Below are positions 1 through 64,000 of a stretch of 64,000 nt of DNA, piece by piece. How positions within the stretch are numbered: the stretch's first letter is position 1; every line of letters starts with the position of its first letter. Where the stretch lies: NCBI RefSeq assembly GCF_900169565.1, contig NZ_LT828648.1:310001-374000 (forward strand), read 5' to 3'. The notes beneath the pieces were generated by a model. That model was given only the letters and a program-made list of their open reading frames with translations. It was not told the DNA's origin and ran no database searches. The translations under genes and the position numbers were made by a program. The DNA comes from Nitrospira japonica (GTDB lineage Bacteria; Nitrospirota; Nitrospiria; Nitrospirales; Nitrospiraceae).

Positions 1-2
1 TC

Positions 3-686
3 GCGATGGGCGTGTCGTGGATCTACTGGCGGTCTGATAAACCCGACTCCGAGGGAAACACGTCGGGAGGAGGCATCGGCTCGACGAGCCTGATCTTCAA
101 GTACCGGCCGATCGTCCAGAATCCGGACTCCTGGCGTCCGTCGATTTCGCTTTATACCAAACTGTCGCTGCCCACGAATCGCTGGTTCGGGACACCGGAG
201 ATTCCCGGCGGCTTTACGCCTCTCTCGCGCGTGCCGTCGAGCCGGTTCGAGGCGGCCGCGGTCACGGAAGGGCTGCTGTTCAGAAAAAACGTCGAGCCCT
301 TTCGCATCACCGGGAACGTGTTCTACTCCTACAATTTACCGGGACCGAGCTCGACGGTAGGCATGACGGCCTATGCCGGCGACTTGATCAGCTCCCACCT
401 GGCGCTGGAACACGTCCTCGATCAGCGGACCGGCTTCGGATATCTTCTGGAATTCGCGACGCTCAACCAGCTCACGACAAGGCTGGACGGCCATCCCACC
501 AATACGACACCGGCCAGTTTTTGGCTTCTCGGTGTGCAACCGGGACTTGAGTACACCTTTTCACGCTACGAATCGGGCGCGAAGCTGGTCGGCGCCATCG
601 GCGTCATGTTCACGATCGCGGGACAAAACGACATCCGCGCCGTCTATCCGAACATCAGCTTCAAGTATTTCTTCGATCAAAACTAG
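3..686 (+). CDS. outer-membrane beta-barrel protein, 5'-truncated by window edge
   Basis: The reading frame is already open at the left edge of the window, so the gene probably starts upstream and only its last 227 or so codons are seen. The protein alternates short polar turns with amphipathic strands (for example FKYRPIVQNP, YTKLSLPTNRWF, FSRYESGAKLVGAIGVMFTIAG) and ends in an aromatic strand, SFKYFFDQN, close to the usual C-terminal signature of outer-membrane barrels. This resembles the broad porin-like families annotated as transporter or MetA-pathway phenol-degradation proteins. The substrate cannot be told. The family call is inference from strand pattern; outer-membrane location is fairly likely. 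The next gene is on the opposite strand and convergent. Confidence 0.6.
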   Translation, partial: AMGVSWIYWRSDKPDSEGNTSGGGIGSTSLIFKYRPIVQNPDSWRPSISLYTKLSLPTNRWFGTPEIPGGFTPLSRVPSSRFEAAAVTEGLLFRKNVEPFRITGNVFYSYNLPGPSSTVGMTAYAGDLISSHLALEHVLDQRTGFGYLLEFATLNQLTTRLDGHPTNTTPASFWLLGVQPGLEYTFSRYESGAKLVGAIGVMFTIAGQNDIRAVYPNISFKYFFDQN

Positions 687-783
687 CGTCCGCGCGAATA
701 CGCATCGACGACGTTCTTACTTCTGAAAGGTGCGATGTCGCGTTGAGCCTCTGAGCGATGTGAGCATGCCGCTGAAGTTTGTC

Positions 784-803
784 ATTCCCGCGGACGCGGG
801 AAT
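784..803. repeat. dRS3-like palindrome (ATTCCC-N8-GGGAAT)
   Basis: The sequence ATTCCCGCGGACGCGGGAAT is an inverted repeat of 8 bp arms around GGAC, preceded by GTC and followed by CCAG. It fits the ATTCCC-N8-GGGAAT core of the dispersed dRS3/REP-like repeats known from Neisseria and many other Gram-negative genomes. It lies in the 160-base gap between two convergent genes (stops at 686 and 847), where such elements often sit and can act as bidirectional transcript ends. Only one copy is in the window. Confidence 0.6.
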
Positions 804-846
804 CCAGGCGAGTCCTTTTCTCAGCGTTGAGTCCTTCTACCTTAAA

Positions 847-1617
847 CTAAATTCCTGCGTACCACTCGTACCCCTGATCCTCCCAATACCCCCCCTTCCC
901 GCCTCCGATCCCGTCGAGCGACGCGACCAGTTCGATCCGTTCCACATACTTCGCGTGCTTATATCCCAATTGACGTTCCAATCGTAAACGGAGCGGCGCG
1001 CCGTGGGGCACGTCGAGAGCCTTACCGTTCAGTTCGTACGCCAGGATCGTTTGCGGATGGTACAGATCCTCGACGGCCACACTTTCGTAATACGCGACGC
1101 CTTGCTCGTCGATATCCGCGCAATGGAACACGGCATACCGGGCGCCGGGAGTCGGCCGCACCTGCCGCATGAGGTCGCCCAGCGGCACGCCGGTCCACTT
1201 GCCGATGGCGCTCCAGCCTTCGACGCAATCATGTCTCGTAATCTGAGTCCGTGCCGGCATCGCCTTCAACGCTCCGATCGAGAAGGAGGCGGGAGCTTGC
1301 ACCAGCCCGCCGACCGTTACTTCCCAGCGGGCAAACTCATCCCGAACCATCTCTGCATACTTCTGTGTACCAGGATCGATGTTGCCGTTCGCGGGAAAGA
1401 CGGCGGAAATATCCGCCTCGCGGTATTCCTTGGCCATGGCGCCGACCGGCGTGACCGCCCGCTGTACCAGTTCAGTGAGCGTCTCCGCCCGGCTCAGGAG
1501 CTCCGCGAACCAGTCGCTTCTCGTGAGGTTGTCGCAACCGGCCAGCGCGATCACGCTCGTGGCCCCGAGGGTTCCCTTCAAAATCTCTCGTCGCTTCATG
1601 CCGTGCTTAGGCGTCAT
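847..1617 (-). CDS. Tat-exported molybdopterin-dependent oxidoreductase, MsrP/YedY-like
   Basis: A 256-residue protein of the sulfite oxidase / MsrP catalytic fold. Residues 8-28 form a Tat-type signal (RREILKG, then a hydrophobic run) ending in LAGC, so it may be a lipoprotein with Cys28 lipidated. The motif RHDCVEGWS places the expected molybdenum-ligating cysteine at Cys131. Family members reduce or oxidise small sulfur compounds, or repair methionine sulfoxide, in the periplasm. The gene overlaps the preceding cytochrome b561 gene by 11 bases, so the two are very likely one unit and the cytochrome passes electrons to or from the Mo centre. The true substrate is unknown. Confidence 0.85.
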   Translation of the reverse strand: MTPKHGMKRREILKGTLGATSVIALAGCDNLTRSDWFAELLSRAETLTELVQRAVTPVGAMAKEYREADISAVFPANGNIDPGTQKYAEMVRDEFARWEVTVGGLVQAPASFSIGALKAMPARTQITRHDCVEGWSAIGKWTGVPLGDLMRQVRPTPGARYAVFHCADIDEQGVAYYESVAVEDLYHPQTILAYELNGKALDVPHGAPLRLRLERQLGYKHAKYVERIELVASLDGIGGGKGGYWEDQGYEWYAGI

Positions 1618-2449
1618 GGGAGGCTCCTTCGCGTTCGACCACGAACCAGCCGGTCGTCATCGAACGAATGTTGTTCATAAACCCCGTGATGACCACCTGG
1701 GTGACATGAATCACGATGAAGGCTACAAATGCAAAGCAGGCGACAAAGTGGAGCGTCCGCGCCGCCTGCCTACCGCCCAGACCCGTGACCAGCCACGGGA
1801 CGGCCGCGTCGATCGTCGGGGACATCGCCAAGCCGGTCAGCACGATCACCGGGGCAAGGCCGAAAATCACGACCAAATAAGCGATTTTCTGCAGGACATT
1901 ATAGTGTTTCGCTGCGTCTCCTTTCGGATGGCGCAGGACCAGGTGGTCTTTCACGACCCGGCCGATGCTCCCGACATCGCGTGTCGTCGGCAACAAATCC
2001 AGTCTGAAGTGGCGTGTGACCACGGAATAGGCCGCGAACAGCAGGCCGTTGAGGACGAACAGCCACGCAAAGAAGAGATGCCACCGCCGTCCCATGGCCA
2101 GCCATTGCGGGCCCGGAAGCGTCGCCCATGCGGGAAATGCCCGTCCCCTGCCGTCGGAGTAACCGAGGACACCGGTCGTATCGAACCGGTGTCCCAAGAC
2201 GGTCGTGACGCCCCGGATCTCGCCGTTGTCCGCCCTCATGGGGCGGATGGACAGCAGCGGCTTGTCACGATCCGATCGGTCGCCCCAATAGAGTGCCGGA
2301 TGGGCGTTGAAAATTTGCAGGCCGCTCATGATCAGCACAAACAGGCAGACCGCATTGAGCCAGTGACTGATCCGCACCGGAATCGTATGCCGGTAGACGG
2401 TTTCGACCCCAGGAGCCGCGGCGCCCTGCGCAGGTGGTGGCTGTTCCAT
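1607..2449 (-). CDS. cytochrome b561-type membrane subunit for the Mo enzyme
   Basis: A 280-residue integral membrane protein with four clear hydrophobic segments, near ISHWLNAVCLFVLIMSG, HLFFAWLFVLNGLLFAAY, VVIFGLAPVIVLTGLAM and HFVACFAFVAFIVIHV. Histidines at or near the helices (ISHW, RRWHLFF, TLHF, VIHV) are the likely b-haem ligands. It matches the bacterial cytochrome b561 / Ni-Fe hydrogenase b-subunit family. It is the promoter-proximal gene of a two-gene operon and overlaps the Mo subunit by 11 bases. I chose the ATG at 2449; an in-frame TTG at 2461 is the other possible start. The b561 subunit takes the place that MsrQ fills beside MsrP in enterobacteria. Confidence 0.82.
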   Translation of the reverse strand: MEQPPPAQGAAAPGVETVYRHTIPVRISHWLNAVCLFVLIMSGLQIFNAHPALYWGDRSDRDKPLLSIRPMRADNGEIRGVTTVLGHRFDTTGVLGYSDGRGRAFPAWATLPGPQWLAMGRRWHLFFAWLFVLNGLLFAAYSVVTRHFRLDLLPTTRDVGSIGRVVKDHLVLRHPKGDAAKHYNVLQKIAYLVVIFGLAPVIVLTGLAMSPTIDAAVPWLVTGLGGRQAARTLHFVACFAFVAFIVIHVTQVVITGFMNNIRSMTTGWFVVEREGASHDA

Positions 2450-2774
2450 AGATTTCGTCAAGGAATCAGAACCGACATCTCGCCGGCCGATTCTCCATGA
2501 ATCGACGGTCCATCGTCGCCCCGATAATCACGAGCCGTAAGGATTCGTAGTCTCGGTGTATCTTACAAGAGGGAGGGCGGGTCTGAACAGTTCGAGCTGT
2601 GGGGCTTATGATCCGCCGACGAACCGTCGTGCTCAGTCCGATCGGGTACTCAGGATACGATCCGGTTCTGGCATGAAAAGGCACTGGAGGCACTGATTGG
2701 GAATGGTTCGGTGAATGCGAAGCATCTTTCCAGGATGCGACGGATCGTAACAGGACGAGTCTGCGCCGGTGGCG
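2450..2774. other. gene-free stretch upstream of the Mo-enzyme operon
   Basis: About 325 bases between the start of the cytochrome b561 gene and the end of the Slp-like gene, both minus strand. Short open frames here have no convincing ribosome site or protein-like composition. It should hold the promoter of the Mo-enzyme operon and the transcript end of the Slp-like gene, but I could not identify either with confidence. Confidence 0.5.
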
Positions 2775-3323
2775 CTAGCGGTTGCCCTCGCCGACCACTT
2801 CTTCGGGGGTGAACGGGATATAGTTGGCGTCCGTGAAGTTTTCCCACACGCTCTCGCCGCCCGACTTCAACCCCCATCCGCGCGCGTACACCATCATGAG
2901 GATCGGTTCTTTTCCCGGCCCCAGCCCGTTCACGCGGCCGACGACCGTCATGTCAGCCCAGTGACGATAGGAAGTGGGAAAGCTCTGATGGTTGCTGACG
3001 ACGACCCAATACCACCCTGCTTCCGGATCATCCACGCTCGGGGGGAGTTGCGGACGATAGTCCTGATCGAGCGGCCGATTTTTCACGTGCAGCCACAAGT
3101 TCCCGTCCTTGGTCTCTTCCTCTAAAATCACGGCGCCCATCACGACGAGCCGGTCTCGATAGACGTCCGGCGCAGCCGACAGCTTGGCCAGCGTGACGTT
3201 GGGAGCGGCCGCGCGAATGTATTTTCTGGGGACCGGGCTGCAGCCGAATGCAATACCCGCGACCACGAGCAGCGACAGACAGCCGACCGCACGGCGGATC
3301 AAGGTCTTCTGAAATTGTCTCAT
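2775..3323 (-). CDS. Slp-family outer-membrane lipoprotein
   Basis: A 182-residue lipoprotein. An N-terminal hydrophobic stretch ends in IAFGC, so Cys28 is the likely lipidated residue. The body (VTLAKLSAAPDVYRDRLVVMGAVI, then DPEAGWYWVVV, and WADMTVVGRVNG) matches the Slp family of starvation-inducible outer-membrane lipoproteins, which have a small OB-like beta-barrel. Family length is about 180-190 residues, so it is complete. It follows another lipoprotein gene by 59 bases on the same strand and may be the last gene of a unit that begins with the efflux operon. Its function in the envelope is unknown. Confidence 0.75.
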   Translation of the reverse strand: MRQFQKTLIRRAVGCLSLLVVAGIAFGCSPVPRKYIRAAAPNVTLAKLSAAPDVYRDRLVVMGAVILEEETKDGNLWLHVKNRPLDQDYRPQLPPSVDDPEAGWYWVVVSNHQSFPTSYRHWADMTVVGRVNGLGPGKEPILMMVYARGWGLKSGGESVWENFTDANYIPFTPEEVVGEGNR

Positions 3324-3382
3324 CCGATTCGATCCCGCCGAAGCGGCCTACCCTCGTCGTCCCTCGAAAGGGCGATCACGGC

Positions 3383-3931
3383 CTACAGGGCTTTTGCCGC
3401 CTGGGCGGCTTTCATGAATTGTTCGACGCATTCCGTGATGCCGCTCTTGATCAGGAGGCCGGTCTTCATCCAGTACTTCGGCTGCTGTTGGCTGGAACGG
3501 CAGGAGGACGTGAAGGACGTGCCGTCTTTCGCGGCGACGTAGAAGGTGGCCGCGATCAGGAACAGTTGGTCCTGTTCGCCGACGTAATCCAGATAGAATT
3601 GATCGATCTTGCCGGAGACGATTCTCGGTGAAGCCGGTTGCACGTCGTAGCCGGCGAAGGTCAGTTCGCCCCTGAGGGCATTGGTGAAGAAGACGCCGAT
3701 GTCCTGAGAGAGATACAGAGCTTCGACGTCTTTCGAGCTCGACTCGACTTCCTTCATCCTGACGAGTCCGGTCGGATGGCCTGAATAGGCGAATGGGTCC
3801 ACCTGGACCTGCCCGTGGCCCTTCAACGAGGTCGTCGGCTGGTAATCGAGGTAGAGAATGCGGGGACAGCCGGCGGTCATGATCGCCGCCGCCAACACGA
3901 GGGCCATTTTCCACGGCTGCATTCGAACCAT
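3383..3931 (-). CDS. lipoprotein of unknown function
   Basis: A lipoprotein of 182 residues if started at the ATG at 3931. The frame is open 28 codons further, but that extension is Arg/Ser-rich and would bury the signal peptide, so I reject it. The hydrophobic run MALVLAAAIMTAGC gives a lipobox with lipidation at the Cys. The mature part contains a region like those in periplasmic lipoproteins that bind or assemble partners (DVEALYLSQDIGVFFTNALR, ASPRIVSGKIDQFYLDYV). I do not recognise a named family. It lies 121 bases downstream of the mdtC-like gene and upstream of the Slp-like lipoprotein, all on one strand, so a role in the envelope-stress unit is possible but unproven. Confidence 0.65.
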   Translation of the reverse strand: MVRMQPWKMALVLAAAIMTAGCPRILYLDYQPTTSLKGHGQVQVDPFAYSGHPTGLVRMKEVESSSKDVEALYLSQDIGVFFTNALRGELTFAGYDVQPASPRIVSGKIDQFYLDYVGEQDQLFLIAATFYVAAKDGTSFTSSCRSSQQQPKYWMKTGLLIKSGITECVEQFMKAAQAAKAL

Positions 3932-4052
3932 CGACTCTCTACATCCCACCTTGAATCGGCGTGCGACGGGGCCGGAGTGCGCCGAGAGACTACGGGGACG
4001 ACGCGCGCCTGTCAATAGCTAACATCCTGCCAAAGGATGCTACGGGAGAGGG

Positions 4053-7000
4053 CTACTGCGGCAGGGTGCCGACTTCGGGGCGTCCTGCCCGGAGACGCGC
4101 CACCCGTAACCGCAAGCGGTCGAGGTACAGGTAGATGACGGGGGTGGTATACAGGGTCAGCAGTTGGCTGACGAGCAGGCCGCCGACGATGGCAATGCCG
4201 AGCGGACGGCGCAATTCCGACCCCACCCCCGTGCCGAGCGCCAAGGGCAAGGCGCCGAACAGGGCCGCCATCGTGGTCATCATGATGGGACGGAAGCGGA
4301 GCAAACAGGCTTCAAAGATGGCCTCTTCGGGCCGCTTGCGCTCTTTCCGTTCCGCGTCCAGCGCAAAATCGATCATCATGATCGCGTTCTTCTTCACGAT
4401 GCCGATCAGCAACATGATGCCGATCAGGGCGATCATGCTGAGTTCCGTCTTGAACAGCAGCAACGCGAGCAACGCCCCGACGCCGGCCGACGGCAGCGTC
4501 GAGAGAATCGTCAGGGGATGGATATAGCTCTCATAGAGGATCCCCAACACGATATACATCGTCAGCAGCGCCGCCAGGATCAGTACCGGTTGATTCTCGA
4601 CCGATGCTTGGAACGCCTTTGCCGCCCCCTGAAAACTGCCCCGGATGCCGCTCGGCACATCCAACTCGCCGATCGTCTTTTCGATCGCGTCCACGGCTTG
4701 CCCCAGCGACACGCCCGGCGCCATGTTGAACGACAGGGTGACGCCGGGAAACTGTCCGTGATGGTTCACGAGGAGCAACGTATTCGTCGGTTCAAACCGC
4801 GCAACGGCGCTCAGCGGCACCTGCATCCCCGACTGGGACCGCACGTAGATGTCGTGGAGCGTGGAGGGATTCTGCCAATATTGCGGCGCGACTTCCATCA
4901 CCACGTGATACTGATTGAGCGGGGTATACAGGATGGACACCTGACGCTGACCGAATGCGTCGTAGAGCGTATCGTCGATCAACTGCGGACTTAGACCGAG
5001 CCTGGACGCCGTCGCGCGGTCGAAGATCACGAGAGATTGCAGCCCCTTGTCCTGTTGGTCGCTGTTGACGTCGGTAATTTCCGTGAGCTTGCGCAGTTGC
5101 CGTTCCACGCGAGGAGCCCAGGTGTTCAACTCCGCCAGGTCCACGCTCTGCAGCGTGTACTGGTATTGGGCGCTGCTGGCCCGTCCGCCGATCCTGAGAT
5201 CCTGAATTGCCTGCAGCACCGTCGGCGCTCCCGGCACGACGGCCAGTTTGGGGCGCAGGCGCGCGATCACCTGATCCACACCGATCTTGCGCTCGTCGAG
5301 GGGCTTCAATCCGATGAACATTCGTCCCGCATTCGTGTTGCCGCTGACGCCGCCGCCGCTGAATCCCGTCACGGTGTCGACCGCGGGGTCGCTCTTGATG
5401 ATCTCGACCACCTCGGTCAGCTTTTGGCGCATGGCCTGGAAGGAAATATCCTGGGCCGCCTGGATGTTTCCGAACATGCGGCCCGTGTCTTGTTGGGGGA
5501 AAAATCCCTTCGGTACGATCGTATAAAGATAGACGCTCAGCGCCATGGTCGCCAGCGTGAGCACCAGCATGCTGCGGGGATGCCTGAGCACCCAGGTGAG
5601 GCTGCCGGCGTACCGGTTGCGCATCCCGTCGAACACGCGCTCGGCGAGCCGGTACAACCTGCCGTGCGACGTCTGGCTTTCCGGACGCAAAATCCTGGCG
5701 GCCATCATGGGCGTGGCCGTGAGGGAGACCACCAGGGAGATGAGGATGGCGACCGTGAGCGTGACGGCGAACTCCCGGAACAATCGTCCCATCATGCCGC
5801 CCATAAAGAGGATCGGCACGAAAACGGCGACCAATGAGAGCGTCATCGACAGGACCGTAAAGGTGATCTCCCGTGCGCCGCGCATGGCCGCCTGAAAGGG
5901 TGGCATCCCCTGCTCGCGATAGCGGCTGATGTTCTCCAGCACGACGATCGCGTCGTCTACCACGAAGCCGGTGGCGATGGTGAGCGCCATCAGCGAGAGG
6001 TTGTCGAGACTGTACCCCAGCAGATACATCACGGCGAAGGTACTGATCAGCGACACCGGCACGACCACGCAGGGGATCAGCGTGGCGCGGACGTTGCGAA
6101 GAAATACGAAGACGACCAGGATCACCAGCGCCACCGAAATGAGGAGCGTCCGTTCCACGTCGTGCAGGGATGCGCGGATCACCGGCGTGCGGTCGACGAC
6201 CACCGAGAGGGTCATGCTGCCGGGGATGGAGGCCTGCAGCTGGGGCACCATCGCCTTGATCCGGTCGACGGTTTCGATGATGTTGGCGCCCGGCTGCCGG
6301 TTGATGATGATCAGCACCGCCGGAATGCCGTTCGACAACCCGGTCGTCCGCAGATCCTCGACCGAATGCTCCACCGTCGCGACGTCCGACAGCCGGACGG
6401 CGCGCCCGGCGCGATAGCTCACGATCAACGGCAGATAATCCTCCACGGCGTGCAGCTGATCGTTCGTCCGGACTTCCCACGAACGCGTCCCGTCCGAGAG
6501 CTGGCCTTTCGGCCGGTTCACGTTCGTGCTGCTGAGCATCTGGCGGACGTCGCCCAGGCCGATCCCATATTTGTTCAAGGCCGTGGGATTCAAATCGACC
6601 CGCACCGCGGGGAGCGATCCGCCGCCGACGGTGACCTGCCCGACTCCGTCGATCTGCGCGAGTTTCTGCTGCAGGATGCTGGACGCCACGTCGTACATCC
6701 GCCCGCGGCTGACGAGATCGGAGGTCAGGGAGAAGATCAGAATCGGCGCGTCGGCGGGATTGATCTTGCGATAGGTGGGCCGGTTTGGAAGATTGGGCGG
6801 CAGTTCGCCGCGCGCCGCCATGATCGCCGCCTGCACGTCGCGCGCAGCCCCGTCGATGTCGCGGCTGAGCTCGAACTGCAGCGTGATGCTCGACGACCCC
6901 AGCATGCTCGTGGAAGTCATTTCGGTCACGCCCGCGATGCGGGTGAACTGGTGCTCGAGCGGCGCCGCCACCGATGTCGCCATGGTTTCCGGGCTGCCGC

Positions 7001-7157
7001 CCGGCAGGGTCGCCGACACGTTGATCGTGGGGAACTCGACTTGCGGCAGCGCCGCGACAGGAAGGAACCGGAACGCCACGAGGCCCAGCAGGGTCGCCCC
7101 GACGGTCAGCAGGGTCGTGGCGACGGGACGTTCGATGCACGCGGTGGACAGGTTCAT
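4053..7157 (-). CDS. mdtC: RND efflux permease, MdtC-like
   Basis: A full-length 1034-residue inner-membrane RND pump subunit of the AcrB/MdtBC (HAE1) type, using the proton gradient to expel drugs or other toxic compounds. It starts with a typical cytoplasmic N-terminus ([18 protein letters not shown]) and shows the proton-relay pair in TFM4 as FVVDDAIVV (two adjacent Asp). The duplicated half is clear, with [18 protein letters not shown] opening the TM8-9 region and [12 protein letters not shown] in TM10. It overlaps the upstream permease gene by four bases (ATGA), so the two are translationally coupled. Two different RND permeases in a row after one adaptor is the MdtA-MdtB-MdtC arrangement, where B and C form a mixed trimer. 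E. coli MdtC is 1025 residues. Confidence 0.88.
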
Positions 7158-10100
7158 GGGATTTCCGGCGTGACGGCCTCCGACCGGGAAAGCCCGGCAC
7201 GACCGGACCGGACATGCCGCGCCAGCCGGTCGAAGGCCAGGTACACGACCGGCGTGGTGTACAACGTCAGAACTTGGCTCACGACGAGCCCGCCGATGAT
7301 CGCGATCCCGAGGGGGCGCCGGAGTTCCGAGCCGGCGCCGGACCCGATGGCTAGCGGCAACGCTCCCAATAGGGCGGCCATCGTGGTCATCATGATCGGG
7401 CGAAACCGCAACAGGCAGGCCTCGTAGATCGCCGTCGCCGGCGGCTTGCCGTCCTTTCGCTCCGCCTCCAGCGCGAAGTCGATCATCATGATCGCGTTCT
7501 TCTTCACGATGCCGATCAGCAGAATGATGCCGATTAGCGCAATGACGCTGAATTCCGTCCGGAACAGCATGAGGGCCAGCAGCGCCCCGACGCCGGCCGA
7601 CGGCAAGGTCGACAGGATGGTCAGGGGATGGATGTAGCTTTCGTACAGGATGCCGAGCACGATATAGACGGTGATGAGCGCGGCGAGGATCAGCCAGACC
7701 TGATTCGACAGGGAGTTCTGAAACGCACGGGCAGTCCCTTGAAAGCTCCCTTTGATGCTCGCCGGCAACCCGATGGCCCTGGCCGTTTCTTCGATGGCGG
7801 CGACGGCCTCGCCCAAGGACGTGTTCGGCGCCAGATTGAACGACAAGGTGACGGCCGGAAACTGGCCCTGCCGGCTGATGGCCAAAGGCGTCGTGGTCTC
7901 CGAAACCTGGGTGAACACGCTCAGGGGCACCTGGCCGCCGCTCAGTGAACGGATGTCCAGGAATTGGAGCGCCTGCGGACCGCTTTGAAACTCCGGCAGA
8001 ACTTCCAGCACGACCCGATACTGATTCAACTGCGTGAACATCGTGGACACCTGGCGCTGTCCGAACGCGTCGTAGAGCGTATCGACGATCAACTGCGGCG
8101 CGATGCCGAGGCGGGAGGCGGTGCTCCGATCGATGACGATCAGAGAGGCAAGCCCTCCGTCCTGCTGATCGCTGCTCACGTCGCGCAATGCGGGCAGCGT
8201 CTGCAACGCCTCAACCAGCGTCGGGGCCCATTCGAACAACTCCTCGGGATCCGCATCCTCCAGCGTGTACTGGTATTGGGTCCGGCTGACCCGGTCCTCG
8301 ACCGTGAGGTCCTGCACCGGTTGCATGAACAACGCCATCCCTTCGATGCCGGCGGTCTGCGCCTGCAGGCGCCGGATCACGTCCTGCGCCGTGATCCGGC
8401 GCTCGGCCGGCGGCTTCAAGTTGATGTGGATGCGGCCGCTGTTGAGCGTCGTGTTGGTGCCGTCCACGCCGATGAAGGACGACAGGGCGGCCACCGCCGG
8501 ATCCGTCAGAATGACCTTCGTGAGTTCCTGCTGCCGCTCCACCATCGCGGCAAACGACACCGACTGGGCGGCCTCTGAAATACCGAGGATCACCCCGGTG
8601 TCCTGAACCGGAAAAAACCCCTTGGGTACGACGATGTATAACAGGATGGTCACGGCGAGCGTTCCGACGGCGACGGCCATGGTGGCGGACTGATGGCTCA
8701 ACACCCAGCGCAAGCTGCGCCCATAGGCTTCGATGGTCCGGTCAAACAGCTCCTGCGACCGACGATAGAAGACGCCCTGCTCGGATTCGCGCTGGTGGCG
8801 GAGCAGCCTGGCGCACATCATCGGCGTCAGCGTGAGGGAGACGACGGCGGAGATGACGATCGTCATGCTCAACGTGACGGCGAACTCCCAAAACAGCCGG
8901 CCGACCACGTCCCCCATGAACAGGAGCGGAATGAGCACGGCGATCAGGGAAATGGACAGCGACAGGATCGTGAAGGCGATCTGCTCCGATCCCTTCAACG
9001 CCGCCTGGAACGGCGAATCGCCCCGCTCGATGTAGCGGGAAATGTTTTCGATCATGACGATGGCGTCGTCGACGACGAAGCCGGTCGAAATCGTGAGCGC
9101 CATCAAGGTCAAGTTATTGAGACTGAAGCCGAGGAGATGCATCGCCCCGAACGTCCCGACGAGCGACAACGGGACTGCGGCCGCCGGGATGACCGTGCCC
9201 GAGAGCGTCCGCAAAAACAGGAAAATGACCAGGATGACGAGCACGACGGCCAGCATCAGCTCGAACTGGACATCGCGCACCGAGGCCCGGATCGAGACGG
9301 TCCGGTCGGTCAGCACGGTGACTTGAACGGCGGACGGCAGCGCGCTTTGAAGCTGGGGCAGCAGCTTCTTGATGCGGTCCGCCACCTCGATGACGTTTGC
9401 GCCAGGTTGACGCTGGATGTTGATGAGAATGGCCGGGGTCTCGTTCAGCCAGGCCGCCTGCTTGGCGTCTTCGACGCCGTCGATGACCTCGGCCACGTCG
9501 GACAGGTGGACCGGCGCGTTGTTCCGGTAGGCGACGATCAGAGGACGATACTCGCGGCTCGATAACAACTGGTCGGTCGCGTTGATGATCGAGGCCCGAC
9601 GCGGCCCGTCGAACGCCCCTTTCGCTTGATTGACGTTGGCCGCGGCGACCGTCAGGCGTAGATCTTCGAGGGTCATGCCGTACGCGGACAGCGCCCTCGG
9701 GTTGGCCCGGATTCGCACGGCCGGCCGCTGCCCCCCGCTGATGCTGACCAATCCCACGCCGGACAGTTGCGAGATCTTCTGGGCGAACCGCGTTTCCGCC
9801 AGATCCTGAACTTGCGACAACGGCAACGTCGCCGAGGTCATCGCCAGGGTCAGGATCGGCGCGTCGGCCGGGTTCACTTTGCTGTAGATCGGGGGATTCG
9901 GCAGATCACGGGGAAGAAACGTGGAGGCCGAATTGATCGCGGCCTGGACCTGCTGCTCGGCGACGTCGAGTTCGAGATCCAACGTGAACTGGAGGGTGAT
10001 GACGGAACTCCCCCCGGAACTCGTCGAGGTCATCTGATTGAGGCCGGGCATCTGCCCGAACTGGCGCTCGAGCGGCGCCGTCACCGAGGACGCCATCACG

Positions 10101-10270
10101 TCGGGGCTGGCACCCGGGTAAAACGTCAAAACTTGAATCGTCGGATAATCGATTTGGGGAAGGGCCGACACCGGCAACTGGCGGTACGCGAGAGCGCCTG
10201 CCAGCAGGATGGCGACCATGAGCAGGGCGGTGGCCACCGGCCGCAGAATGAAGAGGCGCGACGGATTCAC
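7154..10270 (-). CDS. mdtB: RND efflux permease, MdtB-like
   Basis: A 1038-residue RND permease, almost the length of E. coli MdtB (1040). The N-terminal helix follows [18 protein letters not shown], the TM4 proton-relay motif is [16 protein letters not shown], and TM10 has [15 protein letters not shown]. It is closely related to the next gene (mdtC-like) along its whole length, as expected for the B/C pair, and ends inside that gene's start codon. It begins two bases after the adaptor stop codon, so the three genes are tightly coupled. No outer-membrane factor is present in this operon; it must borrow one encoded elsewhere, for example a TolC-like protein. Confidence 0.88.
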
Positions 10271-10272
10271 GA

Positions 10273-11490
10273 TTATCGTTCCCGCCGCGGCTTCTCCGGT
10301 CCCGGCGGCGGCGAGACGTTGGCCGGCGGCTCGTTCCGGTTGCGCACCTCGACCTTGCTGCCTTCACGAAGCTTTTCCGTGCCGTCCACCACGACCAGTT
10401 CCTCGGCGGCCAGACCGGAATCGATCGACGCGTCTTCGCCGTGAGTCGTGCCGAGCGCCACCGTCCGAACCGCGACGGTATGGTCCTCCTTGACCACGTA
10501 GACGAACGTACCTTTGGCGCCGCGCTGGACCGCCGCGGACGGCACGAGGGTCACGCCGCGCTTCACGTCCAGCAGGAGCCGCGCGTTGACGAACTGATTG
10601 GGAAACAAGGAGCCGTCTTCGTTCGCAAACACCGCCTTGAGGCGCACCGTCCCCGTGTTCGGATCGATCTGATTGTCGACCGTCAGCAGCTTGCCGGAGG
10701 CGAGCTGCTTTTTCTGCTCCCGGTCGAACGCATCGACGGCCAGTTGGCGGCCTGCATTGAGCCGCTCCAGAACCGGCGGCAGGCTGTCCTCGGGAATCGT
10801 GAAGACCACGGTAATCGGCGTCAGTTGCGTGATCACGAGCAGGCCGCTCGTATCGTTGGCGCGCACCATGTTGCCCGGATCCACCAATCGCAATCCCACG
10901 CGCCCGCTGATGGGCGCCGTGATGCGGCTGTAGGCCAGCTGGAGCTTGGCGTTGTCGATCTGGCTTTGATCGGCCTGCACGATCCCCTCCAGCTGGCGCA
11001 CCATCGCTTCCTGCGTGTCCAACTGCTGCTTCGGGATGTACCCCTGTTTGACCAGGCCCTTGTACCGCTCCAAGTCGAGCTGGGCGTTCTTCAGCTGCGC
11101 CCGATCGCGCGCCATCTGCCCTTCGGCCTGGCTCAGCTGCACCTCGAATGGGCGCGGGTCGATTTGCGCGAGCAGATCTCCCTCACGGACGAGCTGGCCT
11201 TCCTGAAAAAGCACCCGCATGAGCTGCCCGTCCACGCGGCTTTTGACGTTGACGGTATTCAGCGGCACCACAGAGCCGAGTCCGTTCAGATAGACGCCGA
11301 TGTCGCCCGTCCGCGCCGGGACGACCAGCACCGGAAACGCCCGCGCGCCGCCCGGCACTTGGCCGGCACGCGACGGTTCTTCGCCGGACTTTGCCAGCAG
11401 CGCATAGCCTGCCAGCGCCAGCAGACAGGCCGCGGCCAGCCCAAGCAGCCAGCGCTTCAACATCGCCGCAAATGGAATCGGTTCCGCCAT
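10273..11490 (-). CDS. mdtA: RND periplasmic adaptor, MdtA-like
   Basis: A 405-residue membrane-fusion protein linking the RND permeases to an outer-membrane channel. The frame is open 149 codons further upstream, but the start at 11490 has AAAGG five bases ahead and is followed by a signal-anchor helix ([18 protein letters not shown]). After this come the lipoyl-like half ([20 protein letters not shown]), the alpha-hairpin ([20 protein letters not shown] and on), the second lipoyl half ([20 protein letters not shown]), then beta-barrel and membrane-proximal domains. E. coli MdtA is 415 residues. The C-terminal tail is Pro/Arg-rich. It lies 44 bases downstream of the second CpxP-like gene. 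Confidence 0.87.
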
Positions 11491-11534
11491 GATCGCCTTT
11501 TGTCCGACATCATCCGAGTTCCTCGTCCCGCCCG

Positions 11535-11954
11535 CTACGGCCTGGGCATGGCCTGTCTCTGCGCCTGGACGTAATTCCGCGACGCGTGCCAGCGCTGCTG
11601 CAGTTCCGCATACAGGCGATCCAACCCGGCTTGCTGCTCGGGAGACAGCTTGGGCTTGAGCTCCGCCATTCCCTGGGTCAGGATCCGCTCCACTTCGGCC
11701 TGATGTGAAAACCGCAATTCCAAGACGGCCAGATGCGCGCGGCGCACGACGGGTTCGATATCGGTCTGTTGCTGGGTGGTCAGCGACAACTCCTGCGTCA
11801 GCCGCTTCATGATCCGCTCCTGCTTGGCCGCCGGTCCTTGGTCGCTTCGGTTCATCCGGTCCGTATTCCCGTACAGCCACATGCCGACGACTCCGGTCAG
11901 CGCGCCGGCTGCAAAGAGAACCGCCAGTCCCGCCCACAGTTTCGGTCGCGACAT
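11535..11954 (-). CDS. CpxP/Spy-like periplasmic protein with membrane anchor
   Basis: A 139-residue protein. The start at 11954 is set by GAAGGAGC eight bases upstream; the 14 codons open before it look non-coding. One N-terminal helix ([23 protein letters not shown]) anchors a helical periplasmic domain carrying two LTxxQ-like motifs, [11 protein letters not shown] and [13 protein letters not shown]. This is the pattern of the Spy/CpxP and periplasmic heavy-metal-sensor (CnrX/ZraP-like) superfamily. In CnrX-type systems such a protein senses metals and releases an anti-sigma factor. Here it sits directly after the sigma and putative anti-sigma genes, so it could be the sensor of that pathway; that is inference from order. 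Confidence 0.72.
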
Positions 11955-12038
11955 CTTACGCGCTCCTTCGATTCCGCACACCGACCCGACGTTCACCCCA
12001 TACCCGTGAGACCGGCCGGCCGCGGCGGTGCATGGGAA

Positions 12039-12344
12039 TCAATCTCCGAACAACGGAGTCGTCTCGAACTCCTCGGCCAGTAGCAGCGTACTCTCTCCGG
12101 TCGAAGTCCGCGACACGTGGACGGTGAGCATTGAGACGACCAGGACGACCGCTGCCGCGATGGTGGCGACCCGCCAGACGAATTGATCGAGCAGGCCGGA
12201 GACAGGGATGTCTGCCGGCCGGCGCAACGTCCGCATGACCCGACGCGCCATCTCGCCCTGACTGGCCGGACGGTTGATCGGAACATGGAACGCTTCCGTC
12301 AGCGCCCGCTCCAGCTTCTTCAGTTCATCGTCAGAATATCCCAT
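12039..12344 (-). CDS. small one-helix membrane protein, putative anti-sigma factor
   Basis: A 101-residue protein with a soluble N-terminus (MGYSDDELKKLERALTEAFH), one transmembrane helix near residues 60-80 (RVATIAAAVVLVVSMLTV) and a short periplasmic tail. Its ATG shares one base with the TGA stop of the sigma gene (TGATG), which implies coupled, roughly equal synthesis of the two. Size, topology and position are those of an ECF anti-sigma factor, although no zinc-binding (ZAS) His/Cys motif is visible. The open frame extends 62 codons upstream, but that part overlaps the sigma gene and is not protein-like. The function is inferred from context. Confidence 0.62.
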   Translation of the reverse strand: MGYSDDELKKLERALTEAFHVPINRPASQGEMARRVMRTLRRPADIPVSGLLDQFVWRVATIAAAVVLVVSMLTVHVSRTSTGESTLLLAEEFETTPLFGD

Positions 12345-12952
12345 CAGATACCCCCTCGCGAACTTTTGCTCAGAATGTCGCGGAGTGCCCGCCTCGCCCG
12401 AAAGGCTCGAACCTTGACGTTGACCGCACTCCAGTCCAGCAGTTCCGCCGCCTCGCGGATCGAACGACCTTCGAGATGAACGAGCGTGAGCACGGCCCGG
12501 TGCTCCGGTGACAAACGTTCCAGAGCCCAATGCAACACCTCGGCCGCTTCCTCTCTCCGCGCATGGTCCTTGAACTCCTCGTTGGACGCGGCGGCGAGCG
12601 CCTGCTCGATCCAGCGGTGATGCGAATCGGTCAACTCGCTGACGGGCCGTTCGCCGCGATGCCTCGACCGCCAGAAATCGTAGCAGGTCCGGACCGCGAT
12701 GCCGGCCAGCCAGTGATCGAAGGAGACCGAGCCTGAAAACTGCCCGAGTCCGAAATAGGCCCTGACGAACACGTCGTGCACCGTCGCATCGACGTCGTCA
12801 GCCGGCACCCGCCGGCCGACGATTCGAACGACATGCTGCTGGTGCCGGTTGATCAGTTCCGCAAAGCGATCGGTGTCTCCTTCTCGGATCCGCCGGAGGA
12901 GATCGCGATCTTCCGGGGCAGTCTGGGCAACCGTCAACGACTCATCAGCCAT
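12344..12952 (-). CDS. ECF-type RNA polymerase sigma factor
   Basis: A 202-residue sigma-70 family factor of the extracytoplasmic-function group. Region 2 is visible as LLRRIREGDTDRFAELINRH followed by ADDVDATVHDVFVRAYFGL and HWLAGIAVRTCYDFWRS. Region 4 is LERLSPEHRAVLTLVHLEG with the helix-turn-helix SIREAAELLDWSAVNVKVRAFRAR. I used the ATG at 12952 because the sigma domain begins right after it; ATG codons at 13009, 13012 and 13033 are in frame, and no start has a clear ribosome site. The gene follows a Spy-like gene and overlaps a one-helix protein by one base. It probably controls this operon in response to envelope or metal stress. Confidence 0.83.
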   Translation of the reverse strand: MADESLTVAQTAPEDRDLLRRIREGDTDRFAELINRHQQHVVRIVGRRVPADDVDATVHDVFVRAYFGLGQFSGSVSFDHWLAGIAVRTCYDFWRSRHRGERPVSELTDSHHRWIEQALAAASNEEFKDHARREEAAEVLHWALERLSPEHRAVLTLVHLEGRSIREAAELLDWSAVNVKVRAFRARRALRDILSKSSRGGI

Positions 12953-13044
12953 CGGCAGGCGGAGTTCCGACCACGACAGCACGGTGGTCGCAGTGAAACA
13001 ATCGCTCATCATAGCACCATACGGTCCCTTCATGAACGCGAGAG

Positions 13045-13644
13045 TTACCCCGCAGACGGTCCGTCCACCGGTTCACTCTCCCCGGCCGCCGACGGTCCGG
13101 TCCCGCTCTCGATTCCCGAGGTCCGGCCCGGATACTGATCCGCCCCTGCGCCTTGATGGCGGTGGTGACGGGACTGTTCCCACAAGGTTTTCTGTTTGGC
13201 CTGTTGCTCAGGCGTCAGCGTGCCGATGAGTTCCCTCGCGGCTCTCACCCCTATGATCCGAACGGTGGCCTGATACGCTTCTCCTTCCTTGATCTTGGCC
13301 TCGATCGCCGGCAACTGCGCCTTGTCATCCCACATCATCGAGCGAAGTTCCCGCTCACTGACCATCACGTCGGCCTCCGCCCGTATCCGCGCCTTGTCCG
13401 CGTCCAAGGCGATCGTCCGCATTTTCGCGACCTGGTCGTCGGTGAGCCCCAGTTCCTGTTTGTTCTTTAAGAGATGCTTGAGCAAGTGGGACGTGAATCC
13501 TCCGTGCCGATGGCCGTCCTGATGGAAAGACATCTGATGACTCTTGCCGGCACACCGGCCTCCTCCGTCGGCCCATGCCGCCGGCAAACCGATCAGCGAA
13601 CTCCCCAACACCAACCCCAACATCAACGATGTGCGTGGTCTCAT
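13045..13644 (-). CDS. Spy/CpxP-like periplasmic chaperone or sensor
   Basis: A 199-residue exported protein, the first gene of the efflux operon. The start at 13644 has GAGGAGG six bases ahead. A Sec signal peptide (SLMLGLVLGSSLIGLPAAWA) is followed by a His-rich segment (HQMSFHQDGHRHGGFTSH) and a long helical domain with LGLTDDQVAKM and LTPEQQAKQKTLWEQ, the LTxxQ motifs of the Spy/CpxP family. A second His cluster (SRHHRHQ) near the C-terminus suggests metal binding. The last 35 residues are Gly/Ser/Pro-rich. In E. coli, spy and mdtABC are co-regulated by BaeSR; here a Spy-like gene and an mdtABC-like set share one apparent operon with their own sigma factor. Confidence 0.75.
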   Translation of the reverse strand: MRPRTSLMLGLVLGSSLIGLPAAWADGGGRCAGKSHQMSFHQDGHRHGGFTSHLLKHLLKNKQELGLTDDQVAKMRTIALDADKARIRAEADVMVSERELRSMMWDDKAQLPAIEAKIKEGEAYQATVRIIGVRAARELIGTLTPEQQAKQKTLWEQSRHHRHQGAGADQYPGRTSGIESGTGPSAAGESEPVDGPSAG

Positions 13645-13711
13645 AACGTCCTCCTCGTGGTGATGGATATCCTGTGAAACGAGCCGATCAGGCTCCGTCC
13701 CCTCCGTTCTC

Positions 13712-13740
13712 TAGTCGTGGCGGCCTGGCAAAAGGTTACA
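13712..13740 (-). promoter_or_regulatory. putative ECF-type promoter of the Spy-sigma-efflux operon
   Basis: On the minus strand TGTAACC (13740-13734) is followed after 16 bases by CGACTA (13717-13712). A TGTAACC-like -35 with a short CG-rich -10 is a common ECF promoter form. It lies about 70 bases upstream of the first gene's start (13644), so the operon's own sigma factor may recognise it. It was picked by eye and not compared with other sites. Confidence 0.35.
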
Positions 13741-13834
13741 GATGCCGGAAGTCTCTGAAACAACGGCCCTATTGGACAAGAGGAGCCGGATTGACAGGTC
13801 CTGATTTCGAGACGTACCCTGCTTCCCATCTGAG

Positions 13835-13854
13835 CGCGCTCAGCGCTGAGCGCG
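13835..13854. repeat. 20-bp perfect palindrome
   Basis: CGCGCTCAGCGCTGAGCGCG reads the same on both strands. It ends 12 bases before the start of the alpha/beta hydrolase gene and lies in the divergent region shared with the efflux operon, so it could be an operator for a dimeric regulator, or an mRNA hairpin that limits translation of the hydrolase. Confidence 0.5.
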
Positions 13855-13866
13855 TCGCGACCCACT

Positions 13867-15306
13867 GTGATGACGAGCCGTACCGCCCGAAAAACCATTC
13901 TGGTCCTGATCCACGGATTCATCAGCGATCACCGCTGCTGGGATTCTTTGCGCCATCTCCTGGAAACGGACGCCCGGATCGCCGAGCGGTTCGACATCGA
14001 ATGTTTTGATTACCCGACATCTCTCTTGGGCAAGGGCTCGGAGCATGCCCACCCGAGCCTCCGGCAGGTGGCCGGTCAGCTCAATGAGTTTCTGGCGCAG
14101 CCCCGTTTCGCCGGACACCCCCTCGTCCTCGTGGGACACAGCCAGGGCGGCCTGGTGATCCAGGCCTACTTCGTGTTGCTGCTCGAAGCACACCATGCGC
14201 GACAACTGTCCCGCATCCGGCAGGCTATCTTCATCGCCACCCCCAACCTGGGATCGGTCTTCCTCGATCGCACCAGACGGTTGACCGACCACGTGCTGAA
14301 AGTCTTGGGCGGCTCCTTTCTCCATCCTCAGGAACGTCTGTTGCGGGCGCTGCAGCCCGAGATCATGGAAATTCAAAAACTGCTCCTGGGCAATATCGTG
14401 GCGGCCGTCAGCCATTCGGATCAGGCGTGCCCGATCCCGCTCCAGTGTTTCTACGGCTCGGCGGACCGAATCGTTCTGGATGTCTCCGCCCAAAGCTTCT
14501 TTGCGCCCGACGTCTGCATGCCCCTGCCGGCGGGACACATGGACATCATTCGTCCGCAAGACACCGAAGACGAACGGTATGCGAAGCTGACCGACGCCAT
14601 TTTGCATCCGATCGGCCACGTCAACGTCGTCGAGGTGGAACGCTACGACACCACGCTGCGGGTGGAGCCCTATGACGGAACAAAGGGCGTCGAGGTCTCG
14701 TACGGATCGAGCCGCCGCTCCGTCTTTACCGACAACCGCGCGGTGCTGTCGCGTCGCATGGCGATTTCCCGGAAGAACCGCTGCCGGAACAGCTGCGACA
14801 TGTCGTACCTGACCAATGCCGAGGGGTTCATCAAGCCGATTCCCGCCGAGATGCTGGAGCGGCTGGAACGAAAGGACCTCACCAGGTACGAGAGTCAGGG
14901 TCGTGAATTCAATTTCGTCTTCGCTCCCAGTCCCGGCGAGACCTACGACGTCACGCTCGAAATCCTCCGCGGGTTCGAAGCGGGAGACCGGCGGGTCCAT
15001 TTCCATTTGGGCGCCTCCTGCTACCATCAAGTGCTGACTTATCGCCTCGACCTCACCGCCTATGTTCGGGCCGGATACCGCATGACCGGTCGGCCCCGTC
15101 TGTACTTCGAGGAGGGCGAGACCCACCGGTGCGATGAAATTTGGGCCTCGCAACCGCTGGAGGCGACCACGTCGGACGACCATGGACTGTGGTATTGGGA
15201 ACTTCACGACGTACGACACGGGGCCATCGGATTAGCCTGGGATCTGGCACCGGACGCCACCACCGCAGAAGAAACGAGTTCCGCCACGGCCGAATATCAC
15301 CCCTGA
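13867..15306 (+). CDS. alpha/beta hydrolase (lipase-like) with extra C-terminal domain
   Basis: A 479-residue protein (478 if started at the ATG at 13870 rather than GTG at 13867). Residues 10-270 form an alpha/beta hydrolase: oxyanion region VLIHGF, nucleophile elbow GHSQGG with Ser92, and a later LPAGHMDII likely to supply the catalytic His. It has no signal peptide, so it is probably cytoplasmic. Residues 280-479 are a second beta-rich domain with several Cys and aromatic residues (YRMTGRPRLYFEEGETHRC), which I do not recognise. The arrangement recalls lipase-like proteins with a C-terminal effector or sensing domain. A 1.4-kb frame on the opposite strand over this gene is judged a codon-bias artefact. 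The substrate is unknown. Confidence 0.75.
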   Translation: MMTSRTARKTILVLIHGFISDHRCWDSLRHLLETDARIAERFDIECFDYPTSLLGKGSEHAHPSLRQVAGQLNEFLAQPRFAGHPLVLVGHSQGGLVIQAYFVLLLEAHHARQLSRIRQAIFIATPNLGSVFLDRTRRLTDHVLKVLGGSFLHPQERLLRALQPEIMEIQKLLLGNIVAAVSHSDQACPIPLQCFYGSADRIVLDVSAQSFFAPDVCMPLPAGHMDIIRPQDTEDERYAKLTDAILHPIGHVNVVEVERYDTTLRVEPYDGTKGVEVSYGSSRRSVFTDNRAVLSRRMAISRKNRCRNSCDMSYLTNAEGFIKPIPAEMLERLERKDLTRYESQGREFNFVFAPSPGETYDVTLEILRGFEAGDRRVHFHLGASCYHQVLTYRLDLTAYVRAGYRMTGRPRLYFEEGETHRCDEIWASQPLEATTSDDHGLWYWELHDVRHGAIGLAWDLAPDATTAEETSSATAEYHP

Positions 15307-15550
15307 AGCCGGCCACTCAGCCCGACATACGAGCGATCCCGCACAATCCGCACTGTGCGAATAAGCATTGGTTCGTTAGTCTGTCTTATTCATTACACGC
15401 AGTACTGGATAGCAGCTCAGAACTTTCGCCGATCTCCCAATAGCTTTGGCGTTAGCTCCACCGGACTGCCTGACCTGGCACGGCGGATCGAGACTTGCAG
15501 TCCTATTTCCTCAACGATCCGTTCTAGTTGCAGGTCGTAGGAGGTGGAGC

Positions 15551-15649
15551 ATGAAAGCATTGCTCGGCAAATGCGGAGATCGAGGGCTGGCCTGGGTGAT
15601 GATCGGCCTCTTCGCCCTCTTCGTATTGGGACTCAATCTGAACAGCTAG
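15551..15649 (+). CDS. 32-residue single-helix membrane microprotein
   Basis: A very short gene: 32 residues beginning MKALLGKCGDRG, then one hydrophobic helix (LAWVMIGLFALFVLGLN) and stop. A strong ribosome site, AGGAGGTGG, lies about six bases before the ATG, which is much better than for most genes here and decides the call. The frame is open further upstream, but that part has no ribosome site and low protein character. It stands alone between two larger plus-strand genes. Small single-helix proteins of this kind often bind and regulate larger membrane complexes, but nothing here identifies a partner. Confidence 0.55.
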   Translation: MKALLGKCGDRGLAWVMIGLFALFVLGLNLNS

Positions 15650-15827
15650 TTCCTCCGGAATCCCTCGCTGGTTCTTTCGTTTCCGATATCTCTGCGTCCG
15701 TCACACATCGCACCGATTCCTCCTCGCAACCGCCTCTGACTCTGTCGCCCGTTGACAGTCCCAATGCAGGACCGTAGCCTACTCGTCGACGCGATTCTGC
15801 GCCCTATCCATAAGGACTGCATGAGAG

Positions 15828-17753
15828 ATGACCGATCGTTCCAGAATCACCCGCCGAGACTTCTTGGACGGGATCCTCCTTGCGCTGGGTTCCACATTGC
15901 TGCCGCCAATGGCACTCGGAGACGGCTTTGACCGGTGGCTGACCGACGACGACTACCCGCCGGGACGGACGGGACTGCGGGGCAATCACCCGGGAGCGCT
16001 GGAAACGGCCCATGCCCTTGCCTGGACCGGAAAGCGCGACTGGGGGACGGTGACGGAGCCAGACGGCTCCGACTATGACCTGGCCGTCGTCGGCGCGGGA
16101 ATCAGCGGGCTTGCGGCCGCCTGGTTCTTTCGACAGCAGAATCCCAAGGCCAAGATTCTCCTGCTCGACAATCACGACGATTTCGGCGGACATGCCAAAC
16201 GGAACGAATTCCTCGTCGATGGACGGACCCGCCTCTCCTACGGAGGATCACAGACGATACAGACCCCGGGCCGATACAGCCGCATCGCCGCCTCCCTCTT
16301 GCGGGACCTCGGCGTGAAATTCGATCGGTTCGTCTCGGCCTACGACATGACGTTTTTCCGGCGTCACGCGCTGCGCCCTGTCACCTTTTTCGACGGCAAG
16401 ACCTACGGCAAGGCTTCGTTGGTTCCGTATACGTTGACGGACTTGAGTTGGGGAGTTCCCGGCATCGTGCGGTCCGCGCTGTCACCCGAACAGGCCGTCG
16501 AACGGATGCCGTTGGGATCGCGCGCGAAAGAGCAACTCCTGCGGATTATGACCGGTGGGGACAATGCGTTGGACCGGATCGCCGCGGCAGCCCGTCTCGG
16601 CTACGCCGGCAGCACCCCCTACTTTACGTTTCTTCGCGAACAGCATCATGCGGACGATCCGGACGTCTTTCGTCTGCTTCGCAGCCTGCCGGCTGAATAT
16701 ACCGGCCAGGGAGCCGATACGTTATCAACCCTGGAGGCGCTCGCGCTGGAGTTGCCCGGCATCACGCCGCGCGCCGTCTCCAATCTCGCTCCGGAGCCCT
16801 CCAGCCGCTTGACTCTGGATGAAACAGAACCCTACATCCATCACTTTCCGGACGGGAACGCCTCGATCGCACGTCTGCTCGTGCGGCAATTGATGCCGCA
16901 TGTCGCGCCCGGTTCGACGATGGACGACGTAGTGCTGGCTCCGTTTGACTATGGCCGGCTCGACCGTTCTGATTCTCCTGTCAGGCTCCGCTTGAACAGC
17001 ACGGTCGTCCGCGTGACCCATGACGGTCCTCCGCATCGGGCAGACCGCGTGTCGGTCACCTATGTACACAAGAACCGCGCCTATCGCGTTCGCGCAACGC
17101 ACTGCGTGTTGGCCTGCTATAACATGATGATCCCGCACTTGGTGCCGGAACTGCCGCAGGAGCAGAAGGATGCGCTCAGGCAAGCCGCGAAAGCCCCTCT
17201 GGTCTATACCACCGTCTCGCTCCGAAATTGGCGCGCGATCCGCGAAGTGGGTCTTGGAGCGGCCGAGTGTCCGGGAAGTTTTCACCAGTCGGTACTGCTT
17301 GATTACCCGGTTCGGATGGGCGGCTACGGCCTGTCGGATGATCCGGCTCACCCGATGATCGTGACAATGATCCACGTCCCGCTCGCCGACGATTACGGCA
17401 CGCCGCCCCGCGAACAGTTCCGGCAGGGCCGCTTCAAACTCTTCAGCATGCCGTTCGCGCAATTCGAAACCGCCGTCAAGGACCATCTCAACGACATGTT
17501 GGGGCAGGGAGGATTCGACGCGGACCGCGATATTCAGGCCATCACCGTGAACCGGTGGGCTCATGGCTATGCCTACCAGGGCAGCGCGCTCTATGATCCG
17601 GAGGTGGCGCCGGAACGGAGCCATCACGTCTTGGGACGGCGACCCATGGGACACATCACGATCGCCAATTCGGATGCCGGCGCCAGGGCCTACGTCGACA
17701 CGGCCATCGATCAGGCCTGGCGGGCCGTTCAGGAACTGCCGGTGTCGTCGTAA
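15828..17753 (+). CDS. Tat-exported FAD-dependent oxidoreductase, spermidine dehydrogenase-like
   Basis: A 641-residue flavoprotein. Residues 8-30 hold a Tat signal (TRRDFLDG followed by a hydrophobic run), so the folded protein is exported to the periplasm. The FAD-binding Rossmann motif is VVGAGISGLAAAWFF near residue 86, followed by LLLDNHDDFGGHAKRNEF. The overall pattern matches the NAD(P)/FAD-binding amine oxidase group that includes bacterial spermidine dehydrogenase. The substrate may be an amine, but this is family inference only. The intradiol dioxygenase gene starts 28 bases downstream and is also exported, so the two probably form an operon. Confidence 0.72.
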   Translation: MTDRSRITRRDFLDGILLALGSTLLPPMALGDGFDRWLTDDDYPPGRTGLRGNHPGALETAHALAWTGKRDWGTVTEPDGSDYDLAVVGAGISGLAAAWFFRQQNPKAKILLLDNHDDFGGHAKRNEFLVDGRTRLSYGGSQTIQTPGRYSRIAASLLRDLGVKFDRFVSAYDMTFFRRHALRPVTFFDGKTYGKASLVPYTLTDLSWGVPGIVRSALSPEQAVERMPLGSRAKEQLLRIMTGGDNALDRIAAAARLGYAGSTPYFTFLREQHHADDPDVFRLLRSLPAEYTGQGADTLSTLEALALELPGITPRAVSNLAPEPSSRLTLDETEPYIHHFPDGNASIARLLVRQLMPHVAPGSTMDDVVLAPFDYGRLDRSDSPVRLRLNSTVVRVTHDGPPHRADRVSVTYVHKNRAYRVRATHCVLACYNMMIPHLVPELPQEQKDALRQAAKAPLVYTTVSLRNWRAIREVGLGAAECPGSFHQSVLLDYPVRMGGYGLSDDPAHPMIVTMIHVPLADDYGTPPREQFRQGRFKLFSMPFAQFETAVKDHLNDMLGQGGFDADRDIQAITVNRWAHGYAYQGSALYDPEVAPERSHHVLGRRPMGHITIANSDAGARAYVDTAIDQAWRAVQELPVSS

Positions 17754-17781
17754 TTACCGTGGTATCGAAAGGAGAGCGCCG

Positions 17782-18522
17782 ATGACCGATCACGTCCTCT
17801 TGTCCTCTGTCTTCCGACGGCAGTTGTCCCGTCGAGACACGCTCGCGTTACTGGGCAAGAGCGCCGTCTGCCTGGTCACAGCAGGCCTATGGCCCCGTGT
17901 CGCGGGAGCAGCCGGCCCCGATCCGCTCTGCGTCGTCCGTCCGACGCAGACCGAAGGTCCGTATTTTGTCGACGAACAATTGAATAGGTCCGATATCCGC
18001 TCGGACCCGTCGGGCGGCGCCATCAAAACGGGAACGCCGCTGTCCCTGACGGTCGCGGCCTCGCGCCTCGGCGGCGGCGCCTGTCATCCTCTCGAGGGTG
18101 CCCACGTGGATATCTGGCATTGCGACGCGACGGGTCTCTATTCCGACGTGAAGGACCCGCGGTTCAACACCACCGGTCAACAATTTCTCCGCGGCTATCA
18201 ACTTACCGATGCAAAGGGCGAAGCCAGATTTCTGACCATCTACCCGGGGTGGTACGAGGGACGCACGGTTCACATTCACGTGAAGGTCCGCGCCAATCCT
18301 AAAGACCGGCGCGGCTATGAATTCACCTCCCAGATGTATTTCGACGACGCGTTGACGGATCGCGTGTATGCCGCCGCACCCTATGCGGCCAGGGGACCGC
18401 GTACGGCGCGCAATCATGACGACTTCATTTTTCGGCGGGGCGGCAACCGACTCATGTTGGACCCGACGCAGACGGCCGACGGATACGCCGCCACGTTTGC
18501 GGTGGGCCTGCAGATGCCCTGA
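17782..18522 (+). CDS. exported intradiol ring-cleavage dioxygenase
   Basis: A 246-residue protein related to protocatechuate 3,4-dioxygenase and catechol 1,2-dioxygenase, non-haem Fe(III) enzymes that open catechol rings between the hydroxyls. The start at 17782 follows AAAGGAGA. Residues 13-41 look like a Tat signal (SRRDTLALLGKSAV and a hydrophobic run to AGAA). The four iron ligands can be matched: Tyr in ATGLYSD, Tyr in YPGWYEG, and two His in TVHIHV. Exported members are less well known than the cytoplasmic beta-ketoadipate enzymes. An upstream open extension of 73 codons lies in another gene and is rejected. It is coupled with the flavoprotein gene before it. Confidence 0.83.
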   Translation: MTDHVLLSSVFRRQLSRRDTLALLGKSAVCLVTAGLWPRVAGAAGPDPLCVVRPTQTEGPYFVDEQLNRSDIRSDPSGGAIKTGTPLSLTVAASRLGGGACHPLEGAHVDIWHCDATGLYSDVKDPRFNTTGQQFLRGYQLTDAKGEARFLTIYPGWYEGRTVHIHVKVRANPKDRRGYEFTSQMYFDDALTDRVYAAAPYAARGPRTARNHDDFIFRRGGNRLMLDPTQTADGYAATFAVGLQMP

Positions 18523-18676
18523 GGTACCGCATCGCGTCGGCAGCGGCAATTGACACGGTTGCGACCGTTCCGTAGCATTTGTGTTTGAGACTCACCCGCC
18601 GGTCCCGGCTTCGCCGTCGAGGAGCGGGCGTTTCCCTCACGGCCCCTCTACTGGCAGACACAGGACGCATTGACCG

Positions 18677-19021
18677 ATGAGCGCGATCAGCACCCATGTC
18701 TTGAATCTCGTGACCGGGCTCCCGGCCCGCAATGTGTCCGTCGTCCTGGAATCTCAGGGGTCGCTGAGGACTTGGAGAAAAATCGGAGACGGGCGCACGG
18801 ACGCCGACGGCCGCATTGAAGATCTGGTGCCGCCGGGCGTGCGAATTCAGACCGGCTCCTATCGGTTGACGTTCGACGTCGCGTCATACTTTCGTTCGCA
18901 GAACGGCGCGAGTTTCTATCCGGAGATCGCGATCGCGTTCGGCATCCAGGATCCCGCGCAGAGCCATCACATTCCACTTCTCATCGGCCCGTTCGGTTAC
19001 ACGACCTATCGCGGGAGCTGA
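18677..19021 (+). CDS. uraH: 5-hydroxyisourate hydrolase
   Basis: A 114-residue transthyretin-like protein that hydrolyses 5-hydroxyisourate to OHCU in urate breakdown. Signatures are complete: N-terminal STHVLNLVTGLPA, the central Arg/Asp-rich turn DGRTDADGRIEDL, SYFRSQNGASFYPEI, HHIPLLIGPFGYTTYRGS at the C-terminus. The terminal YRGS is diagnostic of the enzyme as opposed to vertebrate transthyretin. No uricase or OHCU decarboxylase gene is in the window. It lacks an export signal and sits five bases upstream of the NADH dehydrogenase gene, so they are probably cotranscribed. Confidence 0.9.
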   Translation: MSAISTHVLNLVTGLPARNVSVVLESQGSLRTWRKIGDGRTDADGRIEDLVPPGVRIQTGSYRLTFDVASYFRSQNGASFYPEIAIAFGIQDPAQSHHIPLLIGPFGYTTYRGS

Positions 19022-19026
19022 ATAGG

Positions 19027-20307
19027 ATGCCGCCCAAACAGGTGGTGATTATCGGAGGCGGGTTCGGCGGCTTGTCGGCCGCCCGCCGGCTCCGACACGA
19101 GCAGGTCGTGCTCATCGACCGCACCAACCACCATCTCTTTCAACCGCTGCTCTATCAGGTGGCCATGGCCGCCTTGTCGCCGAGCGACATCGCCTGGCCC
19201 TTGCGCACCGTCTTTCGCTCCCAACCCAACGTGCGGGTCGTCATGGACGAGGTGCTGTCGGTCGAGCGGGCCGGCCGTGTCCTACACGTGCGGCATAGCG
19301 CGCCGATCCCGTTCGAGGTGCTCATCCTGGCGCCCGGCGCCCGGCACGCCTACTTCGGGCACGATGAATGGGAAGAGTCGGCTCCCGGACTCAAGACGAT
19401 GACCGACGCCGTGCTGCTGCGTCAGAACATGCTGCTGGCGTTTGAAGAAGCGGAACGACGGGCCGAAGCCGGCTCCCGGGAGCGATTGACCTTCGTGATC
19501 ATAGGCGGGGGACCGACGGGTGTGGAACTGGCCGGCGCGCTCGCCGAAATCGGACGCAAGGCCATGGGGCCGGATTTCCCCGCCTTGCGGCTCGAGGACC
19601 TTTCCATCGTGCTCGTCGAGGGCGGTCCCCGTCTACTTCCGGGATTCAGCCCCGATCTCTCGGCAAAAGCCGCCACGGCATTGACCCGCATGGGCGTGAC
19701 CGTGCGCCTGGACAGTCCGGTCCGTAAGGTGGACCGCGGCAGCGTGACCATCGGAACGGAGGTCCTGCCCGCCACGAACATCCTGTGGGCCGCCGGCAAT
19801 CGGGCCTCGCCGTTGCTCGGCACGGTTGGCGTCCCGCTGGACCAGTCGGGTCGAATCAAGGTCGAACCGGATCTGACGATTCCCGGAGATCCGTGGATAT
19901 TCGCCATCGGCGATGCCGCCCATTGTCCGGGAAAAGATGGAGCGCCGCTGCCGGGACTCGCCCCCGTGGCGATGCAGCAGGGGCGCTATGTGGCCGCCAT
20001 CATCGCGGGCGGGGTGCCTCCGGAGCAGCGCCGGCCGTTTGTCTATCGGGACCGCGGCATGCTCGCCACCATCGGCCGCGCCAGGGCGGTCGCGCAGATT
20101 GGTCCGGTTCACACCTCCGGCGTCTTCGCCTGGCTGCTCTGGTGTCTGGTCCACATTTTCTTTTTGGTCGGATTCCGAAACCGCGTGCGCGTCATGTCGG
20201 AGTGGATCTGGTTCTACCTGACGTTCAAACCGGGTGCCCGGGTCCTATTCGAACGGCCACACGGATTCGAACAGGACCCAATCGTCCAGGGCAAGCGACC
20301 CTCGTAA
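19027..20307 (+). CDS. ndh: type II NADH dehydrogenase
   Basis: A 426-residue single-subunit NADH:quinone oxidoreductase that moves electrons from NADH to quinone without pumping protons. Two dinucleotide motifs are clear: VVIIGGGFGGLSAARRL at residues 6-22 (FAD) and FVIIGGGPTGVELAGAL near residue 158 (NADH). The AIGDAAHCPGKDG segment is the second FAD contact, and YRDRGMLATIGRARAVA is typical of the family. A C-terminal hydrophobic stretch (WLLWCLVHIFFLVGF) should bind the inner membrane face. It begins five bases after uraH. Why a urate-pathway gene and NDH-2 are coupled is not obvious. Confidence 0.88.
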   Translation: MPPKQVVIIGGGFGGLSAARRLRHEQVVLIDRTNHHLFQPLLYQVAMAALSPSDIAWPLRTVFRSQPNVRVVMDEVLSVERAGRVLHVRHSAPIPFEVLILAPGARHAYFGHDEWEESAPGLKTMTDAVLLRQNMLLAFEEAERRAEAGSRERLTFVIIGGGPTGVELAGALAEIGRKAMGPDFPALRLEDLSIVLVEGGPRLLPGFSPDLSAKAATALTRMGVTVRLDSPVRKVDRGSVTIGTEVLPATNILWAAGNRASPLLGTVGVPLDQSGRIKVEPDLTIPGDPWIFAIGDAAHCPGKDGAPLPGLAPVAMQQGRYVAAIIAGGVPPEQRRPFVYRDRGMLATIGRARAVAQIGPVHTSGVFAWLLWCLVHIFFLVGFRNRVRVMSEWIWFYLTFKPGARVLFERPHGFEQDPIVQGKRPS

Positions 20308-20356
20308 ACCGGATCCGGGGTGAGGGGAACGGACACGCTAGAGAATGGCGTTCGGC

Positions 20357-21103
20357 CTAATTGGGTCTGTAGAGATCAGGATGCTCGTGCTCCCGGTCCG
20401 AGCGCATGCCCACGCCGACCAGGGACTGAAAAGGAGCCCTCAGGGAGGCGCGTTCTGCCTCGTTGTCACGGGTGCTTCCTAATAGCAGACTCTGTTGGGC
20501 GCGAAGCAGGCTCTGCAGCCGCACGACCCGCGCCGCCACACGTGACAATTCCTCCTCTTCGGCTCGAAGCTGCTCGGCAAGCTGGGCGTGCGACCGAGCC
20601 AATTCGCGCCGAAACGATTGCTTCGCCTCGGAAGGCTGCAGGAAATGGAAGTCGCCGTAGACATCGAACCGCGCCATAGGAAACCCCGCCACCGGCATGT
20701 GCTCCGGACGCTTCTCCTCCCGCCGTTCAAACCGCCGGACGATTAGGCGGGCGGCATCCCGAACCATCCGCCCTCCCCATTGCCCCGCGACCTTCACGCC
20801 GTGTCCGCACTGGACCGCCCCGCGCAGGGTCGACTCTTTCAACGTGATCCATCCCCGTCTGACCCGCACTCCGAGTTCCATGCGCTTGAGGCCATCGCGC
20901 GAGACCTGCCAGCCGGCTCGACTTTTCCGACCCAGCCAAATCGCAAACGCGTGACATCCGCTTTCGCAGGTCTGCACGGTTTGCCAACACCATTTCCGAA
21001 GCGGGGACGGACGCAACGAAGAGGGATACTTGACCTGCAATTCGCCGGGTCTGATTCTGAGTTGCTTGATAGGTTGAGGTCTGGAGCCGACTCGATGATT
21101 CAT
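20357..21103 (-). CDS. hypothetical protein with C-terminal coiled coil
   Basis: A 248-residue frame with a good ribosome site (GGAGGT, six bases before the ATG at 21103), which is the main reason to accept it. I do not recognise the family. The N-terminal half is basic with several Cys and Trp. Residues 165-225 look like a coiled coil (FRRELARSHAQLAEQLRAEE, then LSRVAARVVRLQSLLRAQQS). The C-terminus is charged. It is convergent with ndh, 49 bases away, and stands alone. Composition of the first 100 residues is not clearly protein-like, so the true start may be internal. Confidence 0.45.
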   Translation of the reverse strand: MNHRVGSRPQPIKQLRIRPGELQVKYPSSLRPSPLRKWCWQTVQTCESGCHAFAIWLGRKSRAGWQVSRDGLKRMELGVRVRRGWITLKESTLRGAVQCGHGVKVAGQWGGRMVRDAARLIVRRFERREEKRPEHMPVAGFPMARFDVYGDFHFLQPSEAKQSFRRELARSHAQLAEQLRAEEEELSRVAARVVRLQSLLRAQQSLLLGSTRDNEAERASLRAPFQSLVGVGMRSDREHEHPDLYRPN

Positions 21104-21762
21104 GCGGCACCTCCAACAAGAGTAATAAATCGTCAGCGGAAGAACCAGCCTTGAGCAATGTCGCGACGCCGGCGTGCCTCGCTCGGGCTGTGGAGAAACC
21201 GGCCGAACCTGGCAAAACGGCCAATCCTGACGATTTCAGCACACGAGCAGTGAGAGTCGGACGCGAGGCCCGAGCCTCACCGGAGAACGGACATCAACGG
21301 GACGGGTGCTTCCGTGGCGGATCGCACCCGTGTCGATAGGCTGGATACATGAGCAGGCCGGAGGAAAATATCTTGCACCCGGCGTCTTGCGGCAACGCTG
21401 TCCAACCTCCTGTGTCCATAGACCTATCTCTACCGATCACCGATCAATTAGTCAATGGGGCTAGGGTCTTCCCCGTTCTTTGCACCGCACGGTGGCCCGA
21501 CAAAGGAAAGTGAGCGACTTCGCTCTTCGAGCACTGTGCAGGACCGAAACATTCCCAGTTTCTATCCCGGTGGCACCCCGACCAGGTCTGCCGAATGCTC
21601 GTATTTCCTCGAAAATCTAGATATGCCATTACACCAATCGACATCCGTATTACTGTTTGAGATGGGAACGGGACTTGCTCTGCTAACGAACCCGTGAGTT
21701 CTAAAGTTCCCCGTACTCAAGTGACGCTTCGAACGCCTCCCCTCAGCGAGAAGGAGGGGTCC
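21104..21762. other. gene-poor stretch of about 660 bases
   Basis: No open frame here has both a ribosome site and protein-like composition. The base composition is less GC-rich around 21400-21700 than in the flanking genes. The stretch should contain the divergent promoters of the 248-residue hypothetical protein (minus) and the small winged-helix-like protein (plus). I see no RNA gene, insertion sequence or clear repeat. Confidence 0.45.
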
Positions 21763-21993
21763 ATGCCCGCCGTGCAACAGACAACCGATCAGATCTTGGA
21801 GGCTGTAAGAGAACATCCCGACTGTACCCTGGACGAACTGGTGGAACATCTTCCGGCCTTCCACTGGTCGCACATTTTCCTCGAAGTCGATCACTTGAGC
21901 CGCACCGGCAGACTTCAACTCATCCGAACCGGATCGGGATTCGTCACCACGCTCCGGATATCGAAACCGCGGCGTGCGGATGAGCGTTCGTGA
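21763..21993 (+). CDS. small winged-helix-like protein
   Basis: A 76-residue protein. The ribosome site AAGGAGG six bases before the ATG at 21763 fixes the start; an in-frame extension to 21694 is rejected. The sequence DQILEAVREHPDCTLDELVE, then HIFLEVDHLSRTGRLQLIRT, has the helix-helix-turn-helix and beta-wing pattern of a minimal winged-helix domain, with the recognition helix around FLEVDHLSRTG. It could be a small DNA-binding regulator or a protein-interaction version of the fold. There is no effector domain. It precedes a lipoprotein gene by about 255 bases. Confidence 0.65.
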   Translation: MPAVQQTTDQILEAVREHPDCTLDELVEHLPAFHWSHIFLEVDHLSRTGRLQLIRTGSGFVTTLRISKPRRADERS

Positions 21994-22248
21994 CCGTGAG
22001 CGCGAGTCAAGAGATGGAAACCGGTGGAGGCACTGGCGACAGTTGCCCCTGTCGACCGGCTTGATCTCTCCGTTCTTCCTGGGAGAGACCTCCACCCCCA
22101 TTTCCATCCTCTGCAAGACCCTCCCGACGTTGACCGGCCGCTGCGCCGGCTTCATCATTCGCCAGATCAGGCTTGAGCTTTTTCCCACGAGCAGGTACCA
22201 TCCCCGCCCATCGGCTTTACTCATTCACGCATGAGGGAGGACAGGGGC

Positions 22249-22740
22249 ATGCGCATTTCAGAACAGAGAGCCATCGTGTTCGCAGCATTCTTGGGGTTGA
22301 TGGCAGGCGGCTGTGCAAGTGACGGGACCACGGGTTCCGGAAATGGGGCTACGGCCGGCAGCACGCCCAGCTCAGCACCGGCCGCCGCGCCGAGTTCGGC
22401 ACCTGCGGCTTCCAGCGCCGCCGGGACCGCGCCGAAGTTCGCCACCGCCGAAGCCGCGGCCAAGTCGGTCCAGACCGATACCTTGCGCAATTGTCTGGCG
22501 ATGATTCCGGCCAATGCCACGCCGGGAGCGAAGCAAGTGGCGGAAGAAAGCTGCAAACGCGACGAACAATTGAGAGCAAACGTCGTGGGCATGGCTTCGA
22601 CGAAGAGCGGCGACAGGGCCGCGTCCGGAACTCAGGGCGACACATTGGACGCCTGCATGGCGCGCATCCCGAAGGATGCCAGCGCCGGCCAACGGATGTT
22701 GGCCGAGCAAAGCTGCCAGCGTGACCAGGCAAACCGCTGA
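22249..22740 (+). CDS. lipoprotein with two tandem Cys-containing repeats
   Basis: A 163-residue lipoprotein. The ATG at 22249 follows GGGAGG; an ATG six codons earlier is less likely. The signal ends in LMAGGC. An Ala/Ser/Pro-rich linker leads to two copies of a roughly 30-residue unit: DTLRNCLAMIPANATPGAKQ and on, and DTLDACMARIPKDASAGQRM and on, each ending with a second Cys in (E/Q)SC(K/Q)RD. Two Cys at the same spacing in each unit suggest a disulphide-closed helical hairpin. The family is unnamed to me; function unknown. Confidence 0.68.
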   Translation: MRISEQRAIVFAAFLGLMAGGCASDGTTGSGNGATAGSTPSSAPAAAPSSAPAASSAAGTAPKFATAEAAAKSVQTDTLRNCLAMIPANATPGAKQVAEESCKRDEQLRANVVGMASTKSGDRAASGTQGDTLDACMARIPKDASAGQRMLAEQSCQRDQANR

Positions 22741-22759
22741 ATCCGATTTCCCTCGCTTC

Positions 22760-22798
22760 GGTGTCCGGGAAGGTTCGTCGCAGGACCTCCCGGGCACC
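22760..22798. terminator. hairpin between convergent genes, likely bidirectional terminator
   Basis: GGTGTCCGGGAAGGT (22760-22774) can pair with ACCTCCCGGGCACC (22785-22798), with one bulge and G-U pairs, around a ten-base loop. It lies 20 bases after the lipoprotein stop and about 74 bases beyond the glycosyltransferase stop on the other strand. There is no U-tract, so termination efficiency is uncertain. Confidence 0.4.
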
Positions 22799-22871
22799 TC
22801 CCCCGTTGAGCGCATGTCGGAATCATCCCGGGGTGAATGGACGTCCACGTCCGGGCACGCCGCACGTCTTC

Positions 22872-25151
22872 CTATCCCACAATGGTGACGATCATGTCGA
22901 AGAAGGCGGTCAGACTCCATAACGCCTGGCGGGAGAACGGTCTCGTCCTGCGCATGGGCTGCACCAACGCGACGCACAAGGCCGTGGAAGAGGAAAGCGG
23001 CGCGAGCAGACGATCGGAAAACCGGCCGGGCTTGACGTATCGGGCGAGTGTTTCCCGTGCGCTCAGCGCCAGGTCTTGGCAGGCTTCCGTCAAACCGATG
23101 AACTGCCCGACTCCGTAACAAAGGAGTGCCAGGTTGGCGAGCGCGAACGAAGCGGAGATCCACCGTCCCTCTGATCCGTGATAGAGCGCGAGGCCCGCGC
23201 TCAACAGGATCATCGACAACTGCAAACCCAGATCCAATCCCGATGTCCTCGTGCGTCCGGAAACTTTCGGCGTACGGCGGAACGGAATCTTCGTGCCCGC
23301 CGCCATTTGCCGGAGGGAAGTCACGGCGCCCGCGAGGTGGACCGGAATCAACAGCAGATTGAGCGCATAGGCGCGCCCCAGGTCCCGGATCGGACGATAC
23401 CCGGCCAAGGCCAGGTCCCGTGCATACAAGATGAAGTAGGGAAGCGACGCCAGGGGCATGGCCGGCGTCATCAAGTCCGAGGAGAAAGGAATCGACAGCA
23501 GCAGCACCACGCTGAGCGGCGTCAGCGCGAGCGACGTCAAGTAATGCACTTGCAGCAGCGCCTGAGGTACCGTGGCCGGCCGCTTGCGCGTGCGCCATAG
23601 AAATTCCAGCAGCTTCGGCAAAATGATCAAGCCGCCGTTGGCCCAGCGCGCCCGCTGAATCACCAACGAGCCGAAGTCCGGCGGGGTCGCGCTGTAGGCC
23701 AACCGGTCCGGATAATTGTACAGCGTCCATCCCTTCGCCATCAGGTCGACGGTCGACTCCGTATCTTCGATCACCGTCCGGTCCTGAATGTACCGGCGCA
23801 CGGTGATGCGTCCGGTTTGTTCGATCTGGCAGATGTCCTCCAACGCGGACTTTCTCAGCAACGCATTGGCGCCCACCCAAAACGTCGCGGCGAATCGTGT
23901 GAATCCCTGATGCACGAAATACTGGATATCGGTGGTCGCTCCCGCCGTCCGTTCCAACGCCCCCGGCGCATTCGGAAACGCGCTGTACGGCGTCTGGGCC
24001 ACGGCCATACGCGCCTGATCCGGCTGCTCCATGATCGAGACCAACGTCCTCGCGTAATTGGGCTTCAGCAGACTGTCGGCATCCAGCGTGATGACGTAGG
24101 GCGAATCCGGGATGACGCGACTCCCGATCGTCGTCCGGGTTTCGTCGAGCAACACCCCGTCCGCACGCAGCACGGGCTTGACCCGTTTCCCCATGACGCC
24201 CAGATAGCTGTTCAGGTTCATCGCCTTGTTGGGTTCGTGCGAGAGATTGCAATACTGCTTTCGTTCGAAGACGTCGAACTCCACGAGAAAGCGGCCGGAG
24301 AGACGTTCGTACACGGCGTCCATTTCGGCCGCGATTTCCTCCGGCACAACGCCCGATCGGTCCCGCCGTCTGCCGAACCATTGCCCGGCGGACCGGCGCA
24401 TCTCCTCCCCGGGAACCGTCAGCACTTCCCGGACGAACCAGACATCCGTATGCGACTGGATCGGATACTGTTTCGCCTGATCCTCGAACCATTCGGCGGC
24501 ATGCAGGAACGCATCTGAGAGCCGGACACACTCGGTCCCCCAACAGGATTCCGAAGAGGAGCGGTTTCGGAATTCGCGGCGCGCCCGCGCGATGCACTCA
24601 GCCGGCCGGGCCATGCTCGTCTGCAAATCGAACGGGACAGATCGGGCCGACCAGAGCGCCGTCCGGTCTGAATGGGTCTTGGGCGACGGGGGATCATCCA
24701 ACAGCAGTACGACTCGCTTATTTGGGTAATCCTGCAACGCCGCTGAGAGCAGTGTTTGGCGGACGACGGGAATTTCTTCCTTATAGGAAGGGACGAGAAT
24801 GGTGAGGGCGGGGGCGATGTTCTCGGAAAAGGCATCAGGAGGCGGATCGGCCGATGCCTCCCCATCGCGGCACCCCCTGGTCAGCCGGCCAAGCCTGGCC
24901 AGTTCATAACACAGATTGCCGTAAACCAGATATCCGGCGATTGCAGCAAAGATCACCGCCTCGATCGCGCGTCCGAGTTGCCGTTGCTCGATCGCGGTCC
25001 AGGTTACAGTTCCGACCGACCATGCCAGCATGGCCGCCGCGACAACCGTGACCGTCAGGGAAACCTGCGTGAGTCGGAGTTCGAACGCTTGCTGATTCGG
25101 TGACATCGGAATTCGAAAAACCTCTGCCCGCCAAAGCAATCGCGGTGCCAT
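22872..25151 (-). CDS. membrane glycosyltransferase family 2 (cellulose-synthase-like)
   Basis: A 759-residue inner-membrane processive-type glycosyltransferase. Two N-terminal helices (VSLTVTVVAAAMLAWSVGTV; AIEAVIFAAIAGYLVYG) precede a cytoplasmic GT-A domain: LTILVPSYKEEIPVVRQTLL, the nucleotide-sugar site VVLLLDD and ITLDADSLL (DxD), a WVGANALLRKSAL acceptor region, IEDTESTVDLMAKGW, and IQRARWANGG, the Q/RxxRW product-binding motif. Several helices follow (LLQVHYLTSLALTPLSVVLLLS and on). An unusual insert of about 170 residues separates the two Asp motifs. The start could be residue 16 (25106) rather than 25151. It probably builds a surface or matrix polysaccharide; the sugar is unknown. 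Confidence 0.82.
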   Translation of the reverse strand: MAPRLLWRAEVFRIPMSPNQQAFELRLTQVSLTVTVVAAAMLAWSVGTVTWTAIEQRQLGRAIEAVIFAAIAGYLVYGNLCYELARLGRLTRGCRDGEASADPPPDAFSENIAPALTILVPSYKEEIPVVRQTLLSAALQDYPNKRVVLLLDDPPSPKTHSDRTALWSARSVPFDLQTSMARPAECIARARREFRNRSSSESCWGTECVRLSDAFLHAAEWFEDQAKQYPIQSHTDVWFVREVLTVPGEEMRRSAGQWFGRRRDRSGVVPEEIAAEMDAVYERLSGRFLVEFDVFERKQYCNLSHEPNKAMNLNSYLGVMGKRVKPVLRADGVLLDETRTTIGSRVIPDSPYVITLDADSLLKPNYARTLVSIMEQPDQARMAVAQTPYSAFPNAPGALERTAGATTDIQYFVHQGFTRFAATFWVGANALLRKSALEDICQIEQTGRITVRRYIQDRTVIEDTESTVDLMAKGWTLYNYPDRLAYSATPPDFGSLVIQRARWANGGLIILPKLLEFLWRTRKRPATVPQALLQVHYLTSLALTPLSVVLLLSIPFSSDLMTPAMPLASLPYFILYARDLALAGYRPIRDLGRAYALNLLLIPVHLAGAVTSLRQMAAGTKIPFRRTPKVSGRTRTSGLDLGLQLSMILLSAGLALYHGSEGRWISASFALANLALLCYGVGQFIGLTEACQDLALSARETLARYVKPGRFSDRLLAPLSSSTALCVALVQPMRRTRPFSRQALWSLTAFFDMIVTIVG

Positions 25152-25303
25152 TCCAAGCAGCGGCTGCGGGGGATCGGAAGTCCAATCTTTCGCGATGTCG
25201 ATTCGAGATTGTTCTCATACGTTCGTCTCGGTTGCAGGCCATATCGCCTCAACGTGAGGCTGAATTGCAGAAACCGCGCTGACAAATAGATCGCGCCTCA
25301 GCC

Positions 25304-25322
25304 TGTGGATACCTGTGGATAA
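25304..25322 (+). promoter_or_regulatory. two tandem DnaA-box-like sequences
   Basis: TGTGGATAC (25304-25312) and TGTGGATAA (25314-25322) lie in the same orientation, ten bases apart (one helical turn). The second is an exact reverse complement of the DnaA box TTATCCACA and the first differs at one base. They lie in the non-coding gap between the glycosyltransferase start and the HEAT-protein stop. There is no dnaA or dnaN gene nearby, so this is not evidence of the chromosomal origin. Confidence 0.4.
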
Positions 25323-25346
25323 CTTTCACCTCACTCTTTGGCGCGA

Positions 25347-25364
25347 GGCCGGAACAATCCGGCC
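25347..25364 (-). terminator. short GC hairpin after the HEAT-repeat gene
   Basis: GGCCGGA-ACAA-TCCGGCC, a perfect 7-bp stem with a four-base loop, lies six bases downstream of the HEAT-repeat gene's stop codon. The position fits a transcript end, but no U-tract follows on the minus strand. Confidence 0.4.
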
Positions 25365-25369
25365 GGACG

Positions 25370-26575
25370 TCAGAACCCCAATGCTTTTTCGAGGTCGTCC
25401 TGTCCTTTCTTGAACTGCTTCTTCTCCGCCGCATCTTTCTTTTTGGTCAGCGCCTCGAGTTCCGCTGCCTTTTTCTTCTGGGCCTCATTCTCGGCCTTGT
25501 TCGCCAATTCTTGCTTTTCCTCCGCCAGCGAGGCGACTTGCGCCGTCTTGATGGCATCGTCCGTCGCCGTCATCCAGGAGAACCGGTATCCCGGCTTCCT
25601 CAAGGCCTGCTCTTGATACAGGACGACATACCGGGTGGGATAACTGCGCTGCCCGATCTGCCGTTCTTCCAGGACATAGACGGTTGGCGACCCAAAGAGA
25701 TTGGGCTGATACGAATCCAGAAGAAGCCGGCCGCCCTGCCGTGCTCCGACCGAAGCGATCTTCTGCATGAATTCCGTATAGGCCTGCACATTGGTCGGAT
25801 CGGGTGGCTTGCTCTGTTCCATCTGCTTGGCCTCCGCCTCCTGCGCGCTGCGCATCGCTTCTTCCTCATCCTGGAACTGAAAGCGATACTTGTCTTTGAA
25901 CTCTTCGAGCGGGAACGGCCCCTTCTTGGCTTTGCCTTTGAAGAAGCTCGCGGCCTCGTTCATGTTCTTGGCCAAATAGGACAACCGACCGAGCGATTCG
26001 TCGCTCCAATCGAACAAGTAGAGACTGTTCGGCGCGACCGGCAAACCGAGCTTCGTGGGATCGGCCGGTCTGTCCGGAACGCGCCCGGTCCTCATGGATA
26101 TGAGGCGCTGTTTCAACAAGGACAGCGCGGTCCCCTTGCCCCGGCCGATCATCTGCGAGACCGCTTGGCGCACGTCCGGCACCGGATCGTTGGCCAGGGG
26201 GGCCAGCACGTCCACGTCGCCGTCTTGCGGTCCGATCATTCCGATCGCATCGGCCGCGGCGATCCGCAATTCCGGCGCGTCGCTCTTGAAGACCGGAAGA
26301 ATCGACAAAAAATAAACGCGATCCGCCGACGAGCCCAGCGTGTGCAAATCGTCGGTGAGGATGTCGATCGCGTCCTTTCTGAGCTTGTCGCAGGACGCCT
26401 CCTTCGAAGACTGGGCACGGCAGTCATCGAGATACTTTTTCACGAGGACGGTCTTGGGTGAGGGAGCCGCGCCGGCCGCCGGTTGAGCCGCCGGCGCGTG
26501 TGACGGAGAGAACGACAACAGGATGCACGCGCAGGCGGCGGTACAGACCCATTGGATACTCGACATGCTCGTCAT
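25370..26575 (-). CDS. secreted HEAT-repeat protein with C-terminal coiled coil
   Basis: A 401-residue exported protein. A signal peptide (VCTAACACILLSFSPSHAPAA) leads to a HEAT-like region at residues 60-160 (LRIAAADAIGMIGPQDGDVD, then VRQAVSQMIGRG). The middle contains DSLYLF-type beta-rich sequence and a region around YVLEERQIGQRSYPTRYVVL. The last 60 residues are a highly charged coiled coil (LAEEKQELANKAENEAQKKK). It probably acts as a periplasmic scaffold. The next gene downstream in the same direction upstream of it (26615-27385) encodes an exported protein with an HExxH motif, separated by 39 bases, so the two are likely cotranscribed. I do not recognise a named family. Confidence 0.68.
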   Translation of the reverse strand: MTSMSSIQWVCTAACACILLSFSPSHAPAAQPAAGAAPSPKTVLVKKYLDDCRAQSSKEASCDKLRKDAIDILTDDLHTLGSSADRVYFLSILPVFKSDAPELRIAAADAIGMIGPQDGDVDVLAPLANDPVPDVRQAVSQMIGRGKGTALSLLKQRLISMRTGRVPDRPADPTKLGLPVAPNSLYLFDWSDESLGRLSYLAKNMNEAASFFKGKAKKGPFPLEEFKDKYRFQFQDEEEAMRSAQEAEAKQMEQSKPPDPTNVQAYTEFMQKIASVGARQGGRLLLDSYQPNLFGSPTVYVLEERQIGQRSYPTRYVVLYQEQALRKPGYRFSWMTATDDAIKTAQVASLAEEKQELANKAENEAQKKKAAELEALTKKKDAAEKKQFKKGQDDLEKALGF

Positions 26576-26614
26576 GAATATTCCTCCTGCCTCGAGACGA
26601 GGCTCAACACGACG

Positions 26615-27385
26615 CTAATTGAGGGCGGCTTCGGAATTGCCGTACATGCGGAGACGCTGTTCCGCCTGGTTGAGCCGCTCGCGTTGCGCGTAGGCCTGTT
26701 CCAATATCATCTTGGTGCTCTTGTCCAGTTTGGTGAGGCATTTCAATTTGAGGTCCGACAGTTTCTTTTCGAGAAACGTCTTGTGGGCCCGGTACGCTTC
26801 GACTTCCGATTCGGCGCGCAATCTGAGCAACCGCGAGCTCATGCCGGCCTCCAGGATCTGGGGAAAGCTTAGATAAAAGTCCCTGTGCGCTTGTTCGTGC
26901 ACGTGCTCCGCATCGATGATGTCGTCGCAGTTGCTCTTCTTGAAGTCCTCGTCGAGAACGGTCTCCCCCTCTTTGCTCAGACCGGCCACCTTTTTCAGGG
27001 TCTTCTTTTCCTGCGCGGGTCCCTGCTTGATCAGATCCCGCCATTGCGACGCCGGCGCGCCGGTCAACTGGACGAATTTCTGGTTCAGATCGTCATTGGA
27101 TTGCGGCAGATTGACGTCCCGGTGGAGTCCGCGGGCCCAGGCGAAGATTTCCTTCCAGATCTCTTCCGACTTCGTCGTCCTGTCCAGCTGGGCCTGGAGC
27201 TTATCCAGGTCGTTACACGTGCAGGGTCCCTCGGCATGCGCGGTCCCGCCAAAATCGGCCGGCAGCAGAGATAGGCCGGCCAGGCACAAGGCAAACGAGC
27301 CGGCTGCCGCTCGATGCGTCCAGGCACGGCGGACGGATTGGAGCCGACCGTGGCGGGTCGCCCCTTCGTTTCGTGGCAATGACAT
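26615..27385 (-). CDS. exported protein with HExxH motif, candidate zinc peptidase
   Basis: A 256-residue protein. AAAGGAGA about eight bases upstream fixes the start at 27385. A long, basic n-region precedes the hydrophobic core (AGSFALCLAGLSLLPADFGG) and a likely cleavage at AHA. The mature protein has HVHEQAHRDFY, which fits HExxH, and about 35 residues later SEVEAYRAHKTFLEKKL, where the Glu could be the third zinc ligand as in gluzincin-like peptidases. Cys in CTCNDL, SNCDD and LKCL may form disulphides. The rest is helical and charged. The peptidase call is inference from the motif. It is divergent from the TMTC-like gene, with only 56 bases between the starts. Confidence 0.55.
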   Translation of the reverse strand: MSLPRNEGATRHGRLQSVRRAWTHRAAAGSFALCLAGLSLLPADFGGTAHAEGPCTCNDLDKLQAQLDRTTKSEEIWKEIFAWARGLHRDVNLPQSNDDLNQKFVQLTGAPASQWRDLIKQGPAQEKKTLKKVAGLSKEGETVLDEDFKKSNCDDIIDAEHVHEQAHRDFYLSFPQILEAGMSSRLLRLRAESEVEAYRAHKTFLEKKLSDLKLKCLTKLDKSTKMILEQAYAQRERLNQAEQRLRMYGNSEAALN

Positions 27386-27441
27386 GTGTGGGTCTCCTTT
27401 CTCTATACTCCGGCGCTGCAAGAGAGTACCTTGGTTCAACC

Positions 27442-28851
27442 GTGAACGGCGCCATCGCTGCATCCAATCGCCAGATCATTTGTTTGATGATCCTGACCGC
27501 CGTGGTGTACGCGAACGCCTTCTCCGGATCCTTCCAGTTCGACGATTTTTCCGCCATATCGGAGAATCCGCATCTGGGCAGCTGGCGCACGTTTGTCGGC
27601 CATCTCGACCATATGGTGCGGCCGGTGCTGTACGCCACGTTCCTCGCGGATCGCACCCTCTTCGGCGGGAACGAAACCGGCTACCATATCCTGAATTGGC
27701 TGCTCCATCTTGGCTGCGGGATTCTTATGTATCTGGTGCTCACTCACGGCGTTACGGAGCAGGAACGGCACGTCCCCTTTTGGACTGCGGCGTTTTTCCT
27801 GGTCCATCCGCTTCAGACCGAAACCGTGACCTATATTTCCGGACGCGCCACCGGCCTGATGGCCTTCTTCTATCTGTCGGCCTTCGCGCTCTACCTCAAG
27901 GCGACGGAACCTCGGGTGGACGGGCCGACGCAGCGGCTTTATCTCATCGCCGCGCTTGTCCTGTTCGCCTTGGCTCTCGGCTCGAAGGAGACGGCGGTGA
28001 CCTTTCCACTCGCGTTGCTGCTCTGGGATATGACGATACGAAGGCTGACCGGCGCTGCGCTTCGCCGATCGTTCATGTTCCGCCATGCGCCGTTCTGGCT
28101 CTTACTTCTTGCCGTCGCCGCCGCGTGGATCTTTTGGCATCCCCGCTATCTCGCGCTCGCGCGGTTTAGTCTGGAGATCCGCCCTCTGACGGAGAATCTG
28201 CTGAGCGAAGTCCATGCGCTCTCCTACTCGTTACGCCTGCTGTTCTCCCCCTGGGAACAGAACTTCGATCATGATCTTCCCGTTTTCCACTCGGTGTTCC
28301 AATGGCCGCTGCCGCTCGATCTCGTCATCCTGGGCGGTTTGGCTGCCGCCGCGCTATTGACCCTCCGGCGCGTCCCGTTGTTCTCCTTCGGCATCGGCTG
28401 GTTCTTCCTGCAGTTGATCCCCACGAGCATCATCCCGCGCAACGACCTCTTGAGCGAACGGAATCTCTACCTGGCGTCGATCGGACTCTTGCTTGCGATC
28501 GTGATTTCAGCTTCCCATCTGGCTCGTCGGCCCGTCGGAGTACCGCCACTGCCGAAGATTGCACGGATCGGCACCGCGGCTCTTGCGTGGCTGCTGATCT
28601 CGACGCTGGCGCTGATGACCATCCAGCGGAACGGACTGTATCGCGGTCCTGTGCTGCTCTGGTCCGACGCGATCGAGAAATCTCCCCGCAAGGCCAGACC
28701 GCACAACAACCTCGGCCACGCCTACGCTCTGCGAGGCGACTGGGACAATGCCATCGAAGAGTTCCGGACCGCGGCCAGGCTCGATCCCGACTACGCTCTT
28801 GCTCAAGAAAACCTTCGAGCCGCCTACCTTCATCACATCGGCCGTCGGTAG
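27442..28851 (+). CDS. TMTC-like polytopic membrane protein with TPR tail
   Basis: A protein of 469 residues from the GTG at 27442; the frame is open 23 codons earlier but these overlap the start of the divergent gene. It has about ten hydrophobic helices and, in the first loop, FQFDDFSAISENPHLGSW, the acidic-pair motif of TMTC/PMT-like GT-C glycosyltransferases. QTETVTYISGRATG and GSKETAVTFPLALLLWD are conserved in this group. The C-terminal 55 residues hold one to two TPR units (ARPHNNLGHAYALRGDWDNA, then the EEFRTAARLDPDYA repeat). Likely an undecaprenyl-linked sugar transferase acting on exported proteins or glycans. It ends 10 bases from the stop of the opposite-strand gene. Confidence 0.72.
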   Translation: MNGAIAASNRQIICLMILTAVVYANAFSGSFQFDDFSAISENPHLGSWRTFVGHLDHMVRPVLYATFLADRTLFGGNETGYHILNWLLHLGCGILMYLVLTHGVTEQERHVPFWTAAFFLVHPLQTETVTYISGRATGLMAFFYLSAFALYLKATEPRVDGPTQRLYLIAALVLFALALGSKETAVTFPLALLLWDMTIRRLTGAALRRSFMFRHAPFWLLLLAVAAAWIFWHPRYLALARFSLEIRPLTENLLSEVHALSYSLRLLFSPWEQNFDHDLPVFHSVFQWPLPLDLVILGGLAAAALLTLRRVPLFSFGIGWFFLQLIPTSIIPRNDLLSERNLYLASIGLLLAIVISASHLARRPVGVPPLPKIARIGTAALAWLLISTLALMTIQRNGLYRGPVLLWSDAIEKSPRKARPHNNLGHAYALRGDWDNAIEEFRTAARLDPDYALAQENLRAAYLHHIGRR

Positions 28852-28861
28852 AACCCGCCGT

Positions 28862-29710
28862 TCAGTTGCTCGACTGCTGCAAGACGGCATGGCCGTAGCG
28901 GAGCAGCCTGGTCGCCTGTTCCCAGCGGTCCGTGACGTTCATGCCCACGAGCAGCAGGCGATGGCCGTCCTTAAACATACTGGCGATGAGGCAGCGCCCG
29001 GCTTTGCTCGTGTAGCCCGTCTTGACGCCGTTCACGTCCGGATCGAGCAACAGTTCGTTGGTGCTGTGAAGCGATACCTGCCGTTTGCCGTCGACGCTGG
29101 AGATCTCGCGCACGACCGTCCGGACCATCATCGAAAACTCGGGCGCCTGCAGGGCCTTCCCGGTCAAGGCCGCCAGATCCGCCGCGGTGGAGAAATGGCC
29201 CGGCGCATCGAAGCCGCAGGCATTGACGAAATGCGTATCGGCCAATCCCAATGCACGGGCCCGTTCGTTCATCATCATCACGAACCGGTCGGCGTCTCCC
29301 CCCACGTGCCAGGCGACCGCTTCGCAGGCGTCGTTCGCGCTCGTCACCAACATGGCGGTGAGCAAATCGCGCAGTAAAAATTGTTCACCCGCATGAAGCT
29401 TGAGAGAGGATCGATGCACGAGAGCGCGCCCGTCGACCTGCACGACCTGGTCGGGAGACGCAGTTTCCAACGCCACCAATGCCGTCATGATTTTCGTCAG
29501 GCTGGCAGGCGGGAGCCGCCGTGCCGCGTCCTTTTCGAAAAGTACACGACCGGACCCGAGTTCGACCAGGTAGAGGGCCGATGCGTGAACAGCCGGACGG
29601 TCCGGCGGCCCGGCTCGCGCGTCCTGTTCGAAGGCGGCACAGGGCCATGCTGCACCGGCCGTCATCACCAGTGCCGCCGATAGCGACCCGACGAGAAATC
29701 GCCACTCCAT
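28862..29710 (-). CDS. D-alanyl-D-alanine carboxypeptidase (penicillin-binding protein 5/6 type), short form
   Basis: A 282-residue exported serine DD-peptidase that trims peptidoglycan stem peptides. All three active-site motifs are present: SLTK with Ser70 as nucleophile and Lys73, SAN at 124-126, and KTG at 230-232. A signal peptide covers about residues 1-26. PBP5/6 proteins are usually 370-400 residues; this one stops after the catalytic domain and lacks the beta-rich C-terminal domain and amphipathic membrane anchor, so it may be soluble in the periplasm. It starts 12 bases downstream of the next gene's stop in the same direction. Confidence 0.88.
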   Translation of the reverse strand: MEWRFLVGSLSAALVMTAGAAWPCAAFEQDARAGPPDRPAVHASALYLVELGSGRVLFEKDAARRLPPASLTKIMTALVALETASPDQVVQVDGRALVHRSSLKLHAGEQFLLRDLLTAMLVTSANDACEAVAWHVGGDADRFVMMMNERARALGLADTHFVNACGFDAPGHFSTAADLAALTGKALQAPEFSMMVRTVVREISSVDGKRQVSLHSTNELLLDPDVNGVKTGYTSKAGRCLIASMFKDGHRLLLVGMNVTDRWEQATRLLRYGHAVLQQSSN

Positions 29711-29722
29711 GCCGTCGAACGA

Positions 29723-30520
29723 CTATCGGCCGAACAGACCCTTCATGAAGTTGCCGGCCTTATCCGCGGCGGACTCCTCGGAGGGCGCTTCCGGTTCCGG
29801 CGCCGGCGGAGCCTCCTGCGGCATGGCCTGTGGCCTGCCTTGGCCCCGCCCCATGTTCGGCGGCGGCGTCCCGCTCACGTCGGGCCTGCCCATCGGCTGT
29901 CCCATCCCCTGGCGTCCCATGCCCATCATGCCGCTCATGTCGAATTTCGTAAATCCCTCAGGGATCTCGAAGAGTCCCGGGTCCTGGGCTCCGATTTTCA
30001 GATTGCTGAGCTCCGTCAGCATCCGCTTCTTCTCGTTGCCTTCCTTATAGAGCAGGTCCTGCTTGACGTTGATGCCCTCCCGTGTCCGCCAGGAAAAGCC
30101 CCCGAACTTCTTTCCGTCCGTGCTCGTCGCGATGGTCTTGTACTTCGTGACTTTGACACCGTTCAAGGTTTCCTCGCCCATCGCCGTGTCTTCATAACTC
30201 CATTGGGACGGATCGCCGCCCCTGGACTGCCCGCCGCCGATGGGATGCTCCATGTACATCTTCTGCGACGGCATGACTTGCCACACCACTTTGGTGTCAT
30301 ACCGGTAGATCTGAACCGCCCCTTCGCCGCCGCCGGTCAACAGCTCCTTGCGCTCCTTGGTCGGCGTCACGAAGACACGTTGCTGGATCGTGCCTTCCTC
30401 GTTTTGGACCGTCTCATCGGCCGAATACTCCGCCTGGGGCCGTCCCATCGGAGCCGCATAGGCAGGCCACACAGCCGCCAGATTCACCAGCGCGATCACC
30501 AGTGCCATGACGTATGACAT
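29723..30520 (-). CDS. exported DUF4412-like protein with Met/Pro-rich tail
   Basis: A 265-residue protein; AGGAGGG seven bases upstream fixes the start at 30520, and the 132-codon open extension above it is rejected. The signal peptide is MSYVMALVIALVNLAAVWPAYA. The core (VFVTPTKERKELL, YRYDTKVVWQVMPSQKMYME, VTKYKTIATSTDGKKFGGFS, FEIPEGFTKFD) matches the DUF4412-type beta-barrel of small exported proteins, which may bind lipids or report them. The final 75 residues are rich in Met, Gly, Pro and Gln (MMGMGRQGMGQPMGRP), resembling a copper-binding or disordered tail. A second DUF4412-like protein is encoded at 51935-52660. Confidence 0.7.
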   Translation of the reverse strand: MSYVMALVIALVNLAAVWPAYAAPMGRPQAEYSADETVQNEEGTIQQRVFVTPTKERKELLTGGGEGAVQIYRYDTKVVWQVMPSQKMYMEHPIGGGQSRGGDPSQWSYEDTAMGEETLNGVKVTKYKTIATSTDGKKFGGFSWRTREGINVKQDLLYKEGNEKKRMLTELSNLKIGAQDPGLFEIPEGFTKFDMSGMMGMGRQGMGQPMGRPDVSGTPPPNMGRGQGRPQAMPQEAPPAPEPEAPSEESAADKAGNFMKGLFGR

Positions 30521-30693
30521 GTCGAATCCCTCCTGAAGTTGGTCGCGGACGCCTGCGTGCGGTTTGCCGCCAAGCTGGAAACGGAAAGAATGAGCGCAGA
30601 AGAGAAGGCACATGAAGTGGCCAGAGGGTACCCCCTCAGGCGAACGAAGTAAAGCCTCCCGTTGGTGTCGGGCGGGGGCCCTCCCCTTCCGGC

Positions 30694-33372
<2,679 letters not shown>

Positions 33373-33448
33373 AGGATTCCTGCCGAAGGTCGCCGGATCG
33401 GGAACCGGCGGCCTGCCGCAGGCTAACAGGGTGGCTGGAAGAAAACTA

Positions 33449-33472
33449 GCCCTGCGGGCTGACCCGCAGGGC
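33449..33472 (-). terminator. intrinsic terminator of the cytochrome c peroxidase gene
   Basis: GCCCTGCGGG-CTGA-CCCGCAGGGC is a perfect 10-bp stem with a tetraloop. On the minus strand it is followed by TAGTTTTC, a weak U-tract. It lies about 72 bases downstream of the peroxidase stop (33545) and upstream of the glucosidase gene, so it separates the two. Confidence 0.7.
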
Positions 33473-33544
33473 GAGGAGACGCCGAGGCCTCTTCATGAAA
33501 CCATCGCACGAAGAGACCTCGACAGAATGGAGGGAACGCGGCGG

Positions 33545-34621
33545 TCACCGAGGAAACACCTTCGGTGCCTTGACATGTTGCCATCCTTCTCCGTTGAGCG
33601 ATCGGAGAAAGACCACGACGTCTTTCTTTTCCTGGTCGGTCAATTCGAGCGGAATGATCGTGTTGTCCCGGTGGGGGTTCTCGATCCCCCCCTGATTGTA
33701 AAATTCGACGACCTCTTCCAATGTCTTGAACCGCCCGTCATGCATGTACGGAGCGGTGCGGGCGATCTCACGCAACGTCGGCGTCTTGAACGCGCCGATA
33801 TCTTCCGGATTCTTGGTGACCATATAACGGCCCAAATCCACGGTATTGTTGTCCCATCCGATCCCGAGGTTATGGAACTTCTCGTCGGAGAAGTTGAAAT
33901 TCGAGTGACAACGGACGCAGCGGGCCTTGCCCCTGAACAGCTCGAGGCCGCGCTTGGCTTCCTCGGAAATGGCGCCCTCCTCTCCTCCATAGTCGAACCG
34001 GTCCGCCGGACTGTTGCCGGACAGTATGGTGCGCTGGAAACTGGCGATCGCCTTCGCCACCCCGTCCATGGTCACGTCGGTTCCGAACACGTCCTTGAAC
34101 ATCTTGCGGTAGCCGGCGAGCTTCTTCATTTTGACGAGCATATCGTCGTAGTTTGCAAACCCATGCTCGACGGGGTTGGTAAACGGCCCGATGGATTGCT
34201 CCTCGAGCGTCGCGGCGCGTCCATCCCAGAACTGCGCCTCGGCAAACACGCGATTGAACGCGGCCGGAGCGCTCCTGCCGCCCTTGAGGTTGAACACGCC
34301 CGTCGATACCGGCTTCCCATCGGTGAACCCCTTGCCGGGCAAGTGGCAGCTCACGCACGCGACGGTGTTATTCTTGGAGAGGCGATTGTCAAAAAATAAT
34401 GTGCGGCCGAGTTCAACCTTGGCGGCCGTCAACGGATTGTCTTTCGGGACATAGCTGTTAGGATCTTCCAGCCCGAGCAGTTGGGGAAGTTTGACCACTT
34501 CGGCGGATTTGGCGGCGTCCTTGGCCGTCTCCGCCTGTCCAATCATCGCCCACGTGAAGATCGAGAGACTGGCTCCGACTGCCACGGCCATGCCCACTTT
34601 GACCAACGATCTCTGCTTCAT
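33545..34621 (-). CDS. di-haem cytochrome c peroxidase (CcpA/MauG family)
   Basis: A 358-residue periplasmic peroxidase that reduces hydrogen peroxide to water using electrons from small c-type cytochromes. A signal peptide covers about residues 1-30. Two haem-binding CxxCH motifs are visible: CVSCH at 89-93 and CVRCH at 235-239. Family motifs around them include GRTLFFDNRLSKNNTVAC, SAPAAFNRVFAEAQFWDGRA, and APYMHDGRFKTLEEVVEFYN, where the Met is a likely axial ligand. It is downstream of a lipoprotein gene that faces oxyR, so peroxide control is plausible. A strong hairpin lies just upstream of its start. Confidence 0.9.
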   Translation of the reverse strand: MKQRSLVKVGMAVAVGASLSIFTWAMIGQAETAKDAAKSAEVVKLPQLLGLEDPNSYVPKDNPLTAAKVELGRTLFFDNRLSKNNTVACVSCHLPGKGFTDGKPVSTGVFNLKGGRSAPAAFNRVFAEAQFWDGRAATLEEQSIGPFTNPVEHGFANYDDMLVKMKKLAGYRKMFKDVFGTDVTMDGVAKAIASFQRTILSGNSPADRFDYGGEEGAISEEAKRGLELFRGKARCVRCHSNFNFSDEKFHNLGIGWDNNTVDLGRYMVTKNPEDIGAFKTPTLREIARTAPYMHDGRFKTLEEVVEFYNQGGIENPHRDNTIIPLELTDQEKKDVVVFLRSLNGEGWQHVKAPKVFPR

Positions 34622-34644
34622 CGCACGATCCTTTCTTTCTTGAG

Positions 34645-34682
34645 CGACGGACGCGGGGTCGGCCCCCGCCCCGCGTCCGTCG
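34645..34682 (-). other. strong 14-bp hairpin between lipoprotein and peroxidase genes
   Basis: CGACGGACGCGGGG (34645-34658) pairs perfectly with CCCCGCGTCCGTCG (34669-34682) around a ten-base loop. It begins three bases after the lipoprotein stop and ends 23 bases before the peroxidase start. No U-tract follows on the minus strand, so it may reduce read-through or set mRNA processing rather than terminate fully. Confidence 0.6.
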
Positions 34683-34684
34683 GA

Positions 34685-35050
34685 TTATTGCATCTGTCCA
34701 TGCGGTACCTGGCGGCGGTAATCGATCGCCAGCTGATCCGCCTGCTCGGCCGCAGCCCAGAGTTGACGGGCTTGAGTCCGGCGCCGACTCGCCTCTTGAT
34801 CGCCCACGCCCAATTGGGACTCGTACCACCGGGCTTCCCATTCGGCACGCGCGGCGAGCGCACGAAGGTCCGAGGCCTGCCTCTGATATTGCGCCGTCAG
34901 CTCACGAGCTTGATCCTGCGAAACAAACCGCGGGCCGGCCGGCTGCCCCGACGCAGCGGACGTATCGGTCATCTCGGCAGCGCAGCCGGAAAGGAGCATG
35001 ACCGCGGCCAATAACCCGGCCTGAGCCGTATGTGTGGCTTGTGTTTTCAT
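34685..35050 (-). CDS. small lipoprotein divergent from oxyR
   Basis: A 121-residue lipoprotein; the ATG at 35050 follows GAGGGGTGG, and an in-frame GTG three codons earlier is an alternative. The signal ends in MLLSGC. The mature region is a helical, Ala/Gln/Arg-rich protein (QARELTAQYQRQASDLRALA and on, then ASRRRTQARQLWAAAEQADQ), likely a coiled coil. It resembles unnamed lipoproteins seen beside stress regulators. The gene shares a divergent promoter region with oxyR and precedes the di-haem peroxidase, so it may be part of the peroxide response. Confidence 0.65.
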   Translation of the reverse strand: MKTQATHTAQAGLLAAVMLLSGCAAEMTDTSAASGQPAGPRFVSQDQARELTAQYQRQASDLRALAARAEWEARWYESQLGVGDQEASRRRTQARQLWAAAEQADQLAIDYRRQVPHGQMQ

Positions 35051-35109
35051 CGTTTCCACCCCTCTCTACCCGAGATCGTGTTCGGCGGTTTTGTCGCTCG
35101 GGCACCCAT

Positions 35110-35169
35110 ACGATACGCACCTCCATATGATTAGTCCAATTGATTGTTGATTCGATGATGATTTATATT
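35110..35169. promoter_or_regulatory. back-to-back divergent promoters of oxyR and the lipoprotein gene
   Basis: Plus strand: TTGATT (35140-35145), 18 bases, TATATT (35164-35169), leading to oxyR. Minus strand: TTGGAC (35139-35134), 18 bases, TATCGT (35115-35110), leading to the lipoprotein and peroxidase. The two -35 boxes abut, so one regulator bound between them could control both directions, as is usual for LysR-type regulators. No exact OxyR ATAG-N7-CTAT site was found. Confidence 0.42.
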
Positions 35170-35190
35170 ATTTATTGACTGGATCCTACG

Positions 35191-36108
35191 ATGACGCTGA
35201 CCGAGCTGAAATATCTGGTGGCAGTTGCGCAGGAGCGCCACTTCGGGAGGGCGGCCGAACGGTGCCATATCAGTCAGCCGGCGCTGAGTCTGGCCATCCG
35301 AAAGCTGGAGGAAGAGCTCGGGACTTCGGTGCTGGAGCGGCGCAAGAACCAGATCACGTTGACGGCGCTGGGCGAGAAAGTCGTACAACAGGCTCAGCGG
35401 GTCTTGGAGGCGGCGGAACAGATCCCGCTCATCGTCGCGCAGGGCAAGGACCAGCTCGTAGGGGTCTTCAAACTGGGGGTCATTGCGACGGTCGGGCCGT
35501 ACATTCTTCCCGACCTGATTCCCCTGCTCCACAGGCGCGCGCCTTCGATGCCCCTGGAGATCGAGGAAAACCTTACCGTCAATTTGAACCAGATGCTGCA
35601 ACATGGGCAGCTCGACGCCATCATCGTGGCGCTGCCTCATGAAGAGACGGGGATACTCACACAACCTCTTTATGAAGAACCATTCAAAGTCGTGATCCCC
35701 GTGACCCATCCTTGGGCCAAGAAGAAACGCATTGAGACCGACGACCTCGGCACGGAAAAGGTGATCCTTCCGCACGCCGGACATTGTTTTCGACGGCAGC
35801 TTTTGGACCATTGCCCGGAAATCAGCCGGTCCGACCGAGAGGGCATCCAGGGCAATTCCCTCGAAACGATCAGACAGATGGTGGCTTCAGGTTTGGGCAT
35901 CACGGTGCTACCGTGCAGCGCCTTGTCTCCCAAACATCACCACAAACGGCTGCTCGCCATTCCCTTCACCGATCCGGTGCCGGAACGGCAGATCGGATTG
36001 GCTTGGCGGAAGGGTTTTGCCAGGCCGGCCGCACTGGAGGCGATCCAAGAAACGGTGCGTTTGTTGAAAATTCCCGGGCTGACAATGCAGAAAGAAAGCC
36101 ACGTGTAA
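35191..36108 (+). CDS. oxyR: peroxide-sensing LysR-type regulator OxyR
   Basis: A 305-residue LysR-type regulator, the same length as E. coli OxyR. The N-terminal winged helix is LKYLVAVAQERHFGRAAERC followed by HISQPALSLAIRKLEEELG. The sensor domain has GHCFRRQLLDHC with Cys199 and Cys208, the same numbers as the two cysteines that form the regulatory disulphide in E. coli OxyR, followed by GNSLETIRQMVASGLGITVLP, another OxyR hallmark. It senses hydrogen peroxide and activates protective genes. The adjacent divergent lipoprotein and the di-haem peroxidase are natural targets. It has no strong ribosome site and a short leader. Confidence 0.93.
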   Translation: MTLTELKYLVAVAQERHFGRAAERCHISQPALSLAIRKLEEELGTSVLERRKNQITLTALGEKVVQQAQRVLEAAEQIPLIVAQGKDQLVGVFKLGVIATVGPYILPDLIPLLHRRAPSMPLEIEENLTVNLNQMLQHGQLDAIIVALPHEETGILTQPLYEEPFKVVIPVTHPWAKKKRIETDDLGTEKVILPHAGHCFRRQLLDHCPEISRSDREGIQGNSLETIRQMVASGLGITVLPCSALSPKHHHKRLLAIPFTDPVPERQIGLAWRKGFARPAALEAIQETVRLLKIPGLTMQKESHV

Positions 36109-36125
36109 CTATGCGATCCGTTGGA

Positions 36126-36162
36126 GGCTTGAAATTTGGAACTTGGAGTTTGAAGCTTGAGA
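36126..36162 (+). repeat. degenerate TTG(A/G)A short-tandem repeat
   Basis: Between oxyR and the first caspase gene, units such as CTTGAAA, TTTGGAA, CTTGGAG, TTTGAAG, CTTGAGA follow each other at about seven-base spacing. The pattern is a decayed 7-bp tandem repeat in a non-coding gap of about 175 bases. No function is evident. Confidence 0.45.
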
Positions 36163-36284
36163 AGCCACGAGGCTTGCGTTCATATTTGGCCGTTGCTTTT
36201 TAGTCGAACCAAGAGGACAATTCGGCGACATACATGCGGATCGAGCCCGGGTCGGGCCATGCGGTGTACGCAAAGAGAGAATCC

Positions 36285-38207
36285 ATGCTTCGGTCGTGTT
36301 CACGGATTCTGAAGCGATTCCGCCCTCACATTCTGTTCTTCCTTCTTTTCCTCTCAACTCCGGCAAGGGCCGGGATCACAATCGACGGTCGTGATGCGGC
36401 CGACTATGTCTCCGAGCAGACCGGTGAAGTCTGGGCCGTCGTCATCGGAATCAATGAGTACCAGTATGCGCCAAAGTTGAAATATGCCGTGTCGGACGCC
36501 AGAGAGGTGGCGCGGGTGTTGGAGCAGCAGGGCTTCCAGACCACGGCGTTGTTCGATCTTCAGGCCACCCGCCGTGCCATCGTCAGCGAGCTGGGCGGAA
36601 AGCTCGTGAAGAAGGTGTCTCCCCGCGACCGAGTCCTCATCTACTATGCCGGACATGGCGTTGAGCAAAAGGTCGAAGGAGGCAAGGTCATGGGCTACCT
36701 CCTTCCGGTGGACGGCGAAATGGACGACTTCGCCGGAACCAGTATCAGCATGGGACTGATCAAAGAGCTGGCCGACGCGCTGCCTTCGAAGCACGTCTTA
36801 TTCGTTGTCGATTCCTGCTATGGAGGAATCGCAGGACAATCGTTTCGCAGCGCGAACCGGTCGAAAGCCACCGAAGACTACGTTCGCTTGATTACCAGGG
36901 AGCGGGGACGGCAGGTCATCACGGCCGGAGGCCCGGATCAGGAAGCCCTGGAATCTCCGGAATGGGGTCACAGTGTGTTCACCCACTATTTCCTGAACGG
37001 CATCGAGCAGGGATTGGCTGACCTCAACAACGACGGCATCATTCCCGCCTCCGAGCTCTATACCTATCTGGACAGCCGGGTGTATGCCGCCGCGCAGCTG
37101 AAGGGGCATACGCAGAGACCCGAACTGTGGTCGCTGGCAGCGGACAAGGGCGAATTCGTGTTTATATACGGGGGAAAGTCATCCCGTCCGACCGCTGAAA
37201 TGTCCGCCGGGACGACACAGCCGCCCGAACGAGCAGCCGGTACCGGTCGACCAGGAACACCGATGCCCGTCGATCAAGACTCCCGAACCGGCATCGCCCA
37301 CTACGCCACGAGACCACGGGTTACTTCATCGGAATCCCAGAATCCCGATTCCGGATCCACCGACGCCCCAGATGTCCGGGTTCTTGACCGAGATCCGGCC
37401 GGCTGCACCTGGGTCGGTTCAACCGCTCGGGTGCCGTTCGGTGTCCACAACACGAGACATCAGGCTCAGGCGCAGGCGGTCTCCGTAGCGAGGGCGAAAG
37501 CCCTGCGCCGCTTTCTCGGCATCAAGGTACAAAACAGTTTTGTGGATTTCATGCAGGCCAACGATCTGAAGGACCAGGCCTCCTTGACTCAGCAAATCCT
37601 GCACATGACGCAGGAAGGGCACATCCTCAAAGAACAGATCCTGACATCCCGCGTGGAACACGGGACCTCCTGCCAGAGTTGCGAATACGAGGTCGCATTG
37701 AAAGACTGCCTGCTTCCCTCCTCCGACCGGATCGATCGGAATTTCAGAGTCTCCCTTGCAATGAGCCGGAGCACGTTTCGCGAGGGAGACGAAGGCCTTC
37801 TCTATGTGAGTGCGACCAAAGACGCCTACGTCCATATTTACAGCATCGACGTGGACCAGAATGCGGTTCTTCTGTTTCCCAACGAGTACGCGAAGGACAA
37901 TCTCATCCGCGCCGGGCGGCCGTTCATCTTCCCGAGCGAGGACCTGCGTCAGCAAGGGATGAAACTGAAAGCCCGCCTTCCGGCCGGGGCATCGAGCTCC
38001 GCCGAAATGATTCGGGTGATTGCGACAAGCACGCCCATGCCTCTCCCGCTCCTCGACCCCAATCAGGACGACCGCGGTCATCCTGGCTCCCCGGTCGAAA
38101 AGGATCTGCAGGCCAGGGGGACATACCTGTATCTGGTCGCGAAACTGCTTCGCGCCAAAGTATCGTGGGTGGAGGACGGCCAAGCTTTCACGATTCATGC
38201 GGACTGA
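36285..38207 (+). CDS. exported caspase-family (C14) peptidase with DUF4384-like C-terminus
   Basis: A 640-residue protein started at the ATG at 36285 (an earlier in-frame ATG at 36234 would bury the signal). The signal peptide is about residues 14-29. Residues 48-310 are a caspase/metacaspase domain: VWAVVIGINEYQYAPKLKYA, catalytic His124 in YYAGHG and Cys178 in VVDSCYGG. DLNNDGIIPASELYTYL at the end of this domain is an EF-hand-like loop (DxNxDGxIxxxE). After a disordered Ser/Pro linker, residues 430-640 match the DUF4384-type domain (FREGDEGLLYVSATKDAYVH, then LFPNEYAKDNLI). Bacterial C14 enzymes usually cut after Arg/Lys. It is the first of two caspase genes in tandem. Confidence 0.85.
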   Translation: MLRSCSRILKRFRPHILFFLLFLSTPARAGITIDGRDAADYVSEQTGEVWAVVIGINEYQYAPKLKYAVSDAREVARVLEQQGFQTTALFDLQATRRAIVSELGGKLVKKVSPRDRVLIYYAGHGVEQKVEGGKVMGYLLPVDGEMDDFAGTSISMGLIKELADALPSKHVLFVVDSCYGGIAGQSFRSANRSKATEDYVRLITRERGRQVITAGGPDQEALESPEWGHSVFTHYFLNGIEQGLADLNNDGIIPASELYTYLDSRVYAAAQLKGHTQRPELWSLAADKGEFVFIYGGKSSRPTAEMSAGTTQPPERAAGTGRPGTPMPVDQDSRTGIAHYATRPRVTSSESQNPDSGSTDAPDVRVLDRDPAGCTWVGSTARVPFGVHNTRHQAQAQAVSVARAKALRRFLGIKVQNSFVDFMQANDLKDQASLTQQILHMTQEGHILKEQILTSRVEHGTSCQSCEYEVALKDCLLPSSDRIDRNFRVSLAMSRSTFREGDEGLLYVSATKDAYVHIYSIDVDQNAVLLFPNEYAKDNLIRAGRPFIFPSEDLRQQGMKLKARLPAGASSSAEMIRVIATSTPMPLPLLDPNQDDRGHPGSPVEKDLQARGTYLYLVAKLLRAKVSWVEDGQAFTIHAD

Positions 38208-38284
38208 CGGGCTTCGGCGGAAGGATCGGGAGATTGAGCATTGACCAATTGTATTTCACGGACGCTGCGGAGGAAGAATCCGGC

Positions 38285-39817
38285 ATGAAACCGTCTGGGA
38301 TGCGAAGACACTGGGCCGTCGTTGCCTTTCTGATCCTGACAATGGGCCTGCAATCCTGCGCGCCGACCAAGCTTCCGTTGAACACATCGGTTCCCGCCAT
38401 GAAGGTGAGAAAATTCCCGGTCAGCGCGGCGGTGGTGATCCCGGAGACCGTGCGAAACGGCGTGTCCACGTATGACGTGTCGTGCGCCGGCAACTACGAG
38501 ATTCCCATCGGAGCGGAATTGGAAGCAGGAATCGGGGAGACGTTATCCCCCATCTTTGACACTGTCGATGTGGTCACCGATAAGGGACTGGCGGTCGGAC
38601 ACTATGACGTCGTCGTCGAACCCAAGCCGCTGCAGCTCACAACGGACGGACATTGTTTATCCAGGAGATTCCTGTATCTTCTCGGCCCTTTCTACATCTT
38701 CACCAACCCGACCGACAGTTTTGATGCAACCGCGGAAGTGCCGGTGACCGTGATGGACCGGCAAGGTCAAACGATTCTCACGGACACGTTCAAGTCAAAG
38801 ACCCATAACAAGGACGCCTTGTTCCAAACGGCAGCCGACAAAGACAGCGCCGTGAGGATTGTGTTGCGAGAAGCCGTGATCGACGCGCTGCAACAGTTGA
38901 GCCGGGGACTCGCCAACTCGCCGCAAATGGTCTCGTATGCCCGAACCGCTCCCAAGAGGCCGGCTGACCGTGCGCAGGCCTCGGTGGTTCGAACGGAACG
39001 ATCCAGCGACGTCGATATCCTTCCTCAAGTGGCGGTCAAACCCCAAAAGACGCGCTTCGCCGTCATCATCGGCATCGAGCAATATCGCCAGAACCTGCCG
39101 CCGGTGGAGTTCGCCTCACACGATGCGTACATCATGAGAGAATATCTCACGAAAACGCTGGGCTACCCGGACGAAAACGTCGTGCTGGTCGTCAACGAGC
39201 GCGCGGCGAAAAGCGACTTGGAAAAGTATATTGAACGCTGGCTTCCCAATCGGGTCGACAAGGACAGCAGCGTGTTGATCTACTACTCCGGTCATGGAGC
39301 CCCGAACCCCACCACGCAAGAAGGATTTCTCGTCCCTTACGACGGGGATCCCACGTTTCTCGAAATTACCGGGTATCCGTTGAAGCGGCTGTATGAACAA
39401 TTGGCCAAGCTCCCTGCTCGTGAGATCTTGGTCGTGCTCGATTCCTGCTTTTCGGGTTCAGGCGGGCGATCGGTTATTGCGAAGGGAGCCAGGCCGCTTG
39501 TGGTCAGCATGGAGAATCCGGTCTTGACCGGCGACAGGGTCGTGGTGCTCACGGCCAGTTCCGCCTCGCAGATCTCCAGCACCTACGATCAAAAAAGCCA
39601 CGGATTGTTCACGTATTTTTTCCTCAAGGGGCTCCAAGGCGCGGCTGATACGAATAAGGACGGTACGATCGATCTGTCGGAGCTCTATGCGTATGTGAAA
39701 CCCGAAGTCGAGCGGGTCGCGAGGCGAGAATATAATAACGATCAGGTTCCGCAGTTGATCGGCAGCCCGGAAATCCTCAAGAGAGGCGTGCAGCTACTGG
39801 ACCGTGGCGGTCCGTAG
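38285..39817 (+). CDS. caspase-family (C14) peptidase lipoprotein
   Basis: A 510-residue lipoprotein. The start at 38285 follows GAGGAAG, and the 202-codon open extension lies in the preceding gene and is rejected. The lipobox LQSC gives Cys25 as the lipid anchor. Residues 30-220 form an unrecognised beta-rich domain with several conserved Cys (DVSCAGNYEIPIG; DGHCLSRRF). Residues 255-505 are the caspase domain: FAVIIGIEQYRQNLPPVEFA, His337 in YYSGHG, Cys388 in LDSCFSGSGG. ADTNKDGTIDLSELYAYV near the end is an EF-hand-like loop. It lies 77 bases after the first caspase gene and is convergent with the VESRG cluster. Confidence 0.85.
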   Translation: MKPSGMRRHWAVVAFLILTMGLQSCAPTKLPLNTSVPAMKVRKFPVSAAVVIPETVRNGVSTYDVSCAGNYEIPIGAELEAGIGETLSPIFDTVDVVTDKGLAVGHYDVVVEPKPLQLTTDGHCLSRRFLYLLGPFYIFTNPTDSFDATAEVPVTVMDRQGQTILTDTFKSKTHNKDALFQTAADKDSAVRIVLREAVIDALQQLSRGLANSPQMVSYARTAPKRPADRAQASVVRTERSSDVDILPQVAVKPQKTRFAVIIGIEQYRQNLPPVEFASHDAYIMREYLTKTLGYPDENVVLVVNERAAKSDLEKYIERWLPNRVDKDSSVLIYYSGHGAPNPTTQEGFLVPYDGDPTFLEITGYPLKRLYEQLAKLPAREILVVLDSCFSGSGGRSVIAKGARPLVVSMENPVLTGDRVVVLTASSASQISSTYDQKSHGLFTYFFLKGLQGAADTNKDGTIDLSELYAYVKPEVERVARREYNNDQVPQLIGSPEILKRGVQLLDRGGP

Positions 39818-39845
39818 CATGAACTAGTCTGAGAACCGCTCTGTT

Positions 39846-41501
39846 CTACGGCACGACGAGACCGTCGGCGACTCCTTTGGGCCCTCTGATAGAGACAAGG
39901 AAAATGTAGTTGGCGAATGACTCCGTGTCTCCAAAACAGCCATCAACCCAGAATCTCACGTTAAAATAGGGCCAGTTGGTTCCGAGCTTCTTCTCTTGAA
40001 AATATGCTCCTCCTCTCTTGAAAAAGGTAGGAGTGAGAAACACCTCATCGAGAACCCAGTCATTCGCCAACCTCGCGTTTGTGAAAAATTCATCGTTCCC
40101 CTTATAACCGATGAAGGGATTGGGGTTCCCGTGCCCTATTTGCTGATGGCCGAGATTGCTATTTCCGCCGACAATCTTGAAATCTTTTCCCGGCTGCCCG
40201 ATGCGCCTGTCTGCGGTATAGATAATTGTCCTGAAATCCACGGTCGGTTCAAAGTGAAACGGCGTGAGGGAAGATTTTCCTTTGTCCGGATTTCTTACCA
40301 CGTACACGAAGCCGTTGTAGGCTCGCAAACCATCCTCCTGTGGCACATGCACCAGTATTTGATTGTCGTACCACCAAACTTGACCTGTATAGGTGACGTC
40401 TTTGTTTGGACCAAGGATGAAATGGACCTCTCCTTGATTAGTACCAAATCCGCTGCCGTTGACGATCACCTGATCTCCAGGTTGACCAAGTCCACCCACG
40501 CTCAATGAGGTGATGGTGGGATTCTGCATCACCTGCTGAGGCGGAGGGCCTGATCCTGCCGCTCCCAGAGCCTGCTGCGAACTCACGGGCTCTTCCATTG
40601 CGGCCATGGTCGGAGGCCGAACCCCGCCGGGAGCTTGCATAAGCGGCGCACCTGGTTGTTTCAGCGCGCGCGTGCCGATTTCGTCGGTCGGCTCAGCAGG
40701 AATGTCGGGACTGTCGCCTTCAACTCCCCGAGGCCGGATCTGTCCACCTTGGCGACTCTGCAGTTGATTGAGCACAGGTTGAATCTGCGCAATCAAGGCG
40801 GCCCGACGACCCGCCTGCTGCTGGAGGAACTGGGATTTGTGTTGTTGGAATGCCTGCTCGAATTGAGCGGACCCCTGCGCTGCCATCTGTTGCTCTTGTG
40901 CTTGCTGCTGCGCAGCTTGCTGTTGCACGGCCCGTTGCTGAGCGGTCATCGCTGACTGGACTTGTGATGGATTCGGTAACGGATACTGCACGTTCACCGT
41001 CCCTGCAGCCCGGCCTCCCTGCTGTGGCGGCATGGGCTGAGCCAAGCGAATCTGCACCATCCAGAGAACACTACGCTGCACATCCTGCGGCGTGACGTTG
41101 TAGCTCATTCGCACATTGCCGGTGGCCTGCTGCGTGATCGGCTGGCCGCCGGGAGATTGCAATGTCACAAGGACCGGGGCTCCTTGACCCTGTACATCTA
41201 TGACGATTGGCCCCGGCTGAGTCACTGCGAAGCCGAAGGAGTCCGATTCGGGTCCCTGCACCTGAAAATTCTGAGGGAATGTGGGTATCTGCACATTCGA
41301 TTGTCCGGCCCCTCCCGGTTGCACTGGAACTCCCGGCTTCACCGGCTGCTGCATCTGACCGACTCCCCGGCTCTCGACGCCGCCCTCGCTCGTCGGCGAG
41401 GCATTTTCGGTCGATGAACAGGCTGTCAGCATACCGACCAGGACGAACAGTCCGCAGTTCCAACCTGTTCTCCTCAGCCCCCGACCGCATGAACGTTGCA
41501 T
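39846..41501 (-). CDS. VESRG-family lipoprotein with IPT/TIG domain (paralogue 1)
   Basis: A 551-residue lipoprotein: lipobox LTAC with Cys28, then 15 residues later V-ESRG (43-46). Next is a beta-rich module shared with three neighbours (FAVTQPGPIVIDVQGQGAPV, then VRMSYNVTPQDVQRSVLWMV). Residues 185-240 are extremely Gln-rich (QQRAVQQQAAQQQAQEQQMA). A second SRG-like site is not obvious here. Around residue 330 an IPT/TIG fold begins (ITSLSVGGLGQPGDQVIVNG, then SGFG). The last 150 residues match the C-terminal domain of the two larger paralogues (DEFFTNARLANDWVLDEVFL; FLVSIRGPKGVADGLVV). I know no named function. It is the last gene of the cluster and convergent with the second caspase gene. 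Confidence 0.72.
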   Translation of the reverse strand: MQRSCGRGLRRTGWNCGLFVLVGMLTACSSTENASPTSEGGVESRGVGQMQQPVKPGVPVQPGGAGQSNVQIPTFPQNFQVQGPESDSFGFAVTQPGPIVIDVQGQGAPVLVTLQSPGGQPITQQATGNVRMSYNVTPQDVQRSVLWMVQIRLAQPMPPQQGGRAAGTVNVQYPLPNPSQVQSAMTAQQRAVQQQAAQQQAQEQQMAAQGSAQFEQAFQQHKSQFLQQQAGRRAALIAQIQPVLNQLQSRQGGQIRPRGVEGDSPDIPAEPTDEIGTRALKQPGAPLMQAPGGVRPPTMAAMEEPVSSQQALGAAGSGPPPQQVMQNPTITSLSVGGLGQPGDQVIVNGSGFGTNQGEVHFILGPNKDVTYTGQVWWYDNQILVHVPQEDGLRAYNGFVYVVRNPDKGKSSLTPFHFEPTVDFRTIIYTADRRIGQPGKDFKIVGGNSNLGHQQIGHGNPNPFIGYKGNDEFFTNARLANDWVLDEVFLTPTFFKRGGAYFQEKKLGTNWPYFNVRFWVDGCFGDTESFANYIFLVSIRGPKGVADGLVVP

Positions 41502-41575
41502 CAGGTTTCTCCTCTCATTGGAACGCTCCTCACATCACCCCTCTCGATCCATTCCTGCAGCGCCGCCCTCTTGCG

Positions 41576-41875
41576 TCATCGCGTCGGAGGAATAGGCTTC
41601 ATGCCCGGCGCCACCATGTCCTTCTGTTGGACAGATGGATGTTTCTGTTGAGTCGCGTCCATCCGTTTCTGCGCAGGATCGAACTTTTGCTGCGTGGCAT
41701 CCGGTTTCATCCGGTCTCCGGACTGGCGCATGCCTTCCGGCGGCATCGGCGACGGGGACGACGAGGCCAACACTGTCGGTACGTCGACACCGACCGATGC
41801 ACCCAACAGGGCGAGTGCCGCCGCCATTGCCAGCCTATTCGCACGTCCAGCATCGTTGTCGTTGGATTGTCCCAC
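41576..41875 (-). CDS. small exported protein with TQQK-type repeats
   Basis: A 99-residue protein. The ribosome site AAGGAGG touches the ATG at 41881 (one base apart), which is too close; the in-frame GTG two codons on has seven bases spacing and is the better start. A signal peptide (MAAALALLGASVGVDVPTVLA) is followed by a short, disordered, charged region with imperfect repeats (DATQQKFDPAQKRMDATQQK). No family recognised. It lies between the YkgJ-like gene (23 bases) and paralogue 1 (74 bases). Confidence 0.5.
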   Translation of the reverse strand: MGQSNDNDAGRANRLAMAAALALLGASVGVDVPTVLASSSPSPMPPEGMRQSGDRMKPDATQQKFDPAQKRMDATQQKHPSVQQKDMVAPGMKPIPPTR

Positions 41876-41898
41876 GGGCATCCCTCCTTGATGGATGG

Positions 41899-42600
41899 TT
41901 ATAGTTTGTCCAGCCGCTCCGTCACGGCCCTGATATGGAGAGGCATCCTCTCCGTTACGTCGTCGGGCACGGTCATTCCTCGTTCAAGGCAATACTGCGT
42001 CAGGACGGAATCCATGTCCGTCCAATCCCGCAGGATCGCGTCATGCCGTTGATCGACGCCTTCGGTCGCCTGCTTCACCTCGGCCAGCAGGTCGTGGTCA
42101 TTCGCCGCCACGCTGTGCAGTTTGACGGCCATGCTCCCGACCAACTCGACGTAACGATCGACGGCCTCGATGAACGGCTGCGCGCCTTGCGTCGTCAGGA
42201 AATCTTGAACCGTTCCTCCACGACCGTACTCTCCCTCGGTCCGTGGATGGGGCGTGAGTTCATGGAACGTTTCTTCGCCTTCGGCCGTTACGCGGCGCCC
42301 CAACGGATAGAGCCGGCAGACCAATGGGCGATCCTCATGCACGCCGCACCCCTGCCTGCTCAAGAATACACAGGCGCCCTCTTCAACGCGCCGGAGAGAT
42401 GTTCCGTTGGACTCCGTATAGCGCGAGAGAAATTCCGTCGTCGTGATCCCGCGATTCATGGCAAGCCGGTCCACTTCATACGGATTGAGACGAATGACCT
42501 TGTCGTGGCAACACCGGCTGCATGCGTGACAGGCATACGAAAAGGCGCTGTCGCGCCGATAGACGGAATTCACCGGCCTGACGACGACACCATCCTTCAT
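41899..42600 (-). CDS. YkgJ-type cysteine-cluster protein
   Basis: A 233-residue protein of the YkgJ/UPF0153 family, cytoplasmic, with a cysteine set thought to bind a metal or Fe-S cluster: CHACSRCCHDK near the start, then ACVFLSRQGCGVHEDRPLVC and RLYPLG. The ATG at 42600 is used; a TTG 19 codons earlier extends the frame. After the cluster the chain is helical (FIEAVDRYVELVGSMAVKLH). Members of this family are proposed to aid metal or redox chemistry of other proteins; the exact reaction is unknown. Its place inside a cluster of exported proteins suggests help with their maturation, which is inference. Confidence 0.75.
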   Translation of the reverse strand: MKDGVVVRPVNSVYRRDSAFSYACHACSRCCHDKVIRLNPYEVDRLAMNRGITTTEFLSRYTESNGTSLRRVEEGACVFLSRQGCGVHEDRPLVCRLYPLGRRVTAEGEETFHELTPHPRTEGEYGRGGTVQDFLTTQGAQPFIEAVDRYVELVGSMAVKLHSVAANDHDLLAEVKQATEGVDQRHDAILRDWTDMDSVLTQYCLERGMTVPDDVTERMPLHIRAVTERLDKL

Positions 42601-42732
42601 GGCATCCACGGCTTTCTCATCCTGCCCTTTCACGGTCGGTCGCTTCGTCTGCCACAAGCGTTCAACGCTGCCTCGTTCGAACTGCGTGTATCATGACGGT
42701 CCGTCCGTTTCGCACGACCGGGCAGGTCCGCA

Positions 42733-44043
42733 CTAGTACGGATTGGGCTCGATCGGATATCCGTTAAGGATCGCCCCCTTCATGGGCTGCTCGCGATCCG
42801 TGGCGACAAAGCCCACACGGTTGACACGCCCGTCGTCGTACTCGAGCACGAGCGTCCAGTGCTCGAACCTGTAGTGCCCTTGTCCCGGCAGCACGCGCGC
42901 CTCATGCGCTTCCTTGCTTTCACCTTCCCGGTCGGGCGACACAATCCACATCAGTTTGTCGTCATGAAATGTCCCGTCTCTTGAGAATGACAATCCCTTC
43001 AAGGTTCCGAGGCCGCTGGCATTGCCTGGCGCGGGCCAATGGTCCTTGCGTCGCACCTCGCTGTCGAGCCGCACGCCGTCAAGGCTGGGTCGAGGAATAA
43101 ACCGTTCGCCTGTCCGCTCCTTTCCTCCTTCAATGTAGCGATGTTCAAGGACGCCGTCTTGCAGCACGGCATACAGGCGTTCTTCCTTTCCCCTGGTAAC
43201 GATCACTTGCTTATCGCGTGCCGTATAGGCACCCCATCGCTCGGGCCAACGTGCCCGATAGGCAGTTCGATCAAAACCCAGAAGTCCCTCGCCCGGCATG
43301 CCCCATAGGGCTGTGCCATCGGCAAACAGAATCAGCTCCGACACCACCGGTTTGTTCGCCAGGCCGGTCGTCCCATAGCGCAGTTCATGCGTCGTCGCCG
43401 TCCACACACCGGTAAGGCGGCCGGGGCCGGATGTACCGAGCGGACTCGGTCGGCCGAACACCGGCGCCTTCTCTCGCATCCGGGCTGCTTGAGTCTTGGC
43501 CGGCTCTCTCGGACGCACCGAATTGAGCACGGCATCGATGCTCTTCTGATGTCGTTCGAGCGCGCTCGGCGTTCCAACCGTCAGAAATCCCTCCGCTCGG
43601 CCGGCAAGTTCCACGACGCTGAGCAGGAGAAGGTACGGCGTCCCTGCCTCCTGAATGATTGCGGAATCAACCGTCCACTGGCGTCCCAAGTCGTCCTTGT
43701 CTTGTTGGGTGGGATTCGCCTGCAGGACCTGACGGCTACTCAGGGCGGAAGCCCACAGCTGCCGATGAGCATCGGCGCGCGTCAGTGTCTCGCCGAGCTG
43801 CAGGCCGGTTCCAACCGGTGCGATACCCAATTCATTGGCTCCTCCCGACGGGTAGAGCATCCACCGTTCCCCATCGACTTGCGACGACCAGCCGGCAGGC
43901 ACTTGAAGGCTGTAACGAGGCAAGTCCAATTGTTCTTGCGCGGCAACGAGTGTTGTTGCACAGCCAAACAGGAAAAGTACCGTGGCTATCATGGCCACGG
44001 TAATGGCTCGTACATTCAACAGACGCACCATGCTAGACATCAT
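42733..44043 (-). CDS. exported protein of unknown function, coupled to paralogue 2
   Basis: A 436-residue protein. An N-terminal hydrophobic run (VAMIATVLFLFGCATTLVAA) contains a lipobox-like LFGC; either lipidation or cleavage at VAA is possible. The mature part has two beta-rich halves: residues 40-170 (LDLPRYSLQVPAGWSSQVDG and on; PSALERHQKSIDAVLNSVRP), resembling a periplasmic domain seen with peptidase-like proteins, and residues 200-436 (LTGVWTATTHELRYGTTGLA, SELILFADGTALWGMP), a lipocalin-like repeat of strands. Its start codon overlaps the stop of paralogue 2 by four bases (ATGA), so both are made together. Not recognised further. Confidence 0.65.
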   Translation of the reverse strand: MMSSMVRLLNVRAITVAMIATVLFLFGCATTLVAAQEQLDLPRYSLQVPAGWSSQVDGERWMLYPSGGANELGIAPVGTGLQLGETLTRADAHRQLWASALSSRQVLQANPTQQDKDDLGRQWTVDSAIIQEAGTPYLLLLSVVELAGRAEGFLTVGTPSALERHQKSIDAVLNSVRPREPAKTQAARMREKAPVFGRPSPLGTSGPGRLTGVWTATTHELRYGTTGLANKPVVSELILFADGTALWGMPGEGLLGFDRTAYRARWPERWGAYTARDKQVIVTRGKEERLYAVLQDGVLEHRYIEGGKERTGERFIPRPSLDGVRLDSEVRRKDHWPAPGNASGLGTLKGLSFSRDGTFHDDKLMWIVSPDREGESKEAHEARVLPGQGHYRFEHWTLVLEYDDGRVNRVGFVATDREQPMKGAILNGYPIEPNPY

Positions 44044-44831
44044 AGGTCCACTTCTCTAGGCGCGAAAATTCGCTCCTCGGCATCACCGCTCTCGATGGTC
44101 CTAGATTTGACTTGTCCTTGGAGGCGAGCGCGCGCAGCCTGCATCTGAGGCAGGGATTGCAGCCCGGCTGCAATGGCTGCACGGCGAGCCGTCTGCTCTT
44201 GTTTAAACTTTGCCAATTCTGCTTGGAATGATGCATCCGTCGCGGCCTTTGCCCGAGCAGCTGATTGCGGATCTAGCGGAGGGTGCGGGGTATTCTGTGC
44301 CTGTATCTGCGAGCGCAGGGTGTTCATGTCCGCTGGTGGGCTTTGGACGGCGATTGTGCCGGCAGCTTGTGCCGACGGTCCTCCAGGCTGAGCGAGCGCG
44401 ATCCCTACCTTCCAAATGGCACTGCGTTGGACATCTGCCGGCGTGACCTGATGGGTGAGCCGAATCGAACCGCTGCCTAACTGCTGTTGAACGGATTGAG
44501 GGCCGGCGCCAACTAGCGCAACGACCACCGGCGCGCCCTGACTTTGAACGTCTACTGTCACGGGTCCTGGCTGGGTCACACCAAAGGCGACACCATGCGG
44601 TTCACGATTGTTGACATCCCACTTCTGCGGCCAGCTTGGCAGTTGAAACTTTTGTGGCGTCGGCGCGCCGGGTGCCGCAGCCATTCCGGGCTTTATCGGA
44701 CGCGGCATTTGCGGCGCGCCCCGGCTTTCTACGCCGGCGGAGCTCGGACCGATGACCGGCTCGTTTCCTGTGCATCCCGCTACAAGCATCGCAGCAATGA
44801 CCCACCACCCTCGATGCGATTTCGGTTTCAT
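44040..44831 (-). CDS. VESRG-family lipoprotein, short form (paralogue 2)
   Basis: A 263-residue lipoprotein: lipobox LVAGC with Cys20 and V-ESRG at 35-38, again 15 residues after the lipid Cys. It has the full shared N-terminal module (FGVTQPGPVTVDVQSQGAPV, then IRLTHQVTPADVQRSAIWKV) and the Gln/Ala-rich linker (FQAELAKFKQEQTARRAAIA), then ends shortly after a second motif, QVKSRTIESG. It therefore lacks the IPT/TIG and C-terminal domains of paralogues 1, 3 and 5. It shows no frameshift, so this looks like a natural short member, coupled to the 436-residue protein that follows. Confidence 0.7.
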   Translation of the reverse strand: MKPKSHRGWWVIAAMLVAGCTGNEPVIGPSSAGVESRGAPQMPRPIKPGMAAAPGAPTPQKFQLPSWPQKWDVNNREPHGVAFGVTQPGPVTVDVQSQGAPVVVALVGAGPQSVQQQLGSGSIRLTHQVTPADVQRSAIWKVGIALAQPGGPSAQAAGTIAVQSPPADMNTLRSQIQAQNTPHPPLDPQSAARAKAATDASFQAELAKFKQEQTARRAAIAAGLQSLPQMQAARARLQGQVKSRTIESGDAEERIFAPREVDL

Positions 44832-44890
44832 ATTTTCTCCCAGTGAACGATATGCTTCTATCTATTTGGGTGGATCGCGACGGCCGAGGG

Positions 44891-46492
44891 TCATGGGGCG
44901 CTGCAGGCGGCCACTGTATGACACAGGACTCCGTCCGGCACATTTTCAGGGCCCCGGATGACAAAGAGATACGTGTAAGACATCCCGGGAATAAACGCAT
45001 CGAACCACCACCGGACCTGAAGCTTCAAGGTCTGATCGGATTGGGCGACATAGGCGCCCGTCCCAAAGGGGATTCCGTAAACTGTGTTGGTGGGTTGACA
45101 AGAGCGTAGATCGTAGGGGATGACTTCCACGCAGCTGACGCGCCAGCCGTTCTGAAGTGCGGTGTTTTCGAAGAACCAATCGCGTCCGTCCTTTCCAAAG
45201 AAGATATCACCGGGAGCGAAAATGGAAGCGGCGACCCTGTTATGATGAATGTCATTACCGATTACGGATGCTTCAGTCATCGCCCCTCCCGTCGCTTGAG
45301 AATAGGTCTGGGTACTCGCAAGACGCCGGTCAAACGGCGAGACCATCGTGAGTACCCTGCTCTGTTGTCGAGGCACGAACAGAAATGGGGCCGCGTTGCT
45401 GAACTGTGGTCCTCCTGGGTCGCCCTCGACCGCGACAACCAAGCTCGCGTTGAAATGCGTGACGCCGGTAAGCTCCGGAACGGTAACCTCGATGAGCGTG
45501 TCGGTCCACGTGGGGCCGGCCGGCCCCATCACCACCCTCGCATCATGCTGCACGAGGCCTGTCGTCCCCGTCATGTAGACATGCCCCGCCGTAGTGGTGA
45601 AACCACTTCCATGGACAACGACCCTTGCGCCCGGCTGGCCGTTCGTCACGCTGAGACTGTCAATATGCGGAGGCGGTGGAGGTGTAAATTCGGGTCTCTG
45701 CGCGCGAGCGCCTGGCGGCAGCTTAGGCGCGATCCTCGCGGAGTCAGAAGGTGGCGGAACGGCCCTGCTTTGGACTTGGGCTTGGAAGCCCTTCTGCTTG
45801 AGGAACGTGTCGGCTTTAAGTGCCGCTTCTTTGAGGTGTTCTTGGTAGTGCCGGGCATCTTCATTCTTGTTGATCTGCAATAACGCTTGCATGTGGGTCT
45901 GGAGTTGAGCCGGGTTGAGCTGGGTCTGCTGCTGCACCTGTGCAACCCGCGCACGCACCGCCGCCTCTGCTTGCGTCTCGTTTGCCGGCGGATACTGCAC
46001 TGACACTTGACCGGTCGCTTGACCTTTTGTGTTGGGAAGAAGTCCGAGATTGACCACCCACAGGACTCCTGCCTGGACATCTTGCGGCGTCACTTGATAC
46101 GCCAAACGGACCTGCCCCTGACCACGTTGCACGATGGGTTGTGCGTTCGGCCCACGCAGCACAGCTTCCAACGGAGGGCCCTGCCATTGCACATCGACGA
46201 CGAGCGGTCCGGGCTGCGTGACCGGGAACCCAAGCGACGCCTGCCTGCGATCTTCGATCTCAAACTTTTGCGGCCATGTCGGCAATTGGAACTTTTGCTG
46301 CGCCGGCGCACCGGGCGCCATCGACATCCCGGGTTGCCCCGGGCGCTCAAGCTTCGGCATGCCACGGCTCTCGACCTCGTCCGGCTTTTCCTCATCGGCA
46401 AATACACACGCAGGCCCGACGAGTCCCGCGACGAGACACGCGAGAAGAGCCCCGTTATACGAAACACGCCCCCATAGGCTTTGCTGATCCAT
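44891..46492 (-). CDS. VESRG-family exported protein with IPT/TIG domain (paralogue 3)
   Basis: A 533-residue exported protein; GGAGGG before the ATG at 46492 sets the start. The signal peptide ends near VGPACVFA, then EEKPDEVESRG places ESRG at 41-44. The shared module follows (FPVTQPGPLVVDVQWQGPPL, then VRLAYQVTPQDVQAGVLWVV). A Gln-rich helix (NPAQLQTHMQALLQINKNED) leads to QVQSRAVPPP, a possible second Arg site. Next come a Pro-rich stretch, an IPT/TIG domain (IDSLSVTNGQPGARVVVHGS), and the C-terminal domain (DWFFENTALQNGWRVSCVEV; SYTYLFVIRGPENVPDGVL). It is about as similar to paralogue 5 as recent duplicates are. Confidence 0.72.
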   Translation of the reverse strand: MDQQSLWGRVSYNGALLACLVAGLVGPACVFADEEKPDEVESRGMPKLERPGQPGMSMAPGAPAQQKFQLPTWPQKFEIEDRRQASLGFPVTQPGPLVVDVQWQGPPLEAVLRGPNAQPIVQRGQGQVRLAYQVTPQDVQAGVLWVVNLGLLPNTKGQATGQVSVQYPPANETQAEAAVRARVAQVQQQTQLNPAQLQTHMQALLQINKNEDARHYQEHLKEAALKADTFLKQKGFQAQVQSRAVPPPSDSARIAPKLPPGARAQRPEFTPPPPPHIDSLSVTNGQPGARVVVHGSGFTTTAGHVYMTGTTGLVQHDARVVMGPAGPTWTDTLIEVTVPELTGVTHFNASLVVAVEGDPGGPQFSNAAPFLFVPRQQSRVLTMVSPFDRRLASTQTYSQATGGAMTEASVIGNDIHHNRVAASIFAPGDIFFGKDGRDWFFENTALQNGWRVSCVEVIPYDLRSCQPTNTVYGIPFGTGAYVAQSDQTLKLQVRWWFDAFIPGMSYTYLFVIRGPENVPDGVLCHTVAACSAP

Positions 46493-46567
46493 GATGCCCT
46501 CCGTGGTGAGAACCCGCTTCATTGGTTGTTTGCCAGATCGATGCTCTCCGTGTCGCCGGACGCGGCT

Positions 46568-48601
46568 TCATGATTTCCCGATGCATCCGACCCCCACCGC
46601 ACGAAGCTCAACTCCGACCTTGGTCGAATAACGTCCGGTCGCCAGATGGTCATAGGGTCCCTGTGCGTGGGGCATGGTGCCGAATCGGCAGATCGCCGCG
46701 CCGGGATTCGACTGTTTGAAGTTGTCGTAGGTTTCGAAATCGATGCGAGCGGGTTGCGCCATGTGGCAGAGCCGGCAATACTTCCCCACGAAATCACGAT
46801 AGAGATCCTCGTGCCCTCGCCAGCCTGCGGGAACATAATGGGCGGCTGCCGCATTCGCCATCCCGTTCGGCGCCCGATGCATACCGTCGATCATCCGCGC
46901 GATCGGACGGCTTGGATTGTCCTTGCTGGGACTCGTTTCAGCCACCAGGAGATTGAGGTCTCGAAATGCCACTTCCTGATCCTGCCTGCGAAATCCTGGG
47001 TTTTCGGAATAGAGAAAATTATACGGGTCGAACGGCAGGAACGAGGCTCCGCGAACCGTGTGGGTCGCATCATCATAGGCGCCGCCGTGACAGGCAAGGC
47101 ACATGTGGGGCACAAACTTCGGCCCTTCGCGGTCCAACGCCACATTGGGGATGAGCCGGCCGTCTTGATCGTAGACGTAGAACGTCACCTGCCGCTGGAC
47201 CCTGATCGATACCACAAAAGATCCGGCTCCGTTTCCCGGCCTGTCGTCATTGATGCGCAGATACAAACGCCCCCTGGCGGCACGAACTGTAGTGGTATTG
47301 CGATCACCGATGAAGAAATAGGACGGACGAGGTTTGCACGGAGGAGATTGCCCGTATTCGTCATAGGTTTTGATGCAGTCGACGTCCGAATACGCTCCGA
47401 CATCGTTTGGCTGACCAATACGTCCGACCAGACCGAATGGGGAGGCGTTACCGATGGGGAGTTTGGGGTTGTCCGGTCTCGGTCCCCACCCGGAGGGACC
47501 ATTGTTGCCGGTCAGACATTCACCGCCCCAGATGGATCCTGTCGCCGAAAATTCAATCACATCTCCCGGCATGACATCGATGCCCGTATCCACGTCCTGC
47601 CGGATAGGAGGGCCATCGCTATGACTTCCAAGACAGACTTCTGGATTGGATTGAGTAAACAACCCGTCACGTTCCCGTACCACCACCGTCTTGGACGCAG
47701 GCACGGGGTGATATTCCATCGCTACGGTTGCCAATGGCTTCGACGGTGCCGGTGTTGATCCGGTCCCGGTCGAAGGGCGAACGTTTGCCGATCCGCGTGG
47801 CGCATTCAAGGCACTGCTCGATGGTTGCTGGAGCGAACCGGGTGGGATGAGACCTCCGGCGGCTTGAACCGCTTCCGTCAGCGCAGCATGAGGGTCCGGA
47901 TAGGCCGGATTGGCTGCTCCGTTGAGGAATGCCGGTGGCCCATAGTTGGAAACATAACAGGCGATTCCACCGGCGTTTCGTCGGCAGTGCATATCGCGGC
48001 CGATCCGCAGGTCGATGTTATTGAAGTACGTGGCCCGGACTTCCCCCTGACCGACCGCAAAGCCGTTGCGGGCCTTGAATTGGTTCAGCGAGTCGGTGAA
48101 TTGTTTGACGCATGAAAGCCATTGGTCGCTGCACTTGGCCAGCCCGAGTGTGCGAAAGAACTCGAACGATTCATCGAGCGCCCCGAGCCCGCGTCGGCTG
48201 AGCCAGCATTGTGCCCGTCCCTCGCAGGGAATCGGCATGGTAAACCGCTCCGACAACAGTTCCGGAACGACGAGGACCGGAGCAACGGCAAGCGGCGGCG
48301 GTGGGGTCGGTGCGATCGGCTTGAGCTGCGGAGCCGATTGAGGATTTGAAGGAAGCGGAGCGAACTTATCCCTGGGCGGAAGAATCGGACGATCCGGATT
48401 CGGGATGCCACGTGATTCGACGTCCCTATCTGCGGAAGTGGTTTCATCAGCATTCGGCGGGAACGCGACGTCCGCAATGCCCTGCTGATTGACGCGGGCG
48501 TCCGGCATCTCCTTCCGATCGCTCGCGGTACAGGCGATCGAGAGGCAGCCGATCAAGAGAAGAATGATGTCCGGAGGATGTCCGTGGACTCGATTCTTCA
48601 T
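46568..48601 (-). CDS. VESRG-bearing lipoprotein with LecA-like domain and di-haem cytochrome c
   Basis: A 677-residue lipoprotein; the ATG at 48601 has GAGGAGGG upstream. The lipobox is LSIAC (Cys24) and V-ESRG is at 62-65. After a Pro-rich stretch comes a Cys-containing helical region (CEGRAQCWLSRRGLGALDES), then, from about residue 320, a domain like the LecA/PA-IL lectin fold (PGDVIEFSATGSIWGGEC; GRLYLRINDDRPGNGAGSF). The C-terminal part is a cytochrome with CLACH at 501-505 and CRLCH at 609-613. It could move electrons at the outer surface or test for sugars. The fusion is unusual; the lectin-like assignment is by pattern only. Confidence 0.7.
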   Translation of the reverse strand: MKNRVHGHPPDIILLLIGCLSIACTASDRKEMPDARVNQQGIADVAFPPNADETTSADRDVESRGIPNPDRPILPPRDKFAPLPSNPQSAPQLKPIAPTPPPPLAVAPVLVVPELLSERFTMPIPCEGRAQCWLSRRGLGALDESFEFFRTLGLAKCSDQWLSCVKQFTDSLNQFKARNGFAVGQGEVRATYFNNIDLRIGRDMHCRRNAGGIACYVSNYGPPAFLNGAANPAYPDPHAALTEAVQAAGGLIPPGSLQQPSSSALNAPRGSANVRPSTGTGSTPAPSKPLATVAMEYHPVPASKTVVVRERDGLFTQSNPEVCLGSHSDGPPIRQDVDTGIDVMPGDVIEFSATGSIWGGECLTGNNGPSGWGPRPDNPKLPIGNASPFGLVGRIGQPNDVGAYSDVDCIKTYDEYGQSPPCKPRPSYFFIGDRNTTTVRAARGRLYLRINDDRPGNGAGSFVVSIRVQRQVTFYVYDQDGRLIPNVALDREGPKFVPHMCLACHGGAYDDATHTVRGASFLPFDPYNFLYSENPGFRRQDQEVAFRDLNLLVAETSPSKDNPSRPIARMIDGMHRAPNGMANAAAAHYVPAGWRGHEDLYRDFVGKYCRLCHMAQPARIDFETYDNFKQSNPGAAICRFGTMPHAQGPYDHLATGRYSTKVGVELRAVGVGCIGKS

Positions 48602-48635
48602 AGGTCGCGAGCCCTCCTCTCGATGCGTCTCGACG

Positions 48636-50192
48636 TCAAGGCACGAGAATCCCGTCCGGCGTCCCGGCCGGACCACTGATCGTCACGGCATAGGTGTATG
48701 TCATCTCTGGTATGAAGGGCTCGAGCCACCAGTGGACGGCAAATTGTGGACTTGAGGTCCCAAGACCTGCGACCACATATGCACCGGATCCTGGCGGAAC
48801 CCCGTACGCCACTGTTGTTGTTGGGCCGGACGTGGGACCGCACGTCCGAGGATCGTACGGTAAGACTTCCACGCAGTCGAATTTCCAGCCGTTCTTCAGT
48901 GTCGTGTTCTCAAAGAACCAATCGTTACCTTTCTTGCCGACGAAAGGAAGAAACATGCCCCATACCGGAATGAGTGTGCCCAGCTTCGTGTGGTGAACGA
49001 TATTGTCCTTCACAAATGAAATTGCACTGCCGCCGACGTCGTCGATGCGATGATCCCCGGTGACAAGGGTGATGACCCTGGCTTCCTGACGGGGGATATA
49101 CTGGAAGGGGACGGAGTTGCTTCGGTATTCAGGCCCCGGTGACGAAGGATCCACTCCAATCGATACGAAGAAGTTCGCCATGAAGGGAAGGACTCCGGCG
49201 ATCTCCGGCACCGTGACCGCAATGAAGCCATCGGACCATATGGGCTGCGCCGGGGCTCCGACGACCTTTGCAAACAGCTCTCGTGTGGGAGCGGTCATGT
49301 GGACAAAACGGGGAACATTTCCAAATCCACTTCCCTCGATGATGACAGTACTGCCCGGCGGGCCTTGCGTCACGCTGAGCTTGTCGATATGAGGACCAGA
49401 AGGGATCGCACTCATTTGAGGTGTCTTTTTTCCTTCATACAAGACCCCGGGTTGACCGAATCCTCTGCTCTGGATCTTTCCTCCTGACTGCGCTTGCTTG
49501 AGAAATGCGTCGAGTTGAACTCCTGTCACTCTAATGACGTCTTGGTACTGGCGGTCCAGCTCGCTTTGACGAGCCGCAAACAGAGCCTGCCGTCTTGCTT
49601 GAACCTGTGCGTCGTTGAGTTGGGTACGTTGCTTCGCCTCTTCAACCCTCGTGCGAACCGCCGATTCTGCCTGAGCCTCATGCACCGCGGGGTATTGAAT
49701 CATCACCTGACCTGTCGCCTTGCCTTGTGTGTTGGGAGCGAGAGATATCCGCACGACCCACAAGATCCCGCGCTGCACATCTTGTGGCGTGACTTGATAA
49801 CTCAGGCGAATGTTGCCTTGGCCCCGCTGGACAATCGGTTGCGTGTTCGAGCCTCGCAGAGTGATATCCAGTGGCGGCCCTTGGAACTGCACGTTGACGA
49901 CGACCGGACCCGGCTGCGTGACTGCGAATCCGAACGAGGCCAGCTGCCTGTTCTCGATGTCAAATTGTTGAGGCCAAGTCGGGAATTGAAACGGTTGCTG
50001 CGCGGCTGAACCGGGCGATATGGACATTCCCGGCTGCACTGGACGCTCGATTCTCGGCATGCCTCGGCTCTCGACCTCGTCCGGCTTTTCCTCATCGGCA
50101 AATACACAGGCAGGTCCGGCGAGTCCCGTTACGAGACATGCGAGAAGAGCCCCTCCATACGAAACTCGCCCCCATACGCCTTGGTGATTCAT
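48636..50192 (-). CDS. VESRG-family exported protein with IPT/TIG domain (paralogue 5)
   Basis: A 518-residue exported protein; AGGAGG before the ATG at 50192 sets the start. It has almost the same signal peptide and DEEKPDEVESRGMP segment as paralogue 3, then the shared module (FAVTQPGPVVVNVQFQGPPL, then IRLSYQVTPQDVQRGILWVV), a Gln-rich helix (QRTQLNDAQVQARRQALFAA), a second SRG site (KIQSRGFGQPGV), an IPT/TIG domain (IDKLSVTQGPPGSTVIIEGS) and the C-terminal domain (DWFFENTTLKNGWKFDCVEV; TYTYAVTISGPAGTPDGILV). It is the closest relative of paralogue 3, and the cytochrome gene lies between the two. Confidence 0.72.
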   Translation of the reverse strand: MNHQGVWGRVSYGGALLACLVTGLAGPACVFADEEKPDEVESRGMPRIERPVQPGMSISPGSAAQQPFQFPTWPQQFDIENRQLASFGFAVTQPGPVVVNVQFQGPPLDITLRGSNTQPIVQRGQGNIRLSYQVTPQDVQRGILWVVRISLAPNTQGKATGQVMIQYPAVHEAQAESAVRTRVEEAKQRTQLNDAQVQARRQALFAARQSELDRQYQDVIRVTGVQLDAFLKQAQSGGKIQSRGFGQPGVLYEGKKTPQMSAIPSGPHIDKLSVTQGPPGSTVIIEGSGFGNVPRFVHMTAPTRELFAKVVGAPAQPIWSDGFIAVTVPEIAGVLPFMANFFVSIGVDPSSPGPEYRSNSVPFQYIPRQEARVITLVTGDHRIDDVGGSAISFVKDNIVHHTKLGTLIPVWGMFLPFVGKKGNDWFFENTTLKNGWKFDCVEVLPYDPRTCGPTSGPTTTVAYGVPPGSGAYVVAGLGTSSPQFAVHWWLEPFIPEMTYTYAVTISGPAGTPDGILVP

Positions 50193-50318
50193 GGTGTCCT
50201 CCTGGTGAGCACCACGTCTGATCGGTTGCGCGTCAAACCATTGACGGCACCGCAACGCCATCCGCGGTCTTGGCCGAATGATTGATCGTCACGGCATACA
50301 GATGCCTCAGCCCGCCGC

Positions 50319-51281
50319 TTAGGGAGCAAGCGTGAGATTCCATGTGCAGTCGACGGTTCCTCTCGGCATCATGTTCTGATACGCCGGCATCATGTTCGGA
50401 ACATTTCTGTTCTGGACGGCATCGATCGGAAAGACCTTCGACTCCTTGGTCGTCAGCGTTCCGTTCGAATCCATGATCGGCATGCCCGATATCTGTCCGA
50501 AGGGTTGGTAGCCGAATGCATTGGACATTTTTTGAACCTGGACGGGCGGGGGCACAGGGCTTCCGGCGATCACATGTTGCTGTGTTTCGCGGATACCACC
50601 CGGGAACGCCGTCGGAAGCATGTTGACGATCCAATTGCCGCCGGCACTGTTGAGCGCGGTGAGTTGCGGTTCGCCCGTCATGACCGTGGGAATGCTGCTG
50701 GCTCTGCTCCCGGCAATAGTCCAGGTCCAATGATCGCTCGTCCCCACGCCGTTGTCGTCGCCTCGATCGCCTGATCCACTGGTCGCCCATTGGACCGCAT
50801 AGGACCTTCTCGTCGCACTCTGTCCTGGAATCGGCATCGAAGTGACGATCCACAGTTGGACCTCGAAGTGACGATATGATCCTCTGGCACCCGGCTGCCC
50901 GACCGGCGGTCCATATTGTCCCTGGACGTCGACGACGCATCGCCCGCCGTTGGCCGGAACCGGCGGAATCGTCGGAGGCGCGGTTGGATTCGCCAATTCC
51001 CTTCGTACGTCTTTCAATTGGTTGATCCGATTTCGACAATTGATATCCGCGCTCGACAGACAGGGGTCGGAAGGCAACACGCGTCGGCTGGCGACCTCGC
51101 CTCCATCTCCAACGGAAGCGGAGCCTTCGTCCGGCGATGCGGCCGGGACTGGCGCAACGGGCGGCGTCGGCTGAGCAACCCGTTTGTCCGATGAATTGTC
51201 GGTCGTTGAACAGGCGGCAATCAGCAGTCCCAACAGTACCGTCCCGATCATCGGTTCAATTGGCCGTCCAACCTGCCGCAT
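50319..51281 (-). CDS. divergent lipoprotein related to the VESRG cluster
   Basis: A 320-residue lipoprotein; GGGAGA ahead of the ATG at 51281 sets the start and the 27-codon extension is rejected. The signal ends in LIAAC. Instead of VESRG it has V-ASRR about 45 residues after the lipid Cys. A Cys-bearing helical segment (DPCLSSADINCRNRINQLKD) is followed by a beta-rich domain (GGRCVVDVQGQYGPPVGQPG, with the same VDVQGQ-type strand as the shared module, then HFEVQLWIVTSMPIPGQSA). The C-terminus is unrecognised (GTVDCTWNLTLAP). I consider it a remote or degenerate relative; the link is weaker than for the other paralogues. Confidence 0.6.
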   Translation of the reverse strand: MRQVGRPIEPMIGTVLLGLLIAACSTTDNSSDKRVAQPTPPVAPVPAASPDEGSASVGDGGEVASRRVLPSDPCLSSADINCRNRINQLKDVRRELANPTAPPTIPPVPANGGRCVVDVQGQYGPPVGQPGARGSYRHFEVQLWIVTSMPIPGQSATRRSYAVQWATSGSGDRGDDNGVGTSDHWTWTIAGSRASSIPTVMTGEPQLTALNSAGGNWIVNMLPTAFPGGIRETQQHVIAGSPVPPPVQVQKMSNAFGYQPFGQISGMPIMDSNGTLTTKESKVFPIDAVQNRNVPNMMPAYQNMMPRGTVDCTWNLTLAP

Positions 51282-51453
51282 GGCTCTTCTCCCGATCGGA
51301 TAGAGGCTGTAATCCAAATGTCCTCTGTCTGGTTTGTCGATCGTTCTTATGAAAAGGTTCAACCCTCCCTATGCCCGACAGACCGCCATCCCAGATCGTT
51401 CCTCCGTACCTTCCGGTCGTCTTCCGTTCACATGATCGAGGACGTACGCAGTG

Positions 51454-51879
51454 TCAGCGCCCCACTCCTGGTTGCAGGCTTCTATTCGGAGGGGCCTGCA
51501 TGGGCTCTTGAGGCAACGGCCTTACCTGGTTCGGCGCATTGGGGTCCAGAACTGGTCCGCCTTCCATTGGGCCGCGTAGTTGTTTCGAAGATTGAGGTTT
51601 GACGATCGGGCAACAGGGATTCAGGCTGTCGAGGGATACTTGTTGCTTGTTGAAGTCCGCATACACCAATTGTCCCATCTTCAATGAACGAAGGAGTTTC
51701 GGATCCGTGACCTGGAAGGAGAAGACTTGCTTCGTCTTCAGGTCAGTGGCCGTAACCAGGCCGCTCTTGTCGATGCTCGTGATCGCGCCGCTCCCAAATG
51801 CTCCGTACGCGTACTGGCCAATCAACAGAACGAGTGCGACGAGCCCCGCACCGATAGGCATTCGGCATTTGAGTGACAT
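51454..51879 (-). CDS. small exported protein, unknown
   Basis: A 141-residue protein with a signal peptide (GAGLVALVLLIGQYAYGA). The mature part begins with a small beta-barrel-like domain (GSGAITSIDKSGLVTATDLK, then VFSFQVTDPKLLRSLKMGQL, KMGQLVYADF), similar to short OB-like domains that bind small ligands, then CCPIVKPQ and a Pro/Gln-rich disordered tail. No named family. It lies in the same direction between the DUF4412-like gene (55 bases) and the divergent lipoprotein, so probably part of the same transcript. Confidence 0.6.
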   Translation of the reverse strand: MSLKCRMPIGAGLVALVLLIGQYAYGAFGSGAITSIDKSGLVTATDLKTKQVFSFQVTDPKLLRSLKMGQLVYADFNKQQVSLDSLNPCCPIVKPQSSKQLRGPMEGGPVLDPNAPNQVRPLPQEPMQAPPNRSLQPGVGR

Positions 51880-51934
51880 GACGTGGCTCCTTCCTCATGA
51901 CGGTTTGACGGACTCTCGAATGATACGCGTCTCT

Positions 51935-52660
51935 CTATTTGATCCAGACCGTTCCGGGCATCCCGGGCATTTTGTTATTGGGATCGAACTTATCGTACGT
52001 CAGGTATCGCCTGGGAACGACGAAGAGCTCTTCCGACAGCACCTCGTTTCGGATGTCGGTCACGTCCATGCGCGCTTGAGCCTTGCCATTGTTCATTCTG
52101 ATCACGACCAGCGGAAAGATCTTTTGGTCTCGGAGGGCTCGCACCCATTCAGGGGAATCTCCTGCTCGGCCGAATCCGGAAGCGCGCGTATGTAACCCGA
52201 TAAAGACCCCCAACCCGGTCGTTCCCCAGATCTCGGTCTCCTCTTCCTGACCCGTATGGATAAATTGGTCGGTGTGATAGCCGAGGATCGTCCGGGTTTT
52301 CCCGGTTTTCACGAGGCTCCCGACGGGTCGGACGGAGGCCAGCCGCGAGGCTTCTTCCATGTTCATCACCATGGCCAGCCTCCAGCTCAGCAGAAGCATG
52401 GACACCTTGCGCGCATCCAAGTCCATGATCACTGCCGCTCGACCATGCCTCGAGCGGTTGGTCTCCATTCGAGCCTTGTTTCCTTTGGAATAGTAGTCGA
52501 ACTCCGATTCCTCCCCCCAATAATTGCTCTTGAAATGCACCACCCCTTCAAACGAGGCTGCAAACGCGGGCGAGAACGACATCGCGATGACGATACCGGA
52601 CGGGATCATCATCACCATGAGCGCCGGCAGGAGCGTTCGCCGACCCGCTGTCCATTTCAT
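51935..52660 (-). CDS. exported DUF4412-like protein
   Basis: A 241-residue protein; AGAGGGA upstream favours the ATG at 52660 over the one 13 codons earlier. A signal peptide (LLPALMVMMIPSGIVIAMSF, then cleavage near AFA) is followed by FEGVVHFKSNYWGEESEFDY, YYSKGNKARMETN, VIMDLDARKVSMLLLSWRLA and ILGYHTDQFI, the DUF4412 pattern of a small beta-barrel, as in the protein at 29723-30520 but without the Met/Pro tail. It lies 54 bases downstream of the WD40-caspase gene and is probably cotranscribed. Confidence 0.7.
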   Translation of the reverse strand: MKWTAGRRTLLPALMVMMIPSGIVIAMSFSPAFAASFEGVVHFKSNYWGEESEFDYYSKGNKARMETNRSRHGRAAVIMDLDARKVSMLLLSWRLAMVMNMEEASRLASVRPVGSLVKTGKTRTILGYHTDQFIHTGQEEETEIWGTTGLGVFIGLHTRASGFGRAGDSPEWVRALRDQKIFPLVVIRMNNGKAQARMDVTDIRNEVLSEELFVVPRRYLTYDKFDPNNKMPGMPGTVWIK

Positions 52661-52714
52661 CTCGAGTTCCCTCTGTTGAGTCGACCGTTTCTTCTCCACG
52701 GTTCAACCACAGTT

Positions 52715-55700
52715 TCAATACACCGCGAAGTCGTATTCCAGGTTCTCCCGCCTGGCGGTCGGATTCTGGCCGCCCTCCGTCAGCTTGCGCACTTGCTCGA
52801 TGACATAGCCTTGCAATTCGCTCACGGTGACGGTCCGGTCCTTATTGGTGTCGGCGACCTGGTTCTTGAGCCCGTTCAACAAGGCATAGGTGAAGACGCC
52901 GTTCTTCCACTGTTCTCCTTCCAGGCTGTATTCGTTTCCGCTCGAACTGGAAATGACCGCCGCGCCGGTACCCCGCCTGAGGTCCGCAAACCAGTCCTGC
53001 TGGAACTTCACCATATCGGTGGAAAGCCGCGGCTCAGCCGGCGTGTTTGCCTGGCCATCACCCGCGTCCGCCACCAAGGTGACGCCCCTGGCCGCCTTGA
53101 ACGACCGCATCTTGACCGTCCCCGAGCCGCCCGCGTCGGCTTTGGCCACAACCACCGGCTGATCCTTTTCGATTTCTCCCGAGAAACAGGTATCGAGCAG
53201 GAGCATCTTCTGCAGCGCGGGAATCCCATCGAGCAGGCGTTCAAATTCCTCATAGGGCAGTCCGTTCACGGCCGGATGTTTGGGATCGATGTCGTGCGTG
53301 CCGAAATAATAGTTCGACTGCTCATCAGTCATTCCATGCCCCGCGGCGAAGACGATCACCAGATCGTTGGCCTTGGAGCGCTTGAGCCAATCCTTTGCTT
53401 TCCGAATTTCCGGTCTGGTCGCCTTCTCATTCGTCAGATCCAACAGATGGACGTTTCCCTTCACCCCTGAACGCGCTTCGACCGACTTGTACAAGGCCAG
53501 CAGGTCGTTCGCGTCCTTGGCCGCGTAGCGCAGATTGTAGGCGCGGTTCTTGTACTCGCTGACGCCGATACCCACGAGATAGATGTCCGGGGGAGCCATC
53601 TCGGCCGTGGACGTCGTATAGAGCGTTTCCCTCAGAGACTCGGTCCCTTGCTGATTCAAGACGGAAACCTGGATCTTATTGCGTCCCGCCACGAGAGGAA
53701 CCTGGATCTCCTGTTCATAGCTCCGTGCCGTCCGGTCGGCAATCATCAAGCCGGACGTGCCGTATACCGGCACGTCGTTGACGTACACCTGAAGCCGATC
53801 GAGGGCATACTTCGTGTCCATGGCTTTCACACGGAGCGGCAAGGTCGCTCGGTCGATCGAAACAGGGACCTCTCCTCCCTGGATGTGAAGTTCCGGAAGA
53901 TGAAAATCGATGCCGAGCATCTGGTCATTGAGGCCCATTTTTCTGAGCCGTTTCTCATAGGCGAGCCGGTAACTCTTGACGAGATCCGGGGATGCCATGC
54001 CCAGACGCTCCAACACGATGTCGGGCCGGTTGAATCGCAAGTCGAACTGTTCGAAAGGATACAGCTGATCGTTGACACGGAAGGCGACGCCCTTGATGCG
54101 GCTCTTGGACGCTCGATAATACTGATCCGGCGTGACGGCGACGAAATCCTCATGGCCGAGCGCGATGAGCGAGGCCACCTCCTTCCCCGAACGCAGGCTC
54201 CAAAGCCGAATGGCCCCGTCGCCGCCGGCGCTCACAATGAAACGGCCGTCGGGGCTGAACACGAGGGAGCTGATTGCGCCCGTGTGTCCCACCAATTGAA
54301 GAACGTCCTGACCTGTCGCCACGTTCCACACCTTGATGATCTGGCCGTGGCCTCTCGCGGCAATCCGGCCGTCCGGGCTGAACGCCGCTCCCCTTCCTCC
54401 GATGTTCATTTCCAGGTTCTCGACGACGCTCATCGGATCGAACTGAGCGCCCCGCATCTGTCGTTTCGGCACGTGCACTTTCTTTCCCGTCACGACGTCC
54501 CAGACCGTCTTACCGCGGACGCCGTCGGTGGCGAGGAATTTCCCGTCCGGGCTGAACGCCAGGCTCGTCGCGCCGTGAGTCCCGTCTTCGAACGCCTCGA
54601 ATAACTCCGAGGGATCGTCCAACGTCCTGATCTCGCCCTGCGGCATGGACATGGATCGGGAAGGCGCACCCAGGCCGAAGGGCAACAGCGACTTGAGACT
54701 GCCGGCTTCCTCGATCATCCGCTGGTACTCCTCCTCGCGTTGCCGCTGCTGCATCGCTCTGGCTTGCATGGGGCTGACATCCCGGAACTCAAGGACCAGT
54801 TTGCCGGTCTGTACATCCCAGAGACTCGTGCTTTCGGACCGTCCGATCGCGATCAGTTTGCCACCCGGATGGACGTCGAGAGCCCGGATCCATTGAGCGG
54901 ACTCCTTCATCCGTTCCAGGGTCTGGCGATCGATGGAAGGTTGTTTCGGAGCCTGGGCGTCCATCATGGCGCGGGTCTTGGGATCCAGGCCTTCATACGC
55001 TGCCGATTGATTCTCCAGATGGGCGATCCCCTTGACCGATTTATTCGGCAAGATAATCCTACTGAGTTCCATCCCGTTGGAGACGTCCGCGACTATCACC
55101 TGATTGCCTCGACCAATAATAGCCGTCCGATCGTCGCGTGTAAGACGGAGATACACCGGCGTGAACTGATCCGGCGGGAGCGGCCGAGTCAGCGCTTTCA
55201 ATTGCTTGCCCGTGGCAAGATCCCAGAGCCAAGCCGAACCGTTTATACAACCGGTGGCCAACAGCGTCCCGGCGCGGCTGACGGCAACGGAAGACACGGC
55301 CATCCCGTCGGGGCAGTCGAAGGTGCGGACCAGTTGCCCCGTGGGAAGATTCCAGAGCTTGGCGCTTCCGCCGTGCATGCCCGCCACGATGGATTGTCCG
55401 TCCGCCGTCAGGGCTAGGTCGGACACTTCGCTGGCGCCGCCGGCCAATCGCGTCTCCTTCCCGCTCGCCGCGTCCTGCAGATAGGGCGCGCCTCCGTTTG
55501 CTGCGCCGATCACCCACGTCGCGCCGTCGGGGCTGAAGTTCAGCGACGTGGCGTCGAATTCGCGCACTTTCTTCCCGGATGGGAACTCGAACAACGTGGC
55601 CGCGCCGTCACCCTTTCCGATCGCGAGAAGCGTTCCATCGGGGTTGAACGTGAGAGAATGGGTCATCCCCATGCCCTTCATGCCCGTTTCTCCCAAACGT

Positions 55701-56851
55701 ATGGCCACGACGGGCTTGCCGGTTTCCAGATCCAGTACGCGAAGTGATCGTTCGACAGGCTGCTCCATGGCAAAATACCGTCCGTCGGGGCTCAGAGTCC
55801 CGCCCAGCCCATCGGATGCCGGCGCATAGGGCCACGTATGCCGTTGCGTCTTGGCCGGCACCTCCCAGACCAGCAACTCTTGCTTGACGGCCGGGATGGA
55901 TGGTTCGTTGCTGAACAGGCCACCCAACCCGATCATCGACCCGAGAGACGAGCCGATGGTTCCGATCACCCCCGTGGAGGAATGGCCTGTGTCGGTCCGG
56001 ACGGTGACCAGGGTCCTGCCGTCTCTGCTGAATGCGAGCGGCTGCTGCATGGCTGAATCGGGAATCGTCCATACCGTTCGGCCGGTGCCGAGATCGATGA
56101 TCGACAATGACCGGTTTCCGCCGAACAACGGACTGTCGCTTGATTTCGGATCGGCCGCTTCGCCGACCGCCGCGAAGCGACCATTCGCGCTGACGGCTCC
56201 TCGGCCGTCCAAGCCGGCTCCTCCCGCGCGAACTTCCCGCCCTGACGCCACGTCAAAGACTTTGACCGCTCCGGTCATCTCATGGGTCACCACCTGGGTA
56301 CTGTCTTCGCTGAACGTCACGAAGTCGGCTCCCTGACCGAACCCGCCGAAGCCTGAAAAATTCCTGACTTCCTGCCCGCTCGCCACGTCCCAGATCTTGA
56401 CCGTCCCGTCCTGACTGCCGCTCGAAGCGAGATAGCGCCCGTTGGGGCTGACCGCCACCGCGTGAATCGCTCCCGCATGGCCGGTCTGAAACACTACCTG
56501 GACGCCATCGGTACTGACCGGCGCGTGCCGGACCGGCGCCTGCCCCATCATCTGACCCATCATCTTCTGCATATCGGCTTCGCTCGGAGGCTGGAAATCA
56601 CCCCTGCTCGGTCCGCCTCGCCCATAGGAAGGGGCCATGGCGCAGCCGGCAAAACTGAGCAGCAGAAAAACGATCATGATCATGCGGCCGATCCGAACCG
56701 CACGTAGCGGCAACCCTGATCGGGATGTGGACCGGGATGTGACCGGCACGACCGTCTCCGGCTCACTGCCTGAACGGCTCATCCATCGGCTATTGTAGGA
56801 ATCGACTTGAAGAAAAGGAGGGCTGACGAAGGCGTGATCGCAGCGCCGCAT
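52715..56851 (-). CDS. WD40-repeat caspase-family (C14) peptidase lipoprotein
   Basis: A giant 1378-residue protein. The start at 56851 has AAGGTG four bases ahead; ATG codons at residues 24 and 57 are alternatives, since the hydrophobic signal (MIMIVFLLLSFAGC) begins at 57. Cys71 is the likely lipid anchor. Residues 115-925 hold WD40 beta-propeller repeats, with clear units such as IHAVAVSPNGRYLASSGSQD, VKIWDVASGQEV and ISSLVFSPDGRFIVSAGGDG. A linker (residues 930-1080) leads to a caspase domain with His1172 in FAAGHG and Cys1222 in LDTCFSG. ADTNKDRTVTVSELQGYV near the C-terminus is an EF-hand-like loop. The propellers may bind target proteins. Confidence 0.85.
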   Translation of the reverse strand: MRRCDHAFVSPPFLQVDSYNSRWMSRSGSEPETVVPVTSRSTSRSGLPLRAVRIGRMIMIVFLLLSFAGCAMAPSYGRGGPSRGDFQPPSEADMQKMMGQMMGQAPVRHAPVSTDGVQVVFQTGHAGAIHAVAVSPNGRYLASSGSQDGTVKIWDVASGQEVRNFSGFGGFGQGADFVTFSEDSTQVVTHEMTGAVKVFDVASGREVRAGGAGLDGRGAVSANGRFAAVGEAADPKSSDSPLFGGNRSLSIIDLGTGRTVWTIPDSAMQQPLAFSRDGRTLVTVRTDTGHSSTGVIGTIGSSLGSMIGLGGLFSNEPSIPAVKQELLVWEVPAKTQRHTWPYAPASDGLGGTLSPDGRYFAMEQPVERSLRVLDLETGKPVVAIRLGETGMKGMGMTHSLTFNPDGTLLAIGKGDGAATLFEFPSGKKVREFDATSLNFSPDGATWVIGAANGGAPYLQDAASGKETRLAGGASEVSDLALTADGQSIVAGMHGGSAKLWNLPTGQLVRTFDCPDGMAVSSVAVSRAGTLLATGCINGSAWLWDLATGKQLKALTRPLPPDQFTPVYLRLTRDDRTAIIGRGNQVIVADVSNGMELSRIILPNKSVKGIAHLENQSAAYEGLDPKTRAMMDAQAPKQPSIDRQTLERMKESAQWIRALDVHPGGKLIAIGRSESTSLWDVQTGKLVLEFRDVSPMQARAMQQRQREEEYQRMIEEAGSLKSLLPFGLGAPSRSMSMPQGEIRTLDDPSELFEAFEDGTHGATSLAFSPDGKFLATDGVRGKTVWDVVTGKKVHVPKRQMRGAQFDPMSVVENLEMNIGGRGAAFSPDGRIAARGHGQIIKVWNVATGQDVLQLVGHTGAISSLVFSPDGRFIVSAGGDGAIRLWSLRSGKEVASLIALGHEDFVAVTPDQYYRASKSRIKGVAFRVNDQLYPFEQFDLRFNRPDIVLERLGMASPDLVKSYRLAYEKRLRKMGLNDQMLGIDFHLPELHIQGGEVPVSIDRATLPLRVKAMDTKYALDRLQVYVNDVPVYGTSGLMIADRTARSYEQEIQVPLVAGRNKIQVSVLNQQGTESLRETLYTTSTAEMAPPDIYLVGIGVSEYKNRAYNLRYAAKDANDLLALYKSVEARSGVKGNVHLLDLTNEKATRPEIRKAKDWLKRSKANDLVIVFAAGHGMTDEQSNYYFGTHDIDPKHPAVNGLPYEEFERLLDGIPALQKMLLLDTCFSGEIEKDQPVVVAKADAGGSGTVKMRSFKAARGVTLVADAGDGQANTPAEPRLSTDMVKFQQDWFADLRRGTGAAVISSSSGNEYSLEGEQWKNGVFTYALLNGLKNQVADTNKDRTVTVSELQGYVIEQVRKLTEGGQNPTARRENLEYDFAVY

Positions 56852-57015
56852 GGCACCTTCTGGGATCAGCTCAATGCTCGGTGCACCAATGTCGGCCCGA
56901 GGGTACGCCGAATGGGCTCAAACTGCAACGACCTCACGTATCGGCGTGGGAAATCCGGATGATGAGGAAATCAGAAATGCGAATCGAGGGGGAAGTGTCG
57001 AGCAGACATCATCGA

Positions 57016-57046
57016 CCGGTTGAGACGGCGTGACCGTCTCAACCGG
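57016..57046 (-). terminator. hairpin downstream of the 284-residue lipoprotein gene
   Basis: CCGGTTGAGACGG (57016-57028) pairs perfectly with CCGTCTCAACCGG (57034-57046) around CGTGA. It begins 30 bases after the lipoprotein's stop and about 165 bases before the WD40-caspase gene start, so it probably separates the two transcripts. No U-tract is present. Confidence 0.55.
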
Positions 57047-57075
57047 CGTCGTCACCGCTATCTTAGGCCCTACCT

Positions 57076-57930
57076 TTAAGGATATTTGGAAACCGCCAAT
57101 ACACGCCCCTGTGCATCGAGTTGCATCTCCACCATGTCACCATCCTGGACCTGGCGGCTCAAATCAGGCGAGAGAACCACCGGTGTGTCGCCGCGTTGGC
57201 GGTCCCGAACGACATAATACTCGCTACCGTCGGCTCTCGCAGGCGTCGACGTGCGCTTCAATTCGCCGGTCACCGTACCGGTTCTTGCAGCGACCGGATG
57301 CGCATGTGCGGCTTGCGTCAGTTTCACCCGGGCGTCGCGGAGCGCGGCGGGGGCGATATGATTCCGCTGTCCCAAAATCATCGTTTCCCGGAGGTCCATG
57401 ATCCCGTCGTTCAGACTGGCATCATCGACGGCCCGCTGGGCGGCCGTTGCGTGCGACAGAGACAGGTCCGTATGGCGCAGCATGTCCGGAATATTGCCTT
57501 GGTCACCGGCCACCTCGGCCCTTCGCACATGGTCCACGGCGGAGTTGATGTGGCGATTGTAATAGGCCGGGTCTTGGACGTCAGGCGTCGTCTCGGTCGT
57601 CCGGCTGTCTCGGGTCGGACATAATGGATCGTCGTAAATCCGATTTCCTTGTGCGTCGAGGTGCGTCGCACAGACGGTCGCGGCTGTCTGCATGCCGGTC
57701 GCGGCCCTCGGAACAATGCGGTCGGGAGGCATCGGCCGCTCTGCGACGCCGGATGTCCGCTCCGTCGGTACGACAGGGCGCTCCACCACCACTTGCTGTT
57801 CGACCGGCGTCGGGGAAGCCGTCCGTGTGTGACTGGGCGAGGCACAGGCGGCGAGGCCGACGGCCAAGCCTAACGTGAGAATCGCGCCACCGACGGGCGT
57901 CGGCCCGGTAATGCCGTTGCCATGTGCCAT
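57076..57930 (-). CDS. lipoprotein of unknown function
   Basis: A 284-residue lipoprotein. The signal (AILTLGLAVGLAACASPSH) gives a lipobox LAAC. A Pro/Val/Arg-rich region precedes a helical domain (HINSAVDHVRRAEVAGDQGN, LRHTDLSLSHATAAQRAVDD), which resembles a small-metal-binding-like helical bundle, and a C-terminal beta segment (SEYYVVRDRQRGDTPVVLSP, then DGDMVEMQLDAQGRVLAVSK), typical of a short OB-like fold. I do not recognise a named family. It is upstream of the WD40-caspase gene but a hairpin lies between them. Confidence 0.62.
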   Translation of the reverse strand: MAHGNGITGPTPVGGAILTLGLAVGLAACASPSHTRTASPTPVEQQVVVERPVVPTERTSGVAERPMPPDRIVPRAATGMQTAATVCATHLDAQGNRIYDDPLCPTRDSRTTETTPDVQDPAYYNRHINSAVDHVRRAEVAGDQGNIPDMLRHTDLSLSHATAAQRAVDDASLNDGIMDLRETMILGQRNHIAPAALRDARVKLTQAAHAHPVAARTGTVTGELKRTSTPARADGSEYYVVRDRQRGDTPVVLSPDLSRQVQDGDMVEMQLDAQGRVLAVSKYP

Positions 57931-58130
57931 AGAACCTCCAGATAGGCCAATTAGGGTTTGGTAATGATAGAAATCGTCCTCGGGCTTTCCGATCAGTGCT
58001 TACGCCCGCTTGATTCTTTTAGCGTAGAGAGCCATGCAAGAGTGTGCCACTGGGAACGCCCCTTGGAGAGGACAAGAAATCGCCGGGGATTGATGGAGTC
58101 GGAACGCTGAATGGCGTTAGCCTCAGGAAA

Positions 58131-58152
58131 GGATCTAGGACGGATCTAGGAC
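58131..58152. repeat. two 11-bp direct repeats over the stop codon of the efflux OMF
   Basis: GGATCTAGGAC occurs at 58131-58141 and 58142-58152, followed by a partial third unit (GGGTCTA). On the minus strand the repeat encodes the end of the protein (LDPS) and the stop TAG (58137-58135). Gain or loss of a unit would move the stop codon. Confidence 0.55.
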
Positions 58153-59751
58153 GGGTCTATATGGAACGGAGGGCTTGGTCAGGTCGTTGTTGATCCAATT
58201 ATTGCCCGCATTGACGTCGATGCCGCCGGCCGGTGCCGGCTTGTCGATATTGGTGTATTGGAATGTGCCGAACGGCTGAATTTGATCGTCCGTCGGCAGT
58301 TGTTTGCGATTCCAGCCTCCGCCGAGCGCGCGGATCAGTCCGACCGATGATCTCAGCAACTCGGCTTTGATCTGCACGGAATCGATGCGCGCCGTCAGGG
58401 TCGCCACCTGGGCATAAATCAGCTCGAGGCTCGAAGCCAGACCGCCCTGATAGAGTTCCGTGGTCAGATCCTGCGTCTTTCGCGTGGCCCCCACGGCCGC
58501 ATCCTGGCGATTGGCGGCGAGAGTCAGCCGGTTGGTCAAGCTCAGATTGTTTTCCACCTCCCGAAACGCATTGAGCACCGTCGCCCGATACTTGTCCTCC
58601 GTTTCGCGATAGAGCGACCAGGATTGCTGCAATTGAGCACGGCGGTATCCGCCCTGGAAGAGGGGCATCGAGACGGTTGCGCCGTAAGACCAGAAGCTGT
58701 TGGCAAGAGAGATGAGATTGAAGGCGGCATCTTCGTATCCGCCTCCGAGGCGGAACGACACGTTGGGATAAAACGCCCCTCGCGCCATGCCGATGGCGCG
58801 ATTGGCTTGCGCCATCCGGCGCTCCATGGCGGCGATGTCGGGCCTCCGTTCCAGCAGGGTCGAAGGGATGGTCTGCGGAACCTTGAACCTGGTCACGCGA
58901 ATTTCATCGACCGGTTTGACGGAGAAACTGGCCGGGGCCATGTTCAGCAGAACCGCGATCGACTGCTCCACCACTTGGCGATGTCCCTGGATCTGGGCTC
59001 TTCTCGTTTCCGTCGTGAACAGCAGGGACTCGACACGGGCGACGTCGAGCGCCGAGGCAATCTGACCGGCGAACTGTGCGTTGACGATGTCCAGCGACTC
59101 CCGGTACAGCTCGATGGACTGCCGATAGATCGCGTCCTGCGCGTCGAGGCCGCGCAGCGTGAAATAACTTTCGGCGACTTGTGCCTGCAGGCTCAGACGC
59201 GCGAGCCCGTAATCCGCCGCACGTTCCTCGGCGCGGTACAGTTCCACTCTCATGGCATTACGGAGAACCGACCAGAAATCGGGCTCCCAGGAGGCCAGCC
59301 CCCCCGCGACGACGCTCGACTGCTCGAGCGGAATGCCCGGGGCCAGAAAGAGGTGATTGGCCGATGCGCGATTGTCCGAGGCGTCGAACCCGATACCGAA
59401 ACGGGGCAGATACTGCGAACGGGCCTTCATCATCATGTCACGAACCTGGACGAACCGCTCGGCTGCGGCCTCCAAGTCCGGATTGGCCGCCATGGCCTGA
59501 TCGACCAGCCGGTTGAGCGTGGGGTCTTCGTAGACTTTCCACCAATCCTGGCGGATCTCGTCGTCGGCGGGCTTGGCTTCGGCAAACGGACTGGATCCGT
59601 GCCAGGTCGCCGGCACGACATATTGAGGCGGCTCATAGGTCGGAGAGAGGTCAACGGCAGGAAAGCTGCACGCCGTCAGAACAGAAGCCAGCAGCCACAG
59701 GCCGCAAGGCCGCGCATGCCTCGCTGAAAATGATCGCAAGCTCATGGTCAC
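58135..59751 (-). CDS. outer-membrane efflux protein (NodT-type OMF)
   Basis: A 538-residue outer-membrane channel of tripartite efflux pumps. A lipobox near LTAC (Cys28) suggests lipid anchoring, as in the NodT/OprM group. The usual internal duplication is visible: IRQDWWKVYEDPTLNRLVDQ with ANPDLEAAAERF in the first half and LLERRPDIAAMERRMAQANR in the second, LERRPDI being an OMF signature. Family length 450-500. It overlaps the adaptor gene by four bases and follows it in transcription, forming an adaptor-channel-pump unit. The extended C-terminus (FGTFQYTNIDKPAPAGG and on) is unusual and ends inside an 11-bp tandem repeat. Confidence 0.88.
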   Translation of the reverse strand: MTMSLRSFSARHARPCGLWLLASVLTACSFPAVDLSPTYEPPQYVVPATWHGSSPFAEAKPADDEIRQDWWKVYEDPTLNRLVDQAMAANPDLEAAAERFVQVRDMMMKARSQYLPRFGIGFDASDNRASANHLFLAPGIPLEQSSVVAGGLASWEPDFWSVLRNAMRVELYRAEERAADYGLARLSLQAQVAESYFTLRGLDAQDAIYRQSIELYRESLDIVNAQFAGQIASALDVARVESLLFTTETRRAQIQGHRQVVEQSIAVLLNMAPASFSVKPVDEIRVTRFKVPQTIPSTLLERRPDIAAMERRMAQANRAIGMARGAFYPNVSFRLGGGYEDAAFNLISLANSFWSYGATVSMPLFQGGYRRAQLQQSWSLYRETEDKYRATVLNAFREVENNLSLTNRLTLAANRQDAAVGATRKTQDLTTELYQGGLASSLELIYAQVATLTARIDSVQIKAELLRSSVGLIRALGGGWNRKQLPTDDQIQPFGTFQYTNIDKPAPAGGIDVNAGNNWINNDLTKPSVPYRPVLDPS

Positions 59752-60932
59752 TTGGCCGCCGACTCGCCGCTGATCAGGTCATAGCCGGCGGCGGGCTTCA
59801 CGACTCGCACCTTGTCGCCGTCCAGCAACGCCGCGCTGGGATTATTTACAACGCGGTCGTTCGCGGAAATTCCGTCCGACACTTCGACGGCGCTGTCGAG
59901 CAGACGGCTCACGGTAATCGGCTGCATATGCACCCGGTCGTCATCCTTCACCACGGCGACCTGCGTCCCATGCTCCTGGAACACCAATGCCGTCGAGGGA
60001 ATCATGAACACTTTTCTATCGACGGGTGCCGTGAGCACGACTTTGCCGTAGGAGCCAGGCCACAAGGCTCGATCCTCGTTCTCGATGGTAAAGACGGTGA
60101 CAGCCGTCCGCGTGTTCACATCGAATCCCCGCGCGACGGTCAGAAATTTCCCGATGAAATGCCGAGTGGGCAATTGCGGCACGGTCACGTCGGCCGTGAG
60201 GCCCGGCTGCAGGAAAGGTCCAAACGACTCCGGAACGCTGACAAAGAGACGCATCATGCTGACGTCGGCGACGGTGAACAGGTTGCTGATGGAAACCGGC
60301 GTGCTGATCGTCCCCTCCTTGTTGACGTAGTCCCCCACGTTGATGTTACGCACGGTGACCACGCCGTCGTACGGCGCCACGATCGTCTTGAATCGAATGA
60401 GGGCTTCGAAGTTTCTGACGTTCTGCTCGGCGGCCTTGACCTTGGCCGCCTCGGCTTTGGCGTGGGCGACCTGGACCGAGATCGACTGCTCGGACACCGC
60501 ATGGTTCTTCCGCAGTGCGAGCCAGCGCTTGGCGGTAATGTCCGCGAGCGCGTATTTGGCCCGCTCCGACTCCAGATCCGCTTTGGCCTGCGCGTATTGG
60601 GCGTCGAGGGCCGGCGCATTGATTTCTGCAAGAATGTCGCCTTTCTTGACCTGCGCGCCGTAGTCCTTGTACCACATCTTCACGTAACCCGAGACTTGCG
60701 CGTAGATCGGCGCTTCGAACCAGGCGGTAATATTGCCGGGCAGTGTGATGGTCTCGCTCGGATCCCCGGGCTTGGGGTGGACGACCGCCACGGTCGGTAC
60801 GGCGTCCTCGACCGTCTTCTCGCGCAGCAATGCGGCGTCGCTTCGGCTTTCGTGAATTCGATAGCCGATGTACGCCACGAACAGCAGACCCAACGCCACG
60901 GCAATATACCGTCCCGTGAGCATCTTCATCAT
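59748..60932 (-). CDS. RND periplasmic adaptor (HlyD/MFP family)
   Basis: A 394-residue membrane-fusion protein. An N-terminal signal-anchor (IAVALGLLFVAYIGYRI) is followed by the lipoyl half (ETITLPGNITAWFEAPIYAQ, then VSGYVKMWYKDYGAQVKKGD), an alpha-hairpin (AQYAQAKADLESERAKYALA), the second half (VAPYDGVVTVRNINVGDYV) and beta-barrel domains. It lacks His/Met-rich metal sites, so an organic-solute or multidrug role is more likely than metal export. It overlaps the permease gene by four bases upstream and the channel gene by four bases downstream, so all are translationally coupled. Confidence 0.86.
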   Translation of the reverse strand: MMKMLTGRYIAVALGLLFVAYIGYRIHESRSDAALLREKTVEDAVPTVAVVHPKPGDPSETITLPGNITAWFEAPIYAQVSGYVKMWYKDYGAQVKKGDILAEINAPALDAQYAQAKADLESERAKYALADITAKRWLALRKNHAVSEQSISVQVAHAKAEAAKVKAAEQNVRNFEALIRFKTIVAPYDGVVTVRNINVGDYVNKEGTISTPVSISNLFTVADVSMMRLFVSVPESFGPFLQPGLTADVTVPQLPTRHFIGKFLTVARGFDVNTRTAVTVFTIENEDRALWPGSYGKVVLTAPVDRKVFMIPSTALVFQEHGTQVAVVKDDDRVHMQPITVSRLLDSAVEVSDGISANDRVVNNPSAALLDGDKVRVVKPAAGYDLISGESAAK

Positions 60933-62620
60933 GAGCTCTGTTCCTTTTGCTGAGGTGGCCGCCTGCTATAGATCATGGCATATACGCAGGGCACGAAAAA
61001 CAGCGTGAATATCGTGGCGACCAGCAAGCCGCCGATGACGGCACGGCCCAACGGCGCGTTCGTGGAATAGCCCGTGGCCATGGGGACCATCCCCATGATC
61101 ATGGCCGAGGCGGTCATCAACACCGGACGAAAACGGGTCGTCCCCGCCTCGACCGCCGCCAAGACGGCATCGCCATGCTCCTGGAGCCGTTCCCGGGCAT
61201 ACGAGACGACCAGGATGGAATTCGCGGTGGCCGTGCCCATGGTCATGATGGCACCCGTCAGTGCCGGCTCGGACAGTCGCGTATGGGTCAAAAACAGCGA
61301 CCAGGCTATGCCGGCCAGGGCCCCGGGCAGAGCCGTGATAATGATGAAGGGATCGAGCCAGGATTGGAAGTTGACGACGATCAACAGATAGACCAGCGCG
61401 ATCGCGGCAAACAGTCCGAAAATCAGCTGAAAATAGGCATCGTGCATCAGCGAGGCCTGGCCGTGGATTTCGACTTCGGCGCTGCGGGGTTTCTCGTGCT
61501 CCATGCTCTTGACGACCTTTTCCACGTCCGTGAGCACGCCGCCGAGGTCGCGCCCTTCGGCGGATACGTAGATATTGAACAGCGGCATGATGTTTCCGTG
61601 CGTGACCACGCCCGGCGTGCCTTCCGCCGAAATGTCGGCCAGATTGCCGAGGAGCTGCACTTCGTGATCGCGCGACGTATTGTCTGAGGAATCGACCGGA
61701 ACGGTCTTGATGCTGTTCAGGCTGTTGATCTGCGGCTGGGGCGTATACACATTGATCAGATAGGACATACCGGTCGAAGGATCGAGCCAATAGATCTGGT
61801 CGACCTGTTGGCTGCCCGCGGTCGTCATGAGCAAATTGTCGGCCATGTCCTTCAGGGTCCGGTTGACACCGAGACCGAACGTCCGGTTGCCTTCCACCAT
61901 CAGCGTCGGTGTACGCATCGTCTGCTGGATCACCACGTCCACCGCGCCCGGAATGTCGCGGAACTTTCCCACCAGTTTTCTCGCGAACTCGTAGTTGGGA
62001 TACATGTCGGGGCCGTTGACCTGCACGTCGATCGGGGCCGGCGCTCCGAAGTTGAGAATCTTCGCGGTGAGATCGGACGGCTGGAACGTAAATTCGGTTC
62101 CCGGGTAACGTTCCGCCAGGCCTTTGCGCAGCGTGCGCCGAAAGTCCCATACCGGCGACTTTTCATTCCCCAAGAGAATCGTCAGATCGCAATCCTGGGA
62201 GCCGATCGTCGGCGTCGGAATGAAGGCAAGATTGTGCGGTCCGACCGGCAGGCCGCAATTGCTGACGATGTTTTCCACCTGACCGGGCAGCAATTCCTCG
62301 ATACTGCTGGACACCAGGGTGGCCAGACGTCCCGCCACCTCGATGCGCGTCCCGAGGGGCGCCCGCATATGCATCTGAATGACCCCCGACCGAATCTCGG
62401 GAAAGTAGTCCCGCCCGAGAAAAAAGAACAGTGACAACGAACACAGCGCAATGAGCAGCGTGATTTTGACGAACGTATTGCGGTTGGCAATCACCCGTTC
62501 GAGCCGATGGCCGTAGCCTTCACGAAATTGGTCGAACCGCCGCTCGAACCCCTTCTGAAAGCGGATGAAGAGGTTCCGGGACGGTTCAGATTGTCCGTGC
62601 TGTTCAGGCGGCTTCGACAT
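60929..62620 (-). CDS. RND permease, C-terminal half in a separate frame
   Basis: A 563-residue open frame that covers the second half of an RND pump: after RNLFIRFQKGFERRFDQFRE comes TM7 (FVKITLLIALCSLSLFFFLG), the second periplasmic loop, then the TM8-TM12 block (FGLFAAIALVYLLIVVNFQS; ALTGAIMTMGTATANSILVV). It begins at an ATG that overlaps the end of the first-half frame by 17 bases, in a +1 frame. The join lies exactly in the cytoplasmic linker between the two pump halves. Either a one-base indel has split one gene, or the two halves are made separately; a weak GAAGAG lies ahead of this ATG. No other inactivating change is seen. Confidence 0.75.
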   Translation of the reverse strand: MSKPPEQHGQSEPSRNLFIRFQKGFERRFDQFREGYGHRLERVIANRNTFVKITLLIALCSLSLFFFLGRDYFPEIRSGVIQMHMRAPLGTRIEVAGRLATLVSSSIEELLPGQVENIVSNCGLPVGPHNLAFIPTPTIGSQDCDLTILLGNEKSPVWDFRRTLRKGLAERYPGTEFTFQPSDLTAKILNFGAPAPIDVQVNGPDMYPNYEFARKLVGKFRDIPGAVDVVIQQTMRTPTLMVEGNRTFGLGVNRTLKDMADNLLMTTAGSQQVDQIYWLDPSTGMSYLINVYTPQPQINSLNSIKTVPVDSSDNTSRDHEVQLLGNLADISAEGTPGVVTHGNIMPLFNIYVSAEGRDLGGVLTDVEKVVKSMEHEKPRSAEVEIHGQASLMHDAYFQLIFGLFAAIALVYLLIVVNFQSWLDPFIIITALPGALAGIAWSLFLTHTRLSEPALTGAIMTMGTATANSILVVSYARERLQEHGDAVLAAVEAGTTRFRPVLMTASAMIMGMVPMATGYSTNAPLGRAVIGGLLVATIFTLFFVPCVYAMIYSRRPPQQKEQSS

Positions 62621-64000
62621 GGTGACTCTTCAACAGATATTTCGCCATGGTCGGCACCAGCGTGCGCGAGAGAATAAAGGACGCCATCATCGCGATGATG
62701 ACCGCTTCAGCCATGGGTTTGAACAGGTAGCCGGCGACCCCGCCGAGTTCGAACAGCGGAATCCACACGATCGCGATACAGAGCGTGGCGACGAGCGTCG
62801 GCACGACGATCTGATTGGCCGCGTCGATGATGGCCTGCTCGAGCGGCTTTCCCATTTCGATGTGGCGATCGATATTTTCGATCATCACGGTCGCATCGTC
62901 GACCAAAATGCCGACGGCCAGCGCCAATCCGCCCAACGTCATCACATTGATCGTCTCTTCGAGCCAATGGAGGCCGATGATGGCGGTCAGAATCGACAGC
63001 GGGATCGAAGTCCATACGATGACCGTCGCCCTCCACGATCCGATCAGCAGGAGGACGATGAGACCGACGAGCGCGCCGGCGGTCGCCATTTCATGCACCA
63101 CGTCGAAGATCGAATCTTTGACGAAGGTCGAGGCATCGTCGAGAAGCCGGATCTTGACCCCCTCAGGGGAAATTTGCTCGGCACGCGGGATCATCTTCTT
63201 GATCCCGTCCACCACGTCCAAGGTCGAGGCCTCCGTGCTTTTCATCGCGACGATGATGACGGTTTGCTTGCCGTTCACCAATACCGCGTTTTGCTGCACG
63301 CGGCCCATGAGTTGTACCGTCGCCACATCGCGCAAATAGATGAACGCATTGCCGTCACGCTTGATCGGAATGTCGGGAAAATGGTCGATCTGCAACGGGG
63401 ACGCATTCGTCTGGACGATCCAATCGGTCGATTTGATCTTGATATCGCCGGACGGCAGCACGAGATATTGCTTCATCAGAACGTTATGGACGTCCGTCGG
63501 CGTGAGATTACGGGCGAGCAGTTTCTGTTGATCGAGGTTGACCATGACCTGCATGTCCTGCCCGCCGTAGGGGTGAGGCAGGACGATTCCCGGCACGGTC
63601 ACGAGAAGGGGACGGATTCGCATATAGGCCAGATTGTAGAGTTCCGCCGGCGTCATTCTGTCCGAGCTGATTTGCAGCATGGCCACCGGGATGGAGGACG
63701 GCGCGAGACGCATGACCATCGGGGGGGAAATATCGGGTGGCAGCGCCTTCACGACATTCTGCGCAATGCCTACGATATCCGCTTCGGCTCTCCCGACGTC
63801 GACTCCGTCCTGAAGAAAAATATTGGTGATGCTGCTGCCGTAATACGAGTGGCTGTGAATGTACTTGATGCCTTCGACAGTCGAGGTCAGAAAGCGTTCG
63901 AAGAGGTAGGTGATGCGTCCCTCGACCTGTTGCGGCAGCAGCCCGGAGTAGATCCAGACGACTGAGGTCACTGGAATCGTAATATTCGGGAAGACGTCGG
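62604..64000 (-). CDS. RND permease, N-terminal half, cut by window edge
   Basis: An open frame that enters from the right edge (upstream of 64000) and ends at a TGA at 62604; about 465 residues are seen. It contains the first periplasmic porter domain (IYSGLLPQQVEGRITYLFER and on; PSSIPVAMLQISSDRMTPAE), TM2 onward (AGALVGLIVLLLIGSWRATV), and the proton-relay TM4 motif GILVDDATVMIENIDRH with two adjacent Asp, up to the end of TM6 (SFILSRTLVPTMAKYLLKSH). The stop falls where the linker to TM7 should continue. The chain is then resumed in another frame from 62620. The pump group is close to hydrophobe/amphiphile RND exporters. Confidence 0.78.
   Translation of the reverse strand, partial: DVFPNITIPVTSVVWIYSGLLPQQVEGRITYLFERFLTSTVEGIKYIHSHSYYGSSITNIFLQDGVDVGRAEADIVGIAQNVVKALPPDISPPMVMRLAPSSIPVAMLQISSDRMTPAELYNLAYMRIRPLLVTVPGIVLPHPYGGQDMQVMVNLDQQKLLARNLTPTDVHNVLMKQYLVLPSGDIKIKSTDWIVQTNASPLQIDHFPDIPIKRDGNAFIYLRDVATVQLMGRVQQNAVLVNGKQTVIIVAMKSTEASTLDVVDGIKKMIPRAEQISPEGVKIRLLDDASTFVKDSIFDVVHEMATAGALVGLIVLLLIGSWRATVIVWTSIPLSILTAIIGLHWLEETINVMTLGGLALAVGILVDDATVMIENIDRHIEMGKPLEQAIIDAANQIVVPTLVATLCIAIVWIPLFELGGVAGYLFKPMAEAVIIAMMASFILSRTLVPTMAKYLLKSHHVEAA

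Follow-up and report, generated by a model that had tools for sequence, protein, structure and literature searches.

An arginine tag on exported proteins of a Nitrospira japonica gene cluster as a candidate cleavage site for exported caspase homologues

The window, a stretch of 64,000 nucleotides from the genome of Nitrospira japonica (4.08 Mb, single contig), contains a run of genes for exported proteins, five of which carry the peptide VESRG soon after the export signal. The paralogous protein family that a first-pass annotation had described for this run is real, and the significance of the cluster moves from the module shared by this family to the tag. VESRG is a probable candidate for a maturation (cleavage) site, separate from any fold. 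On the strength of the sequences, we lean towards the view that exported caspase homologues would mature the exported proteins by cutting them after the Arg.

Results

Layout of the gene run

All genes of the finding were located on the minus strand and are co-directional from I (52715-56851) down to A (39846-41501), with C1 and C2 on the plus strand just past A. Translation of the gene intervals on the plus strand gave sequences full of stops. The one-strand cluster reported earlier was confirmed, the strand being minus for every gene, and VESRG after the export signal was borne out for the five proteins A-E, including their coordinates and starts. The features are as follows (positions in the window):

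I, 52715..56851, minus strand: lipoprotein with WD40 repeats and a C14 caspase domain, proposed processing protease
H, 51935..52699, minus strand: DUF4412 exported protein (PF14371), between F/G and caspase I
F, 50319..51281, minus strand: exported protein, no similarity to other genes of the run
E, 48636..50192, minus strand: exported protein with VESRG, module, helix, TIG and C-terminal domain
D, 46568..48601, minus strand: exported lipoprotein with VESRG (Arg89, numbered from the long ORF) and two CxxCH motifs, without the module
C, 44891..46492, minus strand: exported protein with VESRG, module, helix, TIG and C-terminal domain
B, 44040..44831, minus strand: exported lipoprotein with VESRG, module and helix only
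Y, 42733..44043, minus strand: exported protein, no Pfam family, conserved in the sister cluster (72% in G058)
A3, 41899..42657, minus strand: YkgJ-like CxxCxxCC protein (PF03692)
A2, 41576..41881, minus strand: small exported Pro-rich protein
A, 39846..41501, minus strand: exported lipoprotein with VESRG (Arg45), PPC-like module (fold predicted), Gln-rich helix, TIG and C-terminal domain; further Arg sites at Arg258 (QIRPRG) and Arg278 (EIGTRAL) in the linker ahead of TIG
C2, 38285..39817, plus strand: lipoprotein C14 caspase, alternative candidate processing protease
C1, 36234..38207, plus strand: exported C14 caspase with DUF4384, alternative candidate processing protease

The module family: paralogy, fold and distribution

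Four proteins (A, B, C and E) had been said to share a module, and their BLAST-level identity identifies them as true paralogues (C vs. E, 51% over 550 aa; A vs. E, 33%, E = 1e-69; A vs. B, 40%, E = 8e-45). D has only the tag and a few following residues in common with the module proteins; this RG(M/I)P...RP likeness beyond the Arg could mean an old shared leader segment. F, previously taken for a possible remote relative, showed no BLAST similarity to D or to the rest; its sole tag-like match is a loose EVASRR, and it was not counted as a family member.

A TIG domain and a common C-terminal domain were found in A, C and E, as annotated before. TIG (PF01833) scored 20.1, 18.4 and 15.1 bits against a gathering score of 20.9, and the E-values ranged from 7e-4 to 0.02, all just under the gathering score. 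In the AlphaFold model of A, which was built on 14 homologues (mean pLDDT 69.8), disorder (residues 1-73) is followed by a beta domain (74-172), one long helix (178-250), further disorder (251-321), TIG (329-417) and a beta-rich C-terminal domain (421-551). The pLDDT was below 50 in residues 1-73 and 251-321, and most remaining residues were folded. The module matched Tk-SP (3afg; Z 11.6, rmsd 1.9, 95 aligned residues, 16% identity) and p24 GOLD domains (Z of about 11). PF04151 (PPC) was not among its Pfam matches up to E = 1, and a PDB sequence search with the module gave nothing meaningful; the model predicts a PPC-like jelly roll, i.e., a likeness of fold only. Residues 325-420 of A matched the corresponding CGTase domain and have the TIG fold (Z of about 13.4, rmsd 1.7-1.8), and the C-terminal domain gave weak matches, with discoidin I, SLL-2 and Helix agglutinin (H-type lectins; Z 5.0-5.8) among the best of them. 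For the whole model, 7k44 was the top Foldseek match, with low TM-scores (0.14/0.21) and an rmsd of 16.7. Neither the module nor the C-terminal domain is covered by a Pfam family. The earlier statement that no family of this architecture has been described holds at the sequence level beyond TIG and needs amending for the predicted fold of the module, to which PPC-like jelly rolls would be a precedent.

Within the order, the module was found in 7 of 236 genomes, plus one marginal match, and it was absent elsewhere in the window genome. A scan of about 85,000 species genomes yielded three loci, all in Nitrospirota and none outside; the nearest named relatives with the module are Nitrospira and other Nitrospirota MAGs. 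As anticipated, the module was seen again in related Nitrospirota, in clusters that also contain caspase-family or YkgJ-like genes, and a homologue of A2 again adjoins YkgJ and module genes in related loci. In genome G058, a 1110-residue protein contains two modules joined by an A-type linker with two Arg sites.

The tag is a portable motif enriched in the cluster loci

VESRG and the module had been described as shared features of the same proteins. Both are present, but VESRG is a separate, portable linker motif outside the module; treating it as part of the module was rejected, as the tag lies in predicted disorder and also occurs without the module. The tag consensus is [VI][EG][ST]R[GA], usually preceded by Gly, Asp or Glu. 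Arg45 and Arg258 are invariant in 14 of 14 module homologues, each being the sole invariant residue of its own linker, and a third site, EGEIGTRAL (IGTRAL), recurs in most of the 14. All three Arg sites of the module proteins fall in predicted disorder.

Across the 4.08-Mb genome, the VE(S/T)RG codon pattern has 55 matches. Since five of these sites lie inside 9 kb here and, among the 30 of the 55 that were examined, the five tags of A-E were the only in-frame N-terminal ones on clearly exported proteins, the VESRG cluster is not due to chance. In related loci, the tag stands just past the signal peptide in seven or more otherwise unrelated exported families, i.e., D, a CDC-family (PF01289) protein, u733/u542, p278, a HELTH protein, an InlB-repeat protein and u311. 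With module proteins left out, a tag no more than 110 residues from the signal peptide was found on 10 of the 72 exported proteins in cluster loci and on none of the 125 in control loci (Fisher p = 2.8e-5); proteins were classed as exported by a simple hydrophobicity score rather than by a trained predictor. Eleven tags were observed vs. 0.8 in shuffled sequences. As the loci were picked via the module, I or D and several of them are orthologous, the p-values overstate independence. The tag counts came from selected genome stretches and a DNA pattern search. In the 236 genomes the DNA pattern is too degenerate for single matches to be trusted; an excess over the reversed control was nevertheless seen (matches vs. 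control), with 12/3 in G162, 8/1 in G166, 6/2 in G168 and 10/5 in G058, all of them module genomes. The Ser codons of the tag differ among families (AGC or TCN), and the tag has therefore not been copied recently.

One tagged protein of G058 belongs to the thiol-activated-cytolysin (CDC) family (PF01289, E = 9e-26). A domain of D matches the C-terminus of this protein (27% over 147 aa); because this C-terminal domain is common to both, the two are not wholly unrelated, and their tagged N-termini differ. At locus L125, whose genome has no module, a D homologue keeps EVESRG and adjoins an I orthologue. Distant D homologues (L126-L128) have no tag and no C14 gene nearby.

Inner sites in papain zymogens and leader-domain proteins

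The two-site linker of A was found again in a papain-family zymogen of G168 (L028:3404-4612), where QIRPRG... is followed by GEVGSRA (38% identity with the linker of A over 47 aa, ungapped). The linker ends about 25-30 residues ahead of the catalytic QCGSCW, i.e., at the pro/mature junction. A second papain-like protein, which adjoins a module gene, carries AELTTR↓S at the pro/mature position.

A separate leader-domain family is present in 36 of 236 genomes, with up to 14 copies per genome, including all eight genomes with I and all seven with the module. The leader domain ends in SG[VI]x[SP]R[GA], with the Arg kept in 63 of 65 sequences, and its passengers (lipases, an endonuclease/phosphatase fold, beta-helices and PAN domains) begin right after the Arg site. 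Two leader proteins carry EEIESRG or EGEVTTRA slightly downstream of the leader end; thus, the two tag forms appear interchangeable. The leader family is supporting rather than decisive evidence, because the Arg could be kept as part of the domain.

Exported C14 proteases linked to the tagged proteins

Outside the animal caspases, C14 proteases are known to cleave after Arg/Lys (PMC5756287; PMC6426788). The C14 domain (PF00656, cut-off 21.4 bits) scored 45.1 bits in I and 74.0 bits in C1, and 71.1 bits in C2 in the genome search. The catalytic His and Cys motifs are intact in I (AGHG, DTCFSG), C1 (AGHG, DSCYGG) and C2 (SGHG, DSCFSG). In C1, the Asp of SDA aligns with an Asp of the MALT1 paracaspase, and the Asp ahead of the catalytic Cys is kept; the acidic residues of I, C1 and C2 fit a predicted Arg/Lys specificity. 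I and C2 have lipobox-like signal sequences and C1 has a signal peptide; therefore, enzymes and proposed substrates should share a compartment.

The loop past the catalytic Cys is the region of caspase self-processing. In I this loop contains a conserved FKA(A/T)RG(V/I), and (A/T)RG(V/I) is kept in all I orthologues; two other clustered caspases have GTRALP and QTRALP in it. The Arg-Gly of this loop suggests self-processing of the kind reported for the orthocaspase MaOC1 (PMC5756287).

C14 genes were found in or beside eight of eight module loci, the chance of such a gene in one 20-kb stretch being about 6%; the five control loci around D relatives that lack the motif had none. Among the 236 genomes, eight have I orthologues, seven have the module and five have both (p = 2e-7, phylogeny ignored); a fragment of I is preserved in G168. 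I orthologues are missing from G162 and from the second G058 locus, where other C14 and CHAT proteins occur instead. C14 domains also stand beside several leader arrays, in proteins of about 1180 residues in G205, G207 and G211, and the one scanned (G207) is also a WD40 protein. Many leader arrays are without a C14 gene on the stretch examined, some of them on short contigs, and most C14 genes elsewhere in the window genome have no tagged neighbours. A PADLOC defence scan returned "caspase" for the three proteases, one weak repeat match for I, and none for the other genes. A phage or contractile-injection role for the cluster was considered and rejected. VgrG-like genes are found next to several related loci, yet PF05954 is missing from the window genome, so that such a role cannot be general.

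Discussion

Proposed maturation and alternatives

In the proposed mechanism, the Sec-exported proteins, several of them lipoproteins, consist of a signal peptide, a short linker (predicted disordered) with (V/I)(E/G)(S/T)R and then folded domains, and A and its relatives bear two more Arg sites in the likewise disordered linker preceding TIG. After export, an Arg-specific C14 protease of the same compartment would cut after the Arg; the likeliest candidate is I, the WD40-caspase lipoprotein encoded in the same run, or else the neighbouring C1/C2. A cut at the tag would release the protein from the peptide or lipid anchor at its N-terminus. Inner cuts would part the PPC-like pro-part and the coiled coil from the TIG/C-terminal part. 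The freed parts might act at the cell surface or outside, in adhesion, degradation or attack on other cells, functions suggested by domain likeness. We infer the cleavage itself, and we assign the protease provisionally by linkage, the predicted Arg specificity and the Arg-Gly in the loop of I. The window genome encodes 13 C14 domains, three of them in this cluster; any of the 13 could be the one that cuts, as could another Arg-specific protease, which weakens the assignment. More tentatively, as possible rather than probable, the sites may form a portable post-Arg code, (V/I)x(S/T/P)R↓(G/A), in the Nitrospirota secretome that is read by exported caspase homologues.

A tag cut by a non-C14 Arg-specific exported protease (clan CD C11/C25, CHAT or trypsin-like), with the caspases there for other reasons, is unlikely. 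CHAT genes occur in two loci, the best experimental precedent is a C11 protease, and many Arg-specific proteases accept Thr/Ser-Arg. However, among the classes sought at the loci (C14, CHAT and papain), only C14 is in or beside every module locus; moreover, I orthologues track the module across genomes, and the caspases' own loops carry matching Arg-Gly/Arg-Ala sites.

It is quite unlikely that the tag serves for sorting or docking and is recognised uncut, e.g., by the WD40 propellers of I or an outer-membrane export machine. The constant position of the tag right past the signal peptide would suit such a signal, and WD40 domains bind short peptides. This reading does not account for sites that are internal between folded domains or at the papain pro/mature junction, nor for Arg as the sole invariant residue, which is as expected at P1 of a cleaved site.

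Improbable, too, and ranking below these is a leftover of ancestry, in which one leader segment was shuffled among the exported genes of the locus and has no present function. The signal peptides, flanks and Ser codons all differ, and the Arg is kept amid diverging surroundings in 14 homologues, although the RG(M/I)P...RP segment common to D and the module proteins and the Arg kept inside homologous leader domains would agree with shared descent. Ordinary surface adhesins with an N-terminus common by low-complexity coincidence, which the first-pass annotation had named as a ground for dropping the family, are hardly credible given the enrichment test, the shuffles and the genome-wide search, even though surface proteins commonly contain TIG and lectin-like or jelly-roll domains.

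Comparison with known systems

Both C11 and C14 belong to clan CD. The nearest known case is that of Bacteroides, where the surface lipoprotein protease fragipain activates CDC-like pore-formers by cutting their precursors after a Thr-Arg close to the N-terminus (C11; PMC11169675). The Nitrospira cluster resembles this system in its putative exported precursors, its candidate lipoprotein proteases and the tagged CDC-family member of G058. It differs in that the proteases found in linkage are C14, where that of Bacteroides is C11, the site is on many unrelated proteins and cleavage is predicted. I and C2 combine a C14 domain with a lipobox-like signal and are linked to exported candidate precursors; they may lie at the cell surface. 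With metacaspases, paracaspases and orthocaspases, I, C1 and C2 share the C14 domain and the His/Cys pair; unlike these, they are exported and sited among their putative substrates.

The predicted fold of the module resembles PPC/collagen-binding jelly rolls (Tk-SP, 3afg; ColG, 1nqj), whereas its place near the N-terminus, the 16% identity and the absence of a Pfam PPC match set it apart. As in polymorphic toxin systems (PMC3482391), a single N-terminal domain is combined in the leader relatives with many different passengers, the junction being a conserved Arg site, whereas the window's own proteins have fixed rather than polymorphic C-termini. Bacteroides SGBP-type glycan-binding lipoproteins (7k44) are likewise exported, with Ig/TIG-like domains followed by a beta-rich C-terminal domain; given the low TM-scores, this likeness is one of architecture only.

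In the part of the literature covered by our search, no paper linked orthocaspases to such substrates or named natural substrates of bacterial orthocaspases. The association is new, and a C14 version with a portable site common to unrelated proteins appears undescribed.

Significance

Caspase homologues are abundant in bacteria, above all in Nitrospirota; their natural substrates are hardly known, and they are usually treated only as cell-death proteases. The cluster points instead to secretion and surface-protein maturation. Within one 21-kb stretch it offers both candidate proteases and precisely defined candidate sites, so that a few purified proteins would suffice to test the proposal. If the tag is read by C14 proteases, the tagged proteins would be a testable natural substrate set for bacterial caspase relatives. 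If the wider code is true as well, it would be carried by adhesin-like, lipase, papain, nuclease-like and CDC-family proteins and by leader-domain proteins with their many passengers; Nitrospirota would then have a secretome processed by caspases, and bacterial orthocaspases their first set of natural substrates.

Leader-Domain Proteins and Adjoining Genes

A large family of exported proteins, which is undescribed, shares a leader domain of about 100 aa with the C-terminal end SG[VI]x[SP]R[GA], to which many different passengers are attached (e.g., L149:1236-1577; L182, L185, L187, L189, L190, L191, L193 and L194; L-numbers denote stretches of related genomes, with their own coordinates). It was present in 36 of the 236 Nitrospirales genomes, and its genes form arrays of up to six per stretch examined. 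The stretches FGDGATGLRPPS and ATDADLNEQE, presumably reminiscent of contractile-tail baseplate proteins, occur in passengers of these leader-domain proteins:
L030:1145-2098
L191:15928-16602

Several clusters of module or tagged proteins, and leader arrays, are adjoined by VgrG-like contractile-injection hub genes, none of which was found in the genome to which the window belongs:
L026:245-2149 and L028:9267-11195, both with PF05954 and PF04717
L027:18489-20000
L189:3773-5455
L187:17530-19155

Surroundings of the Caspase Lipoprotein and Tagged Relatives

The following features relate to the WD40-caspase lipoprotein I or the VESRG lipoprotein D:
window 57076-57930, exported protein immediately upstream of I, sub-threshold match to PF16785 (small metal-binding protein)
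L022:9887-10177, second copy of the end of I, 96 residues long and 87% identical, between I and D in the related genome G058
L028:19410-19619, similar remnant of I retained in G168
L024:16504-19182, thiol-activated-cytolysin-family protein of a Nitrospira-like genome, tagged EGEVGTRG close to its N-terminus and sharing its C-terminal domain with D

Caspase-family (C14) proteins with DSCHSG have in their C-terminal regions a VGTRG(I/V) or comparable site, at which they may themselves be processed:
L046:8023-10302
L133:9256-11511
L135:8187-10472
L138:57-2003
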